Shown: positions 1 through 54,596 of the stretch, piece after piece
Numbering within the stretch: the stretch's first letter is position 1
Layout of the letters: each line of letters opens with the position of its first letter
Source: Acidobacteriaceae bacterium
GTDB taxonomy: Bacteria; Acidobacteriota; Terriglobia; Terriglobales; Acidobacteriaceae
Assembly (NCBI GenBank): GCA_003134435.1
Contig: PLBE01000174.1
Coordinates: 27,646-82,241, forward strand
DNA length: 54,596 nt
Reading direction: 5' to 3'
Notes under the pieces: model-generated
What the model was told of the DNA's origin: nothing
The model's database searches: none
What the model saw: only the letters and a program-made list of their open reading frames with translations
Program-made: the position numbers and the translations under genes

Positions 1-654
1 AGCCCCGTCCGCGACTCCACCGACTACCGGATACTTGATTTCGTAGAGCTTGCCGGCCACGTCCTCGTGCTTGACTTCGAGGTCAGAGATGGCCGTACCG
101 CAGTCGGAGCACCAATTCACGATGTATTTGCCGCGATAGATCAGGCCGTCTTCATAAAGGCGCACGAAAACTTCTTTGACCGCATGGGAAAGGTGGTCGT
201 CCATCGTGAAGTATTCGCGGCCCCAGTCGACCGAGGCGCCGAGGCGCTTCATCTGCTCCAGGATCGCGCCCCCATATTCGCGACGCCACTCCCAGACGCG
301 TTCGATGAATTTTTCTCGACCCATGTCGCGGCGCTTCTTGCCTTCTTTGGCGAGCTGCCGCTCGACCATCATCTGAGTAGCGATGCCGGCGTGGTCCGTG
401 CCGGGCAACCACAGGGCGACATGGCCCCGCATCCGCTGCCAGCGGACGATGATATCCATCTGAGTCTGGTTCAGCATGTGCCCCATGTGGAGGCGTCCGG
501 TGACATTGGGCGGAGGGAGAAGGAGACTGAAGACAGGGCGGGAATCTCCAGGCTTGGGTGTCTCGGCGTGGAAGAGTTTTTCGTGGACCCAATACTCGGC
601 CCAGCGCGCTTCAATGGCGCCCGGTTCGTAAGCTTTCGGCAATTCGTGGGGCAT
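1..654 (-). CDS. valS: Valyl-tRNA synthetase, N-terminal part (cut by window edge)
   Basis: Class I aminoacyl-tRNA synthetase that charges tRNA-Val in the cytoplasm. The reverse strand from the ATG at 654 reads without a stop to base 1 (218 codons). It opens with [20 protein letters not shown], followed by the valine/isoleucine/leucine-type motif PPPNVTG and the HIGH signature in the form HMGHMLNQT at about residue 55. [12 protein letters not shown] and the zinc-binding-like [12 protein letters not shown] follow later. PPPNVTGxLHMGHAL is the ValS form rather than IleS or LeuS. The remaining two thirds (editing domain, KMSKS loop, anticodon-binding domain) lie outside the window. A small perfect hairpin at 685-703 lies about 30 bases upstream of the start. 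Confidence 0.95.
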
Positions 655-684
655 AGATGTCCTGATTGTGTAGAGACGGCCACC

Positions 685-703
685 CTCGGCCGTTCCGGCC
701 GAG
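685..703. repeat. Perfect 8-bp hairpin upstream of valS
   Basis: CTCGGCCG and CGGCCGAG are separated by TTC. The hairpin ends about 30 bases upstream of the valS ATG, so it would lie in the valS leader. It resembles the other short GC-rich palindromes at 15044-15063 and 32200-32219 and may belong to the same dispersed set. No T-run follows. Confidence 0.6.
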
Positions 704-1389
704 CAATTCTTGGCAATTCTCTGCAGAAGAAGGAATCTTTGATCTTACAGGCGTGAGAAAAGAAGGGTCAAACGGAAGGGGGGTGTATACGGCACGAGGG
801 GATTTTGCTACACCCCCCACACCACCACGGAACTTTAGACCCAGGAAGGCCGGAGCCCGCGCGCTAGTGCGAAGAGTTGGCGAGCCCGCGCCAGCGGGTT
901 TTCGATGCCGGGCGTTGCTGAACGGTTGGGCTGTTCGGCTGTTACCGTCTGCCGTTGTGCACGGACGCAGCCAGAAACCTTTTCGAAGATGGATCGAGCG
1001 AACGCCCCTTGCACACCGCCGTCAACTTCCCGGCGTAAACCGATGCGTCCCGAAAACAAATTTGGCTGATGAACCTCAACTGGTTGCCGCACCCTGCGGC
1101 AAATGTCTGCTGAACGTGGTCAACTGCGTCAGTAACCTTGCAACTGGCCGAGAACAGCCGAGCAAGGCCGCCCCGACGCCATATTCTTTAATGTCCCTAA
1201 CCAACCGAATTTTGCGCTTCCCATCGTGGTGCAGGCGGGCATTCCAGGAAGTCCTGCTACACAGAGTGGATTCGGAGCGCTCACGTCCACAACATCTCCG
1301 CCAACCGGCTTGCTGGGAGTTGGGTTAGGTGGCGACAGCAGTCCACGCATGATCGCCTTTCAGGCTCGGTTGGAGTTCTGAGCCTGGTA

Positions 1390-1430
1390 CGCCCAGGTTC
1401 GCCTCCGTTCTCTGGACGCGAACCTGGGCG
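1390..1430. repeat. Perfect 13-bp inverted repeat in empty spacer
   Basis: CGCCCAGGTTCGC (1390-1402) and GCGAACCTGGGCG (1418-1430) are exact reverse complements with a 15-base loop. No T-run follows on either strand, so it is not a standard terminator. It could be an RNA hairpin or a small extragenic palindrome. Confidence 0.7.
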
Positions 1431-1775
1431 GAGTAAGACTCGGCTTGGTCCCGCATACGGACGGCTGTCGTGGGAAACGGGCCACCCGTCTGGAAAAATA
1501 CCCGAGGTGCGGCCCGGGATGGAAAGCTCTCGCGGAAGGGATCGCTGGTACCGGAGATGGTTGCCGCGATCCGAGAACTTTCTTCCCGCAGCAAAGTGAC
1601 GCCGCACCCCTCACTCTATTAAAACGACAGTCGGGGCTTTTTCCCTTCAGCTTTAATTGTCAGGTCGCTGGTTCGGCGCAGGCTGGGTTTAGCAGGCGAA
1701 CGTAAGACGAAGTTTTCGGCGGGAAGTGCTTGCCGGGCATCGAGGTTCAGCGAGGTTCGGAGGCTGACGGCGGGC

Positions 1776-3743
1776 TTACTTTCCAGCCAGTTTTCTGGTG
1801 ATTTCTTCGACGATGCGGGGGCGAAGGTCGGCCATGACGCTCTCCACGATGCTGGCAATGGTGGTGGCATCGGGTGCGGACGCAGACGAACACTCTGCCG
1901 ACGAACCCTCGGCGGTCGCTGCGGCTGCCATGGCTTTCAGGACCTGTCCTTCGACGGCGCCATTGCCGGATTCTGCCGCCGCAGGTCCGGACTGGTTGGC
2001 GGCGATCTCGGCTGCAGCCAGTCTCCGCTCGACCGCGGCGGCAATGGCGGAAGCTTCAGCGCTTCTTGCGGTATCGGTTTCACTGGCAGAAGTTTCGACA
2101 GACGACAAAGGCATGGTTGCGGGCATGGTTGTGGCGGGCATCACGGCGAAAGCGCGGAACATTTCGGCTTCCAGCGAAACGCCCGCTTCCTCTGGATTCA
2201 TGGCGACTGGTTCGGCTACCCAGCGTGTGGCGCCGGACGCATGTCGCGCCGCTGCGGCTGAAAGCAACTGACCCGCCTCCACCAGATTTGTGTGCGATGG
2301 AATCGTCGAGCCATCCTGCCCTGCGGCGGGCGTCAGCAAACGCAAGGCTTCGGCCAGTTCCGCATCGCTCGGCGGCGGCGCTTCCGACTCCATGGTTTCC
2401 GGTACGGGTGCTGGAGGCACAGCATCTTCGGATTGCAATCCGGCGAGGTTCGACGGCTGGAGGTTCGATTCTTCGGAAGGGGATTCCGGGCGACTCTCTG
2501 CGACTGGCTGGGACGGCGCTTCCGCCGGAGTCGTCTCGATCATATTGCTCAGAGCGACGGCGTCGGTGTTGGCCTGATCGCTGACTTGCGCCGACGGGTC
2601 GAAAGCACCCACGGCCGAAGCAAACATTGGCTCATCGTGGCTGTCGACGGGCGCGGGTGGCTGCACCAAGGCGGCGGCATTAACCTCCATTACGACCGTT
2701 GCCGACGGTTCCAGATGCTCGACCGGAATCTCGACTGCGGACTGGCCTACGACGTGGAACGCCTGAGTCTCGGCGGCGAGTGCCGGGGAGGCGACTTCGG
2801 CATCGGGACGTTCAATGATCGGTGTGATGACTGGCGCGACGGCGGATACGCTGGTCGACTCCAGGGCCGGTTCGAGGGTCGATGCGATGGATGATTCGAC
2901 GTCCGGTTCGGCGACCGATGCAACTACCGGGTTCGCCATTCTACTTTCGGGGTACGCCTCCATGGCAGCCACGGGAACTTCGGCTTCTGTAGTGGCCGCT
3001 TGCGCCGGCGGGGTTACTTTCTCATCCGCGCGAGTGGAGTCATTCAGCTGCGCGGCCAAAGCGCTGAGAGTATCCAACTCTTCGGGCGTGATGTCGCGGA
3101 GAACCTCTGGAACCGGCGCTTTCTCCTTGGGTTGCGTCTTCGCTAGCGTTGGCTCCTGGACTTGGGGCGCTTTGGCTGCGCCGTTGGCGCCGGCTTTGGC
3201 CTTCACTTTGCGGAATTCGCGGAAGTTGGGGGCAACTTCAGGTTCGGACGCTTCTTTCTTTTTCTTCGAGGAGAAACGGAGACGACTCTTCCATCCGGTA
3301 TCGGCTTCCGCCGCAGTTTCCATCTTCCGGGCGTTGGCGTCGTCGCCCTTCGCGCTAGCGGATTGCTGGAGCAGGATGCGGTCTTCGAGCCGGGTGATAG
3401 CAGTGAGCAATTCGCTGGCTTCAAAAGGCTTCACGATATGACCGTCGGCCTTGACGCGGCGGGCTTCTTCGGCCTTGAACGGTTCGAGTTTGCCAACCGT
3501 CAGGAGCACGGGCATATGGGCCGTCTCGGCCGCGTCTTTCAGCCGCTGGCAGACTTCCAGGCCGCTGTAGCCGGGCATATAGACGTCGAGCACGATCATG
3601 TCGGGGTTGATTTCGGCGATCCGCTTGAGGGCGGCGGATCCGTTATTGACCGTGACCACTTCGTACCCGGCGTCGGCCAGGATTTTTCGCCCCATGTTCT
3701 GGGCTGTCACACTGTCATCGGCAAGCAGTATTTTCCGCGCCAA
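1776..3743 (-). CDS. Response regulator receiver protein with long low-complexity tail
   Basis: Residues 1-120 are a complete CheY-like receiver domain. The acidic pair is D9-D10, the phosphoacceptor is D53 (in IVLDVYMP), the switch threonine is T82 and the conserved lysine is K105 (in HIVKPF). No DNA-binding, GGDEF, HD-GYP or kinase output domain follows. About 500 residues rich in Ala, Glu, Pro, Ser and Val come next, with a basic patch near residues 150-190 (SSKKKKEASEP). The protein ends in a short amphipathic helix (VMADLRPRIVEEITRKLAGK) that looks like the only ordered part of the tail and may be an interaction peptide. It is probably a cytoplasmic signalling protein acting by protein contact. 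The partner kinase is not in the window. Confidence 0.85.
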   Translation of the reverse strand: MARKILLADDSVTAQNMGRKILADAGYEVVTVNNGSAALKRIAEINPDMIVLDVYMPGYSGLEVCQRLKDAAETAHMPVLLTVGKLEPFKAEEARRVKADGHIVKPFEASELLTAITRLEDRILLQQSASAKGDDANARKMETAAEADTGWKSRLRFSSKKKKEASEPEVAPNFREFRKVKAKAGANGAAKAPQVQEPTLAKTQPKEKAPVPEVLRDITPEELDTLSALAAQLNDSTRADEKVTPPAQAATTEAEVPVAAMEAYPESRMANPVVASVAEPDVESSIASTLEPALESTSVSAVAPVITPIIERPDAEVASPALAAETQAFHVVGQSAVEIPVEHLEPSATVVMEVNAAALVQPPAPVDSHDEPMFASAVGAFDPSAQVSDQANTDAVALSNMIETTPAEAPSQPVAESRPESPSEESNLQPSNLAGLQSEDAVPPAPVPETMESEAPPPSDAELAEALRLLTPAAGQDGSTIPSHTNLVEAGQLLSAAAARHASGATRWVAEPVAMNPEEAGVSLEAEMFRAFAVMPATTMPATMPLSSVETSASETDTARSAEASAIAAAVERRLAAAEIAANQSGPAAAESGNGAVEGQVLKAMAAAATAEGSSAECSSASAPDATTIASIVESVMADLRPRIVEEITRKLAGK

Positions 3744-3942
3744 GCGCCATCCTCTGATTCAAAAAGGAGAGATAACGCGAAACTACCTTGTCCCTAAAGC
3801 GAAGTCAACGATTCCCGCACGGGTAACAGGTTACGACTGTTCCTAGCCTGTTGAGTGTGGGATCGCTGGGGCTCGCCGCCCGGGGCCGGGCAGTTTGGCG
3901 GCCGGGCGGGGACGACCGGCTCTCCATTTGCAACTTGCGATG

Positions 3943-5364
3943 CTAGAACGGGTTCAGCTTGCCCAAGCCTTTTTTCTTCTTTTTCTTACTGGAAGAAATG
4001 TCGGCCATTTCCTCGTTGCTGGCGTTGGAAGCGACCGAACTCGAGGCGCCACCCTGGTCGATTTGATTGCTTTGCTGGAGTGCAGGCAGGGCGTTGGGAT
4101 CGGCGGCCTCAACATTCGGCTTCAGTTCGTTCGGATCGGCGGCGGCCGCGTTGGTTTTCAACTCGAGTCCGGCGGCCGGCGAACCCGTGGCCGCCTGCTC
4201 CGGTGTCGTATTCGCTGCTGGAGTGGGCGCGTCGGAGCGCGGCGCCTCCTGGTTCGGAGCTACCGCGCCGGGAGTCGTGGTTTCCACACTCACCTTGTTG
4301 TCGCCGCCGCCCATTCCAGCCGCAGTCGCGACTCTCCGCACGACTTCATTAGGATTGATCGGGACCGGATCCACCATGGTCGGGTCGCCTACGTGCGATG
4401 CTTTGGCCACGTCGGGATGCTTTTCGAAGTTTCCCAGCATGGTAGACATGACGCCGGCTTGTTGACGGCTGGCCACTTCTTTCTTGTTCTGTTCGAGGGC
4501 GGCACGGGTGGGCCGGGGAACGGGCAGATGCAGCGCTTCGAGTCGTGCCTTGGCGTCGAGGGCGCGATCCATCGCAGGATAGCGCTTGATGATGCGCTCG
4601 TAGGCTTCGGCTGCTTCTTTGGTGAGGCCCTCGATCATCTTGCCTTTGGCCACTTCGTTGAGGCGCGGATTCTTGCGCATAATCTCGATCTCGCCTTCGT
4701 ACGATTGGCCGAGCAGATAGAGGGCCTGGTCGGCGCCGCTGTAGAGCGGATACCGGTCAACCAGCGTTTTCAGGCGGGCAATGGCGGCGGGATAGGCCAT
4801 GCGCAGAAAATAAAAACGGCCGATGCCGAATTCGCGTTGCGCCAGCACTTCCTGCACTTCACGCAGACGCTGTTTCGCCTCCGGCACCATCTTGCTGTCT
4901 GGATACTGTAACAGCAGCGAGCGGTATTCCTCTTCGGCGCGCATGGCGTGGGTATAGTCGCGATCGGCTTTTTCCATTTCCTGATAGTGAATGTTCGCGA
5001 CCTTGAGCTGAGCCTCGGCGGCCTCCTGCGTCATGTTCGGGAAGAACGTAATGAAATCCTTGTATTCGATTTCGGCTTGCTGCATGGCGGTGGAACCGCC
5101 CTCGGCGTACCACGAATCGGCCACGGCGAGTTTGGCGCGAGCGATAAACTCGGAATCCGGATAGGTGTTGATCAGGGTCTGCAAGGTCATGCGGGCCACG
5201 TCGAAGCGGTTATGCTTCATGGCGTCCATGGCGCGGTCAAAGAGAACTTTATCGGGCTGTTTGGACCCGACATTGGCCAGTGGATTGACCGACTTTTTGT
5301 TGGTGCAGGCCACCGTGAATGCGAGCAGCAGGGCGAGACAGACGACGATAGAATTCCGACGCAT
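3943..5364 (-). CDS. bamD: BamD-like outer membrane assembly lipoprotein
   Basis: Periplasmic lipoprotein of the BAM complex, which inserts beta-barrel proteins into the outer membrane. A lipoprotein signal precedes the lipobox (AFTVAC). TPR/Sel1-type repeats follow, with the BamD pattern LINTYPDSEFIARAKL and YRSLLLQYPDSKMVPEAKQR. The start chosen is the ATG at 5364, which has GAGG seven bases upstream; a TTG at 5388 has no such site. At 473 residues it is nearly twice the length of proteobacterial BamD. The extra C-terminal 200 residues are Ala/Pro/Asn-rich, with repeats of the type ADPNELKPNVEAADPNALPA, and end in a lysine run then GLGKLNPF. BamA is encoded separately at 37030-39888. Other tetratricopeptide lipoproteins such as CpoB-like proteins are less likely. 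Confidence 0.85.
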   Translation of the reverse strand: MRRNSIVVCLALLLAFTVACTNKKSVNPLANVGSKQPDKVLFDRAMDAMKHNRFDVARMTLQTLINTYPDSEFIARAKLAVADSWYAEGGSTAMQQAEIEYKDFITFFPNMTQEAAEAQLKVANIHYQEMEKADRDYTHAMRAEEEYRSLLLQYPDSKMVPEAKQRLREVQEVLAQREFGIGRFYFLRMAYPAAIARLKTLVDRYPLYSGADQALYLLGQSYEGEIEIMRKNPRLNEVAKGKMIEGLTKEAAEAYERIIKRYPAMDRALDAKARLEALHLPVPRPTRAALEQNKKEVASRQQAGVMSTMLGNFEKHPDVAKASHVGDPTMVDPVPINPNEVVRRVATAAGMGGGDNKVSVETTTPGAVAPNQEAPRSDAPTPAANTTPEQAATGSPAAGLELKTNAAAADPNELKPNVEAADPNALPALQQSNQIDQGGASSSVASNASNEEMADISSSKKKKKKGLGKLNPF

Positions 5365-5388
5365 AAAGGACCTCAAAGAAACTGGCAA

Positions 5389-5485
5389 AACAATCTGGTA
5401 ACTTTGTAATCGGGCAATCTGAAACCGGCGCTGGTCCCAGCAAATTCCAGAATTACCAATCTACGCAATTACAAAACTCTTTTCC
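5389..5485. repeat. Inverted pair of degenerate 8-bp tandem arrays
   Basis: The left array reads CAATCTGG/TAACTTTG/TAATCGGG/CAATCTGA and the right array AGAATTAC/CAATCTAC/GCAATTAC. The right array is an imperfect reverse complement of the left, so transcripts could fold into a long irregular hairpin. It fills the gap between rpe and the bamD-like gene. It belongs to the same architectural class as 31096-31164, 36917-37026, 42968-43060 and 44571-44690. Confidence 0.55.
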
Positions 5486-6160
5486 CTACACGCGCTGCAA
5501 ACTGGCGCTGCGGGCCGCTTCCAGCAACAACTGGGCATTTGCTTTGGCATCGCCTTTGCCGAAAACGGCGCTGCCCGCGACGAGAATCTCGGCTCCGGCA
5601 CGGACCACGTCGACTACGGTGTCGACGGCCACGCCGCCATCTACTTCGATGCGGTAATGGTATCCCCGGGCAGCGCGGATTTCAGCGAGCTTCCTCATTT
5701 TGTGCAAGGTTCCCGGAATGAACTTCTGCCCGCCAAAACCTGGATTCACGCTCATGACCAGTACATGATCGACAATATCGAGCACTTCGAAGAGGGTGTC
5801 GACGGGGGTGGCCGGATTAATCACCACTCCGGCCCGGCAATTGTGCTCCTTAATAAGGTTGAGGGTCCGGTTCAGATGCCGGCACACCTCCTGATGGACG
5901 GAAATCCAATCGGCTCCCGCTTCCGCAAATTCGGAGATGAAGGGGTCGGGGTTCTCGATCATCAGATGACAATCGAGGGGGAGGCGAGTTGCCTGACGCA
6001 GTGATTTGACAACCGGGGGGCCGAGGGTCAGATTGGGCACAAAATGGCCGTCCATGACGTCGACATGTATGACGGTGGCACCGCCGGCGGTAGCCCGCTC
6101 CACCTGATCGGCGAGGTGAGCGAAATCCGACGCAAGTATCGAGGGTGCGAGTTCGATCAA
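5486..6160 (-). CDS. rpe: Ribulose-phosphate 3-epimerase
   Basis: Interconverts D-ribulose 5-phosphate and D-xylulose 5-phosphate in the pentose phosphate pathway. It is a TIM-barrel enzyme with the family signatures in order: APSILASDF, HVDVMDGHFVPNLTLGPP, CHLMIENP, VMSVNPGFGGQKF and EVDGGV. The metal-binding Asp and His residues of HVDVMDGHF and the catalytic Asp of EVDGGV are present. I prefer the TTG at 6160 (AGGA eight bases upstream), which gives 224 residues and the normal family length. A longer frame to 6247 adds an unconserved basic tail. It is followed by the bamD-like gene in the same direction. Confidence 0.95.
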   Translation of the reverse strand: MIELAPSILASDFAHLADQVERATAGGATVIHVDVMDGHFVPNLTLGPPVVKSLRQATRLPLDCHLMIENPDPFISEFAEAGADWISVHQEVCRHLNRTLNLIKEHNCRAGVVINPATPVDTLFEVLDIVDHVLVMSVNPGFGGQKFIPGTLHKMRKLAEIRAARGYHYRIEVDGGVAVDTVVDVVRAGAEILVAGSAVFGKGDAKANAQLLLEAARSASLQRV

Positions 6161-6372
6161 AACTTCGGTCCTGGGTCTAGGGTCTTGCCATCTCGCGGAA
6201 CGGTTCCTCGCGTGGGATGAGGGCTGCGCTGTTAAGGACTGCCGCAAATCTCACAAAATCACGCACCCCTGAAGGGATGGAACAGCCAACTTAATCTTTC
6301 CGCAGGATGCCAGCAGAAGCTGTGGAAATTCTAGCACGGCTGGGGGCGATCCTCCCGGAAATGGCTGGCGGC

Positions 6373-8190
6373 TTATTTTGACTGGGGTTGGGACTGGCTG
6401 ACGCGCAGTGTCAGTGAAGCCTGGGCCTTCTGTTGCCCCACCCATTCATGAATACGAGTGCTCAGCACGTCCATGGGCAGGGCTCCGCCGGAGAGCACCT
6501 CATCGTGAAAGCTTCGCAGGTCAAATTTGTCGCCGAGCTGGTCTTTGGCGTATTGGCGGAGCTTGAGAATTTCGAGCTGTCCGATTTTGTAGCCGAGAGC
6601 CTGAGCGGGCCATGCCATGTAACGGTCGGTCTCGCTCTGGACAGTGACTTCATCGATGGTGGAGTGGTCGTGGAAATAGTCGACGACCTGCTGGCGGGTC
6701 CAGTGTTTGAAGTGGAAGCCGGTATCGACGACAAGGCGAATGGCACGCAACATGTCATCCTGCAGGTGGCCGTAGTAGCTGTAGGGGTCCTGGTAAAAGC
6801 CGACTTCCTTGCCCAACCTCTCCGAGTAAAGGGCCCAACCTTCGGTGTAGGCGGTATATCCGCCGTGCTGGCGGAACAGGGGTAGCTCGGGCAATTCCTG
6901 GGCAATCGAGATCTGCATGTGGTGTCCGGGAACACCTTCGTGATACGCGGTGGTTTCGATGTCGAGCACGGTGCGCTTGGCGAAGTCGCCCGTATTGACC
7001 ATGACGTGGCCGGGGCGGGAGCCGTCGGGAGTGCCGTTCATGTAAGAGGCGTCGGCTGCTTCTTTCTCGCGGAACGCTTCGACGGGTATCACTTCGAGCT
7101 TCGATTTGGGGAGCCGTCCAAAGAGCTGCGGCAAGCGGGCGTACATCTGATCTTCGTATTTGCGATACAGGTCGAGAATTTCCTCCCGCGAGTGGGGGTG
7201 CAGCTTCGGGTTGGCATCGACGGCGGCCTTGAAAGTCTTGATGTCTTTGAAGCCCAGTTGATTCACGAGTTCGATCATGCGGGCTTCGATCTCCTGCACC
7301 TGCTGCAAGCCCAGCCGATGAATCTCTTCCGGCGAGAGATTGGTGGTCGTGCTCTCCTTGACGCGGAAGGAATACCACGCGTCGCCATCGGGCAGCGACC
7401 AGGCTCCGGGCTCGACTCTGCCCTTGGGTGCGTACTGGTCGCGAACGAAGGCGGTGAATCTGTCGTAGGCGGGAATGACGGAGTCGTTGATGGCCGCCAG
7501 GCCCGCGGCGCGCAGGCGCTTGCGATCGGCCTCGGGGACGCCGTCGGGGAACTTCTCAAAAGGATGAGCGAATGGGCTTTGATCGGGAGGCGTGGCGGCG
7601 ATCCCGCGGGCTTGGCTCACGACCTTTTCCAGCAGAATTCGAGGCGGAATGCGCCCCTCGGCGAGGCCTTTGCGCATCTGCACGATGGTCTGATCAAACA
7701 ACCGGGGCAGAAGTTTGAGTCGCGTGATGTAGTCTTCGTAATCCTTCACCGAGGCGAAAGAAAGATAACTGGCCATCTGCGGGGCATCGATCTGAATCCC
7801 GCTGAACTGGTTGACCGGCATTTGCTCGGGTTTGAAGCGAGCGCCTTCGAGGCTCATTTTCAGGTCACGAACCATGAGCTGCTGGTTGAGCGCTTCCTGC
7901 TCGGGAAAGCCGGTGGTATCGATGGCCTCGAAGCGGTCGAGGAAACGGCGGGTCTGAAGCAGATCGTCGTCGATGGCTTGCTGAGAGAAGTCGTCGATCT
8001 GATCGTTGTAGCGCTTGTCGCCGAGGATGGAAGCATAGATGGGATTGGTGCGCATGGTGTATTCCCAGCGCTCGTGGAGCAGGTCGTTCAGGGCCTGGCG
8101 CCGGACTTCGAGATCGGCAGGCGGATTGGCGGCGCAGAGGGCTGCGGGAAACAGCAGAGCAAGGGACAGCAGGCAGATCAGGATTCGCAT
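6373..8190 (-). CDS. Secreted DUF885 family protein (HExxxGHH zinc-peptidase-like)
   Basis: A 605-residue exported protein. The ATG at 8190 has GGAG five bases upstream and starts a clear signal peptide (ILICLLSLALLFPAALCAAN). The DUF885 hallmark YHEGVPGHHMQ lies at about residue 417. This HExxxGHH pattern resembles the zinc site of metallopeptidases and suggests a periplasmic hydrolase, although most family members are uncharacterised. The C-terminal QALGYKIGQLEILKLR is also typical of the family. A longer frame to 8385 would run over the promoter region and lacks a signal peptide at its N-terminus. Substrate unknown. Confidence 0.88.
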   Translation of the reverse strand: MRILICLLSLALLFPAALCAANPPADLEVRRQALNDLLHERWEYTMRTNPIYASILGDKRYNDQIDDFSQQAIDDDLLQTRRFLDRFEAIDTTGFPEQEALNQQLMVRDLKMSLEGARFKPEQMPVNQFSGIQIDAPQMASYLSFASVKDYEDYITRLKLLPRLFDQTIVQMRKGLAEGRIPPRILLEKVVSQARGIAATPPDQSPFAHPFEKFPDGVPEADRKRLRAAGLAAINDSVIPAYDRFTAFVRDQYAPKGRVEPGAWSLPDGDAWYSFRVKESTTTNLSPEEIHRLGLQQVQEIEARMIELVNQLGFKDIKTFKAAVDANPKLHPHSREEILDLYRKYEDQMYARLPQLFGRLPKSKLEVIPVEAFREKEAADASYMNGTPDGSRPGHVMVNTGDFAKRTVLDIETTAYHEGVPGHHMQISIAQELPELPLFRQHGGYTAYTEGWALYSERLGKEVGFYQDPYSYYGHLQDDMLRAIRLVVDTGFHFKHWTRQQVVDYFHDHSTIDEVTVQSETDRYMAWPAQALGYKIGQLEILKLRQYAKDQLGDKFDLRSFHDEVLSGGALPMDVLSTRIHEWVGQQKAQASLTLRVSQSQPQSK

Positions 8191-8335
8191 CGGCACTCCG
8201 GTTGATGTTGTAAGGAAGCCTTCCCCACGAAGGTCTTCGATTATTGCTCTGGCTGTTAGACGAATACGCAGACGAATGGTAATCGGTTCCCCGGAACCCA
8301 TTTGCCCGCACCCGGCCCCACGCCGGGATCCAACT

Positions 8336-9913
8336 CTAGTAATGACTTTCACTGACTTGCCAAACCGTATCCAGCAAGGTGCCATCGACCCACTTCACGA
8401 CGGCGCAAGGGCGATCGCCCAACTTGGGCTTGGCTGGCTTGCCGCAAATATTTTCGACTTCGGCTTTGATGTCCTGGATGGGCCGAACCGGCAGCTTCGA
8501 TCCCTTGAGGGCGTGGAGCAGATCGGTACGGCGGGGATTGACGGCGATGCCGCGCTCGGTGACGACGACGTCGATCATTTCGCCCGGTCCGGTCAAGGTT
8601 GTGACCTGGTCGACGATCACGGGGATACGATCGCGAAACGAAGGCAGCGCGAGGATGGTGCAACCGGCAAAGAGGCAGTTCTGCCATCCTCCGATGCCGT
8701 GCAGCAGGCGGCCGTCGGAGTGAGTCACGACGTTGGCATTAAAGTTAACATCAACTTCCGTAGCGCCCAGCACCACGGCGTCGACCAGGGAAGCGAAGTT
8801 GCCTTTGCCGTGATAGTTGTAGGAGGTGAAGGGCGAAGTGGCGACGTGCCGGGGATCGTTGGCCATGGACTTGACGCCGTCGAGATCGAAGGTCTGGCCG
8901 TCGAGAATGTAATCGGTGAGCCCTTCCTGCAGCAGTTCGACCAGGAATTTTGTGGAGCCACCGCGAACGAAGCGGGCCTTGACGGCATCCTGCTTCATCA
9001 TCTGTTTGAGATATTCGACGAAAGCCAGGGCGATGCCTCCGGCTCCGGCCTGGAAGGAAAATCCGTTTTTCATGATGCCGGTGGCGCGCAGGAACTGGGC
9101 CACCAGTTCAGCGATGCGCAAACGGTCGGGGGAGCGCGTGATCTGAGTAGTCCCGGAGACGATTTTCGCGGGATCGCCAATCGATTCGACTTCGACCACA
9201 AAATCGACGTTGTTGCCCTGAATCTGACAGGGGACGCAGGGAAAGGGCACGAGGTTGTCGGTAACCACGATGACGCGATCGGCGTAGGTTGAATCGGCCA
9301 GGGCGAAACCAAGCGAACCGCAGGCGGACTTGCCATGCGAACCGTCGGCATTGCCGAAGAAATCCGCGGTGGGGGCGGCGATGACGGCGATGTCGATGTG
9401 AACCTCTCCATCTTGAATCGCCTGGTAGCGGCCGCCATGGGAGCGGAGCACGCCCATGCCACGCATTTTGCCTTGGGTGCAGTAGTCGCCGAGCGGGCCG
9501 TTCATGGAGCCTTCGATGTGGTGAATCACACCTTTTTCCATTAACTCGATGGCATTTTTCTGCGAGGGGAACGAGGCGCTGGGGAACCACATCAGATCTT
9601 TGGCGCCAATTGTGGCCGCGGCTTCGAGCGCCATCAGCGCAACTCTATCGCCGTCGCGCAGATGATGATGGTTGGAGATCACCATGCCGTCGCGCAGTCC
9701 GCATTGGCGCAAGGCCGCCTCCAGATTGGCGACGCGCTTATCGCCAGTATCCGGATAATCTTTATTGGAGCTGATCGGGGGCGCGGCCTTGCGTCCCCGG
9801 GGCTGATATTTTCCGGGGCCGAGAAACGGGATCTGGGGCTTGCCGTTCACCATCGAGGGAACGGTACGGCCGGCGGCGTTATGCGCCAGTTCAACTTTCT
9901 CGATGACACTCAC
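8336..9913 (-). CDS. citF: Citrate lyase alpha subunit (acetyl-ACP:citrate ACP-transferase)
   Basis: CitF exchanges the acetyl group on the acyl carrier protein for citrate, giving citryl-ACP, which CitE cleaves to oxaloacetate and acetyl-ACP. At 525 residues it has the usual CitF length. Recognisable stretches include LRDGMVISNHHHLRDGD, GSMNGPLGDYCTQGKM, VIAAPTADFFGNADG and the C-terminal VVVTERGIAVNPRR, the CoA-transferase-fold signature. It starts with GTG, whose last two bases plus the next A form the TGA stop of the upstream CitD-CitE gene (9910-9913), so the two are translationally coupled. A citramalate-lyase-type substrate is possible. No CitC, CitG or CitX maturation gene is visible nearby. 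Confidence 0.9.
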   Translation of the reverse strand: MSVIEKVELAHNAAGRTVPSMVNGKPQIPFLGPGKYQPRGRKAAPPISSNKDYPDTGDKRVANLEAALRQCGLRDGMVISNHHHLRDGDRVALMALEAAATIGAKDLMWFPSASFPSQKNAIELMEKGVIHHIEGSMNGPLGDYCTQGKMRGMGVLRSHGGRYQAIQDGEVHIDIAVIAAPTADFFGNADGSHGKSACGSLGFALADSTYADRVIVVTDNLVPFPCVPCQIQGNNVDFVVEVESIGDPAKIVSGTTQITRSPDRLRIAELVAQFLRATGIMKNGFSFQAGAGGIALAFVEYLKQMMKQDAVKARFVRGGSTKFLVELLQEGLTDYILDGQTFDLDGVKSMANDPRHVATSPFTSYNYHGKGNFASLVDAVVLGATEVDVNFNANVVTHSDGRLLHGIGGWQNCLFAGCTILALPSFRDRIPVIVDQVTTLTGPGEMIDVVVTERGIAVNPRRTDLLHALKGSKLPVRPIQDIKAEVENICGKPAKPKLGDRPCAVVKWVDGTLLDTVWQVSESHY

Positions 9914-11184
9914 GAAATCACTCCCATCGCCTTCGCCCGCTCCACCAGTTTCAGCGCCCGGTGGACGACGGGCGGATCGATCATTTTGGAACCGAGACTG
10001 ACCACGGCCAAGCCCTTGCTCTGCGCTTCATCAAACGCAGCAACAATCTTCTGCGCTTTTTCAATCTCGATTGCGGCCGGTTGAAAGGCCTGGTGAATCA
10101 CCCGAATCTGTCCGGGATGGATGCATCCCATGCCTTCGAATCCCGTGGCGCGGGAGGCTTCCGCCCAGCGGCGGAGGCCGTCCATGTCAGCGACATCGCT
10201 GAAGACCGAATCGATGGCCTGGATTCCGGCAGCGTGCGCGGCATTCACGATGCGGGATCGCGCATATTGGGACTCGCGGCCTTCGGTCGTCTTCACGACG
10301 CCGAGATCGGCGGTGTAGTCTTCGAGGCCAATGGTAAGCGCCGCCACGTTTTCGGTGGCCGCCGCAATGGCCAAGGCGTTTTCGATGCCGAGTGCCGATT
10401 CGACGATGGGCATAATCCAGATGGGCCGGTTCACTCCGCTGCGCGCTTTGATCTCGCCGATCATGCGATCGGCGGCCTGCACCTGCTCGGGGGTTTCGAC
10501 CTTGGGGATGAGGATGAGGTCCGGGCTCTCGCCGACCACTTCGGCGAGGTCTTCGAGGCCGAGGGGCAACTGGTTAATGCGGACCATGCGCTCGCAGGGT
10601 CCGAAGTCGACGGCCCGCAAGGTGTTGCGCACGAGAATGCGAGCGGCATCTTTCTCTGCGCGATGCACGGAGTCTTCGAGATCGAGAATCACGGCATCGG
10701 GCGCATGCAAGGAGGCGTTAATGTAGTACTTCGGCTCGGAGCCGGGCAGGTAGAGCCGCGAGCGGCGGAGCCGGTCTTTGCCAGAAGACTCGGAACCAGA
10801 GGGCGGGGGACCAGAAGATTCAGGAGGAGCGGGCTCGGGCGGACACGCTTCGGGACGCGGATATGGCGCGGGCAGCGACCGTTTGCCGAGAGCGATGCCG
10901 GCGCGTTTGGCGGCAGCCTCGATACGCGCGGAAATCACAAAAGGTAGAGCGCCTTCATCATGGATGGCGACGCGGGCGTGTTGTACGCCAAGTTCAGCCA
11001 GGACTGCGCGCGTCTGTTCGAGGATGGCCGAGCCGTAATAGGCGGCGACGCGGGACTCCAGCGAAATCTCGACGCCGCCGGCGTCACGCGCTTCGAAGGC
11101 GACGTGCACGTCGGAGCGAACATCCTTGCCCCAATGGCCCGCCTCGGCGGAACGCGGGAGCGTAGTCTCGGTAGCACTGCTCAT
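9910..11184 (-). CDS. citE: Fused citrate lyase gamma (ACP, CitD) and beta (CitE) subunit
   Basis: Two subunits that are normally separate are joined in one 424-residue chain. Residues 1-100 match CitD, the acyl carrier protein: GKDVRSDVHV places S24 at the serine that carries the phosphoribosyl-dephospho-CoA group, and YYGSAILEQTRAVLAELGV and IHDEGALPFVISARI follow. A proline/serine-rich linker covers roughly residues 105-140. The rest is CitE, of the HpcH/HpaI TIM-barrel superfamily: RLYLPGSEPKY, DAVILDLEDSV, IPKVETPEQV, PIVESALGIENA and TIGLEDYTADLG, with the metal-ligand acidic residues present. The ATG at 11184 has a GAG six bases upstream; an alternative GTG at 11199 lacks a site. It overlaps citF by four bases. 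Confidence 0.88.
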   Translation of the reverse strand: MSSATETTLPRSAEAGHWGKDVRSDVHVAFEARDAGGVEISLESRVAAYYGSAILEQTRAVLAELGVQHARVAIHDEGALPFVISARIEAAAKRAGIALGKRSLPAPYPRPEACPPEPAPPESSGPPPSGSESSGKDRLRRSRLYLPGSEPKYYINASLHAPDAVILDLEDSVHRAEKDAARILVRNTLRAVDFGPCERMVRINQLPLGLEDLAEVVGESPDLILIPKVETPEQVQAADRMIGEIKARSGVNRPIWIMPIVESALGIENALAIAAATENVAALTIGLEDYTADLGVVKTTEGRESQYARSRIVNAAHAAGIQAIDSVFSDVADMDGLRRWAEASRATGFEGMGCIHPGQIRVIHQAFQPAAIEIEKAQKIVAAFDEAQSKGLAVVSLGSKMIDPPVVHRALKLVERAKAMGVIS

Positions 11185-11253
11185 AAAAATCTCAACCACA
11201 AAAAGTCACGAAGATTCAAGAAGCGAGAGCTTGTTGCTTCGCGGCGGATGCAG

Positions 11254-12441
11254 CTATTTCAGTTTCTCCAAAATTGCGTCCGTCATCTGCACCGTGGACG
11301 CGGCGCCTTGACTGATGGCTTTCGGACCACCGGTAAAGCGCATCATATCGTAGGTGCGTACTTTGCCTGCGCGCACGACCTCTGCAATCGCGGTGCGGAT
11401 GCGATTCGCCCTGGCGTCTTCGCCGACGTGATCGAGCATCATGGCGGCGGACAGAATCATGGCAATCGGATTGACGATGGGCGGATCCAGTTCGGCATAC
11501 TTGGGCGCGGACCCGTGCGTTGGCTCGAAGACGGCGACCTCGTCGCCAATGTTGCCGGAGGCGGCGAATCCCAAGCCGCCGACGAGTCCGGCGAAAGCAT
11601 CGGAAAGAATGTCGCCAAAGAGATTGGAAGCAACGATCACGTTGTACTCCTCGGGGTTTTTATTCAACCACATCAGTTGGGCATCGATGTTGGTCGACCA
11701 GAGCGCAATTCCGGGATAATCCTTAGCCACTTCCTTGGCGACCTCTTCCATCATGCCGGAAGTCTCGCGCACGACGTTGGGTTTTTCGCAGATGGTGACG
11801 CCTTTGAAGCAGCGTTTCTTGGCGTATTCGAAGGCGGCGGTGACGATGCGCTGGGCGGCGTGGCGGGTGATGATGCGGCAACTCACGGCAATCTCAGGGC
11901 CGGGAACGCTGGCAAAAGCCTTGAATCGCGGATGGCTGTTCAAGGCGGCGCGGACGATCTCGGGAGGGTTGGTCCACTCGACGCCGGCGTACATGCCTTC
12001 GGTGCCCTGGCGGAACACGGTGGTGTCGATTTTGGGTTCGTCGAATCCTCCGGATGTGTTCTTGCGAATGTAATTCAGCGGATTGCCGATAAATCCAACA
12101 CAAGGCCGCAAACAGATATCGAGGTTAAACTTCTGGCGCATCGTCACGATGGGCGAGTAATACACATAGCCCTTGCCTTGTAACTCGGGCTTAAGCTCGG
12201 CTTGAGCCGCTTTATTGGGCTTCGAAGTAATGGCGCCGAACAGACCCAGCTTGTGCCTGGCTAGCAACTCAATGGTGCGGTCGGGTAAAGCGTTGCCCTG
12301 CGCGCACCAGCAATCCCATCCGATATCGGCGTGAATGTATTCGGCATCGAAGCCGACGGCGTTGAGGACGCGCAGCGCTTCAGGAAGAACCTGATTGCCG
12401 ATGCCGTCTCCGGGCATGGTAACGATTGTGTATTTTGCCAT
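11254..12441 (-). CDS. Isocitrate/isopropylmalate dehydrogenase family protein
   Basis: A decarboxylating beta-hydroxyacid dehydrogenase of 395 residues. Family marks are the N-terminal MPGDGIGNQVLPEAL, FGAITSKPN, the substrate-binding FRQGTEGMYAGVEW, and the metal/NAD region ASNLFGDILSDAFAGLVGG, then VFEPTHGSAPKYA. The last motif favours NAD over NADP by family precedent. An AAGGAG site lies six bases before the ATG. It sits between an aconitase-type hydratase and citrate lyase, so isocitrate is the first guess. The fungal-type homoaconitase upstream also allows homoisocitrate or a methylated analogue. Which acid it takes cannot be read from sequence alone. Expression is probably coupled to the cluster. 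Confidence 0.88.
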   Translation of the reverse strand: MAKYTIVTMPGDGIGNQVLPEALRVLNAVGFDAEYIHADIGWDCWCAQGNALPDRTIELLARHKLGLFGAITSKPNKAAQAELKPELQGKGYVYYSPIVTMRQKFNLDICLRPCVGFIGNPLNYIRKNTSGGFDEPKIDTTVFRQGTEGMYAGVEWTNPPEIVRAALNSHPRFKAFASVPGPEIAVSCRIITRHAAQRIVTAAFEYAKKRCFKGVTICEKPNVVRETSGMMEEVAKEVAKDYPGIALWSTNIDAQLMWLNKNPEEYNVIVASNLFGDILSDAFAGLVGGLGFAASGNIGDEVAVFEPTHGSAPKYAELDPPIVNPIAMILSAAMMLDHVGEDARANRIRTAIAEVVRAGKVRTYDMMRFTGGPKAISQGAASTVQMTDAILEKLK

Positions 12442-12497
12442 AAGTGCTCCTTAAGTAACGCAGTAGATCTACCTCCGGGAAGGCGCGCCGCCGCGAT

Positions 12498-14501
12498 CTA
12501 GGTCACTGCCAGGCGCCTGCTTACGAGATTCTCGACTCCGCCAGCAATCACCAACGACTGCGGCACACTGCCCAGCGCCGGGAACGCAAATTTCTCTTCG
12601 CGCCACGAGATCGTGCTGGAAGTGAAATCGATATCGATTTTATCCCCCGGAATGATGGTCTTCTGTTTCGCCGCGATCTGGTTCGCCAACTGTTCGCGCA
12701 CCCGCGCGACAAATTCCGGCACTTCGATACACAAAAACCCGTTGTTAAAAGCGTTCCGCAGATAAGTCTGCGAGAAACTGGCGGCAATCACGAGCGGAAT
12801 TCCTTTTGCCTTGAGGCAGGTGACGGCCTGTTCGCGGCTCGATCCGGTTCCGAAATTGAACTGGCTGACGATGACGTCGCCGGCACTCGTGCGCGCCGCA
12901 AACTGAGGATCGTAATTTTCCATGACCACCTTCGCCATCATTTCGGGAGTCATGTCGTCGCGATAGGTGCAGTCCTTGCCATAAATCGCATCGGTGTTGA
13001 CGTTATCCTGCGGCATGAAGACGAGGCGTCCCTCCACGCGCTGGGGGAAGCCCGCCAGGATTTCAACTTTCTCGGCTCCGCCGGACGGGGCTGCTAATTC
13101 CGTGTACCGGCGCTGTGGAGCGCGATCTCCAACGTCATTGGAGTCGCGCTGAGGTCCGCGAATATAGCCGGCGACGGCGGAGGCTGCGACTACCTCGGGA
13201 CTGGCGAGGTAGCACTGGGCATCGCGCGACCCCATGCGGCCCTTGAAGTTTCGATTGGTCGCCGAGATCCCGACCTCGCCCGCCTCGAGCAATCCCACGC
13301 CCAGACCGATGCACGGACCGCAACCCGACGGCAGTGGCTGGGCTCCAGCGTCAATGAGAGTCTGCCAGGCGCCGCGTTTCTCCGCTTCTTCCTGCACCCA
13401 CTTGCTCGCCGCGCTCAAATAGAACTTCACGCCGGGGGCGATCTTCCGATCCTTGAGCACTGCCGCCGCGGCGGCCAGATCTTCCAATCGCGAATTGACA
13501 CACGAGATGAGATACGCTTTCTGGATCTCTACTTTCCTCTGCTCGATTTCAGCCAGCGACTGCATCGCCTGCACCGTATCGGGCCCCGATATATGGGGCG
13601 TGACTTGCGCGAGATCAAGCGTGATGCGCGCGGCATAAACGGCATCGGTATCCGGCCGAGGGGGATTTTTCTCCCAGGCGGCGATGTCGTTTTCCGTAAA
13701 GCGTTCAATGCCCAGCGCCTGGAGGCGCTGGTGGACGCCGCGCAAATATTGGACCGTAACCGCGTCGACGGGAAACCAGCCGACCAGCGGGCCCCACTCG
13801 GTGGTCATATTCGAAATCGAAAGCCGGGCATCCATGGAGAGCGATGCGACTCCCGGACCGGCAAATTCGACCGCGGCGTTCAGGCATTCGTCGTGGTTAT
13901 AAAGACCGCACAACGTGATGATGACATCCTTGCCGGTGACGCCGTGGGGTAGTTTGCCTTCGAGGACGACCTGAATGGAGCGCGGGATCTGCCACCAGAA
14001 TTCGCCCGTGGCCCAGACGGCGGCGGCATCGGTGCGAACGATCGGAGTCCCGATGGCACCGAGCGCGCCGTACATATTGGAATGCGAATCGGAAGCGACC
14101 ACGAAAGACCCAGGGACTACATAGCCGCGCTCGACCATAATCTGGTGCCCGATGCCCGATCCGGCGGGATAGAAATCGACTTGCTGATCCTTGGCAAAGG
14201 CTTCAATGGCGCGATATTTCTTGAGGTTCGCTTCCTCCCGATTCTGGATATCGTGGTCGAGCGCGAAGGTGAGTTGTTGCGGATTCTTGACTTTCCTGGC
14301 GCCGATGCCCTTGAACTTGTTCATCACCGCGGAGGTGTTGTCATGCGTCATGCAGCGATGAGGACGAATCGATAGAAAATCTCCGGTACGCAGCGGGCGC
14401 GAGGGCCCTTCGGTCATGTGGAGCTGCGCGATTTTTTCAACGATGGTCTGACCGGCAATTGTTTGGCCGGCAGCGGTCTGGCCGAGACTCGTTTGGTCCA
14501 T
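12498..14501 (-). CDS. Homoaconitase / aconitase-like hydratase (LeuC-LeuD fusion)
   Basis: A 667-residue iron-sulfur hydro-lyase carrying the large (LeuC-like) and small swivelling (LeuD-like) domains in one chain. Cluster cysteines are visible in YLISCVNSRLED and in the CxxC of SGCGPCIGLG. The opening PHRCMTHDNTSAV, KVKNPQQLTFALDHDIQN and YPAGSGIGHQIM resemble Lys4-type homoaconitases. The C-terminal FNFGTGSSREQAVTCL is the small-domain substrate loop. The N-terminus has a repeated GQT unit (LGQTAAGQTIAGQTI) of unknown meaning. The ATG at 14501 has GGAG six bases upstream, and the gene begins 17 bases after dinB ends. It could act on citrate, homocitrate or methylcitrate; neighbours favour a tricarboxylate. 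Confidence 0.88.
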   Translation of the reverse strand: MDQTSLGQTAAGQTIAGQTIVEKIAQLHMTEGPSRPLRTGDFLSIRPHRCMTHDNTSAVMNKFKGIGARKVKNPQQLTFALDHDIQNREEANLKKYRAIEAFAKDQQVDFYPAGSGIGHQIMVERGYVVPGSFVVASDSHSNMYGALGAIGTPIVRTDAAAVWATGEFWWQIPRSIQVVLEGKLPHGVTGKDVIITLCGLYNHDECLNAAVEFAGPGVASLSMDARLSISNMTTEWGPLVGWFPVDAVTVQYLRGVHQRLQALGIERFTENDIAAWEKNPPRPDTDAVYAARITLDLAQVTPHISGPDTVQAMQSLAEIEQRKVEIQKAYLISCVNSRLEDLAAAAAVLKDRKIAPGVKFYLSAASKWVQEEAEKRGAWQTLIDAGAQPLPSGCGPCIGLGVGLLEAGEVGISATNRNFKGRMGSRDAQCYLASPEVVAASAVAGYIRGPQRDSNDVGDRAPQRRYTELAAPSGGAEKVEILAGFPQRVEGRLVFMPQDNVNTDAIYGKDCTYRDDMTPEMMAKVVMENYDPQFAARTSAGDVIVSQFNFGTGSSREQAVTCLKAKGIPLVIAASFSQTYLRNAFNNGFLCIEVPEFVARVREQLANQIAAKQKTIIPGDKIDIDFTSSTISWREEKFAFPALGSVPQSLVIAGGVENLVSRRLAVT

Positions 14502-14518
14502 AAGGAACTCCCGATTAC

Positions 14519-14986
14519 TCAAGCTTTCTGTTTCAGTTGAAAGACCAGATACATCATCTGTCCGACGTGATGGTGCAGATGGGTGGCGCAAGAAAGGACC
14601 ATGCCAAATCTATCTTTGGCATCGGCGCCCACGGCGGTATATTCCTTGGACCAGTCCTCGGCCAACTGGCGATTGATGGTCCGCACTACCATCTCAATCG
14701 CCTGATCGAAATTGTTCAGTACCTCGGTTTTGGAGGGGCGGGTCTGGTCCGAGAACTCCTGTGGACGATCGCGCACGTAACCGGTAGCAGCAATCTGGGC
14801 GCCGATATAGTAGTTGAGGTTGCCGGTGAGATGCAGCACGAGATGGCCAAAGCTGTTGCCGAAGGAGTAGGGCTTGGCCCAGAACTGGTCGTCGGTAAGG
14901 GTCTCCGCCAAGTCGCGCACCAGGCCAGCGAGTTTCTCGTAGCGTGCCGCCAGATCGGATGCAATCGTCTGTTGTAAATCTGTCAT
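14519..14986 (-). CDS. DinB-family (DUF1572-like) protein
   Basis: A 155-residue four-helix-bundle protein of the DinB/YfiT superfamily. Candidate metal-ligand histidines occur in FGHLVLHLTGNLNYYIG (about residues 47-62) and near the C-terminus in CATHLHHHVGQM. Family members are often thiol-dependent transferases or hydrolases (bacillithiol or mycothiol linked), but many have no known role. GGAG precedes the ATG by six bases. It is the gene immediately upstream of the homoaconitase-like gene and very likely shares its transcript. No damage-repair genes lie nearby, so the name should not be taken to mean DNA repair. Confidence 0.8.
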   Translation of the reverse strand: MTDLQQTIASDLAARYEKLAGLVRDLAETLTDDQFWAKPYSFGNSFGHLVLHLTGNLNYYIGAQIAATGYVRDRPQEFSDQTRPSKTEVLNNFDQAIEMVVRTINRQLAEDWSKEYTAVGADAKDRFGMVLSCATHLHHHVGQMMYLVFQLKQKA

Positions 14987-15043
14987 GAGTTACTCCAACT
15001 TACCTACCACTTCACCTGAATAGGCTTTGGCCTTCGCCGGCTG

Positions 15044-15063
15044 GGCGGACGAGGGCGTCCGCC
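15044..15063. repeat. Perfect 8-bp palindromic hairpin
   Basis: GGCGGACG, loop AGGG, CGTCCGCC. It lies between the MmgE/PrpD stop and dinB. No T-run follows. It shares the core G(C)GGAC...GTCC(G)C with 32200-32219 and 42315-42328, suggesting a REP-like dispersed family. Confidence 0.6.
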
Positions 15064-15092
15064 GCTACGCGGTTGCTGGCTGCTGTTGCTGC

Positions 15093-16544
15093 CTAACGAC
15101 GCTTCGTGCCCGACTTTTTGACTGCTTTCGCTTTCGGTCTCCGTTTTACGTCCGCTTGCATCAGCGCCATGAGCTTAGAGACCGAGGCGCATTTTTCGAG
15201 ATTCCAGATTGTTTCAATCAGCTTGTTCTGAGCTTTCGCGGAAAGCACGCTGTCGGCGAGGGCGCGAAATTTCTCTTCAATTTCGGCATCGCTCAGGGGA
15301 TTTCGCGGATCGCCTTTGGGATAGTCGAGCTGCTTCGAGAATGTCTGACCATCGCTGGTAGTGATGTTGACGATGACGCGCTGCAGCGCGGGAAAAACTT
15401 TTTCAATCTCGGGATCGGCCACGACTTCAACTTTTTTGAGCTGGGCGCGAATCGCCGGATCCATGATTTTGTTCATCTCGAATTGTGCCGGGGTGACCTG
15501 GCGATCCACCAGGGCCGCCGCAACGACGTAGGGGAGGGAATGGTCTGCTGTCTCCTTGGTATGGGGATCGTATTTGCTGGGATCGGAGAGAATGTCGGCG
15601 GCACGAGCCAGCGACCGGATTTGAATTTTCTCCACCTGATCGGGGTGGAGGTCGTTGCTCTTGACGAGGTCAAGGACGGCGGAGATGGGAGCGTGGGTCA
15701 GCGCCTCGGTCGGGAAGAATTTCATGCCGCACTGGGTGATGCGCCAGGATTCGCCGAGGCCGTCGGTGAGCAGGTTCTGTTTCCACTCTGGACCGAAGCA
15801 GTGCACCAATCCTTCTTTGCCGTCGATGACATGCTCGGGACCGCTGTAGCCTTTTTCGGCGAGCAGGGCGGCCAGCACGCCGCTTTGAGTGGCCATAGGA
15901 TCGACGGTGTTCTTCATCATGGTGAGCTTGCCGGCGGTGACGGCGCCCATGGTGCAATGCCGGGAGGCGGAGATGCCGATGGCATGTTGAATTTGTTCCC
16001 ACCTCAAATGCAGCGCGCGCCCCGCCACAATCGGCGAGACAAACGCCGTCAGCGTCGCATGATGCCAGCCGCGCTCGCGGATGCCCGGGAAAGCCGCCTC
16101 GCACAGGCGCATTTCGAACTCGTGGCCGAGGACAAATCCAACGATCAATTCCCTGCCATCGCTTTTAGATCGCTCGCAACCGGCCATGGCGGCGGGAAAA
16201 ATGTCGGAGGGATGGGAAGGATCCTGTTTCCAGTAAATGTCGTTGTAATCCATGCAGCGGATCATGAGGGCGTTGGCCAGCGAGGCGGAAACCGCGTCCA
16301 TCTTCTGGCCGGAGCCGATCACGGTTGCGGGGCCGCGTCCGGCGATTTCCTTGAGCACTTCGAGAGCGATGATCACGTCGTGCTGGCGGTATCCGCCGAG
16401 GGCGCAGCCGACGGAATCGAGCAGGAAGCGCTTGGCCTGGTAAACGGCGTCCGCGGAGAGCTGCTCGTATTGCAGCCCGGCTGCCCAGCGGGAAATGGTT
16501 GCGGTGATGGTTTCTTTGGTGCTGCCTTGCATACTCGTGGACAC
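15093..16544 (-). CDS. MmgE/PrpD family dehydratase or decarboxylase
   Basis: A 483-residue member of the family that holds 2-methylcitrate dehydratase (PrpD), cis-aconitate decarboxylase and iminodisuccinate epimerase. Visible marks are FLLDSVGCALGGY near residue 41, NALMIRCMDYNDIYW near residue 95, PSDIFPAAMA, ERGWHHATLTAFVSP and QCGMKFFPTEALTHAPI. The GTG start at 16544 is supported by GAGGAG seven bases upstream. The C-terminus is very basic (KRRPKAKAVKKSGTKRR). There is no prpB or prpC nearby, so a full methylcitrate cycle is not shown. With citrate lyase and a homoaconitase-like gene in the same run, it probably handles an aconitate-type tricarboxylate. Confidence 0.88.
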   Translation of the reverse strand: MSTSMQGSTKETITATISRWAAGLQYEQLSADAVYQAKRFLLDSVGCALGGYRQHDVIIALEVLKEIAGRGPATVIGSGQKMDAVSASLANALMIRCMDYNDIYWKQDPSHPSDIFPAAMAGCERSKSDGRELIVGFVLGHEFEMRLCEAAFPGIRERGWHHATLTAFVSPIVAGRALHLRWEQIQHAIGISASRHCTMGAVTAGKLTMMKNTVDPMATQSGVLAALLAEKGYSGPEHVIDGKEGLVHCFGPEWKQNLLTDGLGESWRITQCGMKFFPTEALTHAPISAVLDLVKSNDLHPDQVEKIQIRSLARAADILSDPSKYDPHTKETADHSLPYVVAAALVDRQVTPAQFEMNKIMDPAIRAQLKKVEVVADPEIEKVFPALQRVIVNITTSDGQTFSKQLDYPKGDPRNPLSDAEIEEKFRALADSVLSAKAQNKLIETIWNLEKCASVSKLMALMQADVKRRPKAKAVKKSGTKRR

Positions 16545-16569
16545 TTTTTCTCCTCAACCAAGCAGGTGA

Positions 16570-16652
16570 TTTGTCATCCTGAGCGAAGCGAAGGACCTGC
16601 TTCTACTCAGTTCGCCAGAAAAAAGGTCCATCGCTTCGCTCAGGATGACAAA
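16570..16652. repeat. Inverted pair of GTCATCCTGAGCGAAGCGA repeat
   Basis: The left arm (16570-16591) is an exact 22-base reverse complement of the right arm (16631-16652). Allowing one mismatch extends the pairing to 28 bases (16570-16597 with 16625-16652). It lies between the HD-domain gene and the MmgE/PrpD gene. One more copy of the unit, slightly changed, lies at 43786-43811, so the unit is dispersed. Confidence 0.8.
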
Positions 16653-16672
16653 CAATTCAAGACTTCTGTTCT

Positions 16673-17230
16673 TCACTTTACTTTCACGTTCTTCGGATTC
16701 TTAAACGGCAAGAACGCCATGAAATCGGCGTGATGCACGATGAAGGCTTCGGTGGTGCGCTTGACCAGATCGCCTTCGGCGGCGTGGGCGGCGATGATGT
16801 GGCAGACGGCGTCGGGCACGCCACACTCCATGGCCAGCGCAACTCCGGTAAACGGATGTCGCAACGCTTCTCCGCGCTCGCTTTGCCTGCTTTTCCCGTC
16901 GGGACCAATCTCATACTCCAGCAACTTGCCCACGTCGGCCAGGATGGCGCCGGCGATCACGACGTCCAGGTCGATGGGGAGGGCGCGGCCCATGAAGGCG
17001 GTCATGGCTCTGGCACTATCGCGCGCGATATGGACGACGCAGCGCTTGTGCTCCATGAATGTGATGGGACAATTCGGAACGAGCAGCGTAAAAGGAATCC
17101 GATTCAGGTCGTCGGGCAGCAGCGGACTGCGCTCCAGCGCCTTGATCCACGCCTGAGTGACTTGCTCGCGAAGCTTGGCATTACCGATCCATTGAATTTC
17201 CGGCCACAGTCGTTCGACGGCCTCCCGCAT
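16673..17230 (-). CDS. HD-domain protein with altered metal motif
   Basis: A 185-residue protein with the layout of an HD phosphohydrolase domain: first-His region EHKRCVVHIARD (H61 or H67), GAILADVGKLLEYE where HD is expected, RHPFTGVALAME, CHIIAAHAAEGD, and FIVHHADFM at the C-terminus. The central His of the HD pair is alanine here (A98-D99), so canonical two-metal hydrolysis may be lost or changed. The ATG at 17230 has GGGAGG eight bases upstream. It is the first gene of the run leading into MmgE/PrpD and citrate lyase, so it may serve that pathway as a binding or regulatory protein. That link is inference from position only. Confidence 0.75.
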   Translation of the reverse strand: MREAVERLWPEIQWIGNAKLREQVTQAWIKALERSPLLPDDLNRIPFTLLVPNCPITFMEHKRCVVHIARDSARAMTAFMGRALPIDLDVVIAGAILADVGKLLEYEIGPDGKSRQSERGEALRHPFTGVALAMECGVPDAVCHIIAAHAAEGDLVKRTTEAFIVHHADFMAFLPFKNPKNVKVK

Positions 17231-17309
17231 GGGCAGAACCTCCCTGACAAGACCCGAGAAGACACATTAGCTTATCGGAGTCGATGCGATGCGTCGAGGG
17301 GAGGCGGGC

Positions 17310-20300
17310 TCACTTTTTCGAAGCGGGGGTGGCGGCGGAAGAAGAATCCATGTCGATGGGCAGCAGTTCAATGCTGCAACCGGAAGCGGAGCAGCTCAGA
17401 CGACCTCGGCGGACAATTTTGACCGACGAGACATCGGGAAATCTGACGGGGAAGTCGTGCTCTCGAAGTTTGTCGGCGGCGGTTCGAAGAGTTTCGTCGC
17501 CGTCGACAAACTCGGCGCGTTCAGGACGGGGCGAGCTGTCAAAGACCAGATTGAATCGCGCCGACCCCGTCTTGCTGATGAGCGCCGCGAGCTTCACGGT
17601 GCGGGCCTCAGTCAAGTCGGCGGGGGCCTCGACGATTTCCTTTTCGGCGGCGGCGGAATCGCCGGCGAGTTTCGCTAAACGGTCGCGTGAATCGGCGACC
17701 TCGCTGCCGCCGGCCACCACGGCGAGGGCATACATGTGGCGCGCCTTTTCCTGCTGGCCTTGCTTTTCGAAGACCTGCCCGAGGCGGTTGGCGACGCTGC
17801 CCGACTGGCTCAACAGCCAGGCCGACTGGAGAAACTGCATGGCCGCAAGATTCTCGCCGTGTTGATATTTAGCCCATCCCATTCGCGCCCAAGCCAGTGC
17901 GACCAGCCGCATCGAGGAAAACGCCGATGGTCCGAGGCGGTCGAGTTCGCCGGAATCGAACTGTCCGCCAATGTCGTAGAGGACCTGTTGGGCATCGTTC
18001 TCGGTCGAGGAAGGATCGATGTTGTTTCTTAGAGCGGCGGCATAGATATCCTGGCTGGAATCGGCTCCAGCGCTGCCGGTAAGTTCTTGCATCAATTCCT
18101 GGGATTTCGAGGTTTCTCCCAGGCGGGCATAGACCTGCGCCAGCGCCATCTTGGTTTCCGGATCATCGGGAGGAAGTGCGACGGCGGCTTCGAGTTGCGT
18201 GCGGGCATCCGCATCGCGTCGCAACTGGGCGAGGAGCACGCCGAGATTCTTGAGTGTTTCTTTGTCGTAGGGCGTCATCTCCAGTTGCTTGCGATAGGCG
18301 GCGATGGCATCGTCGGTCTGTCCGGCTTGCTGGAGTTCGATCGCCAGCTCGCCATTCGCGTGCTTGTGACTGGGATCCCGCAGCAGTTGCTGGTAGAAAG
18401 CGGCGATGGCCTCCGTATGATTATTGGCGCCGGCGTACGCGAGCCCGAGGTCATACCAGCCGTCTCTCAGGCTGGCATTCGGTCCGGCATCCGCTGAGAC
18501 GGCGCGCTTCAGCAGGTCGATGGCGGTGCGATAGTCTTTGCTCTGCAAGGCCTTCACGCCCGCTTTCTGCAGCTCTTCGGGCGTTCCTTCGATCTTGCTC
18601 GCCAGTCCGGCGGCGGGGCCTGAGGGGGTGAGGATGGTGCAAGACAACAACTGGTCCTGATCGCTTTGGGTGGCATTGCGAAACGATTCGTAGTCGGCGC
18701 GGCGGGCGGCGGGTAGCTCATTGACCTTCACGTTCAGCTGGCGCACCCCTTCCAAAACTCCTTTGCTCTGGGAATAGTTCGAAGAATAGTCGCCATAGTC
18801 GCGCGACATTTTGACGGCGGTCGGCGTATGCACGGTGTAGTTCGCGGGGAACTGCAGACGAACCCGGTAGTCCATTTCACCGGCGGGGCCGATGTCGAGC
18901 GGTTCGGTGCTTTTCTCGGAGGCACGAATCGCAGGCACACCGAGGGGCGGGATGGCGCGAAAATTGACGCTGGTCGAGGGCACGATGAAATAGCGGTCCT
19001 GGCGAAGGTGGTACGTCAGATGAAAGGGCTTGCTGGTGTCTTCGACGGGATCGAGTTGGATGTCATCGACGTCGCCGGGCAAACCCCAGCCTGAGGAGAG
19101 GACTTTCACGAAGTCTTTCCACTGGGCCTGGGAGAAGCGTCGAAAACTGGCGCGCATGGGCCAATCGCGATCGCCCTGGGCGGTCACTTCAAGGGTGGCA
19201 TCGAGGGCGCCGAACTCGGTGAATTTTCCGTCGAGGTTGAAGTGCATGAAGGTCGGGATGGGCGAATCGGCGGGGGTGCGCTGCAGCCCACCCTCGGGAC
19301 CTTCCGACGCGACGACCGCTTGCTTGTTGCGCAACTGGTAAAGAATCAAGCCAAAGGGCGTGACTTCAGGAGTGGTATCGAGAAAAGTCAGCTCGGATCC
19401 CGGGCCCAGCCGAGCGGCGGTGATGACGTGATCGAACTGGGCTGGGGAGGGAACGTCGGCATCCAGTTTGCGGGCGCTGCCGATGAGGACGGGATAGCTT
19501 TGAATTCCCTCCGCGCGCAACATCGCGGAAAGCAAAGTGTGTTTGTCTTTGCAGTCGCCGTAACCATTCCGCAGAACGTCGGATGCGGCATGCGGCTGAT
19601 AACGTCCGATGCCGAGGGAGATGCTCACGTAGCGGACATTGCGGGCGACGAAATCATAGAGGCGGCGCGCTTTGTCGGTGGGGGTGGCCGATCCGCGCGT
19701 GAGTTCGACGGCTTTCATGCGGACGCTGTCGTCCCCGGTCATGCGCTCGCCTTGCAGCCGGGCGTACCACTGCGCGACCTGCTTCCAGTCGGTGAAGGTG
19801 GTCAACTGAACATCGGGGCCGGTGGCGTCGTCCTCCTCGTCTTTATTCTTTTCTTTGTCGCGTTCGGGCTGGATGTCCTTGACCACCCAAATGTAAAGGC
19901 GGCGATCGGCCTTGTCCTGGATCTCGGGCTGGCGAGTTGGGGTCTTGAGTTTCACTTCGCGCGACTTGGGGAGGTCGATCTCCAGGCGATCTTCGCCGAC
20001 CGCCATGCCTTTGGGAAATGTGTATTCGTACCAAAAATGTCCGGCGGCAAGGGGCGTGAGCACGCGGGTGACGGTGCGGTACTCCAGGGTGTCGCCGGGC
20101 TGGAGCGCGGCCACGGAAATGTGGCGCTGGCGGTAATCGCTGTACATGGGAGCTTCTTTGAGGACATCGGGAGCGAAATCCTGGGCGGTGGTTTGCGGCG
20201 TCACGACCACTTGGCCGTCGGGTTTGCGCACCTGTACGTACTCGATCTCGAGCTTTTCCGTGGCCGAGGAGTAGCCGAAAACGAGTTGACCGAATTCCTC

Positions 20301-20561
20301 GACGCCCGCCTGGCTCTGAATTCGAACCACGGCCTCGGTCTCGCTGACTTCGGTTCCATCGTTCTCAAAGCGAACGCGATTCAAGATGCGATCGAAGACG
20401 GCGGCTTCTTTGGAATTGGAATTGGCGTCGGCGTTCTTTTGCGGGGAGGAGGAGGCGGGAGCCTGCGCCCATGCGCTCGGGGCCAGGAAAAAGAGGATCA
20501 AGCAGGCAACGCAACCCTGGAGGGTGCAGTTCAACACAGCATTGGACCAGCGCTTGGACAT
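17310..20561 (-). CDS. Exported DUF3857-transglutaminase protein with TPR repeats
   Basis: A 1083-residue secreted protein. A signal peptide (residues 1-33, cleavage near AWAQA) is followed by a DUF3857 beta-rich domain. A transglutaminase-like core then shows the catalytic triad pattern: Cys at about 335 in GYGDCKDKHTLL, His at about 376 in FDHVITAARLG, Asp at about 394 in TFLDTTPEV. A second beta domain follows, then TPR repeats from about residue 640 to 920 (LKRAVSADA, YDLGLAYAGANNHTEAIAAF, ELAIELQQAGQTDDAIAAY). The C-terminal 120 residues are unassigned and contain CSASGCSIEL. Such proteins are common in Acidobacteriota and Bacteroidota, with no settled function. It is divergent from the Ig-like gene at 20610. 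Confidence 0.87.
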   Translation of the reverse strand: MSKRWSNAVLNCTLQGCVACLILFFLAPSAWAQAPASSSPQKNADANSNSKEAAVFDRILNRVRFENDGTEVSETEAVVRIQSQAGVEEFGQLVFGYSSATEKLEIEYVQVRKPDGQVVVTPQTTAQDFAPDVLKEAPMYSDYRQRHISVAALQPGDTLEYRTVTRVLTPLAAGHFWYEYTFPKGMAVGEDRLEIDLPKSREVKLKTPTRQPEIQDKADRRLYIWVVKDIQPERDKEKNKDEEDDATGPDVQLTTFTDWKQVAQWYARLQGERMTGDDSVRMKAVELTRGSATPTDKARRLYDFVARNVRYVSISLGIGRYQPHAASDVLRNGYGDCKDKHTLLSAMLRAEGIQSYPVLIGSARKLDADVPSPAQFDHVITAARLGPGSELTFLDTTPEVTPFGLILYQLRNKQAVVASEGPEGGLQRTPADSPIPTFMHFNLDGKFTEFGALDATLEVTAQGDRDWPMRASFRRFSQAQWKDFVKVLSSGWGLPGDVDDIQLDPVEDTSKPFHLTYHLRQDRYFIVPSTSVNFRAIPPLGVPAIRASEKSTEPLDIGPAGEMDYRVRLQFPANYTVHTPTAVKMSRDYGDYSSNYSQSKGVLEGVRQLNVKVNELPAARRADYESFRNATQSDQDQLLSCTILTPSGPAAGLASKIEGTPEELQKAGVKALQSKDYRTAIDLLKRAVSADAGPNASLRDGWYDLGLAYAGANNHTEAIAAFYQQLLRDPSHKHANGELAIELQQAGQTDDAIAAYRKQLEMTPYDKETLKNLGVLLAQLRRDADARTQLEAAVALPPDDPETKMALAQVYARLGETSKSQELMQELTGSAGADSSQDIYAAALRNNIDPSSTENDAQQVLYDIGGQFDSGELDRLGPSAFSSMRLVALAWARMGWAKYQHGENLAAMQFLQSAWLLSQSGSVANRLGQVFEKQGQQEKARHMYALAVVAGGSEVADSRDRLAKLAGDSAAAEKEIVEAPADLTEARTVKLAALISKTGSARFNLVFDSSPRPERAEFVDGDETLRTAADKLREHDFPVRFPDVSSVKIVRRGRLSCSASGCSIELLPIDMDSSSAATPASKK

Positions 20562-20571
20562 ATTGCAGTTC

Positions 20572-20595
20572 TTTTACGCCGTGGCCAGCGTAAAA
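20572..20595. promoter_or_regulatory. Operator-like palindrome in a 48-bp divergent intergenic region
   Basis: TTTTACGC and GCGTAAAA are perfect 8-bp arms around an 8-base spacer, centred between two divergent start codons. The right arm overlaps TAAAAT (20591-20596), a fair -10 element for the plus-strand gene; the symmetric sequence could serve the minus strand. No good -35 is visible. It may be a shared operator. Confidence 0.4.
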
Positions 20596-20609
20596 TCAAA
20601 CGAACCGCT

Positions 20610-21278
20610 ATGAATTTCAGTAAAGTCGTAGGCTTGTTTGCGATGGTGATTTGTTGCAGCGGGGTCTTGGCTGCGCAGTTTCCTCCGCTCACCATCGTGG
20701 ACGAAGCTCTGCCGGCCCTGGACGCGAACGTGGAGTTCCACGTGCTGTTACGGGCGAGCGGCGGCGCTCCTCCGTATGTTTGGAGTGTAGTCGACGGCGA
20801 ACTTCCGGAAGGAGTCACGCTCAGCCCGGAAGGCCTGCTGGCGGGGCGTCCAAGCAAGCCGGGGCCTTTCACGGTCACGCTGAAAGTGGAAGACTCGGCG
20901 CATCCCGCGCACAACTTCAGCAAAGAGTTTACCGGGGTCGTCACTTCGTCGCTGCTGCTGGAGTGGCTGGATTCTCCCAAGGTCCACGACAACCGGATTG
21001 ACGGAGTGGCGATGGTGTCGAATGGTTCGAAGGAGAGTTTCGATCTGACGGTGGTGATCGTGGCGGTGCCGGATAACGGGCGAGCCACCGCGATTGGCTA
21101 TGAGCACTTTGTGCTGAAGGCGGGCGAGTCCAACGTCAAGATTCCCTTCGGGAATACATTGCCGCACGGCGCTTACGTGATCCATGCCGATGCGATTGCC
21201 GAGATTGCCAGCAGGAACACCATCCTTCGCCAGCGGTTGCAGACGCCGGAGGCTTTGAAGGTCGTCCCGGGACCGTAG
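20610..21278 (+). CDS. Exported protein with putative Ig-like (He_PIG) domain
   Basis: A 222-residue protein with a short signal peptide (KVVGLFAMVICCSGVLAAQ). Residues 25-100 form a He_PIG-type putative Ig fold, with the classic string GGAPPYVWSVVDGELPEGVT and then LAGRPSKPGPFTVTLKVED. The second half (SSLLLEWLDSPKVHDNRI onward) is a beta-rich region without a family I recognise. It probably lies in the periplasm or at the cell surface. The ATG at 20610 follows a possible -10 closely. Its neighbour on the right is the metal efflux operon, but about 130 bases and a change of theme separate them. Function unknown. Confidence 0.75.
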   Translation: MNFSKVVGLFAMVICCSGVLAAQFPPLTIVDEALPALDANVEFHVLLRASGGAPPYVWSVVDGELPEGVTLSPEGLLAGRPSKPGPFTVTLKVEDSAHPAHNFSKEFTGVVTSSLLLEWLDSPKVHDNRIDGVAMVSNGSKESFDLTVVIVAVPDNGRATAIGYEHFVLKAGESNVKIPFGNTLPHGAYVIHADAIAEIASRNTILRQRLQTPEALKVVPGP

Positions 21279-21407
21279 CGGGGAAATGGCGGGCCCGCGC
21301 CGGTACGCAAGTCACTTGCCGTTTTTGTGCTATCCTGATGACTCTGAATTTCCTGAGACTGTTCCACCGAGTCATGGAGTCTCCCCCAAAAGACCCGGGC
21401 GTTTGCT

Positions 21408-21857
21408 ATGGAGCTTTTTCTTAATCTCTGTTGGCTCTCTCTGTTGTTGCCCGCGTGGCTCCTATGGCGGCGACGCCATGGTTCGGGCAAAGCGGTTACC
21501 AGCACAGGGAAGCGGGCTCCGCTGGTTTTCCTGTGCGCATTGGGCTGCGCGTTGATTCTGCTGTTCCCCGTGATCTCGGCGACGGACGACCTGCATGCCA
21601 TGCGACCGGAGATGGAAGAGTCGGAGCGCGGCTTTCGTCACGCCGGGCATTGCGCCTGCAACCTGCATGCGCCGGTGCATTCCGCGCTTGCCGATTTGCC
21701 GAGTTCGGCGGCGTTGACGACGACGCTGGAACAGATCGGCACCATTCTTCCGTTCCTGCCGCAAACGGCTGGCGTTTTCTCTGCCTTAGCGCCTGCCGGG
21801 CGCGCTCCTCCGATTGGTCCTCTGGCGGTTTCCACGGTTCCCGCAGCATCTCTATAA
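21408..21857 (+). CDS. Small membrane protein with His/Cys-rich periplasmic segment, upstream of metal efflux genes
   Basis: A 149-residue protein with two predicted membrane segments (about residues 3-19, LFLNLCWLSLLLPAWLL, and 38-58, APLVFLCALGCALILLFPVI). Between residues 77 and 92 it carries RHAGHCACNLHAPVH, a dense set of His and Cys residues that could bind a metal. The C-terminal part is Ala/Pro rich. No known family is recognised. It precedes the TolC-CzcB-CzcA genes in the same direction and is 99 bases from the TolC start, so a role in metal sensing or delivery is plausible. Similar short proteins beside CusF or CzcE-type systems exist, but I see no clear homology. Confidence 0.65.
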   Translation: MELFLNLCWLSLLLPAWLLWRRRHGSGKAVTSTGKRAPLVFLCALGCALILLFPVISATDDLHAMRPEMEESERGFRHAGHCACNLHAPVHSALADLPSSAALTTTLEQIGTILPFLPQTAGVFSALAPAGRAPPIGPLAVSTVPAASL

Positions 21858-21875
21858 GATCAGATTCCGTCTGGT

Positions 21876-21899
21876 TTCTTTACGAAAGATCGTAAAGAA
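21876..21899. promoter_or_regulatory. Perfect 9-bp palindrome before the efflux operon
   Basis: TTCTTTACG (21876-21884) and CGTAAAGAA (21891-21899) are perfect arms with a 6-base spacer, 57 bases upstream of the TolC-family ATG and 18 bases after the previous stop. Size, symmetry and position fit an operator for a dimeric repressor. A stem-loop at the end of the upstream gene is the alternative. Confidence 0.5.
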
Positions 21900-21956
21900 T
21901 TCCTGCGATTCATGGGTATTGGGCGAGCGATCCGCCTGATGCGCACGGAGCAAGCG

Positions 21957-23243
21957 ATGTTCAAGTTTCACCATTTCAGCCGGGGCGCAGGCTTGTTGCC
22001 AGGACTATTGCTGGCCGCGACGGTGGCGGCCTGGGCGCAGCAGACGCCGCTTACGTGGGAGCAGGTTCGGCTGCGCTTTGAGCAAAACAACCCTACGCTG
22101 CTGGCAGACCAGTTGAGTATTGAGGAGTCGAAGGCGGAAGAGATTACGGCTTTTCTGCGTCCGAATCCGACCCTCGGGCTGACGGTTGATGGCACTCAGA
22201 TCGCGCCCAATAAGGGCGTCTGGCAGCCGTTTGCCGGAACTTTTGAGTCGCCTAGCATCAGCTATCTGCACGAGCGGCGGCACAAACGAGAGTTACGGCT
22301 GGAAAGCGCGAAGAAGGGAACGCTCATTGCCGAGTTGAGCCATGCCGACCTGGAGAGAACGCTGCTGTTCAGTTTACGGAGCGCGTTTGTGTCACTGCTG
22401 CAAGCGAAATCAGTGCTGCGGTTGGCGAAAGACAATCTTATCTATTACGACCACGTACTGGATATCAGCCGAGACCGGTTTCATGCCGGGGACATCGCGC
22501 AAATCGACCTCGACCGGTTGGAATTACAGCGGACGCAATATGAATCCGATCTACAGACTGCGGAAGTGAATCTGCGCACGGCAAAGATTCAGTTGCTTAC
22601 GCTGCTGAACGACCGGACGCCAATCGAACAATTCGACGTATCGGGGTTATTCGATTTCGATGAAGGACTGAGGGTGCGGGAAGAATTCCGTCAGATTGCG
22701 ATGGATACACGGCCGGACTTGAAGGAAGCGGTGGAGGCGGTAGACAAGGCGCAAACCGATCACAAACTTGCCATGGCGAACGGCTCGACCGACCCCACGC
22801 TGAGCGCCTGGTACACGCATAATTCCTCCACCAACAACCCGTTTGCCGTGAATACAGTGGGTGTGAGCGTAAGCATTCCTCTGCGGCTTTTTGACCGCAA
22901 CCAGGGCGAGAAGCTGCGAACCCAGTTGGATATAAGGCGCAATGAGAAGCTGCGCGAAGCGGCGGAAGCGCAGGTGCTGAGCGACGTCGATTCCAGTTAT
23001 GCCCTGATCGATAGCACGCTGAAACTGCTGCGGCCGTACAAGGCGAAGTACCTGGAGCAATCGGTGCGGGTGCGCGACACGATTTTCTTTTCGTATCAGC
23101 ACGGCGGGGCGTCGCTGCTGGATTTCTTAAATGCGGAGAGTGAGTACCGGATGGTGCAACTGAGCTACGTGAATCTGGTTGGTTCTTATTTGACCGCGGC
23201 AGCCCAATTAAATCAGGCGGTGGGCCGCGAGGTAATCCCATGA
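21957..23243 (+). CDS. czcC: TolC/CzcC-family outer membrane efflux protein
   Basis: Outer-membrane channel of a tripartite heavy-metal RND pump. The ATG at 21957 has GGAG six bases upstream and leads into a signal peptide (GLLPGLLLAATVAAWAQQT). Two outer-membrane efflux repeats follow. The family pattern of long heptad helices is visible (ISRDRFHAGDIAQIDLDRLE; SYQHGGASLLDFLNAESEYR) and the length is typical at 428 residues. The upstream in-frame ATG at 21912 would put extra residues before the signal peptide and is less likely. The stop overlaps the ATG of the adaptor gene by four bases (ATGA at 23240-23243), which indicates translational coupling. Confidence 0.9.
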   Translation: MFKFHHFSRGAGLLPGLLLAATVAAWAQQTPLTWEQVRLRFEQNNPTLLADQLSIEESKAEEITAFLRPNPTLGLTVDGTQIAPNKGVWQPFAGTFESPSISYLHERRHKRELRLESAKKGTLIAELSHADLERTLLFSLRSAFVSLLQAKSVLRLAKDNLIYYDHVLDISRDRFHAGDIAQIDLDRLELQRTQYESDLQTAEVNLRTAKIQLLTLLNDRTPIEQFDVSGLFDFDEGLRVREEFRQIAMDTRPDLKEAVEAVDKAQTDHKLAMANGSTDPTLSAWYTHNSSTNNPFAVNTVGVSVSIPLRLFDRNQGEKLRTQLDIRRNEKLREAAEAQVLSDVDSSYALIDSTLKLLRPYKAKYLEQSVRVRDTIFFSYQHGGASLLDFLNAESEYRMVQLSYVNLVGSYLTAAAQLNQAVGREVIP

Positions 23244-24391
23244 CATGGTTAGCGAAAAACTTATTCGGTCGAAGAACTGCTAAGGCGAGCTTGGTGCTGG
23301 GAATGGCGATGCTCGTCGGGTGCGGCGAAAACAAGGCCGACCCGAAGGCGGAAGCACCGCCCGCGGCAACGGTGGAGCCCGACCTGGATGCCAACAACTT
23401 CAAGGTGGATCATCCCGAGCAATTTCCGCTGGTGACGGCGATTGAGCATAAGGCGGCGCCGGCGCTGAATGTCACGGGCGTGGTGCAGCCGGATATCGCG
23501 CGGGCGGTGCCGGTGATCTCGCTGGCGGCGGGGCGGGTAGTGGAAATCAAGGCGCGTCTGGGCGACACGGTGAAGAAAGGGCAGTTGTTGCTGAGAGTGC
23601 AGAGCAACGATGTTTCCGGAGCTTACCAGACGTACCGCAAGGCGGAGAACGACGAGCGACTGGCGCGCATCCAGTTTGACCGGGCGCAGACGCTTTACGA
23701 CAAGGGCGCTATCGCGAAGAGCGCGCTGGAACAGGCCGAAGACGGGGAACAGGATGCCAAAGCGGATCTGGATGCGGCGACCGAGCAATTGCGGCTTCTG
23801 GGTATCGACAAGGACCATCCTTCGGGCATCGTCGACATCAAGGCGCCGATTTCCGGGGTGATTACGGACCAGCAAGTGACCAACGCGTCGGGGGTGCAGG
23901 GACTGGGGTCACCCAATCCGTTCACGATTTCCGATCTTTCGTATGTCTGGATCATGTGCGACGTTTACGAAAACGATCTGGACGCGGTGCATCCGGGCGA
24001 GTACGCCGACATTCGATTGACTGCCTATCCCAACAAAGTTTTCCGGGGCCGGATCGACAACATTCTGCCGGTTCTCGATGCCACGCTGCGCACGGCCAAG
24101 GTTCGGCTGGAAGTCGCGAATCCCGGAATGATGCGGGTGGGCATGTTCGTCTCCGCGACTTTCTACGGTAAACAACCGGAGATACGGGCGGCGGTGCCGG
24201 CAGCGGCAATCCTTCACCTGCATGATCGGGAGTGGGTGTACACGCCGGTGAGCGCGGGTCATTTCAAGCGGCTGGAAGTGGTCACGGGAAATATGCTTCC
24301 GGGCAACCTGCAGGAAGTTGTTTCAGGAATCAGGCCGGGAGATCAGGTCGTTTCGAATGCGCTGGTGCTGCAAAACACGTTGGAACAGTAA
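23240..24391 (+). CDS. czcB: RND efflux periplasmic adaptor, CzcB-like lipoprotein
   Basis: Membrane-fusion protein linking the inner-membrane pump to the outer-membrane channel. It has a lipoprotein-type N-terminus (GMAMLVGCGEN), a lipoyl/biotinyl-like half motif (AAGRVVEIKARLGDTVKKGQ), a coiled-coil hairpin rich in Ala, Glu and Asp (about residues 130-185), the second lipoyl half (IKAPISGVITDQQVTNASGV), and then beta-barrel and membrane-proximal domains ending in IRPGDQVVSNALVLQNTLEQ. At 383 residues it is normal for the family. GAGG lies seven bases before the ATG, within the end of the TolC gene. No His-rich N-terminal extension is present, so the metal cannot be inferred. Confidence 0.9.
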   Translation: MTWLAKNLFGRRTAKASLVLGMAMLVGCGENKADPKAEAPPAATVEPDLDANNFKVDHPEQFPLVTAIEHKAAPALNVTGVVQPDIARAVPVISLAAGRVVEIKARLGDTVKKGQLLLRVQSNDVSGAYQTYRKAENDERLARIQFDRAQTLYDKGAIAKSALEQAEDGEQDAKADLDAATEQLRLLGIDKDHPSGIVDIKAPISGVITDQQVTNASGVQGLGSPNPFTISDLSYVWIMCDVYENDLDAVHPGEYADIRLTAYPNKVFRGRIDNILPVLDATLRTAKVRLEVANPGMMRVGMFVSATFYGKQPEIRAAVPAAAILHLHDREWVYTPVSAGHFKRLEVVTGNMLPGNLQEVVSGIRPGDQVVSNALVLQNTLEQ

Positions 24392-24417
24392 ATGGGAACA
24401 ATCAAGGGGAGCAAGCA

Positions 24418-27400
24418 GTGATTCGCCGAGTTGTTGATTTTGCTCTGGATAACCGTCTGCTGGTGCTGGGTTTCGCCTTGCTGCTTTTCGCCAGCGGGAT
24501 CGTCGCGTTCCGGGACCTTCCGATTGAGGCATATCCCGACGTGGCGGACAACTACGTGGAGATCATCACGCAGTGGCCGGGAATTTCGGCGGAGCAGATC
24601 GAACAGCAAGTCACGATTCCGCTCGAAATCTCGATGAACGGGATCCCGCATGTGGTGCATCTGCGGTCGTTCTCGCTGTTCGGGCTCTCCGACATAAAAC
24701 TGATCTTCGACGACGAGTCGGATAACGACTGGAACCGGGAGCGGGTTCTGGAACGATTAAGCCAGGTGACGCTGCCGCCGAACGTGGTCCCGCAAATGGG
24801 CACGGACTGGAGCCCGGTGGGCCAGATTTACTTTTTCACATTGCACAGCACGAACCCGGCGTATGACGCGATGGAACTGAAATCGCTGGAAGACTGGGTG
24901 GTCGAAAAGAGCTTTAAATCGGTTCCCGACATTGTGGACGTCTCCAGCTTTGGCGGTCCCACGCGCGAGTACCAGGTTCGCCTCGACCCCGACAAACTGG
25001 TGGCGTATGGGCTGAGCCTGGCGCAGGTGGAGCAGCAACTGACGAATAATAACGTCAATGCGGGCGGCAGCTTCATCCAGGAAGGTCTGCAGCAGATCAA
25101 CGTACGTTCGGTGGGATTGGTCGACCGGAGCCAGGACATCGAACGCACGGTGATTGTGACCAAGAACGGCACGCCGCTGCGGGTGAAGGATATCGCGGTG
25201 GTTTCGCAGGGCGCGAAGATCAGGCTGGGCCAGTTTGCGAAGGCCATTCACCGCGAGGACGGAAAGATTATCGACAACGACGATGTGGTGTCGGGCATCG
25301 TGCTGTTGCGCAAGAACGCGGCGGCGGATACGGCGCTGCAGGGCATTCATAAGGAAGTGCAGGAATTGAACGATCACATTCTGCCTCCGGGCGTGAAGAT
25401 CGTTCCCTTCATCGATCGCAGCACGCTGGTTCACTTCACCAGCCACACCGTGCTCCACAACCTGGCGGAGGGGATGATACTGGTTTCGATCATCCTGTTT
25501 TTGTTTCTTGGCAACGTCCGGGGCGCTTTGATTGTGGCGGCCACGATTCCGTTTTCGCTTTTGTTCGCGTCGATTTGCCTGGACTTGCGGCACATTCCGG
25601 CAAATCTGCTGTCACTGGGTGCGTTGGATTTTGGCATGGTGGTGGATGGCGCGGTGGTGATGCTGGAAAACATCATCCGCCACCTGGGCAACAAGAGCGG
25701 CGTGAAGACGGCGCGGGAACAGATCAGCGACGCCTCGCATGAAGTGCAGCGCCCGGTGTTTTTCGCGATCGCCATCATTATTACGGCGTACCTGCCGATT
25801 TTCACCCTGCAACGGGTGGAGGGGCGGCTGTTTCACCCGATGGCCTGGACGGTAGCGTTTGCGTTGCTGGGAGCGTTGCTGTTCTCGATCGTGATCGCGC
25901 CGGTGTTGGCCAGTTTCGCTTTTCAGAACGGAGCGACGGAATGGCACAACCCTATCATGCAATTCCTGGTGGAGCGCTATCGGGTCGCGGTGCGGTGGGC
26001 GATTCGACATCGGGCGGTCACGATTGGAGTGTGCCTGCTGCTGGCGGCGGTAGGAAATTATCTGGCGTTCAGCGGCACCATCGGTTCCGAATTTCTTCCT
26101 CACCTCGATGAAGGGGCGCTCTGGGTGCGAGGAACGCTGGCGCCCAGCACGGGTCCGGATGAAGGCATCCGAGTGGCGAACCAGGCGCGGATCGTGCTGT
26201 GTTCGTTTCCCGAAGTTCCGCAATGCACCAGCCAGGTAGGGCGCCCGGACGACGGCACGGACACGACCGGATTTTTCAATACCGAGTTTTTCGTCGATCT
26301 GAAACAAAAAGAAGATTGGCGGCCGGTGTTTCACGAGAACAAAGACGAATTGATCGCCGCCATGGGTCGCGAGTTGGACAAAATTCCGGGTGTGGTGTGG
26401 GGTTTTTCGCAGCCCATCGAAGACAACATGGAAGAAGCAGTCAGCGGAGTGAAAGGCGCGCTGGCGACGAAGATCTACGGGGACGATTTGAAGGTTCTGG
26501 AGGAGAAGAGCGACGAGATTGTGAGCATCATGCGAAAGATTAATGGCATTGAGGATCTCGGAGTTTTTCGCGTCCTCGGCCAACCCAACTTGAACGTGAC
26601 GGTGGACCGGGAAGCGGCGGCTCGCTACCAGATTAACGTGGCCGACGTGCAGGACGCGATCCAGACGGCGGTGGGAGGCAACGCGCTAACCCAGGTGCTC
26701 AAGGGGGAAGCGCGTTACGACCTTACGCTGCGCTACCTGCCGCAATATCGCGATACGCAGGAAGCGATTGAAAGGATCCGGTTGCTGTCGCCCTCCGGGG
26801 GACGGGTATCGCTGGCGCAACTCTGCAAAATCAAAGTCACGGACGGCGCGTCGGAAGTTTATCGCGAGGGCAACCGGCGTTATGTTGCGATTAAGTACAG
26901 CGTTCGCGGGCGCGATCTGGGAAGTACGGTGGAAGAGGCGATCAAGAAGGTCAATGAACAGGTCAAACTGCCTACCGGATACAGCCTCGATTGGGAAGGC
27001 GAATACGAAAGCCAGAAGCGGGCCAATGCGAGGCTGCTGATCGTTCTGCCGATTACGATCCTGATTATTTTCGTGATTCTTTACACTATGTTTAAGTCGT
27101 TTAAGTGGTCCGCCTTGATTATGGCGAACGTTGCGATCGCTCCGATTGGCGGACTGCTGGCGCTCTGGTTTACGGGGACGAATTTCAGCGTTTCTTCGGG
27201 CGTGGGATTTCTAGCGCTGTTCGGCGTGTCGGTGCAGACAGGAGTCATCATGCTGGAATACATCAACCAGCTGCGAGCGAGGCGGTTCACGATCGAGGAT
27301 GCGGCGGTGGAGGGAGCGGTGCTGAGGCTGCGGCCGATTATGATGACCATGCTGGTGGCGACTCTGGGACTGTTGCCGGCGGCGCTCTCGCACGCCATCG

Positions 27401-27567
27401 GGTCGGATTCGCAGCGGCCCTTCGCGATTGTGATCGTGGGCGGCCTGATCGCGGCCCTCATTATGAGCGTATTCCTGCTGCCGACGTTATATGTATGGGT
27501 GGCGGGCGAACGGGACGTCTTGCCGGCGGCTGAAGAAGGCTTCGAGGTAGGCGAGCACGTGGATTGA
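24418..27567 (+). CDS. czcA: Heavy-metal efflux RND pump, CzcA-like
   Basis: Inner-membrane proton-driven exporter of the HME branch of RND proteins, 1049 residues. The GTG at 24418 has AGGGGAG six bases upstream; any earlier in-frame start would fall inside czcB. The signature of transmembrane helix 4, LDFGMVVDGAVVMLENII, carries the two Asp and the Glu that form the proton relay in CzcA. The N-terminal RRVVDFALDNRLLVLGF and PIEAYPDVADNYVEI are also HME-type. Twelve membrane segments and two large periplasmic loops fit the length. The substrate could be a divalent (Co/Zn/Cd) or monovalent (Cu/Ag) cation; I cannot decide from sequence. It forms an operon with the two genes before it. Confidence 0.93.
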   Translation: MIRRVVDFALDNRLLVLGFALLLFASGIVAFRDLPIEAYPDVADNYVEIITQWPGISAEQIEQQVTIPLEISMNGIPHVVHLRSFSLFGLSDIKLIFDDESDNDWNRERVLERLSQVTLPPNVVPQMGTDWSPVGQIYFFTLHSTNPAYDAMELKSLEDWVVEKSFKSVPDIVDVSSFGGPTREYQVRLDPDKLVAYGLSLAQVEQQLTNNNVNAGGSFIQEGLQQINVRSVGLVDRSQDIERTVIVTKNGTPLRVKDIAVVSQGAKIRLGQFAKAIHREDGKIIDNDDVVSGIVLLRKNAAADTALQGIHKEVQELNDHILPPGVKIVPFIDRSTLVHFTSHTVLHNLAEGMILVSIILFLFLGNVRGALIVAATIPFSLLFASICLDLRHIPANLLSLGALDFGMVVDGAVVMLENIIRHLGNKSGVKTAREQISDASHEVQRPVFFAIAIIITAYLPIFTLQRVEGRLFHPMAWTVAFALLGALLFSIVIAPVLASFAFQNGATEWHNPIMQFLVERYRVAVRWAIRHRAVTIGVCLLLAAVGNYLAFSGTIGSEFLPHLDEGALWVRGTLAPSTGPDEGIRVANQARIVLCSFPEVPQCTSQVGRPDDGTDTTGFFNTEFFVDLKQKEDWRPVFHENKDELIAAMGRELDKIPGVVWGFSQPIEDNMEEAVSGVKGALATKIYGDDLKVLEEKSDEIVSIMRKINGIEDLGVFRVLGQPNLNVTVDREAAARYQINVADVQDAIQTAVGGNALTQVLKGEARYDLTLRYLPQYRDTQEAIERIRLLSPSGGRVSLAQLCKIKVTDGASEVYREGNRRYVAIKYSVRGRDLGSTVEEAIKKVNEQVKLPTGYSLDWEGEYESQKRANARLLIVLPITILIIFVILYTMFKSFKWSALIMANVAIAPIGGLLALWFTGTNFSVSSGVGFLALFGVSVQTGVIMLEYINQLRARRFTIEDAAVEGAVLRLRPIMMTMLVATLGLLPAALSHAIGSDSQRPFAIVIVGGLIAALIMSVFLLPTLYVWVAGERDVLPAAEEGFEVGEHVD

Positions 27568-27615
27568 GGGAGCGGCGGGCGGAGTTGTATGCTAAACGCG
27601 TAGGCATTGACAGCG

Positions 27616-28107
27616 ATGAATGAATCTACGGTCGGGAAAACGGTCGAAAAAATGGCCGAGAAAACCGGCTCTCAGGTCGAGGAGACGATAGCGCAGCATG
27701 AACTCGACCTCGGGCGATTGAAGGACGCGCTCGCTTTGCTGGGTGTCAATGCGTGCTCGTGGTGCAAGAAATTCCTTCGCCGGTCGGATCCTGGCGCACT
27801 TTTTGACGCCGGTGAACTGGTCTGTTACGGATGTATTTCGGGATGGTGGGCGCATCGTTGTACGGAACTGAGCAGTAAGGATCGCGAAATCCTCGAAGGC
27901 AAGCTGGTGTACTGGCTGCGGGGCAGCCATCATGCGGAGCTGTTCAAGGATCCGGCGAAACTCCCGGAGAGTTCACTGCAGGAGTTGAATCTGGTTGCGA
28001 CCTGCCTGGAATGCCGTGGGACGGGAAGTTCGCTGGGCGAGGAACGCTGCCGGTACTGTGCGGGCCGGGGTACGGTGTGGGTGATTGTTTCGCGAAACCG
28101 GGAGTAG
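27616..28107 (+). CDS. Small protein with two zinc-finger-like cysteine sets (DnaJ-type)
   Basis: A 163-residue cytoplasmic-looking protein without a signal peptide. The first set is CSWCKKF at about residue 48, with a partner CYGC about 25 residues on. The second, near the C-terminus, is CLECRGTGSS then CRYCAGRGTVW, the CxxCxGxG spacing of the DnaJ central zinc domain. It contains no J domain. It starts 48 bases after the czcA stop on the same strand and may be cotranscribed, but the ribosome site is weak. It might be a chaperone-like or metal-binding accessory protein. No named family is recognised, and its link to efflux is only positional. Confidence 0.65.
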   Translation: MNESTVGKTVEKMAEKTGSQVEETIAQHELDLGRLKDALALLGVNACSWCKKFLRRSDPGALFDAGELVCYGCISGWWAHRCTELSSKDREILEGKLVYWLRGSHHAELFKDPAKLPESSLQELNLVATCLECRGTGSSLGEERCRYCAGRGTVWVIVSRNRE

Positions 28108-28155
28108 CGAGGAGTTTGGCGGCAGAAACTTGATTGCTGCTGGCGGAATGCCGAT

Positions 28156-28188
28156 GGCGTAGAGAGAACGCCGTTTCTTGCTTTTTGC
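28156..28188 (+). terminator. Possible intrinsic terminator after the efflux operon
   Basis: GGCGT, loop AGAGAGA, ACGCC, then the T-rich GTTTCTTGCTTTTT. The 5-bp stem is short and the T-run is broken, so it is a weak candidate. Its position 50 bases after the zinc-finger gene fits. Confidence 0.4.
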
Positions 28189-28287
28189 GCGTGCTTCCGC
28201 TAGTTTTTATCTTTCGTTCGTCTGGCCTTAGTCTGACCCTGGTCTGAGATGGGGGCAGGCGGAAATTGCCTCCAGGAGTGATGGGTT

Positions 28288-28950
28288 ATGAAGCGAAGTT
28301 ATATCGGACTCACGTTAGGCGCGCTGGTGATGGTGGGAGCGGTGGTGAGCCTGCCGAGTTGCGGGCATGACCAGAAGCTGGTGAGCCTTGCGGTTTCGCC
28401 ATCGGCGGGTTTTGTTTTTCCGCAGGCGACGACAGGAGCTACAGGGCAGTTCACCGCGACCGCGTCCTATATCCATCCTCCGGCAACGAAGGACGTCACC
28501 AGCCAGGCGACTTGGGCGGTGGACGACCCGGTGGTTTCGATTAGCGGTGGTTTAGCGACAACGAACGGCAGTTGCGGTTCCGCCAATGTGACGGCGACCA
28601 TGCCAGAAGGCACGGGTGGCGCATCGAACATCGTGATCGGCAACTCGTTTGTGACGGTTAACAATCCAGCTGATCCGACCTGTCCGGGAGGTGGGTCGGA
28701 GGGAACGCTCAGCGTGCAGATTTCGCCGGTCGGAAGTGGAACCGTCACCAGCCTGACTTATGGTATCAACTGCCCGTCGGTTTCATGCATAGCCGTCGTT
28801 CCATCCGGGGCTTCGGTGGCGCTCACGGCCACACCGGCATCTGGGGAATCTTTTCTGAGTTGGACGGGTTGCAGCCCGACTAACACGCCGGCCTGCACGG
28901 TCACGGTTCCAACGGGTGGAGCTGGAGTGGTGGCGACGTTCGAGCCGTAA
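28288..28950 (+). CDS. Putative lipoprotein with Ig-like repeats
   Basis: A 220-residue exported protein. The signal ends in the lipobox-like VVSLPSCG, with the Cys at residue 25, so it may be a lipoprotein. The first half, LVSLAVSPSAGFVFPQATTG, has the pattern of bacterial Ig-like group 2 (BIG2) domains. After a linker the second half holds a repeat of the FxxWxGC type (SFLSWTGCSPTNTPACTVTV), common in InlB-B-like or Divergent InlB repeats. AGGAG precedes the ATG by nine bases. It is a free-standing gene of unknown function, probably at the cell surface. Confidence 0.72.
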   Translation: MKRSYIGLTLGALVMVGAVVSLPSCGHDQKLVSLAVSPSAGFVFPQATTGATGQFTATASYIHPPATKDVTSQATWAVDDPVVSISGGLATTNGSCGSANVTATMPEGTGGASNIVIGNSFVTVNNPADPTCPGGGSEGTLSVQISPVGSGTVTSLTYGINCPSVSCIAVVPSGASVALTATPASGESFLSWTGCSPTNTPACTVTVPTGGAGVVATFEP

Positions 28951-28972
28951 GCAACGCGCAGACGCCCGCTCG

Positions 28973-29158
28973 TTAGTCGTCGGCCAGCAACTTGCCCAGT
29001 GTGGGCTTGTGTTTTTCCGCCTTCGTTGTTTTCGCCTTCACGAGTTGCGAAGGTTTAGGGCTGCCCACGCGTTCACGAGCCATTTCGCGGACAACTTTCG
29101 CGGCGGAGAAGGTCTTCTTCCTGGGCTTGCGGGGCACAATTCCCGCATCTTCGCACAT
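28973..29158 (-). CDS. Small basic conserved-type hypothetical protein
   Basis: A 61-residue, Lys/Arg-rich protein. It contains KKTFSAAKVVREMARERVG and SPKPSQL and ends in KHKPTLGKLLADD, a style I recognise from short acidobacterial proteins of unknown function. The ribosome site is weak (GGA just before the ATG). It is divergent from the zinc-ribbon gene at 29243 and its stop is close to the end of the lipoprotein gene. A 12-bp tandem (ATTCCACGGACA/ATTCCACGAACA, 29157-29180) covers its start. Being basic and helical, it could contact nucleic acid, but nothing proves that. Confidence 0.5.
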   Translation of the reverse strand: MCEDAGIVPRKPRKKTFSAAKVVREMARERVGSPKPSQLVKAKTTKAEKHKPTLGKLLADD

Positions 29159-29242
29159 TCCACGGACAATTCCACGAACAAAAGTGCAATAATCTCAGGT
29201 TGGCTTGGATTTGGCGAGAGTTCAAAGCCGAGGCTTAATACT

Positions 29243-29518
29243 ATGGATGAACGCGATTTTTTCGATGAAAAGTCGGATAAGAAGACGGCGAACTTGAGTT
29301 GTCCTCATTGCCAGCAGTCGGCGGAGTATGAGATCCAGTGGCTGGTGCGGATGAAGAAGAAGAGTTTGCCGCCGCGAGCGGACGATCGCGATCGGGCGAA
29401 GTTTGCCAAGGCGCAGTCGTATATGTTGCGGCGAGACGATGTGATGATGTGCAAGAATGTGCGCTGCCGCAAGCGCTTTGACATCACGGGCGTGCAGAGC
29501 GTGGCCTTTCTGCAGTAG
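29243..29518 (+). CDS. Small zinc-ribbon protein, function unknown
   Basis: A 91-residue protein. It has CPHC at residues 20-23 and a second pair, CKNVRC, at about 70-75 separated by some 45 residues, giving a plausible four-cysteine zinc site. The middle is basic (MKKKSLPPRADDRDRAKF). No membrane segment or signal peptide. GAGG lies nine bases before the ATG at 29243; longer in-frame extension upstream crosses the divergent small gene and is unlikely. Could be a nucleic-acid-binding or assembly protein. Family not recognised. Confidence 0.62.
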   Translation: MDERDFFDEKSDKKTANLSCPHCQQSAEYEIQWLVRMKKKSLPPRADDRDRAKFAKAQSYMLRRDDVMMCKNVRCRKRFDITGVQSVAFLQ

Positions 29519-29586
29519 GGGGCGACGGTGACGCGGGTCTCGACTCGAGATTTCCGGAGCGGTGGGTTGCGATCTGATCTTTCGAT

Positions 29587-30180
29587 TTATCGATTTGCTT
29601 TGTTCAGGGCAACAGCCTGGGGCTGGGTGCGAATCGCGACCATGTTGGCGGCGAGGCGGCGGACGCTGTGCAGCAACTGGCCCAGGGTTTCCGCAGCGGG
29701 CAGGTTAAATCCGGCGGGCGGGGCGTCGCTGTAGCCCTCCTTTTGCATCTGTTTTGCAGCGGCGGCGAAGCGCCGGGCACTGGTTGCTCCCAGGTTGAGG
29801 AAGCGGAAGGCTTGAGCGAGGGGCACGCCATCGGCCCCCGTCTGCAGGAATTCAATCTGAGCGTTAACTCTTCCAAAGACGGTCTTCATATCCATGTCAG
29901 CCCGGGTTCCGTGAGCGATCGGGCCTTTGGACAATACGGCGGAGCCGCCGGTGAGGGAGACGCGCTGGAGGACGCCGACGACGCGGACGCTATCAATGGT
30001 AAAAATAGCGCGTTCGTTATTGGGGACGCGGATCCGCGGCGGGCGCGGAGTTTTGCCGGATTTCGCGGACTTCTTCACGACCTCAAGGATGGCAAGAGTC
30101 GGGAGCAGGGTCAAGGTTACGGGGGTGCCATGTTGGCCGGGGACTTCCCTGAATTTGTTGTGGATTTTAGCTTTCCGCAT
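29587..30180 (-). CDS. PilZ-like domain protein
   Basis: A 197-residue protein. The central part reads RVVGVLQRVSLTGGSAVLSK, then FGRVNAQIEFLQTGADGVPL and AFRFLNLGATSARRF, which matches the beta-barrel layout of PilZ domains (the D/NxSxxG box appears as SLTGG). The RxxxR motif for cyclic-di-GMP is not clear, so binding is uncertain. The C-terminal 70 residues are helical and include AAAAKQMQKEGYS and LLHSVRRLAANMVAIR. It is divergent from etfB with 139 bases between them. Alternative: a PilZ relative that no longer binds nucleotide. Confidence 0.6.
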   Translation of the reverse strand: MRKAKIHNKFREVPGQHGTPVTLTLLPTLAILEVVKKSAKSGKTPRPPRIRVPNNERAIFTIDSVRVVGVLQRVSLTGGSAVLSKGPIAHGTRADMDMKTVFGRVNAQIEFLQTGADGVPLAQAFRFLNLGATSARRFAAAAKQMQKEGYSDAPPAGFNLPAAETLGQLLHSVRRLAANMVAIRTQPQAVALNKANR

Positions 30181-30319
30181 GCACTAAAGCCGTGCCCTTT
30201 CAAAACAAGTTTAAATCGAGCCGCCACCGGGGGTGGTTACGGCGCTATCCGCGGCCAGTGCGGTGGTCTATACTAGGCTGTTTCGGCTGTGCCAGTTGAC
30301 GCTATATGGGAGTCAATCC

Positions 30320-31090
30320 GTGAAGATTCTGGTTTGCATGAAGCAGGTGCCACAGAAGGATGCTCCGCTGAAGCTGAATGACGCGGGGACGTGGATTCGG
30401 GAAGATGTTTCCTATGAAGTGAATGAGCCGGACGCATTTGCTCTGGAAGAAGCGCTGCGGCAGAAGGAAAAGCACAGCGGCGAGGTAGTGGTGATCACGG
30501 CGGGTCCGGCGCGGGCCTTGCAGGTATTGCGAGAAGCGCTCGCGAAAGGGGCGGATCGCGCGATCCATCTGGAAGACGACGGGTTTGTAGGGCTGGATGC
30601 GTATAACACGGCGCGGGCGATCGCAGCGGCGATCAAGGATGAAAAATTTGACCTGATATTTACGGGCCTGCAGTCGGACGATTACGGATACGCGCAGACC
30701 GGTGTAATTCTGGCGCAGATTCTGGGGCTGCCGCACGCCACGATCATCATGCAGATTGAGAAGACCGATGCGGGCATCCATGTGAAGCGGGAGTTGGAAG
30801 CCGGTTTTTTTCAGTTTGTCGATATGCCGTTACCGGCGCTGCTGACGATCCAATCGGGAATCAACAAGCTGCGATATGCGACGCTGATCGGGATCAAGCA
30901 GGCGAAGACGAAACCGCTGCGCAAAGTGACGCTGGCGGAAGTGCAGCCGGCGATGGGCGGGAATCTGCAGAAAATCGAAAAGTTGTATGTTCCGCAGAAA
31001 TCGAAGAATACGGAGTTTCTGGAAGGGCCGCCGGCGGAAGTCGCGAAGAAGCTGGTGGAGAAGCTGAAGAACGAAGTGCGAGTGATTTGA
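30320..31090 (+). CDS. etfB: Electron transfer flavoprotein beta subunit
   Basis: Small subunit of the FAD/AMP-containing heterodimer that collects electrons from acyl-CoA and other flavin dehydrogenases. The GTG at 30320 gives the standard start (VKILVCMKQVPQKDAP) and has GGGAG seven bases upstream. Family marks are NEPDAFALEEALRQKE, VVVITAGP, GLQSDDYGYAQTGVILAQ (the AMP-side loop) and PALLTIQSGINKLRYATLIG. At 256 residues it is normal in length. A 69-base inverted-repeat element separates it from etfA on the same strand. The ETF-quinone oxidoreductase that would receive the electrons is encoded at 50723-52453, not in this operon. Confidence 0.95.
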   Translation: MKILVCMKQVPQKDAPLKLNDAGTWIREDVSYEVNEPDAFALEEALRQKEKHSGEVVVITAGPARALQVLREALAKGADRAIHLEDDGFVGLDAYNTARAIAAAIKDEKFDLIFTGLQSDDYGYAQTGVILAQILGLPHATIIMQIEKTDAGIHVKRELEAGFFQFVDMPLPALLTIQSGINKLRYATLIGIKQAKTKPLRKVTLAEVQPAMGGNLQKIEKLYVPQKSKNTEFLEGPPAEVAKKLVEKLKNEVRVI

Positions 31091-31095
31091 AAAAA

Positions 31096-31164
31096 GTTCT
31101 CAGTTCCCAGTTCTCAGTGAAGAACTGAGATTGTTATGAGAACTGAGAACTGGGAACCGAGAAC
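31096..31164. repeat. Inverted pair of degenerate 7-bp tandem arrays between etfB and etfA
   Basis: The left array is GTTCTCA/GTTCCCA/GTTCTCA/GT (31096-31118). The right (31142-31164) is its reverse complement with one mismatch, ACTGAG/AACTGGG/AACCGAG/AAC. The 23-bp arms would form a strong hairpin in the etfBA mRNA. The right arm ends five bases before the etfA ATG, so it covers the place where the ribosome site should be. The same unit occurs near 36917-37026 and 35225. Confidence 0.85.
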
Positions 31165-31169
31165 TCATT

Positions 31170-32159
31170 ATGGCTGAGACTATTTTAGTAATCGTGGAAC
31201 AGCGCGAAGGCAAGCTGAACCGGGTCTCGTGGGAGACGATTGCGGCGGGGCAGGCGATTGCCGCACAGACGGGATGGACGCTGGAAGCGGCGGTAGTCGG
31301 CTCGGGCGTGACGGCGATTGCGGGCGAGGTCGCGGCGAAGAAGCTGGCCAAAGTGTATGTCGTGGAGTCGGCCAGGCTCGAGCCCTATACTCCGGATGCG
31401 TTTGCGCATGCGTTGGAGGAATTTCTGGGGAAGCATCCGGCGAAGCTGGTGTTAATGCCGCATACATATCAGGTGCGGGATTTTGTGCCGAAGCTGGCAA
31501 CCTCACTGGAGACGACGGCCATCAGCGACGTGATTGGCGTCAAGCACGAAGGCGGGAAGCTGCTCTTTACGCGCCAGATGTTCCAGGGAAAATTCGTGGC
31601 CGACGTGAGTTTTGCGGGGTCCGGGCCGTGCTTTGTCACCTTTCAGAATGGCTCGTTCCGCGCCGACAAAGTGGAAGCGGGCGGGGCGGCGGCGCCGGTG
31701 GAGACCGTGAACGTCGACATTCCGGACGGCCTGGTGCGCAATCAGCCGCAGCCGGTTTTCAAGGAAGCCAAGCAGGCGGTGGATTTGACGCAGGCGGAAA
31801 TCATTGTGTCGGTGGGACGCGGCATCAAAGAGCAGAAGAATATTGATCTGGCGAAACAGTTGGCGGACGCGCTGGGCGGCGAACTGGCGGCGTCGCGTCC
31901 GATCTGCGATAACGGGTGGCTGCCGATGGACCGCCAGATCGGATCATCGGGGCAGACGGTGGCTCCGAAGCTGTATCTGGCGCTGGGAATCTCGGGCGCA
32001 ATTCAACATCTTGTCGGCATGAAGGGTTCGCGGAGCATTGTGGCGATCAATAAGGATTCCGAGGCTCCGATTTTCGAGATTGCGGACTACGCCGTGGTGG
32101 GCAACTTGTTTGATATTGTGCCGCCGCTGATTGAAGAAGTGAAGAAAGCCAAAGGGTAA
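31170..32159 (+). CDS. etfA: Electron transfer flavoprotein alpha subunit
   Basis: Large ETF subunit that holds FAD, 329 residues. The C-terminal FAD domain carries IIVSVGRGIKEQKNIDLAK, ASRPICDNGWLPMDRQIGSS and GQTVAPKLYLALGISGAIQH, followed by SRSIVAINKDSEAPIF; these are the ETF-alpha signature. The N-terminal domain contains LMPHTYQVRDFVPKLA. Its start lies right behind the hairpin of the intergenic element, and the only purine-rich stretch before the ATG (GAGAAC) is inside the repeat. Translation may therefore depend on coupling with etfB or on unfolding of the hairpin. It is followed by convergent M23 peptidase with a small palindrome between. Confidence 0.95.
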   Translation: MAETILVIVEQREGKLNRVSWETIAAGQAIAAQTGWTLEAAVVGSGVTAIAGEVAAKKLAKVYVVESARLEPYTPDAFAHALEEFLGKHPAKLVLMPHTYQVRDFVPKLATSLETTAISDVIGVKHEGGKLLFTRQMFQGKFVADVSFAGSGPCFVTFQNGSFRADKVEAGGAAAPVETVNVDIPDGLVRNQPQPVFKEAKQAVDLTQAEIIVSVGRGIKEQKNIDLAKQLADALGGELAASRPICDNGWLPMDRQIGSSGQTVAPKLYLALGISGAIQHLVGMKGSRSIVAINKDSEAPIFEIADYAVVGNLFDIVPPLIEEVKKAKG

Positions 32160-32199
32160 CGGAGCCCGGGATCTGGAGCTGTCAATAAGTCTTGCTGCA

Positions 32200-32219
32200 C
32201 GCGGACAAGACTGTCCGCG
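32200..32219. repeat. Perfect 8-bp palindrome between convergent genes
   Basis: CGCGGACA, loop AGAC, TGTCCGCG, located between the ends of etfA and the M23 peptidase gene. No T-run. The core GGACA-N4-TGTCC is also present at 42315-42328 downstream of frr, and a GGACG/CGTCC version at 15044-15063. It may be a bidirectional end or a REP-like unit. Confidence 0.6.
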
Positions 32220-32252
32220 CCACACGAGCATATTTCCTGAAAATATTTGGAT

Positions 32253-33170
32253 TTACGAGCCGGCCGCGAAGCCGCCGATTTTGGCTACGGTGAGGCGCAG
32301 GTATTTGTAGGGGTTGACCGGGACATCGTTGATGCGGACTTCGTAGTGGAGGTGGGGGCCGGTGGAGCGTCCGCTGAGGCCGACATAGCCGATGGTGTCG
32401 CCGCGGTGCACGTATTGTCCGGCGGTGACGGCGAAACTGGAAAGATGGCCGTAGCGGGTGGCGATGTTGTGACCATGGTCGACCATAATGGCGCGTCCGT
32501 AGCCTCCCAGGAAGTCGGCGAAGGTGACGACGCCGTCGGCGGGAGCAATCACGGGGGAGCCGACGACGGCGGAAATGTCTACGCCGGAGTGGAAAGCGCC
32601 TTCTCCGTTAAAGGGATCGATGCGCTCGCCAAAGGACCCGGTAACCTGGCCTTCGACGGGCCAGAGGTTGGGAGCCGAATTAGCGCGGACCCAGTCGGCG
32701 GTGGTGGAATTCTTGGTCAGGCCGAGCGAGATGCCGACGCTGGCTGCGCCGCTCAGGGCAGTGTGCTTGAGGGCGTAAAGCTGGTCGAGGGAAGAATTCA
32801 CCTGCGTGGCCTGAATCTGCTCGGTCGAGGCGGCCACCATCGCAGGATCGGATTTCAGGCCGTAAAGGGCGGAAACTTCGCTGGCCAGGGAGCCCAGAGA
32901 GGCCACCTGAATATCGCGTTCCTTGGCGACTTGTTCCAGGCGCGAATAGCTGTCTTTCAACTGCGCTTGCTCGGTCCGGAGCTGGTTATAGTGGGCGACC
33001 TTCTGCAGCATCCGGGTATAAGAGCTGGCGATTCCGGTGAGCGAGAGCAAGCCCACGACAGCCCCGGTCCAAAGAAGATAGACATAGAGGCTGTGGACGG
33101 GGATGGAAACCTTGCGAAGCTGACCAGCTTCGTCGCGCGCTACGAAAAGTATATAAAAACGTTTACGCAA
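32253..33170 (-). CDS. M23-family peptidoglycan peptidase (LytM domain)
   Basis: A membrane-anchored 305-residue protein. One transmembrane helix lies near residues 26-48 (LYVYLLWTGAVVGLLSLTGI). A coiled-coil region follows (YTRMLQKVAHYNQLRTEQ), then the LytM domain with the zinc-site motifs HSGVDIS, RYGHLS and the catalytic GPHLHYEV. It probably cleaves or anchors to cross-linked peptidoglycan in the periplasm, possibly as an activator of other amidases as seen for EnvC/NlpD types. The TTG start has AGGA close upstream (short spacing); no ATG lies in a suitable place. It ends convergent with etfA. Confidence 0.9.
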   Translation of the reverse strand: MRKRFYILFVARDEAGQLRKVSIPVHSLYVYLLWTGAVVGLLSLTGIASSYTRMLQKVAHYNQLRTEQAQLKDSYSRLEQVAKERDIQVASLGSLASEVSALYGLKSDPAMVAASTEQIQATQVNSSLDQLYALKHTALSGAASVGISLGLTKNSTTADWVRANSAPNLWPVEGQVTGSFGERIDPFNGEGAFHSGVDISAVVGSPVIAPADGVVTFADFLGGYGRAIMVDHGHNIATRYGHLSSFAVTAGQYVHRGDTIGYVGLSGRSTGPHLHYEVRINDVPVNPYKYLRLTVAKIGGFAAGS

Positions 33171-33587
33171 AATCCTACTTCCGGGGGATCAGATTTTATT
33201 TCGGAAACCTGCCAGAGCGGTATTGTCATGCTCGGGCTAGGAATCCTGATTCCACCAACCGCTTCAGATGCAGGCTGGCCTCACCAAGTACCGCGGAACC
33301 AGGCAAGCCGAAAACCAATATTGCTGCAACTGATTCAGGTAGCAGCAGTTGGTACGGCAAATCATTATGAACGGCGAGTTAAACGGTAGCAAACCCGGTG
33401 GCGCGTGTCAACCGCACTACGACCCTTTGGACGGTTACCAAGGCAGGGTAATTGGCGGTGTCTATCCGGACAAATTACGCTGGTAAGGGCGCACATGGGG
33501 GCGCGGGACGGAGACTTTGGAAAACTAGGAACCATGTACAGCGGAGGCGTAGCGCAGGGGCGCTGACGCCGGGATATAGTGATCGTG
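33171..33587. other. 417-base divergent spacer, nothing clear
   Basis: Between the M23 gene (minus) and thiL (plus). I see no coding frame with domain or ribosome site and no strong terminator or repeat. Promoters for the two divergent genes must lie here, but no confident -35/-10 pair is visible. Confidence 0.5.
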
Positions 33588-34541
33588 ATGCCGCTTCGTG
33601 AAAAGAGGTTGATTCATAAGATTCGGAGTTCCGCCGGGGGAGGACGGTCGTTGGTGACCGGGATCGGGGATGATTGTGCGGTGCTGAGCATCCCCGCAGG
33701 GCACGAGTTGCTGGTGACAACGGATTTTACCATTGAAAAGATACATTTTCGGCGTGATTGGCATGGTCCGGCGCTGGTGGGACGGCGCTGCCTGACGCGG
33801 GGACTGAGCGACATCGCGGCCATGGGAGGGGATCCGCGGGCAGCGTTCCTGTCGCTGGCGGTGTCGAACGACGTTCCGCAGAAGTGGGTGGACGGCTTTT
33901 TGAAGGGGTTGCTGGAACTGGCGGAAGAGTACGAGGTGCCGTTGGCGGGTGGGGACACAGCGGAATCTGCGGCGGGGATCCAGGCGGACATCGCGGTGGT
34001 AGGGTCGGTGCCGAAGGGGACGGCAGTGCTGCGGTCCGGGGCGAAGGCGGGAGAGCAGATTTTCGTGACAGGAGAGTTGGGTGGAGCGGCGGCGGCGCTG
34101 GAGCGAATGGCGGCGGGGAGCGCGCTGGGAGCGGAGTGGTCACGCTACCTTCATCCGCGGGCGCGAGTGGCGGTGGGACAGTGGCTGCGGCAGCGCGGGG
34201 TGGCTTCAGCGATGATTGATTTGAGTGACGGGCTTTCCACCGATCTGGAGCACATCTGCCAGGAAAGCCGAGTGGGGGCGGAGATCGAAGCGGAAGCGAT
34301 TCCGCGGGCGTGGGCAGGGCGGGGGGAAAAACGAGTCGCGCAGGAGTTGGCCTTGGACGGCGGCGAAGACTACGAACTGTTGTTTACGTCCGGGGCGTCG
34401 GTTCCGGCGAAGGTGGCTGGGGTTCAAGTTACGCGGATTGGACGGACCACGAAATCACTGGGGATGCGGTTGATTGGGGCGGAGGGCAAGACGCGACGGC
34501 TGGATGCCGGGGGATGGGAGCACTTCAAGGGAGTTCGTTAA
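33588..34541 (+). CDS. thiL: Thiamine-monophosphate kinase
   Basis: Phosphorylates thiamine monophosphate with ATP to the active cofactor thiamine diphosphate. The 317-residue chain has the PurM-like ATP-binding fold with the standard acidic residues: GIGDDCAVL, TTDFTIEKIHFRRD, GLSDIAAMGGDPRA, GGDTAESAAGI and MIDLSDGLSTDL. The C-terminal LDGGEDYELLFT is also diagnostic. I use the ATG at 33588; GTG starts at 33579 and 33585 are possible and change only three residues. It precedes an unrelated exported protein after 99 bases. No other thi genes are in the window. Confidence 0.93.
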   Translation: MPLREKRLIHKIRSSAGGGRSLVTGIGDDCAVLSIPAGHELLVTTDFTIEKIHFRRDWHGPALVGRRCLTRGLSDIAAMGGDPRAAFLSLAVSNDVPQKWVDGFLKGLLELAEEYEVPLAGGDTAESAAGIQADIAVVGSVPKGTAVLRSGAKAGEQIFVTGELGGAAAALERMAAGSALGAEWSRYLHPRARVAVGQWLRQRGVASAMIDLSDGLSTDLEHICQESRVGAEIEAEAIPRAWAGRGEKRVAQELALDGGEDYELLFTSGASVPAKVAGVQVTRIGRTTKSLGMRLIGAEGKTRRLDAGGWEHFKGVR

Positions 34542-34640
34542 TCGGAGATTTCTTACGATGGTCAATTTTTCGCGATGGCGAAGCGACAGGTGACTTTCGT
34601 TACCTGCCGGTAATGACTGTCAGGGGCTAGAGTAAGGTCC

Positions 34641-35213
34641 ATGCGAAAACTATTCTTCCTCCTGGCGTTCAGTGCGGCGATGTTGGTTCCGGCTTTCGGG
34701 CAGGCGCCGCCGGCGGCGCGCAAGATTGACAACGCCTTCGTGCAGCAACAGTTTGGCGATCAGTTCGCACTGGTGGCTGAGGTGCAGCCGGTGTTTGGCG
34801 ACCTGGATGGAGATGGCATTGAAGACGTAGTGATTGCGGCGCGCTGCAAGAATCCGATGCTGGATCAAGGGGAACACAATTACACGGTGATGGATCCGTA
34901 TTACGATTTTTTTGGCTACGGCGATCCAAAGCTGACGACGACGTTCAGCGAGGGCGATCCGGCGCGGCGCGGCCTGGTAGTGCTGATCATTCATGGCGCG
35001 GGCAAAGAGGGCTGGCGCTCGGACAAGCCGAAAGCGAAGTACGTGATTGTGAACCTGCCCTATCGGACGCTCTCCATCAGGAAGATGAAGAATAAGAAGA
35101 AGTCGATCGAGGCGGTCTACATTGAAGAGTCGGGCGACATGGGCGACAGCTCGGCGTTGTTCTTCGACGGCCGGAAGTTCCGCTATGTGCCGATGGGCGG
35201 AGACATGCAGTAG
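34641..35213 (+). CDS. Exported protein with calcium-loop-like DxDGDG motif
   Basis: A 190-residue exported protein. A clear signal peptide (LFFLLAFSAAMLVPAFGQA) is followed by a folded region with FGDLDGDGIEDVVIAA, a loop of the type found in dockerins, EF-hands and FG-GAP repeats that binds calcium. Later features are MDPYYDFFGYGDPKL and FFDGRKFRYVPMGGDMQ. Only one such loop is present, so it is not a full FG-GAP propeller. Function unknown; a periplasmic or surface location is likely. Confidence 0.7.
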   Translation: MRKLFFLLAFSAAMLVPAFGQAPPAARKIDNAFVQQQFGDQFALVAEVQPVFGDLDGDGIEDVVIAARCKNPMLDQGEHNYTVMDPYYDFFGYGDPKLTTTFSEGDPARRGLVVLIIHGAGKEGWRSDKPKAKYVIVNLPYRTLSIRKMKNKKKSIEAVYIEESGDMGDSSALFFDGRKFRYVPMGGDMQ

Positions 35214-35219
35214 GTAGGA

Positions 35220-35246
35220 TCGGTTCCCGGTTCTTAGTTGTTAGTT
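35220..35246. repeat. Single array of degenerate 7-bp units
   Basis: GGTTCCC/GGTTCTTA/GTTGTTA/GTTGG has the look of the GTTCTCA array at 31096 and 36917, but I see no clear inverted partner within 100 bases. It may be a half-element. Confidence 0.45.
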
Positions 35247-35333
35247 GGCGCTGACTCCGCACGGACTCACTTCGAAACGTCCATTCCCGCTCGGGATGGC
35301 CGGAGGGTGTAGTAACCTTTTCTTTTTCTTTCT

Positions 35334-35756
35334 GTGAAATTGCCGCACAATTTGAAATACCGCGTGGTTGATGGGCGGCTGGCCGTGTGCCGCTTTGCCG
35401 GCGATGCCGGGATTCCAGCTTGGGCGCTGAAGGGCGGATTTTTCTGCGTGGTGCGCACGAGTGAAGAGCTTTCGATTGTCTGCTCGGAAGATGCCTGCGG
35501 GGAAGATACCGGTAAAGGGGATCCTCTGCGGGACGGCGCATTGACGGAACGCGGATGGGTGGCGCTAAAGCTGGAGGGGCCGTTTCCCTTTTCGATGACA
35601 GGAGTGTTGGCGTCGTTTGTGCAACCGCTGGCGGGCGCGCGGATCCCGATTTTTGCGATTTCGACGTTTGATACGGACTATGTGCTGATCAAAGGCGAGA
35701 ATCTGGGGCGGGCCGTGGCGGCGCTGGGGGAGGCGGGACACCAACGAACGGAATGA
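35334..35756 (+). CDS. ACT-domain protein (CASTOR/ACT_7-like)
   Basis: A 140-residue protein whose second half resembles an ACT_7 (CASTOR-type) domain: WVALKLEGPFPFSMTGVLAS, FVQPLAGARIPIFAISTFDT and DYVLIKGENLGRAVAAL. ACT domains bind amino acids or other small ligands and usually act as regulators; in bacteria small stand-alone versions are of unknown role. The GTG start has no obvious Shine-Dalgarno sequence. It precedes a radical SAM enzyme on the same strand after 130 bases. Confidence 0.75.
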   Translation: MKLPHNLKYRVVDGRLAVCRFAGDAGIPAWALKGGFFCVVRTSEELSIVCSEDACGEDTGKGDPLRDGALTERGWVALKLEGPFPFSMTGVLASFVQPLAGARIPIFAISTFDTDYVLIKGENLGRAVAALGEAGHQRTE

Positions 35757-35886
35757 TGGCGCGAGTGTCAGGCGGGTTCGAATCGCCGTTCGACCCTGCT
35801 TTTCCGCCGACTGCTGCAGCCAATTGGGCATTGGGCAGGGGGGTGTGGTGAAATGGCAACTAGGGATCAGCAACAGGAATCATTGA

Positions 35887-36906
35887 ATGACAGCAACCGC
35901 AGTGAAATTGCGCCGCAGGCTTAAGGCGGCGGAACGGAACGCTCATGGATTGTGGCAAATCCTGAAGGCGGTGGTGTCGACCGACCATCCTCTGCTGGCA
36001 CATCTGATTCCGATCCGGCGGTGCAATCTGGCCTGTACTTATTGCAACGAGTTCGACGATTTCTCGAAGCCGGTGCCCACCGAGCAAATGTTGCGGCGGG
36101 TGGATCAACTGGGCGATCTCGGGACTTCGGTGATCACGATCAGCGGCGGTGAACCGCTGCTGCATCCGCAACTGGATGACATTATTCATCACATGCGTCG
36201 GCGCAGGATTGTTTCGGGGCTGATAACGAACGGCTACCTGCTGACGGCGGACCGCATCCAGCGGCTGAACCGTGCGGGGTTGGAGTGGCTGCAGATTTCG
36301 ATTGATAACGTAAATCCGGATGAAGTGTCGAAGAAGAGCCTGAAGGTGCTGGACCGGAAGTTGCAATTGCTGGCGGAGCACGCGGAGTTTCATGTCAATA
36401 TAAATTCCGTGGTGGGAGGCGGGGTTAGCCATCCGCAGGACGCGCTTACGATCGGCAAGCGTGCGATGGAACTGGGATTCAGTTCGACGGTGGGAATCAT
36501 TCACGACGGCTCCGGGCAGGTGCAGCCCTTGAACGACGAGGAGCGGCGGGTGTACCACGAGATGCAGGGCTTGGAGAAACGCAGCTTCACACGGGTACAT
36601 GGGTTTCAGGACAACATCGCGCTGGGGCGTCCCAATCAATGGCGCTGTCGCGCCGGGGCGCGCTACCTGTATATCTGCGAGGATGGGCTTGTGCATTACT
36701 GTTCGCAGCAGCGCGGGTATCCGGGTATTCCACTGGAGAAGTACACGATTGCCGATATACGGCGCGAGTTTCATACCGAGAAGCCGTGCGCTCCCCATTG
36801 CACGGTGTCATGCGTGCATCAGGTATCGGTGCTGGATGCGTGGCGGGCACCGCAGTGGCCGGCACCGACGTCGGAGCCTGCGAGCGGCCTGGTGCATATT
36901 GAGTAG
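35887..36906 (+). CDS. Radical SAM enzyme with extra C-terminal cysteines
   Basis: A 339-residue radical SAM protein. The cluster motif [13 protein letters not shown] (CxxxCxxC) lies near residue 47, and GGEPLLHPQ is the SAM-binding GGE motif near residue 88. The C-terminal third has further cysteines: [20 protein letters not shown], then CSQQ, CAPHC and CVHQ. This resembles a SPASM-like or Twitch region that can hold an auxiliary iron-sulfur cluster. AGGA lies eight bases before the ATG. It could mature a peptide or modify a lipid or cofactor; no small peptide gene is seen beside it. HpnH-type (hopanoid) enzymes are a possible relative. Substrate not inferable. Confidence 0.83.
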
Positions 36907-36916
36907 GGTAGGTCCC

Positions 36917-37026
36917 GGTTCTCAGTTCTAAGTTCCCCGCTCTCGTTAGACCCCAAGAGTTGGATGCAATCATGCAGCGGGATTTGTCTGCCTTTCCGAA
37001 TTCTGAGAACTGGGAACTGAGAACTG
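36917..37026. repeat. Inverted pair of 7-bp arrays between convergent genes
   Basis: Left (36917-36938) reads GGTTCTCA/GTTCTAA/GTTCCCC; right (37001-37026) reads TTCTGAG/AACTGGG/AACTGAG/AACTG. The two are imperfect reverse complements (about 17 of 20), separated by about 60 bases. Same unit as 31096-31164. Lies between the ends of the radical SAM gene and bamA. Confidence 0.75.
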
Positions 37027-37029
37027 CAC

Positions 37030-39888
37030 TTAGAAGGTTGTGGCGACGGAGAAGCGGAAGGTTTTTCTGGGCTCGCGGAGGGTGAATCTGGAGCCAAGGG
37101 TCGCGAGCGTGGTCCCGTAGGTATAGACGCCAGCCGCCGTGTTGGGGAACATTCCGGGAGTGATGGGTACGGGCGGAGATGCGCCGCTGTCGAGGCGCAG
37201 GGCGTTGTAGGCGTAGTAAATGCGGAACGGCGCGTTCACCACGGGAAGCATGGTCTGCAATTCGAGGCCAGTGGACATGCGCGGAACCCAGTTGGTGCCG
37301 GGAACGGGTTGGAGATCTCTTGGGAAAAAGCTCTGGCTGATCTTGGCCCCGCCTTCGCAGGCGAATGCCGTATTCAGTTGTGGGCATCCGAAGAGGGTGT
37401 TGATCAGGTTGTTGTACTGGGTGAGGTTGGTCTGCAACTGCGAGGTGCGAATAATTGGATCGGTGCCAACGTCGACGAAGGGAGCGATGGCGACCGGACC
37501 GGCGATGGTGATGCGGTATTCGAGGTTGCCGTGAAGGCTGAGGTCGCCGCCGGGGGTTACGAGTTGCTGGTAAGGAACGGGGACAAACCAGCAGTTGTAA
37601 ACGCATTGTCCGGCGGAGTTGGTCTGCACCTTGAAGAGCGGGTTGGCAGGAACGAAACTGCGATCGGGATTCTGAAGAGCGACATTCTGCGTACTGGGCA
37701 GATAGGCGATGGGAGAAACGGTGCGGATGTCGAATCCGCGCAGGTCATTTTCGCCTCCGAGATAGGCGCGTTCAAAGGGAGGAGCGACGATTCCACCGAA
37801 ACCCGTGATGAACGAGGCCTGCAGGTTGTAACCGAGCGCATTCCGGCGCTTTTGCATGGGGAAGAACTGTTTGTACTGGACGATGGGCCGGATCGTGTGG
37901 ACGGTGCCGCCGATGCCGGCGAATTCGCCTCCGATGAAAAGGCTTCTGCCGTGGTGGGGCGCATAGGCCGCATCGAGAGTATTCATGGTGAAGCTGGGAG
38001 TGATTTTACTGGTTATGATGCCGTTGAGCGCGTTGGGGCCGGTGATGCCGCGGAAGTTGAGATTCTGGAACAACAGTTTGGAAGCGTTGCTCACCGCAAC
38101 CAAGGAAGAGCGATCGAACGAGTAGTTGATGCCAAAGCGCTTGAAAGAACGGTGCAGTGGATAGCTTAAGCTCAGGCTGGTGCCGGTGCTGGACTGGGAG
38201 TAGTTCTGCAGGTTCTGGAGGTAAGCAGAGGGCAGGCTGAGATTCTGTCCAGTGGCAATGGCATACTGGCGGGCTTGATCATAGTTGGTCTTGCGGGCGT
38301 AGACGTTAAAGCCCGCCTGGATGGGCCGATCGAATAAGTAGGGCTCGGTGAATCCGAAGACGAGATCGCGCTGGCGGGCGCCGAGGCTGGCCTGCACGGA
38401 GAGGGTTTCGCCCAATCCCAGGAAGTTGTTGGTGGCGTAATTAAGGCCAACGAAGGCGCCGGCGAGGCCGCTGACGCCGCCTTGCAGGCCGATGCTGTTC
38501 TTCCCTTTTTCCTTGACCTTCAGGCTGAGGTCGACGGTGCCCGCTTTCTCGTCAAGGTGGCGTTCGGTCGTATTGGGATCGTCGGGCTTGAGTTGGTCGA
38601 AATAGCCGAGTTGATTCAGACGCAGCAGGCTCAGTTCCCAGTAGCGCGAGTTGTAGATCTGGCCTTCTTCGAGGGCAATCTCGCGGCGGATGACTTTGTC
38701 GCGCGTGGTGGTGTTGCCCTGGAACTCGATGCGGCGGACGTAGAACTGCTTGCCTTCGTCCACGTCAATTTCGAGATTCACGGTCTTCTTTTCGTCGTCG
38801 AACTTGGTGTCAGGGACGGAAGTGAAGTTGATGTAGCCAGCCTCGCCGTAGGCTTTGCGTAAGTTTTCCAGACCTTTGGCGATTTTCTCGCGGCTGAAAA
38901 TTTCGCCATCCTTCATCGGGAAAAGTCCGCGCAAGGCATTGGGGTTGGGGATAGCTTTGTTGTTCTTGAAGGTGATCGTACCGAGGTGGTAGCGTTCCCC
39001 TTCTTCGATTGGCATGGTGATATCGACGGATTTACCAAGTCCGGACTGCACCCAGGGGACGTGGAAGCCGGTATGTCCGGTGTCGTGGATCTCGGTCTTG
39101 GGATCGTCGACCAGGACCTTGAAGTAGCCGCGGTTCTGAAATTCGGCGCGGACGCGTTCGGTATCTTCTTCGAGTTTGGTGGCGTCGTAGGTTTTGGCGA
39201 AAAGGTTTTCGAGGAAGATGGAGTGGGGGATGCCGATGGGCCTCAGGTTCTTCATGGCCGCGCGCAGGGTGCGGTCATTGACGTGTTTGTTGCCTCGGAA
39301 ACGGATGCGGCCAACCTTGACCTTGGGCCCTTCCTTAATCACAAAGGTGACGCCGACGGCGGCCGGCGGGATGGGGCGAATCTCGGTGCGGATGGTGGCG
39401 AACTGGCGCCCGTGTTCGGCGAGGAGTTCTTTGAGGACGACTTCCGCCTTCTTGATCTTGGTCGGATCGTACTGGTTTTCGACCGAGAGTCCGACTTTGC
39501 GGTCCTTGAAGCGGTCGAGCACGTCGCTGGTGGAAACGGCATTCAGGCCCGTGTAGTTGATCTCACGGATGGTGGGCCGCTCTTTGACGTAGATGTGAAG
39601 GATCCAGCCTTTGGCGCTCTGTTCGCGCTCGAAGCGGATGTCCTCGAAGTAGCCGGCGTTCCAGAGGGCGTTAAAGTCGCGCTCCAAGGCGGCGGTGTCG
39701 TACACGTCACCCACCTTGGTGAAGATGCGGGCCCTGACGGTGTCGGCCGGGATGCGGCGGTTGCCATGGACGGTGATGCCGACGATAAGGTCCTGTTGGC
39801 TGAGGACGGGAACGGCGAGAAGCAAAAGTGCGAGCAGTCCGAAGATGCGAACGCAGACAGAGCGGCCCCGCCAAACTCCTGGAGTCAA
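37030..39888 (-). CDS. bamA: Outer membrane protein assembly factor BamA
   Basis: Core Omp85 protein of the BAM complex, which inserts beta-barrels into the outer membrane. The 952-residue chain has an N-terminal export signal (RIFGLLALLLLAVPVLSQQ), then five POTRA-type repeats over about residues 30-440 (IVGITVHGNRRIPADTVRAR; IREINYTGLNAVSTSDVL; YVRRIEFQGNTTTRDKVIRR), and an Omp85 surface-antigen barrel. The barrel includes the LGGENDLRGFDIR region, corresponding to the conserved VRGF-type motif, and the chain ends FSVATTF, a typical C-terminal Phe. The TTG at 39888 is the only in-frame start without stops; its Shine-Dalgarno is poor, so the first 10 residues are uncertain. Confidence 0.93.
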   Translation of the reverse strand: MTPGVWRGRSVCVRIFGLLALLLLAVPVLSQQDLIVGITVHGNRRIPADTVRARIFTKVGDVYDTAALERDFNALWNAGYFEDIRFEREQSAKGWILHIYVKERPTIREINYTGLNAVSTSDVLDRFKDRKVGLSVENQYDPTKIKKAEVVLKELLAEHGRQFATIRTEIRPIPPAAVGVTFVIKEGPKVKVGRIRFRGNKHVNDRTLRAAMKNLRPIGIPHSIFLENLFAKTYDATKLEEDTERVRAEFQNRGYFKVLVDDPKTEIHDTGHTGFHVPWVQSGLGKSVDITMPIEEGERYHLGTITFKNNKAIPNPNALRGLFPMKDGEIFSREKIAKGLENLRKAYGEAGYINFTSVPDTKFDDEKKTVNLEIDVDEGKQFYVRRIEFQGNTTTRDKVIRREIALEEGQIYNSRYWELSLLRLNQLGYFDQLKPDDPNTTERHLDEKAGTVDLSLKVKEKGKNSIGLQGGVSGLAGAFVGLNYATNNFLGLGETLSVQASLGARQRDLVFGFTEPYLFDRPIQAGFNVYARKTNYDQARQYAIATGQNLSLPSAYLQNLQNYSQSSTGTSLSLSYPLHRSFKRFGINYSFDRSSLVAVSNASKLLFQNLNFRGITGPNALNGIITSKITPSFTMNTLDAAYAPHHGRSLFIGGEFAGIGGTVHTIRPIVQYKQFFPMQKRRNALGYNLQASFITGFGGIVAPPFERAYLGGENDLRGFDIRTVSPIAYLPSTQNVALQNPDRSFVPANPLFKVQTNSAGQCVYNCWFVPVPYQQLVTPGGDLSLHGNLEYRITIAGPVAIAPFVDVGTDPIIRTSQLQTNLTQYNNLINTLFGCPQLNTAFACEGGAKISQSFFPRDLQPVPGTNWVPRMSTGLELQTMLPVVNAPFRIYYAYNALRLDSGASPPVPITPGMFPNTAAGVYTYGTTLATLGSRFTLREPRKTFRFSVATTF

Positions 39889-40087
39889 AGAAGTTGGAGA
39901 CCCAGAGGGGGCGTTCCGCGGGCCCTGGTCGTGGCCGAGTCGCAGGGCACACGCAGGAATATCCTGATGACGACGATGAATCGCAACTACCTCGAGAAAC
40001 CAGAGTTAGGAAAACGGTAATTATACGGTAGAGAGTGAGAACCGTCCAAGACGAGCGACGAAATTCCCTCCACTATCCAGTGTCGAG

Positions 40088-42223
40088 TCACGCCCGAAAA
40101 AGCTCTACCTCAACACAGACGGAATAGAACGTCGCCGCGTTGCCCATGTCCGTAAGTTTTTCTGAAGTTAGGACATTTATATTGCCGCCGCCGGGAGTAA
40201 AACGCGCCCAATCCAGGCGCGCAGCGACGACTCCGGGACGAACCGAGCCGTTGACGCAGGCCTGGAGGACGATCTCTCCGCGGGGGTTGAAGGCGCGGAT
40301 GCGGTCGCCGTCGCGGATGCCACGGGCGGTGGCGTCGGTGGGGTGCATCTCGAGATCGCCCATTCGCGGTTCCATTTCGCGGACGGATGGCAGGTTGGCG
40401 AAGGAGGAATTCAGATGGTTGTCGGGCTTACGGGCGAGGAGTTCGAGGGGGAAGCCGGTCGTGGAACCATGACGCGACTCGGCGGGCGGAGTGAAGGAAA
40501 CGACCGGATCGAGCCCGTTTGTCTTAAGGGTTTCGCTGTAGAATTCGGCTTTGCCGCTGGGCGTGAGGAAGTTGCCCTGGGCGAAAGGGAGAAAGGGGGT
40601 GGTGGGTTCCGAACTGCGCTCGGTTGGACGGACGGCGGCGTCTCCAGCGGCGACGGCAAAATTCAGGCGGATGCGGTGCTCTCGTTCCAGGCGAACACGG
40701 GTAATGCCATGAAGCCGTGGGTTGGTGGACTGCAGAGCTTGGTCAATCATGGAGTCAACGGTTTCGCGGAAACACTCTTCGTCGAAGCCCATACGCCCCG
40801 CCAGGGCGCGGAACAGGTCAACATTGGAGCGGCATTCGCCGAGCGGGTCGATAGCCTGATTAGAGACCTGAAGGTAGTAGTGACCGTAGGCGGCTTGCAA
40901 ATCCTTATGTTCGAAAAAAGTAGTGGCGGGCAATACGATGTCGGCGTAGTCGGTGGTGTCGGTGAAGAACTGTTCGTGGACGACGGTAAAAAGGTCGGGG
41001 CGCTTTAAGCCGCGAACAACCTCATTGTGGTTGGGGCACACGGCCGCTGGATTGGAGTTGTAAACGAAAAGCGCCTGGATGGGTGGTGAGGAGAGCGAGT
41101 TGAGGGCGGAGCCGAGTTGCACCATATTCACGATACGGGCAGGCCGTCCCAGAGCTTTCTGCATCAACTCGGGCATCCTGAGCGCGGAAGTATTTAAACC
41201 GAAAGCGCCGCTGGTCGAGAGCTGGAGTCCTCCGCCGATCTCTTTCCACGATCCGATCAGACAAGGCAGCATGGCCACGGCACGCATGGCCATACCGCCG
41301 CCGTCGTTGCGCTGGATGCCATAGTTGACGCGGATCGCGGAGGGCCGCACGGTCGCGTATTCCCGGGCCAGCTTCCGAATGTCGTCGGCCGAGATACCGG
41401 TCCAGCGAGCGGCTATTTCGGGCGGATACTGATCGGCGCGCGCCTTGAGGTCTTCGAAACCGACGGTGTAGTGGGAGACGTAGTCGGCGTCGAAGAGATT
41501 TTCGCGAATGATCACGTGCATCATGGCGAGGGCGAGAGCGGCGTCGGTGCCGGGATTGATGGGCAGATACCAATCGGCTAATTTGGCGGTGCGGGTGCGA
41601 TACGGGTCAATGACGACCAGCTTCGCGCCATGGCGCCGGGCGGTTTCGATATAGGGCCAGAGATGAACGTTGTTGCCATGGATATTCGATGCCCAGGCGA
41701 TGATGTAACGGGAATGCACAAACTGTTCAGGCTCGGTACCTAGCTTAATGCCGGTTACGGATTCCATGCCCACTTCTCCGGCGTCGGAGCAGATAGTGCG
41801 CTCCAGTTGCGAAGCGCCTAGGCGGTAAAAAAAACGGCGGTCCATGGAAGCGCCGTTGAGGGCGCCGAGAGTGCCTCCGTAAGAGTAGGGGAGAATCGCC
41901 TCGGGACCGTGGCCGGCGATAATGTTTTTGAATTTGTTCGCGATTTCGTCCAGGGCCTCGTCCCAGGTGATGCGGGCAAAGACTTCATGGACGGCTGCGC
42001 CACACGGACCCTTTGGAGCCACGCGTCGCATGGGATAGAGGACGCGGTCCGGCGAATAGACACGGTCGAGATACTTGGCGACTTTCGCGCACAGGAATCC
42101 GCGCGTAACGGGATGCTCGGGATCGCCCTGAATCCGGGTGGCGCGGCCGTCATCGATGGTGATGAGGACGCCGCATGCGTCGGGACAATCGTGCGGGCAG
42201 GCGGCGTGGACGACGCGCTTCAT
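40088..42223 (-). CDS. Molybdopterin oxidoreductase (DMSO reductase family)
   Basis: A 711-residue catalytic subunit with a molybdenum- or tungsten-bis-MGD centre. Near the N-terminus is the 4Fe-4S binding set CPHDCPDACG ... FLCAK. The MGD domains show NIHGNNVHLWPYIETARR, VVIDPYRTRTAKLAD and INPGTDAALALAMMHVII. A Cys in RTICSDAGEVG may ligate the metal. The C-terminal molybdopterin dinucleotide domain has LARKPDNHLNSSFANL, MHPTDATARGIRDGDR. The ATG at 42223 leads directly into the cluster motif, with no twin-arginine signal, so it is probably cytoplasmic. No electron-transfer or membrane subunits are adjacent. The substrate is not known; related to thiosulfate/polysulfide or formate-type enzymes only broadly. 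Confidence 0.87.
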   Translation of the reverse strand: MKRVVHAACPHDCPDACGVLITIDDGRATRIQGDPEHPVTRGFLCAKVAKYLDRVYSPDRVLYPMRRVAPKGPCGAAVHEVFARITWDEALDEIANKFKNIIAGHGPEAILPYSYGGTLGALNGASMDRRFFYRLGASQLERTICSDAGEVGMESVTGIKLGTEPEQFVHSRYIIAWASNIHGNNVHLWPYIETARRHGAKLVVIDPYRTRTAKLADWYLPINPGTDAALALAMMHVIIRENLFDADYVSHYTVGFEDLKARADQYPPEIAARWTGISADDIRKLAREYATVRPSAIRVNYGIQRNDGGGMAMRAVAMLPCLIGSWKEIGGGLQLSTSGAFGLNTSALRMPELMQKALGRPARIVNMVQLGSALNSLSSPPIQALFVYNSNPAAVCPNHNEVVRGLKRPDLFTVVHEQFFTDTTDYADIVLPATTFFEHKDLQAAYGHYYLQVSNQAIDPLGECRSNVDLFRALAGRMGFDEECFRETVDSMIDQALQSTNPRLHGITRVRLEREHRIRLNFAVAAGDAAVRPTERSSEPTTPFLPFAQGNFLTPSGKAEFYSETLKTNGLDPVVSFTPPAESRHGSTTGFPLELLARKPDNHLNSSFANLPSVREMEPRMGDLEMHPTDATARGIRDGDRIRAFNPRGEIVLQACVNGSVRPGVVAARLDWARFTPGGGNINVLTSEKLTDMGNAATFYSVCVEVELFRA

Positions 42224-42342
42224 CTGCAGATTATAAGGGCAAGATGCGACGGGAGAAATGGAGAAGGTTGCTCGGGCCGCCCACTGCTGTGCTGGCGAAG
42301 CGGCGCCAAGCACTGGACAGGAGTGTCCGCTCTACAGGAGCT

Positions 42343-42915
42343 CTACTTGAATTCCAGGACTTCCTTTTCTTTGCCTTTGCTCATTTCTTCCATTTTTTTT
42401 ATTTCGTCGTCGGTGAGCTTCTGGATTTCGTCGAGGGCGCGCTTCTCGTCGTCTTCGGCGATTTTCTTGTCTTTGAGTGTCTTCTTGATAGCGTCATTGC
42501 CATCGCGACGGATATTGCGAATGGCGGTGCGATGCTCTTCGAGAATGCGGTGCAGGTGCTTGACCATGTCCTTGCGGCGCTCTTCGGTGAGGGCAGGCAC
42601 GGGAACACGGATCAGCTTGCCATCGTTCATCGGGTTGAGGCCGAGGTCGGCGCTGCGGATGGCCTTTTCGATGGCCCCAAGTTGCGAGGTATCGAAGGGC
42701 TGGACGGTGATCATCTGTGGCTCGGGGGCGTGAATCTGGGCGACCTGGTTGAGCGGCATCTGCGATCCGTAATAGTCGACGGAAACGGCATCGAGCATGT
42801 GCACGTTGGCGCGCCCGGTGCGGGTGGCAGCCATTTCGCGGCGGAAGTCTTCCACCGCCTTTTCCATGCGAGTTTTCAAGGTTGCGTAGACTTCTTTGAG
42901 GGCGGGATGAGCCAT
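42343..42915 (-). CDS. frr: Ribosome recycling factor
   Basis: Works with EF-G to split post-termination ribosomes. The ATG at 42915 has GGAG nine bases upstream and gives 190 residues, close to the usual 185. Characteristic stretches are MAATRTGRANVHMLDAV, PLNQVAQIHAPEPQMI, PFDTSQLGAIEKAIRSADLG and LTEERRKDMVKHLHRILEEH. An in-frame TTG at 42930 is less likely. It ends the rplM-rpsI-rpsB-tsf-pyrH-frr series. A small GGACA-N4-TGTCC hairpin follows the stop. Confidence 0.95.
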   Translation of the reverse strand: MAHPALKEVYATLKTRMEKAVEDFRREMAATRTGRANVHMLDAVSVDYYGSQMPLNQVAQIHAPEPQMITVQPFDTSQLGAIEKAIRSADLGLNPMNDGKLIRVPVPALTEERRKDMVKHLHRILEEHRTAIRNIRRDGNDAIKKTLKDKKIAEDDEKRALDEIQKLTDDEIKKMEEMSKGKEKEVLEFK

Positions 42916-42967
42916 CTTTCTCAGCTCCAAGGTTGGCGATAGCGAACCGTGAATTATAAACCCAGGA

Positions 42968-43060
42968 CTGAGGTGAGAGGCTATCAGAGGTTAGACCGAA
43001 GAGATGGAACCATGACTTATCCCTGGGGTTTTTACCTCTGCGATCTGACCTCTGACCTTT
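42968..43060. repeat. Inverted pair of degenerate 7-bp arrays between pyrH and frr
   Basis: The right array, read on the minus strand, is AGAGGTC/AGAGGTC/AGATCGC/AGAGGTA (43033-43060). The left one, GGTGAGAGGCTATCAGAGG (42973-42991), pairs with it imperfectly with a small gap. It directly follows the pyrH stop. Confidence 0.6.
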
Positions 43061-43777
43061 CTATGCGCTGACCAGGGAGCCGATTTTTTCGCCGAGCAAG
43101 ACGCGGCGGATGTTGCCGCGCTGGTTCAGGTTGAAAACGATGATGGGCAGATTGTTATCTTTGCACAAGGAGATGGCGGTCGAGTCCATGACCTTGAGAC
43201 CCTGCTTCAGAACGTCCATATAGGTGAGGGTGTCAAACTTCTTGGCGTCCTTCACTTTCATGGGATCGGCATCATAGATGCCGTCGACTTTCGTAGCCTT
43301 CAGGATGGCATCGGCCTTGATTTCCATGGCGCGCAGGGAAGCGGCGGTATCGGTGGAGAAGTAGGGGTTGCCGGTGCCGCCGGCGAAGATGACGACGCGT
43401 CCTTTTTCGAGATGCCGGATGGCGCGACGACGGATGAACGGCTCGGCCACCTGGTTCATCTCAATGGCAGTCTGGACGCGGGTGTAGACGTTCTGCTTCT
43501 CGAGGGCGTCCTGCAGGGCCAGGGAGTTGATGACCGTGGCCAGCATGCCCATGTGATCGGCGGAGACGCGATCCATGTCTTTGGCCTGGTCGGCGACGCC
43601 GCGAAAGAAATTGCCTCCGCCGACCACGATCGCCATCTGGATGTCGAGGGTGTGAACATCGGCAAGTTCAGCCGCGATTTCATGAATACGTTTCGTGTCG
43701 ATGCCAAAACCCTGGTCGGCGGCGAGCGCTTCGCCTGAGATTTTGAGCAGGATGCGTTTGAAGATGGGGGTAGACAT
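43061..43777 (-). CDS. pyrH: UMP kinase
   Basis: Hexameric amino-acid-kinase-fold enzyme that phosphorylates UMP to UDP. At 238 residues the chain has the usual length and carries [61 protein letters not shown] and [15 protein letters not shown]. There is no strong Shine-Dalgarno directly before the ATG at 43777; the only AAGGA lies about 11 bases upstream, inside a dispersed repeat (43786-43811). A strong terminator separates it from tsf, so it probably has its own transcription start. Confidence 0.96.
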
Positions 43778-43785
43778 GAAAAGAC

Positions 43786-43811
43786 AGGTCCTTCGCTTCG
43801 CTCAAGATGAC
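43786..43811 (-). repeat. Copy of dispersed repeat just upstream of pyrH
   Basis: On the minus strand this reads GTCATCTTGAGCGAAGCGAA then GGACCT, one base different from the arms at 16570-16652. It ends eight bases before the pyrH ATG and supplies the only AAGGA in the region. Confidence 0.75.
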
Positions 43812-43836
43812 GTTCGGCTACAACGAAGCATAAATC

Positions 43837-43858
43837 AAAAGGGGCGCCGCAGCGCCCC
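43837..43858 (-). terminator. Rho-independent terminator after tsf
   Basis: On the minus strand: GGGGCGC, loop TGCG, GCGCCCC, then TTTTGATTT. A perfect 7-bp GC stem with a T-rich tail, 11 bases after the tsf stop. It is the best intrinsic terminator in the window. Confidence 0.78.
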
Positions 43859-43869
43859 CTGTTCGGCTG

Positions 43870-44553
43870 CTACTTGGCCACCGGCGCGGACGCCTCGCCG
43901 GTATCGCTATCGGGCTTGGTGGTGATGAAGGCAACGGTGGCGGTGGCGTCGCCGACCTTAAAACGGGCGAAGCGACGGACGGCAATGTTCTCGCCGAGTT
44001 TGCCTACTTTGGCGGCAATCAACTGCGCGATGCTGACGGTCTGGTCCTTAATGAAGGGTTGCTCCAGCAGGCAAACCTCTTCGTAGAACTTTTCCATCTT
44101 GCCGGCAACCATCTTCTCGGCAATGTTCGCGGGCTTGCCGCTGGCAATCGCCTGGGCGCGATAAATGTCTTTCTCGCGCTCGAAGGCTTCGGGCGTGACG
44201 TCTTCTTTGCGCACGAATTTCGGATCGCTCGCCGCGATGTGCATGGCGATATCGTGGGTCAGCTCTTTGAAGTCCTCAGTGCGGGCCACGAAATCGCTTT
44301 CACAGTTGACCTCGACCAGGACGCCAATCTTGCCGCCAGCGTGAATGTAGTGCGCCACCGAGCCTTCGCTGGTGACGCGCGCGGCTTTCTTGGCAGCCAC
44401 GGATACACCTTTCTTGCGCAACACGACGATGGCCTCCTCCAAGTTGCCTTTGGCTTCAGTCAGGGCGTGTTTGCAATCCATCATGGGGGCTCCGGTTTTT
44501 TCGCGGAGCTCTTTCACCTGGGCAGCAGAAATGTTTTCCATAGTAGGGCTCAT
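43870..44553 (-). CDS. tsf: Elongation factor Ts
   Basis: Guanine-nucleotide exchange factor for EF-Tu. The ATG at 44553 has GAGG five bases upstream and gives 227 residues; the in-frame alternative ATG at 44541 has no site, and a longer frame to 44586 is unlikely. The signature VKELREKTGAPMMDCKHAL and then KKGVSVAAKKAARVTSEG, VEVNCESDFVARTEDFKEL, AHYIHAGGKIGVLVEVN are all present. It is shorter than the E. coli protein (283), as in bacteria with a single core dimerisation segment. It ends with a low-complexity tail (DSDTGEASAPVAK). Confidence 0.96.
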   Translation of the reverse strand: MSPTMENISAAQVKELREKTGAPMMDCKHALTEAKGNLEEAIVVLRKKGVSVAAKKAARVTSEGSVAHYIHAGGKIGVLVEVNCESDFVARTEDFKELTHDIAMHIAASDPKFVRKEDVTPEAFEREKDIYRAQAIASGKPANIAEKMVAGKMEKFYEEVCLLEQPFIKDQTVSIAQLIAAKVGKLGENIAVRRFARFKVGDATATVAFITTKPDSDTGEASAPVAK

Positions 44554-44570
44554 TCGTACCTCGGATCTGA

Positions 44571-44690
44571 TATTTCCAGTATTCAACGTTCCAGAGTTTC
44601 AAGGCAGGTCAGTCGGAGGGCCAATCAGCGCGGTTAGCAGAAAGATTGAAACCTTGAAACCTTCACACCTTGAAACTTAATCTTGAAACC
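44571..44690. repeat. Inverted pair of degenerate 8-bp arrays between rpsB and tsf
   Basis: The right array is ATTGAAAC/CTTGAAAC/CTTCACAC/CTTGAAAC/TTAATCTT/GAAACC (44645-44690). The left (44571-44604), read in reverse complement, is CTTGAAAC/TCTGGAACG/TTGAATAC/TGGAAATA. The same architecture as the other elements with a different unit. It sits in the rpsB-tsf spacer. Confidence 0.65.
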
Positions 44691-44769
44691 TGCTCTTACA
44701 AAACTCGACCCGCGCACAGGCCAGCTGCGCGGGTCAGATTCTGGCGGTCGGTAGCGGCCGGCAGCCGTG

Positions 44770-45708
44770 CTAAAACCGGCGCGTCTCAGCCTGCAGTTCA
44801 TCGACATCTTCGGTGGCGGCTGAGGGACGTTTACGTGTGCCCTTGCCGAGCACGTCTTCCATGCGAATTTCTTCGCCTTCGGGAGCCGCGCCTGCAACTG
44901 CGATCGCGGGAATCGGGGTTGTGCCATCCGCCACAACTTCGGCAAACACGATGTCGGCTTCGGGAGCGGCGACCGCCGGTTCGGGCTCGGCCACGGCCTG
45001 AATATCCGCCAGTTGCTTGTCGTCCCGAGCATGGACGCCCTCGGCAATCGACTCGGAAATCTTCGACGTAAACAGGCGGATCGCCCGCAGCGCGTCGTCA
45101 TTGCCCGGGATCACATAATCCACTTCGCTCGGATCGCAATTGGTGTCAACCACGGCAACGACCGGGATACCCAGCTTGCGCGCTTCGCGTACCGCGATCT
45201 GCTCTTTGTTGGAATCGATGACGAAGATCGCATCGGGCAGACGGGTCATATTCTTGATGCCGGCGAGATTCGCCTGCAGATGCTTGCGCTCGCGCTCCAG
45301 TTTGATGACTTCCTTCTTCGGAAGCAGATCGTAACGGCCATCGGTGGCCATTTCGTCGAGTTCCTTGAGCCGCTTGACCGATTTCTGCACCGTGACCCAG
45401 TTGGTGAGCAGTCCGCCCAGCCAGCGCTGGTTCACGTAGAACATCGAGCAGCGCTGCGCCTCTTCGGCAATGGCGTCCTGGGCCTGGCGCTTGGTGCCCA
45501 CGAAGAGGATGATGCGGCCATCGGCGGCCAGATCCTGCACGAATTTCGACGCTTCCTTGAACATCTTGAGCGTCTTCTGCAGATCAATGATGTAAATACC
45601 GTTGCGCTCGCCAAAGATGTATTCCTTCATCCTTGGGTTCCATCGTTTCGTCTGGTGCCCGAAGTGAACGCCAGCTTCGAGCAACTCTTTCATCGTAATG
45701 TTTGCCAA
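44770..45708 (-). CDS. rpsB: 30S ribosomal protein S2
   Basis: Small-subunit ribosomal protein. The TTG start at 45708 is supported by GAGGAGG just upstream; the next ATG is six residues in and too far away. Signatures: [48 protein letters not shown] and [20 protein letters not shown]. The chain is 312 residues, about 60-70 longer than typical S2. The extra C-terminus is acidic and Ala/Pro rich ([19 protein letters not shown]) and ends [10 protein letters not shown]. Such extensions are common in this phylum. It is followed by tsf. Confidence 0.96.
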
Positions 45709-45810
45709 TCAACCTCCTCAGTTGGTCTACATCCGGACACGAACGGGCCCCGGATTGCCATTCCCGTCCACCCCATCTCAGGGGGAGGTGGGGGGATGAA
45801 TTGAATTCCT

Positions 45811-45848
45811 AAAACCAGTCGCTGGTCGTTTGCAAACGACCAGCGACT
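45811..45848 (-). terminator. Perfect 32-bp palindrome after rpsI, terminator-like
   Basis: AGTCGCTGGTCGTTTG and CAAACGACCAGCGACT (45817-45848) are exact 16-base arms with no spacer, six bases after the rpsI stop. On the minus strand it is followed by GGTTTTAGG. It may terminate transcription, or be an extreme version of the short-unit inverted elements (GTCGCTG/GTCGTTT). Confidence 0.55.
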
Positions 45849-45853
45849 AACTC

Positions 45854-46249
45854 TTATCTCTTGCTGAACTGGAAGCGCTTTCTGGCGCCCTTCTGTCCAT
45901 ATTTCTTGCGCTCTTTAGCGCGGGGGTCACGAGTGACCATGCCTTCGCCTTTGAGTTGCTTCCGCAGTTCCGCGTTGAACAGCATGAGCGCGCGGGTGAT
46001 GCCAAGACGCACCGCATCGGCTTGTCCAGCCACGCCGCCGCCGCAGACATTTGCCAGCACGTTAAAGGTGGCGGCGGTGTCGGTCGATACCAGAGCGCGC
46101 TTGGCGGCAATACGCTGCGAAGGCGTCACAAAGTACTCATCGAACGCTTTGCCGTTGACCTTAAACTCGCCGCTGCCAGGACGAAGAAAAACACGCGCGA
46201 TCGCGGTCTTGCGGCGTCCGGTTCCGTAGTATTGAACGATTTCAGCCAT
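45854..46249 (-). CDS. rpsI: 30S ribosomal protein S9
   Basis: Small-subunit ribosomal protein of 131 residues. The ATG at 46249 has AAGG five bases upstream. Characteristic [43 protein letters not shown] and the conserved C-terminal basic tail ending in KRFQFSKR (the SKR end reaches the tRNA site). It is the usual partner of rplM, which is just upstream. Confidence 0.97.
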
Positions 46250-46363
46250 TTTAGCCTTGAGCACTCAACCGTCAGCATTTCGCTAACTCAGGTGCTTGTC
46301 ACCTTTCAAAGTTTTCCCGGTGCCCGCCTCCTGAAATAGGGGACCGGACACGCTAATAACGTC

Positions 46364-46795
46364 TTACGCAAAGACCTTGGCTTCCGGCTTCTGCGCTTCA
46401 TGGGGATGCTTGTCGCCGCGGTACACCTTCAGCTTGGTAAACATCTGCTTCCCCAATTTGTTCTTGGGGAGCATGCGGGCAACAGCATCTTCGATCACCA
46501 GTTCGGGCTTGCGCACCATGCGCTTCTTCATTTCTTCCGATCGCAGACCGCCGGGATACCCGGTATAGCGGTGATAGACCTTCTGATCGGCCTTCATGCC
46601 GGTAATTTTGACCTTCTCGGCATTGATGATGACGACGTGGTCGCCAGTGTCGATAAAGGGCGTATACCTGGGATTTTCTTTGCCGATCAGAATGCGGGCT
46701 ACGCGCGAGGCGAGGCGGCCGAGCGCAAGTCCGCTCGCATCCACCACAAACCATTTACGCACGATATCCCCTTCTTTGGGGAAATAGGTTGACAT
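46364..46795 (-). CDS. rplM: 50S ribosomal protein L13
   Basis: Large-subunit ribosomal protein, 143 residues, normal length. Signature [51 protein letters not shown] and [18 protein letters not shown]. The ATG at 46795 has GGAGAG five bases upstream. It heads the co-directional translation cluster and is likely the first gene of the rplM-rpsI operon. The promoter should lie in 46800-46990. Confidence 0.97.
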
Positions 46796-47113
46796 CGGAA
46801 CTCTCCCGGAAAATCAAAAGAACGACGCTTTATAAACGAAGACCGCTGAGTGCCCTAATGAATAATCAATCCACGCAGAACGCGCGCTAGGTATTCCAGG
46901 CGGGCAGCCGCAGGACTTCCACTTCACTTCTAAAGACCAATAGAATAGCCCAGCGCCGCAGTGCTTGTCAACGAAGACGTTCAGGGGAAACGGGTTAGTG
47001 CAAACTGCTTCCAAAGAGTCTTTAACCGGGGCACACGGAGGAGCACAGGGGGAACCCCGGCGTCATCGCCCTTCCCTGTGTTTCTCAGTGGTCCCTGTAT
47101 CAAGAACCTGGGC
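46796..47113. other. 318-base spacer before rplM
   Basis: No gene frame is credible. It holds the presumed rplM promoter region (AT-richer stretch at 46820-46880) and an inverted pair of G-rich short arrays (47029-47098). I cannot place a -35/-10 pair with confidence. Confidence 0.5.
47029..47098. repeat. Imperfect inverted pair of G-rich short arrays
   Basis: Left GGGGCACACGGAGGAGCACA (47029-47048) and right, read in reverse complement, ACAGGGACCACTGAGAAACA then CAGGG (47075-47098). Pairing is partial. A related single array, CACAGGGGACACGGAGGGGC, lies at 50128-50147. Confidence 0.45.
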
Positions 47114-47326
47114 TTACTTGCCAGTGACCGACTGCAGGCAGCGCCCATACAGCTCCAGCAGGTGGGTGGCGTAATCCTCGGGCTTGGCGGCCGCCCCACC
47201 GCCCTGGAAACCGACTCCGGAGCCGACTGTCTTGCCGTAGCTGGTGGTCATGGCGATAAATTTCATGAGGTCAAGCGCGATGTCTTCGTTGCGGCGGGAG
47301 CCGAGAGGAAGGCCGGGTGTTTCCAT
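47114..47326 (-). CDS. Short conserved-type hypothetical protein
   Basis: A 70-residue protein starting MET, with NEDIALDLMKFIAMTTSYGK in the first half and YATHLLELYGRCLQSVTGK at the C-terminus; a small acidic helical pair joined by a glycine-rich stretch (GSGVGFQGGG). GAGGAG eight bases before the ATG supports translation. I recognise the style of a widespread short acidobacterial protein but no function. It is followed downstream by an array and the rplM promoter region. Confidence 0.62.
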   Translation of the reverse strand: METPGLPLGSRRNEDIALDLMKFIAMTTSYGKTVGSGVGFQGGGAAAKPEDYATHLLELYGRCLQSVTGK

Positions 47327-47402
47327 GATAAAAACTCCTCGTCAAGCGTGAAGTGGGCCGGTTTTGCCGGCACAGCGGCGATCATAGCAGAGGGGCTGGT
47401 GC

Positions 47403-47523
47403 TCACGGTTGGCTGGGTACCGAAGAAACCGCGCCAGCAGCAGCAGCCAACGTTCCGCCGCAGTACGGGCAAAACTTGTCGCCGAGGTCTATTCGACGCT
47501 GGCATTGTGGACAGGTGGGCTGC
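47403..47523 (-). pseudogene. C-terminal zinc-ribbon remnant
   Basis: On the minus strand a 5'-truncated frame reads LQPTCPQCQRRIDLGDKFC then PYCGGTLAA, a typical double-zinc-ribbon end with two CxxC pairs, and stops at the TGA at 47403-47405. Upstream in this frame there is a TGA, so no proper start exists. It directly abuts the truncated sigma-factor frame, one base out of phase. It looks like the tail of a gene whose front was lost in a deletion. Confidence 0.55.
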
Positions 47524-47728
47524 AGGGGACGCGGATCCAGGTTTCCTGAAAGAGGTCTTCCGCCAGTTCACGTCGGCCGGTCAAGTAAATGAGATAGCGT
47601 AGAAGGCGATGCTGGTATTGCTCGATCAGTCGGTCGAGCAGATCGGGGTCGCGCCGTCGAAGTCCACGAGCGATCTCGGTGCTCTCTTGCGCCATCGAAT
47701 TCTCGAAGTAGCGGGCAGTCTCGCTCAT
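47489..47728 (-). pseudogene. Truncated ECF sigma factor remnant
   Basis: The ATG at 47728 opens a frame that matches region 2 of an extracytoplasmic-function sigma factor: TEIARGLRRRDPDLLDRLIE, then YQHRLLRYLIYLTGRRELAE and DLFQETWIRV. Just after WIRV, where region 2.4 and 4 should continue, similarity stops and the frame ends within 12 codons (PCSPPVHNASVE). The rest of region 2 and the whole DNA-binding region 4 are missing. The junction coincides with the zinc-ribbon fragment in another frame. A functional product is unlikely. Confidence 0.7.
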
Positions 47729-47820
47729 ACTACCGATAGATACGGTGGTAGAGGGAGAAAAGACGCATGCGATCGTAGAAAGCGGTTCCCCGTAAGTAAT
47801 TGAAGAGACTGAGACACGAC

Positions 47821-50031
47821 TCAACCGACTTCGACCAAGCCGTAGGTGAGGGCCCAGCGCGACCGCATTTCCCTGAGGGCGCGGTCAACCTCTTCTTTCG
47901 ATATTTCAGCATTTGGCCCGGAGATAACCAATGCGGCTTCGCGTTTGGCGGCTTCGAGCAGTTGGCGGTCGCGGATGATGTTGGCTACGCGGAAGCTGGG
48001 AATTCCGGCTTGCTTGGTCCCAAAAAATTCGCCGGGGCCGCGGAGTTCGAGATCGAGTTCGGCGATCTGGAAACCGTCGTTCGTGCGCACCATGGCGTCG
48101 AGACGGCGTTCGCCTTCTTCAGAGACCTTTCCGCCACGCATGAGCACGCAATAGGATTTCGCCGCGCCGCGTCCGATGCGTCCGCGCAACTGGTGGAGCT
48201 GCGCTAATCCGAAGCGGTCGGCGTGTTCGATCACCATGACGGTGGCGTTCGAGACGTCGACGCCCACTTCGATGACCGTGGTGGCTACGAGAATTTCGAT
48301 CTTGCCCTGTTGAAATTCGCGCATGACGCGCTCTTTTTCGCCGGCATCAAGACGACCGTGGAGCAGGCCGACGTGCAGGCTGGGAAAAATCTTCTCGCGC
48401 AACTGGCGGTGCATTTGTTCGGCGGCCTTCAGTTCGCGTTCTTCATTTTCTTCGATTACGGGATACACGACGTAGGCCTGATGTCCGGCGGCGATCTGCC
48501 TCCGGACGAAGTCCCAGACTTCGGGGGCGCGCTCGTCGGGGAGGGCGCGCGTAACGACGGGCGTGCGTCCGGGCGGGAGTTCGTCGAGCACGGAGAGGTC
48601 GAGGTCGCCGTAGAGGGTGAGGGCGAGGGTGCGCGGGATGGGGGTTGCGGTCATCACCAGCACGTCGGGCTCGGGCATGGGCGAAGGGCGCTCGCTGGGA
48701 CGGACCAGGGCGTACGTCCCTACGTGATTTCTGGCGGTCGCCGCACCTTCCTTTCTCATCAGTTTCAGGCGCTGCATGACTCCGAAGCGGTGTTGCTCGT
48801 CGACGACGACCAGGCCTAGATTCTCGAATTCGACTTTATCCTGAATAAGGGCGTGGGTTCCGATGATGAGTTGGGCATTGCCTTGTGCGATATGGCGGCG
48901 GACGTCGCGTTTGCGGTCTTGTTCAAGGGAGCCGGTCAGGAGGACGATGCGGTATCCGGCGCGTTCGAGAATCTGGCGGGCGGAGAAATAATGTTGTTGG
49001 GCCAGAATTTCCGTGGGTGCCATGAGCGCGACCTGGTAGCCGTTTTCGATGGCGATGATCGCAGCCTGGAAAGCGACGATGGTCTTGCCCGAACCTACGT
49101 CGCCTTGCAGCAGACGCCGCATGGGGCTGGGTGTCTGCATATCGGTGGCGATCTCTTTCAGCACCCTTTTTTGGGCGGTGGTGGGGTGGAAGGGCAGTAT
49201 CTTCTTAATCGCCTGGCGCACCGCGTCGTTCAACTGGAAGGCGATTCCGGTCTGCGCCTTCTGTTCGCGGCGTTTGAGTTCGAGGCCGAGTTCGATGAAG
49301 AAGAGTTCATCGAAGATCATTCTTATGTGGGCTGGAGTACGCGACGATTGCAGATCGGTGAAGCTCTCGCCGGCCTCGGGCCAATGCGCCTTCCAGAGGG
49401 CTTCGCGCACCGGCACCAGGCTCAGATGGGCGCGCACGGCGGCGGGGATGGGGTCGGGAAGATCGGGGTTCAGATTTTCGAGGGTCCGGCGTATGATGCG
49501 GCGGAACCAGCGCGGCGTGAGCTTACCCTGCCCGGCGGATTCGTAGATGGGAACGATCCGTCCAATTTCGAGCGAGGCGGCGGCTTTTTTTTCGGCCTCA
49601 TCGGCGCCGCCTTCTTCGTTGATGTCGCCCAGGATCTCGACTTGCGGTTGCATGATTTGCAGTTGACCATCCCGATCCTCTTCGACCTTGCCGTAGAGTG
49701 CCAACATCTGCCCGGCCTTGAAACGGTCCTCAAGGTACGCGGCGTTGAACCAGAGGCACTTTAGCTTGTTGCGGCCCTGACCGACCGTGAGTTGGAAGAT
49801 GGGCATGCGTCGGGTGCGAAACAGTCCCGAATTGCGGACTTCGGCAATCACGGTAGCCATCTCCCCGGCGCGGAGTTCGGCGACGGAACGGGGGTTCAGA
49901 CGGTCTTCGTAGCGGAAGGGCAGGTAGTGGAGCAGGTCGTCGACCGTCGCAATGCCCTTAGCGGCGAGGATCTCGGCGAGGCGCGGGCCGATGCCTTTCA
50001 CGTACTGCACTGGAGTGGAGGCTTCCAGCAT
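47821..50031 (-). CDS. recG: ATP-dependent DNA helicase RecG
   Basis: Superfamily 2 helicase that regresses stalled forks and processes branched DNA. The ATG at 50031 gives 736 residues, near the usual length; a longer in-frame reading to 50388 adds an unconserved N-terminus, overlaps the divergent DUF486 gene and is not likely. Domains: wedge/OB part (VQYVKGIGPRLAEILAAKGI; FFNAAYLEDRF-like region), then helicase motifs GDVGSGKTIVAFQAA (I), MAPTEILAQQHYFSA (Ia), VDEQHRFGVMQR (II, DEQH), MTATPIPRTLALTLYGDLDL (III), and C-terminal EVGVDVSNATVMVIEHADRF and QLHQLRGRIGRG (V/VI). Confidence 0.95.
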   Translation of the reverse strand: MLEASTPVQYVKGIGPRLAEILAAKGIATVDDLLHYLPFRYEDRLNPRSVAELRAGEMATVIAEVRNSGLFRTRRMPIFQLTVGQGRNKLKCLWFNAAYLEDRFKAGQMLALYGKVEEDRDGQLQIMQPQVEILGDINEEGGADEAEKKAAASLEIGRIVPIYESAGQGKLTPRWFRRIIRRTLENLNPDLPDPIPAAVRAHLSLVPVREALWKAHWPEAGESFTDLQSSRTPAHIRMIFDELFFIELGLELKRREQKAQTGIAFQLNDAVRQAIKKILPFHPTTAQKRVLKEIATDMQTPSPMRRLLQGDVGSGKTIVAFQAAIIAIENGYQVALMAPTEILAQQHYFSARQILERAGYRIVLLTGSLEQDRKRDVRRHIAQGNAQLIIGTHALIQDKVEFENLGLVVVDEQHRFGVMQRLKLMRKEGAATARNHVGTYALVRPSERPSPMPEPDVLVMTATPIPRTLALTLYGDLDLSVLDELPPGRTPVVTRALPDERAPEVWDFVRRQIAAGHQAYVVYPVIEENEERELKAAEQMHRQLREKIFPSLHVGLLHGRLDAGEKERVMREFQQGKIEILVATTVIEVGVDVSNATVMVIEHADRFGLAQLHQLRGRIGRGAAKSYCVLMRGGKVSEEGERRLDAMVRTNDGFQIAELDLELRGPGEFFGTKQAGIPSFRVANIIRDRQLLEAAKREAALVISGPNAEISKEEVDRALREMRSRWALTYGLVEVG

Positions 50032-50325
50032 GGTAGCGATGGTAGCAGGAGCGGATGGGCGTCTTCGATTAGGGTGCCTTCCGATACGTATTCGGAGAGC
50101 ATTGAGATGACAGACAAAGGCTTGATCACAGGGGACACGGAGGGGCACAGGGGTAGGCCTATACGCTTTCGGATTAACGGTTGGGACGCCTGTGCGGATG
50201 GGATGAACTGTTTCAGCATTCGCGAGACAATCGCCTTTTGACGCTTGGCCGAGGACGGCGAGGCGCCCGTTGCTCCACCGGCGAAACACTAGAACCTGAG
50301 GTCCCGATTCGGGCAACATACTCTC
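50032..50325. other. 294-base spacer, G-rich array only
   Basis: Between divergent recG and the DUF486 gene. It holds the G-rich array at 50127-50153 (CACAGGGGA/CACGGAGGGG/CACAGGGG) and no supported coding frame. Confidence 0.5.
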
Positions 50326-50655
50326 ATGACAACGGTCCTTCTCTTGACCCTCTCCAACATCTTTATGACCTTCGCCTGGTATGGCCACCTGAAGTATCGG
50401 CAGGCACCGCTGTTCAAGGTCATCGTCATAAGCTGGCTCATCGCCTTTGCCGAATACTGCTTTCAGGTGCCAGCCAACCGCATCGGCTCCTACGAGTTCA
50501 CAACCGCGCAGCTGAAGACAATTCAGGAGGTCATCACGTTGACCGTATTCTCGGCCTTCTCGGTCCTCTACCTTCGCGAACCGTTGAAGTGGAACTACCT
50601 CGTGGGTTTTGTCATGATGGTCGCCGCGGTTGCGGTCATTTTCAAGAGATGGTAA
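50326..50655 (+). CDS. DUF486 (DMT-superfamily) small membrane protein
   Basis: A 109-residue inner-membrane protein with four predicted helices (TVLLLTLSNIFMTFAWYGHL; VIVISWLIAFAEYCFQVPAN; LTVFSAFSVLYLREPLKWNY; LVGFVMMVAAVAVIFKRW). The pattern NIFMTFAWYGHLK and QVPANRIGSYEFTTAQLKTI are hallmarks of the DUF486 family. It might form dimers that act as a small transporter, as DMT proteins do, but function is unknown. No strong Shine-Dalgarno. Next gene is ETF-QO after 67 bases. Confidence 0.88.
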   Translation: MTTVLLLTLSNIFMTFAWYGHLKYRQAPLFKVIVISWLIAFAEYCFQVPANRIGSYEFTTAQLKTIQEVITLTVFSAFSVLYLREPLKWNYLVGFVMMVAAVAVIFKRW

Positions 50656-50722
50656 GCAGCGGTAATGCCCTCCGATGCGGTTTCCCGTATGATAAGGGGT
50701 TTTCTGTCAAAGGCCGACTGCC

Positions 50723-52453
50723 ATGCTGATCTTCCGCAAACCTCTTCCAAATATCGAGCATCCCGAAATGCCGGCGGACGTGGTTATCGTCGGCGGCGGC
50801 CCCGCGGGCATGGCCTGCGCGCTGCGTCTTTCGCAGTTGATCGACGATCACAACCTGCGCCATCCGGAAGCTCTGCTCACCAAAGAAAATATCTACGTTC
50901 TCGAAAAAGCGCGCGAAGCCGGGCAGCACTGTCTTTCGGGCGCGCTGCTCGATCCACGATCCATGAAGGAGCTGCTGCCAGGATTCGAGAGCGAAGCCCC
51001 GCTCGACGCCGAAGTCGAGAAGGAAGGCGTTTACTTCCTGACACGCACCGGTCATTACCGGCTTCCCATCACGCCTCCGCCGCTGCAGGATCACGGCAAC
51101 TACGTGATCTCCATCAATCGCTTCGTGAAGTGGCTCGCGGGCAAAGTGGAAGAAGCGGGGATCACGATTTTCACGGGCTTTGCCGGCGCGGAACTGCTCT
51201 TTGACAAGAACGGAGATCGCGGCGGCGATCGTGTGATCGGCGTGCGCACCGACGACAAGGGGGTCGATAAACAGAACCAGCCGAAATCGAATTTCGAGCC
51301 CGGCTACGACGTGAAGGCGAAAGTGGTCGTGCTCGCCGAAGGCACGCGCGGATCCCTCACCAAGCAACTCCTCCAGAAGTTCGACCTGATGAAAGACCGC
51401 AACCCGCAGACTTATGGCGTGGGCGTGAAGGAACTGTGGGAAGTGCCGTCGGGCCGGATTCAGGCGGGCGAGGTGATCTATACGATGGGGTATCCACTGA
51501 CCACCAAGGAGTATGGCGGCGCGTGGATTTACGGTTCAAAAGGGAATACGGTGTCGCTTGGGTTTGTTACCGGGCTGGATTATCGCGACCCACGCCTCGA
51601 TCCGCAGCATGTGCTGCAGGCGTTCAAGCAACATCCCTATATTGCCGGGTTGCTGGCCGGTGGCAAAATGATACGCTACGGCGCCAAGTCTCTTCCCTAC
51701 GGGGGATGGTGGTCGCTGCCGCCGCTCGGCGGAGATGGTTGGATGATCGTCGGCGATTCCGCCGGATTTCTCAATTCGGCGCGGCTGAAAGGGATTCACC
51801 TCGCGATCAAGAGCGGCATGCTGGCGGCTGAAACGGCGTTCGAAGCGCTGGTGAAATCGGACTCGTCACCAGCCACTCTAGGTAAGTTTCAGCGGCGCGT
51901 AGAGACCAGCTGGATTCACGATGAACTCTGGCCAGTGCGCAATTTCCATCAGGGATTCAAGAATGGCATGCTCGCCGGGATGTTCAATACCGTATTGCAG
52001 GACATCTTTCCTGGCGGCCTGCGCAACCGCATGGACTCCCATGCCGGATACGAGAACCTGGAGCCGGTCGCCAAACTTGCTGCCGATGGAGGACCCGAGG
52101 CGCACCTGCTCGGCCCCGCCAAGGGAGACGGCAAGCTCACCTTCGACAAGCTCACCGACCTCTATCATTCCGGCACGAAGCATGAAGAGGATCAGCCGGC
52201 GCATTTGTTGATTCAAGACACCAACGTCTGCAATGAACGCTGCGTGCAGGAGTTTGGCAGCCCCTGCCAGAACTTCTGCCCGGCAAATGTCTACGAGATG
52301 GTGGACGATGCGGGCTCGCCCAACGGCAAACGCATCAGCTTGAATCCGGCAAACTGCGTCCACTGCAAGACTTGCGACATCCAGGACCCGTACCAGATCA
52401 TTACTTGGGTTCCACCGGAAGGCGGCGGCGGGCCAACTTATGACGGGATGTGA
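50723..52453 (+). CDS. etfQO: Electron-transfer flavoprotein:ubiquinone oxidoreductase
   Basis: Membrane-associated flavoprotein with a 4Fe-4S cluster that passes electrons from reduced ETF to quinone. At 576 residues the length matches the family. The FAD dinucleotide motif is DVVIVGGGPAGMACALRLS at about residue 19; GQHCLSGALLDPRSMKELL and YGVGVKELWEV are typical. The cluster is bound at the C-terminus by C-N-E-R-C then SPCQNFCPANVYE and NCVHCKTCDIQDP, followed by ITWVPPEGGGGP. It is the natural partner of EtfBA (30320-32159). No acyl-CoA dehydrogenase lies beside it. Confidence 0.96.
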   Translation: MLIFRKPLPNIEHPEMPADVVIVGGGPAGMACALRLSQLIDDHNLRHPEALLTKENIYVLEKAREAGQHCLSGALLDPRSMKELLPGFESEAPLDAEVEKEGVYFLTRTGHYRLPITPPPLQDHGNYVISINRFVKWLAGKVEEAGITIFTGFAGAELLFDKNGDRGGDRVIGVRTDDKGVDKQNQPKSNFEPGYDVKAKVVVLAEGTRGSLTKQLLQKFDLMKDRNPQTYGVGVKELWEVPSGRIQAGEVIYTMGYPLTTKEYGGAWIYGSKGNTVSLGFVTGLDYRDPRLDPQHVLQAFKQHPYIAGLLAGGKMIRYGAKSLPYGGWWSLPPLGGDGWMIVGDSAGFLNSARLKGIHLAIKSGMLAAETAFEALVKSDSSPATLGKFQRRVETSWIHDELWPVRNFHQGFKNGMLAGMFNTVLQDIFPGGLRNRMDSHAGYENLEPVAKLAADGGPEAHLLGPAKGDGKLTFDKLTDLYHSGTKHEEDQPAHLLIQDTNVCNERCVQEFGSPCQNFCPANVYEMVDDAGSPNGKRISLNPANCVHCKTCDIQDPYQIITWVPPEGGGGPTYDGM

Positions 52454-52478
52454 GGACGAGCGACTCGCGATTCGTCCT
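52453..52478. other. Hairpin at the 3' end of ETF-QO gene
   Basis: AGGACGA (52453-52459) and TCGTCCT (52472-52478) form a 7-bp stem, starting at the last base of the stop codon. The loop contains a further GCGA/TCGC pair. No real T-run follows, so termination is uncertain. Confidence 0.35.
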
Positions 52479-52538
52479 GTCTCTGAAGCGGGCTAACCTT
52501 GCTGGTCTACCTCATCGGCGGTGCGGTACTCTTTCGTA

Positions 52539-53087
<549 letters not shown>

Positions 53088-53203
53088 CCATTTTGCCTGT
53101 TAGCCCGCGTCGGCCGCATTATGGAGCAACTTGGGCACATCCAGTGGTTGTCTCTGCAACCTGCCACTGGTTTGAGCAAACTGACCGCCAAGCGGGCTAG
53201 AAG

Positions 53204-53233
53204 TTGGTTCCCTTTCTCGACCGGGTATATACT
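53204..53233 (+). promoter_or_regulatory. Possible sigma-70-type promoter for the PIN/TRAM gene
   Basis: TTGGTT (53204-53209), an 18-base spacer, then TATACT (53228-53233). The -10 is good, the -35 moderate. It lies about 170 bases upstream of the GTG start. Confidence 0.35.
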
Positions 53234-53405
53234 GCTTCGGGTACGGCTGTAGATACCCGGCTATGACCGGGCGCGGAGCACATTCTCATTTTCATACCGC
53301 TCCGCGAATAGAACGCTGGCGCAGAGACTCTTAATGTCATTGGGCTCTGGACGACTGGCGGGGGCGGGGATCGTTCGCGGTGCCTTCCCCGAGAGAGGTT
53401 TGCTC

Positions 53406-54515
53406 GTGGACGTCCTACTGATACGCCTTTTGTTTGTCCTCATCGTCGGTGTAATTTGCTTCCTCATTCGCCCGTTTAGCTTGCCCTCAAACCTGGCTGG
53501 CGGTGTCGGTCTATTGATCGGAGCGGCGATCATCGTATTCGAGTGGCGGTTGCGGGCGATGAGCCTGAAGCGGCTGATCGGGGCGGCGATCGGCAGCGTG
53601 CTGGGCATCATCGGGGCTTATCTTTTCGCGCTGGTCATCGGCAGCAGCATCCCGGCCAGCCCGACCCGCAGTTTCTTGCAGATCATGGTCATGATGGTGA
53701 TGGCCTATGTCGGATTGGCGGTCGGCGCCAATAAAGGCGACTTGCTCAATCTGGCGGCGCTCGGGGGCATTTTCGGCGGTGAGAAGACAGGCAAGAAAAG
53801 CTACAAGATCCTCGACACCAGCGTGATTATTGACGGCCGCATCGCCGACATCGCGGAGACGGGCTTTCTCGACGGACTGATTGTGATTCCGCAGTTCGTG
53901 CTCCGTGAATTGCAACTGGTGGCCGATTCCGCCGACTCGCTCAAACGGAATCGCGGCCGCCGCGGACTCGACATCCTGCAACGCCTGCAGAAAACGGCAT
54001 CGGTCCAGATCCAGATTGTGGAAGACGACTTCCCCAGCGTGCGGGAAGTCGACATGAAGCTGATCGAACTGGCGAAGTTGTATGAAGGCAAGATCCTGAC
54101 CAACGATTTCAATCTCAATAAGGTCGCGCAGTTGCAGGGCGTGGCCGTGCTCAACATCAACGAGCTGGCCAATTCGCTCAAGCCCATCGTTCTGCCCGGC
54201 GAAATTATGCGGGTATTCATATTGAAAGAGGGAAAAGAGTACAACCAGGGCGTGGCCTATCTGGATGACGGCACCATGGTGGTGATCGATAATGCGCGCA
54301 AGATGATCGGTAAGACGATCGACATCTCGGTGACTTCCGTGCTGCAGACGACCGCCGGCAAGATGATTTTTGGCAAATGGGATGAGCGCGGTGGGCACCG
54401 CGGCACTTCCTCTTCGCCACCGCCAGTAGCCGTGCCTCCTCCGGTGCCAGGTGCGGCAACGGGCTCCGACCCGGCCAAGAAAGCCACGCCGCCGGCCGAG
54501 CGCGCGGTCGACTAG
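53406..54515 (+). CDS. TRAM/PIN-domain membrane protein (YacL-like)
   Basis: A 369-residue protein. Four membrane helices at the N-terminus (LLIRLLFVLIVGVICFLI; GGVGLLIGAAIIVF; IGAAIGSVLGIIGAYLFALV; FLQIMVMMVMAYVGLAVGA) precede a PIN nuclease domain: the acidic residues appear in KILDTSVIIDGRIADI, REVDMKLIELAKLYEG and KILTNDFNLNKVAQL. A TRAM domain follows (KEGKEYNQGVAYLDDGTMVV), with a Pro-rich tail. The GTG at 53406 has AGAGG seven bases upstream; longer in-frame starts are unlikely. The family is proposed to act on RNA at the membrane. Next to it is the start of ispD, the usual arrangement in several phyla. Confidence 0.88.
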   Translation: MDVLLIRLLFVLIVGVICFLIRPFSLPSNLAGGVGLLIGAAIIVFEWRLRAMSLKRLIGAAIGSVLGIIGAYLFALVIGSSIPASPTRSFLQIMVMMVMAYVGLAVGANKGDLLNLAALGGIFGGEKTGKKSYKILDTSVIIDGRIADIAETGFLDGLIVIPQFVLRELQLVADSADSLKRNRGRRGLDILQRLQKTASVQIQIVEDDFPSVREVDMKLIELAKLYEGKILTNDFNLNKVAQLQGVAVLNINELANSLKPIVLPGEIMRVFILKEGKEYNQGVAYLDDGTMVVIDNARKMIGKTIDISVTSVLQTTAGKMIFGKWDERGGHRGTSSSPPPVAVPPPVPGAATGSDPAKKATPPAERAVD

Positions 54516-54570
54516 TCCCCGCAGAAAAGCGGGCCTGCAATATCCGGCTGTACTATACTGATCGCCCCGT

Positions 54571-54596
54571 ATGAAGGTGTTTGTCATTATTCCGGC
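54571..54596 (+). CDS. ispD: Start of probable IspD (cut by window edge)
   Basis: Only nine codons are visible: MKVFVIIPA. This opening, before the usual AAGxGxRM loop, fits 2-C-methyl-D-erythritol 4-phosphate cytidylyltransferase, and the position after a TRAM/PIN protein is a common gene order. A TATACT (54554-54559) lies 11 bases before the ATG and could be a -10 element, though a good -35 is missing. Other nucleotidyltransferases start alike, so the call rests largely on gene order. Confidence 0.45.

Follow-up and report, generated by a model that had tools for sequence, protein, structure and literature searches.

Which reaction sequence is served by a hydratase, a beta-decarboxylating dehydrogenase, an MmgE/PrpD enzyme and a citrate-lyase-like enzyme whose genes lie side by side? 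The question is raised by a 54,596-nucleotide stretch of an Acidobacteriaceae genome (contig PLBE01000174.1, positions 27,646–82,241; hereafter the window), in which an earlier note, made from the letters alone, had recognized a coherent tricarboxylate module. We read this module as linking a 2-oxo acid and CO2 at one end to a shorter 2-oxo acid and an acetyl unit at the other, and we slightly favour the homo-series (2-oxoadipate, homoisocitrate and homocitrate) over isocitrate and citrate.

Organization of the operon

All seven open reading frames are co-directional and placed as the earlier note had described, and they lie on the minus strand; profile searches upheld the note's family assignments. 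They encode an HD-domain protein of 185 residues (17230–16673), an MmgE/PrpD family protein with the Pfam domains MmgE_PrpD_N and MmgE_PrpD_C (16544–15093), a DinB-like protein (14986–14519; DinB_2, 46.7 bits), a fused homoaconitase-like hydratase of the aconitase superfamily (ACO; 14501–12498), a homoisocitrate-dehydrogenase-like, beta-decarboxylating dehydrogenase of the IDH type with an Iso_dh domain and an NADP-type signature (IDH; 12441–11254), a CitD-like domain fused to a CitE-like lyase (CitDE; 11184–9910) and a CitF-like CoA/ACP transferase (CitF; 9913–8336). ACO is read from the ATG at 14501, in a frame that is longest from 14591, and CitDE from the ATG at 11184, with a GTG at 11199 as another possible start. 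The 17-base gap between the DinB stop and the ATG of ACO and the 4-base overlap of CitDE and CitF were verified, and the remaining intergenic gaps measure 56 to 128 bases. A scan for promoter-like sites (3 versus 3.4 expected) and terminator-like sites (7 versus 10.1 expected) gave counts no higher than chance, which are therefore uninformative on transcription units; the window gave no hits in Rfam or tRNA scans.

Conservation of a six-gene set

IDH is carried by 23 of 61 related genomes, and in the 22 other than the window's own, every missing HD, MmgE/PrpD, ACO, CitDE or CitF gene falls beyond a contig end. All six families are present in 27 of 80 named loci from many phyla, and they co-occur in unrelated phyla with differing gene order; one locus lies in a MAG labelled Melioribacter roseus. 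The carriers are almost all MAGs (79 of the 80 loci by record title), so a gene missing from any one genome carries little weight. The gene arrangement is beyond chance, and the HD, MmgE/PrpD, ACO, IDH, CitDE and CitF genes belong together. DinB, which had been counted as part of the set, proved to be a local accessory, present in 13 of 22 related loci and absent from four genomes of the same family in which the region is intact. With the six families kept together in relatives and in other phyla, the idea of a coherent module holds, and it is very probable that these genes form one functional unit with an altered lyase.

Every one of these families is already known, and the genes could in principle be ordinary TCA-cycle or fermentation duplicates that are adjacent by accident. 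We find this scarcely credible, since the observed conservation, at 27 of 80 loci and in differing gene orders, argues strongly against it; the module IDH also forms a separate clade in the tree, and the cofactor proteins CitX and CitG are unmatched (see below). The window's genome has its own AcnA, two citrate-synthase-family proteins (PF00285) and an isocitrate-dehydrogenase-type protein just below cut-offs, all outside the operon, which agrees with the earlier view that these are not mere TCA duplicates. Another aconitase frame, at least 740 residues long, occurs in 14 of 20 genomes that carry this IDH.

The HD protein exceeds the HDIG model TIGR00277 (32.1 bits; cut-off, 27.6) and has no Pfam match at E 0.001. 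Its HD motif is degenerate, reading LADVGK with the His lost; among 66 relatives the motif reads LADVGK in 40, LIDVGK in 14, LHDVGK in 9, LIDIGK in 2 and LADVGL in 1, the His being retained in 9. The structure predicted with a 22-sequence alignment (pLDDT of 91.4, versus 40.7 without an alignment) best matches the HD domain of YhaM (9h3f_A; Z of 16.2, rmsd of 3.1, 165 residues aligned). The protein thus has the predicted fold of YhaM-type HD nucleases but has lost their intact metal motif, and we take it to be a regulator or an accessory hydrolase.

A citrate-lyase-like enzyme with altered features

CitF scores 439.6 bits against the Pfam CitF model (cut-off, 27) and 485.2 bits against TIGR01584, just below the equivalog cut-off of 501.45. 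In CitDE, Pfam places an ACP domain at residues 28–100 and an HpcH_HpaI domain at 146–362, and the protein falls below the CitE equivalog TIGR01588 (263.2 versus 443.4 bits). The 'citrate lyase' that had been noted beside CitF therefore stands as to family; the gene is a CitD-like/CitE-like fusion and is a citrate lyase by family only. Ser14 of E. coli CitD is presumably the serine that bears the prosthetic group. An Arg is aligned with it in 39 of 39 readable CitDE proteins, where a one-residue shift would place the next Ser at this position; over 41 proteins, the site reads RSD in 38 and RAD in one and is unreadable in two.

CitX was matched in none of the 61 related genomes, the window's genome included. 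The E. coli control was positive. CitG had no match in the 23 module-bearing relatives, nor in 20 genomes from elsewhere, among which the locus includes both CitDE and CitF in 13; its one match among the 61 related genomes is in a genome from which the module is absent (G060). CitC had no match in the window's genome and gave weak partial matches in 2 of the 23 module genomes (G017 and G027; 20.8 and 23.6 bits). Its matches in 12 of the 61 genomes score 20.7–27.4 bits, span at most positions 9–107 of 182 and probably represent CoaD-like nucleotidyltransferases. With CitX, CitG and CitC all unmatched in the window's genome, the earlier judgment that this is not the standard citrate-fermentation operon is borne out, and we rejected textbook citrate fermentation on the CitX and CitG results and on the Arg at the Ser14 position. 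The same two observations speak against an ordinary citrate lyase and suggest a CoA-using enzyme.

Two hydro-lyases and a homoisocitrate-dehydrogenase-like enzyme

ACO lies well over the homoaconitase equivalog TIGR00139, its best-scoring model (751.6 bits; cut-off, 529.9), and its counterparts in three other loci score 860.1, 852.1 and 746.3 bits. The MmgE/PrpD protein falls below the PrpD models (92.9, 81.6 and 59.9 bits versus 950, 575 and 458), and its closest solved relatives are IDS-epimerase and IRG1/cis-aconitate decarboxylases. Across loci, IDH is accompanied by two hydro-lyases in three arrangements, namely fused ACO with MmgE/PrpD, a 600-residue ACO with HacAB, and HacAB with MmgE/PrpD. 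Because no MmgE/PrpD gene was seen in five loci that have the 600-residue ACO with HacA/HacB and enough flanking DNA, a hydro-lyase role fits this protein better than that of a cis-aconitate decarboxylase, and we propose that it is a (homo)citrate dehydratase. In a published report, the yeast and Aspergillus homoaconitases are described as interconverting only homoaconitate and homoisocitrate, a second enzyme being required (PMC3556520). Four loci (L123, L146, L149 and L150) have one aconitase-family gene and no MmgE/PrpD gene in the DNA covered.

In a PDB alignment, IDH shares a SPIV motif with the homoisocitrate dehydrogenase of Schizosaccharomyces pombe (3ty3), and the solved isocitrate dehydrogenases shown carry an Asn within the equivalent motif. 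This alignment derives from an N-terminal stretch of the L132 protein; a 79-residue stretch gave little in the PDB search, and the alignments to the Thermus enzyme stop short of the motif. SPIV is present in 68 of 69 IDH homologs, sister proteins included, and HGSAPKY in all 69. IDH remains under the cut-offs of the AksF models (270.8 versus 540 and 263.1 versus 500 bits). A sister clade of ~50–55% identity occurs in L051 alongside HMG-CoA-lyase-like, CaiB-type and HacAB genes.

That sister clade, and the methylcitrate, cis-aconitate/itaconate and malyl-CoA-type enzymes within the MmgE/PrpD and CitE families, would accord with a catabolic pathway for another R-citrate or R-malate, such as 2-methylcitrate, citramalate, an alkylcitrate or a plant tricarboxylate. 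We consider such a pathway improbable, given that the PrpD and CitE equivalog cut-offs are missed and that the homoaconitase model is the one that ACO matches best. An Iso_dh enzyme needs an oxidisable secondary alcohol, and 2-methylisocitrate is a tertiary alcohol that such an enzyme does not oxidise. On this requirement and the PrpD scores we also rejected the methylcitrate cycle, in line with the earlier note.

A proposed homo-series route and its C6 alternative

In the proposed homo-series route, IDH would convert 2-oxoadipate, CO2 and NADPH to homoisocitrate, ACO would convert this to homoaconitate, and the MmgE/PrpD protein, as a separate hydro-lyase, would form homocitrate. CitF would then make homocitryl-CoA with acetyl-CoA as the CoA donor, and CitDE would split it into acetyl-CoA and 2-oxoglutarate, the lyase acting on free CoA thioesters without the prosthetic group made by CitX and CitG. 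In sum, 2-oxoadipate would be cut to acetate and 2-oxoglutarate, or the reverse direction would be taken. Substrate, direction, MmgE/PrpD role and CoA mode are what we infer here; to the whole reading, a complete homo-series route with a CoA-thioester lyase, we give a probability of about 0.45, the C7 substrate being the uncertain part. The sequence features that we count in its favour are the homoaconitase-model match, the SPIV motif, the two hydro-lyases, the unmatched CitG and CitX, the separate AcnA, isocitrate-dehydrogenase-type and citrate-synthase-family proteins, and nearby genes, with 2-oxoadipate dioxygenase (HGLS) at a distance of 2–4 kb in two loci and a YdiJ-like protein, below its cut-off, in one. 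Against it we count the missed AksF cut-offs, the four loci with one aconitase-family gene and no MmgE/PrpD, and L-lysine 6-aminotransferase, which is above cut-off in 0 of 61 related genomes, so that one source of 2-oxoadipate is lacking.

Further points against it come from loci whose gene content resembles a reductive TCA branch acting on citrate. In L119 and L129, the same IDH and HD genes are paired instead with a citryl-CoA-lyase-like or ATP-citrate-lyase-like set. L119 has citryl-CoA-lyase-like and SCS-like genes; L129 has ADP-forming acyl-CoA synthetase (ACD)-like, CoA-transferase-like, KorAB-like and SCS-beta-like ATP-grasp genes, IDH, HD, two aconitases and a 743-residue CoA-binding/ligase/citrate-synthase fusion. 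An ACL-like pair was seen only in L129 and L206, and no ATP-citrate lyase is among the proteins of the window's operon, the search in the rest of that genome having covered the citrate-synthase domain. A KorAB-like (2-oxoacid:ferredoxin oxidoreductase-like) pair adjoins IDH and ACO in L148, and in two related bins, L092 and L094, the gene after CitF is ACD-like. In G072, G074 and G076, genome searches revealed neither a further isocitrate-dehydrogenase candidate nor an aconitase frame of 740 residues or more, absences that are weak in MAGs. Searches of G074, the 4.1-Mb genome that carries L129, yielded no further aconitase or Iso_dh protein, no monomeric IDH and no additional member of the citrate-synthase family. 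A citrate synthase is present in G076, where the only aconitase and IDH, LeuC/LeuB-like proteins aside, are those of the module.

These contexts fit a C6 series, in which 2-oxoglutarate, CO2 and NADPH would yield isocitrate, cis-aconitate, citrate and citryl-CoA in turn, and finally acetyl-CoA and oxaloacetate. The module would then be an alternative citrate branch, the reductive half of the TCA cycle, probably reversible, with CoA-type CitF/CitDE (and the acyl-CoA synthetase where present) in place of ATP-citrate lyase. We regard this as possible if somewhat doubtful. It does not account for the presence of two hydro-lyases, for the SPIV motif or for the match of ACO to the homoaconitase model, nor for the other aconitases and the isocitrate-dehydrogenase- or citrate-synthase-type proteins that most carriers, among them the genome of the window, possess. 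Moreover, the lyase proteins of L119 and L129 do not reach the cut-offs for citryl-CoA lyase and succinyl-CoA ligase, nor does the L148 pair reach those for KorA and KorB; the KorA family is above cut-off in 57 of 61 relatives and is thus uninformative for co-occurrence.

Comparison with known systems

A six-gene unit across many phyla, whose lyase seemingly lacks cofactor machinery, may point to a central carbon reaction absent from pathway maps; automatic annotation probably labels homoaconitase, dehydrogenase and citrate lyase separately and so conceals the pathway. Among the matches listed from the open-licence PMC literature (titles and abstract openings), we found no description of homocitrate cleavage or of the six-gene set. 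Less likely, the module might be a widespread, unnamed carbon route in which reductive carboxylation and CoA-type cleavage bring CO2 into central metabolism. In its C7 form, glutaryl-CoA or 2-oxoadipate would be carboxylated to homocitrate, which would be split to acetyl-CoA and 2-oxoglutarate; in its C6 form, CitF/CitDE and the ADP-forming acyl-CoA synthetase would replace ATP-citrate lyase in a reductive citrate branch hidden in many phyla.

The module shares CitF, CitE and a CitD-like domain with citrate lyase CitDEF (and its CitC, CitX and CitG), and with them CoA/ACP transfer followed by C–C cleavage, but its CitD-like domain is fused to CitE and aligns an Arg with Ser14, CitG and CitX are unmatched, and hydro-lyases and a dehydrogenase adjoin. 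Homoaconitase-like and homoisocitrate-dehydrogenase-like enzymes and a two-enzyme isomerisation link it to the upper part of the fungal and Thermus alpha-aminoadipate pathway (homocitrate to 2-oxoadipate), from which it differs by its MmgE/PrpD second hydro-lyase, CitF/CitDE, an NADP-type signature and an operon without homocitrate synthase. With the methylcitrate cycle (PrpBCD and AcnB) it has in common an MmgE/PrpD and an aconitase-family enzyme and isomerisation in two steps, whereas its operon lacks PrpB and PrpC, includes a dehydrogenase and CitF/CitDE, and scores far under the PrpD cut-offs. The reductive TCA branch that runs through ATP-citrate lyase, or through citryl-CoA synthetase and lyase, likewise combines IDH-type, aconitase-type and cleavage enzymes, and some relatives carry KorAB-like or ACL-like genes; the module differs in having a citrate-lyase-like enzyme for ATP-citrate lyase, a homoaconitase-like hydratase and an HD protein.

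The gene set is conserved among relatives and in distant phyla

Pfam and NCBIfam name the products of the module (window 8336–17230, minus strand) as an HDIG protein (HD), MmgE/PrpD, DinB_2, an aconitase (ACO), an Iso_dh protein (IDH), an ACP+HpcH_HpaI protein that is a CitD–CitE fusion (CitDE), and CitF. ACO scores 751.6 bits against the TIGR00139 homoaconitase model (cut-off 529.9). The placement of the seven ORFs in the earlier note holds, as do its 4-base overlap, between CitDE and CitF, and its 17-base gap, which results if ACO starts at ATG 14501, the most likely start. Upstream of HD lies a gene for a DUF3857/transglutaminase/TPR protein (17310–20561, minus strand), present in 10 of 11 same-genus loci holding HD and in none of four same-family loci. 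The consecutive outer membrane factor, HlyD-type and AcrB-type genes at 21912–27567 (plus strand) form an ordinary RND efflux system.

The search for this gene set elsewhere that the earlier note had proposed finds it conserved among relatives and in distant phyla. The module IDH occurs at ≥74% identity in 23 of 61 related genomes, namely 19 of 24 in the genus (its own included) and four of 13 others in the family. No such protein occurs in the 14 further genomes of the order or the 10 further ones of the class, where three encode a sister protein (53–55% identity). The partners of the module IDH in the 22 other carriers are ACO (21), CitDE (19), CitF (16), MmgE (16), HD (15) and DinB (13). 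Wherever one of the first five is not seen, its place falls beyond the end of a contig; DinB is missing from four family members with an intact region. G032 carries HD and MmgE on the other strand. In a 45-row tree, where a single L052 protein occupies two differently labeled rows, 23 module IDHs and the sister proteins of L051–L053 form one 100/100 branch, separate from the isocitrate-dehydrogenase-type and isopropylmalate-dehydrogenase-type proteins that the genome itself encodes.

We scanned named genomes with nine IDHs and kept the best 80 loci, so that the counts are a lower bound. Of these, 79 come from metagenome-assembled genomes, with labels including Acidobacteria, Gemmatimonadota, Bacteroidetes, Ignavibacteria (Melioribacter roseus, Ignavibacterium), Planctomycetota, Chloroflexi, Calditrichota, Latescibacterota, Krumholzibacteriota and Myxococcota. 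ACO, CitDE, CitF, MmgE and HD were all found by tblastn in 27 of the 80; where both flanks were full (33 loci), all five were present in 17 and none in three. Clustering all ORFs of the 80 and six further loci yielded IDH in 69 loci, ACO in 62, HD in 40, CitDE and CitF in 39 each and MmgE in 35; the next-largest clusters reached 12 loci at most and, of those examined, came from related Ignavibacteria-type loci. Among the best 80, the aconitase is of the fused homoaconitase type (≥45% identity) in 46, of another kind in 17 and absent from the examined stretch in 17. Three arrangements recur: fused ACO with MmgE; a 600-aa ACO with HacA and HacB and no MmgE (L101, L119, L126, L129 and L141, which the short contig L106 resembles); and HacA and HacB with MmgE in Anaerolineales (L121, L128). 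The window's genome also encodes a 684-aa aconitase-family protein (L074:5427–7481) with a LeuD-like domain N-terminal, preceding the large domain.

Motifs of HD and IDH

A confident model of HD from a 22-sequence alignment (pLDDT 91.4) has its nearest structural match in the HD domain of YhaM. Nine of 66 relatives retain the His of the HD pair (L093, L099, L101, L106, L109, L119, L120, L129 and L141), including all five HD-holding loci with the 600-aa aconitase and HacAB (L101, L106, L119, L129 and L141); the other 57 have Ala or Ile there. HD adjoins IDH and ACO also where CitDE and CitF are absent from the examined stretch (L146, L149, L150).

SPIV, the motif of Schizosaccharomyces pombe homoisocitrate dehydrogenase, is present in 68 of 69 IDHs; the isocitrate dehydrogenases compared with them have Asn at this site. 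HGSAPKY is found in 69 of 69 and TYDxxR in just 25. In E. coli IDH, Lys and Tyr at the first of these sites mark NADP enzymes, which favors NADP use.

Lyase accessory proteins

The earlier note had also raised the whereabouts of citC, citX and citG. CitX is unmatched in all 61 related genomes and CitG matches one, which lacks the module. CitG is likewise unmatched in 20 other-group genomes that encode the module IDH; in 13 of them the examined locus includes CitDE and CitF. The E. coli control was positive in these searches. CitC gives weak partial matches alone, in two of 23 carriers. In alignment with E. coli and Enterococcus CitD, Arg stands opposite Ser14, the prosthetic-group carrier; a one-residue shift would bring the following Ser under it. 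Among 41 CitDE proteins, this Ser is conserved in 38 and replaced by Ala in L131, and two sequences are unreadable at that position. The module lyase probably uses free CoA esters.

Substrate class and proposed reactions

We tentatively favor, at a probability of about 0.45, the homo series (2-oxoadipate, homoisocitrate, homocitrate). All four fused ACOs scanned pass the homoaconitase cut-off, and the IDHs share SPIV with the S. pombe enzyme. According to PMC3556520, homocitrate isomerization needs two hydro-lyases, and the module has two. The window's genome holds another AcnA, two citrate-synthase-family proteins and an isocitrate-dehydrogenase-type protein that scores just below its cut-offs (444.8 bits versus 510; 430.0 versus 432.4). 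Short 2-oxoadipate dioxygenase/decarboxylase (HGLS) genes lie near the module in Bacteroidetes-labeled L150 (11900–12706) and L146 (19489–20343), with a YdiJ-like gene in L150.

The isocitrate/citrate series is a slightly less likely substrate class. The L129 region holds ACD-like, CoA-transferase-like and KorAB-like genes, IDH, HD, two aconitases and an ATP-citrate-lyase-like pair, and a search of that genome yielded no further aconitase, Iso_dh, monomeric IDH or citrate-synthase-family protein; L119 has citryl-CoA-lyase-like and SCS-like genes, and KorAB-like genes adjoin IDH in L148. Most of these matches fall under curated cut-offs. The module IDH is the sole Iso_dh protein in five of 20 other-group genomes, three of which have a monomeric IDH. 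In the L129 region (L206:101–3624 with L205:7734–20000), the divergent pair, an SCS-beta-like ATP-grasp protein and a 743-aa CoA-binding/ligase/citrate-synthase fusion, lies behind the KorAB-like genes, IDH, HD and aconitases. Another acid is an unlikely substrate.

Under either series, IDH would use NADPH to carboxylate a 2-oxo acid reversibly, ACO and MmgE would shift the hydroxyl, CitF would exchange CoA from acetyl-CoA and CitDE would cleave the product. An ACD-like gene follows CitF in two related bins (L092, L094); with it, the steps would add up to the reaction of ATP-citrate lyase. In L051 (9071–14656), the sister IDH accompanies HMG-CoA-lyase-like, CaiB-type CoA-transferase (best match succinate–glutarate CoA-transferase, under cut-off) and HacA/HacB genes; this set is an analogous module, with other parts under the same logic. 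Judged by titles and abstract beginnings, searches of open-licence PMC papers yielded no description of the gene set. All the protein families are already known; what is new, to our knowledge, is how they are combined, how widely the set is spread and that the lyase seems to have lost its cofactor machinery.
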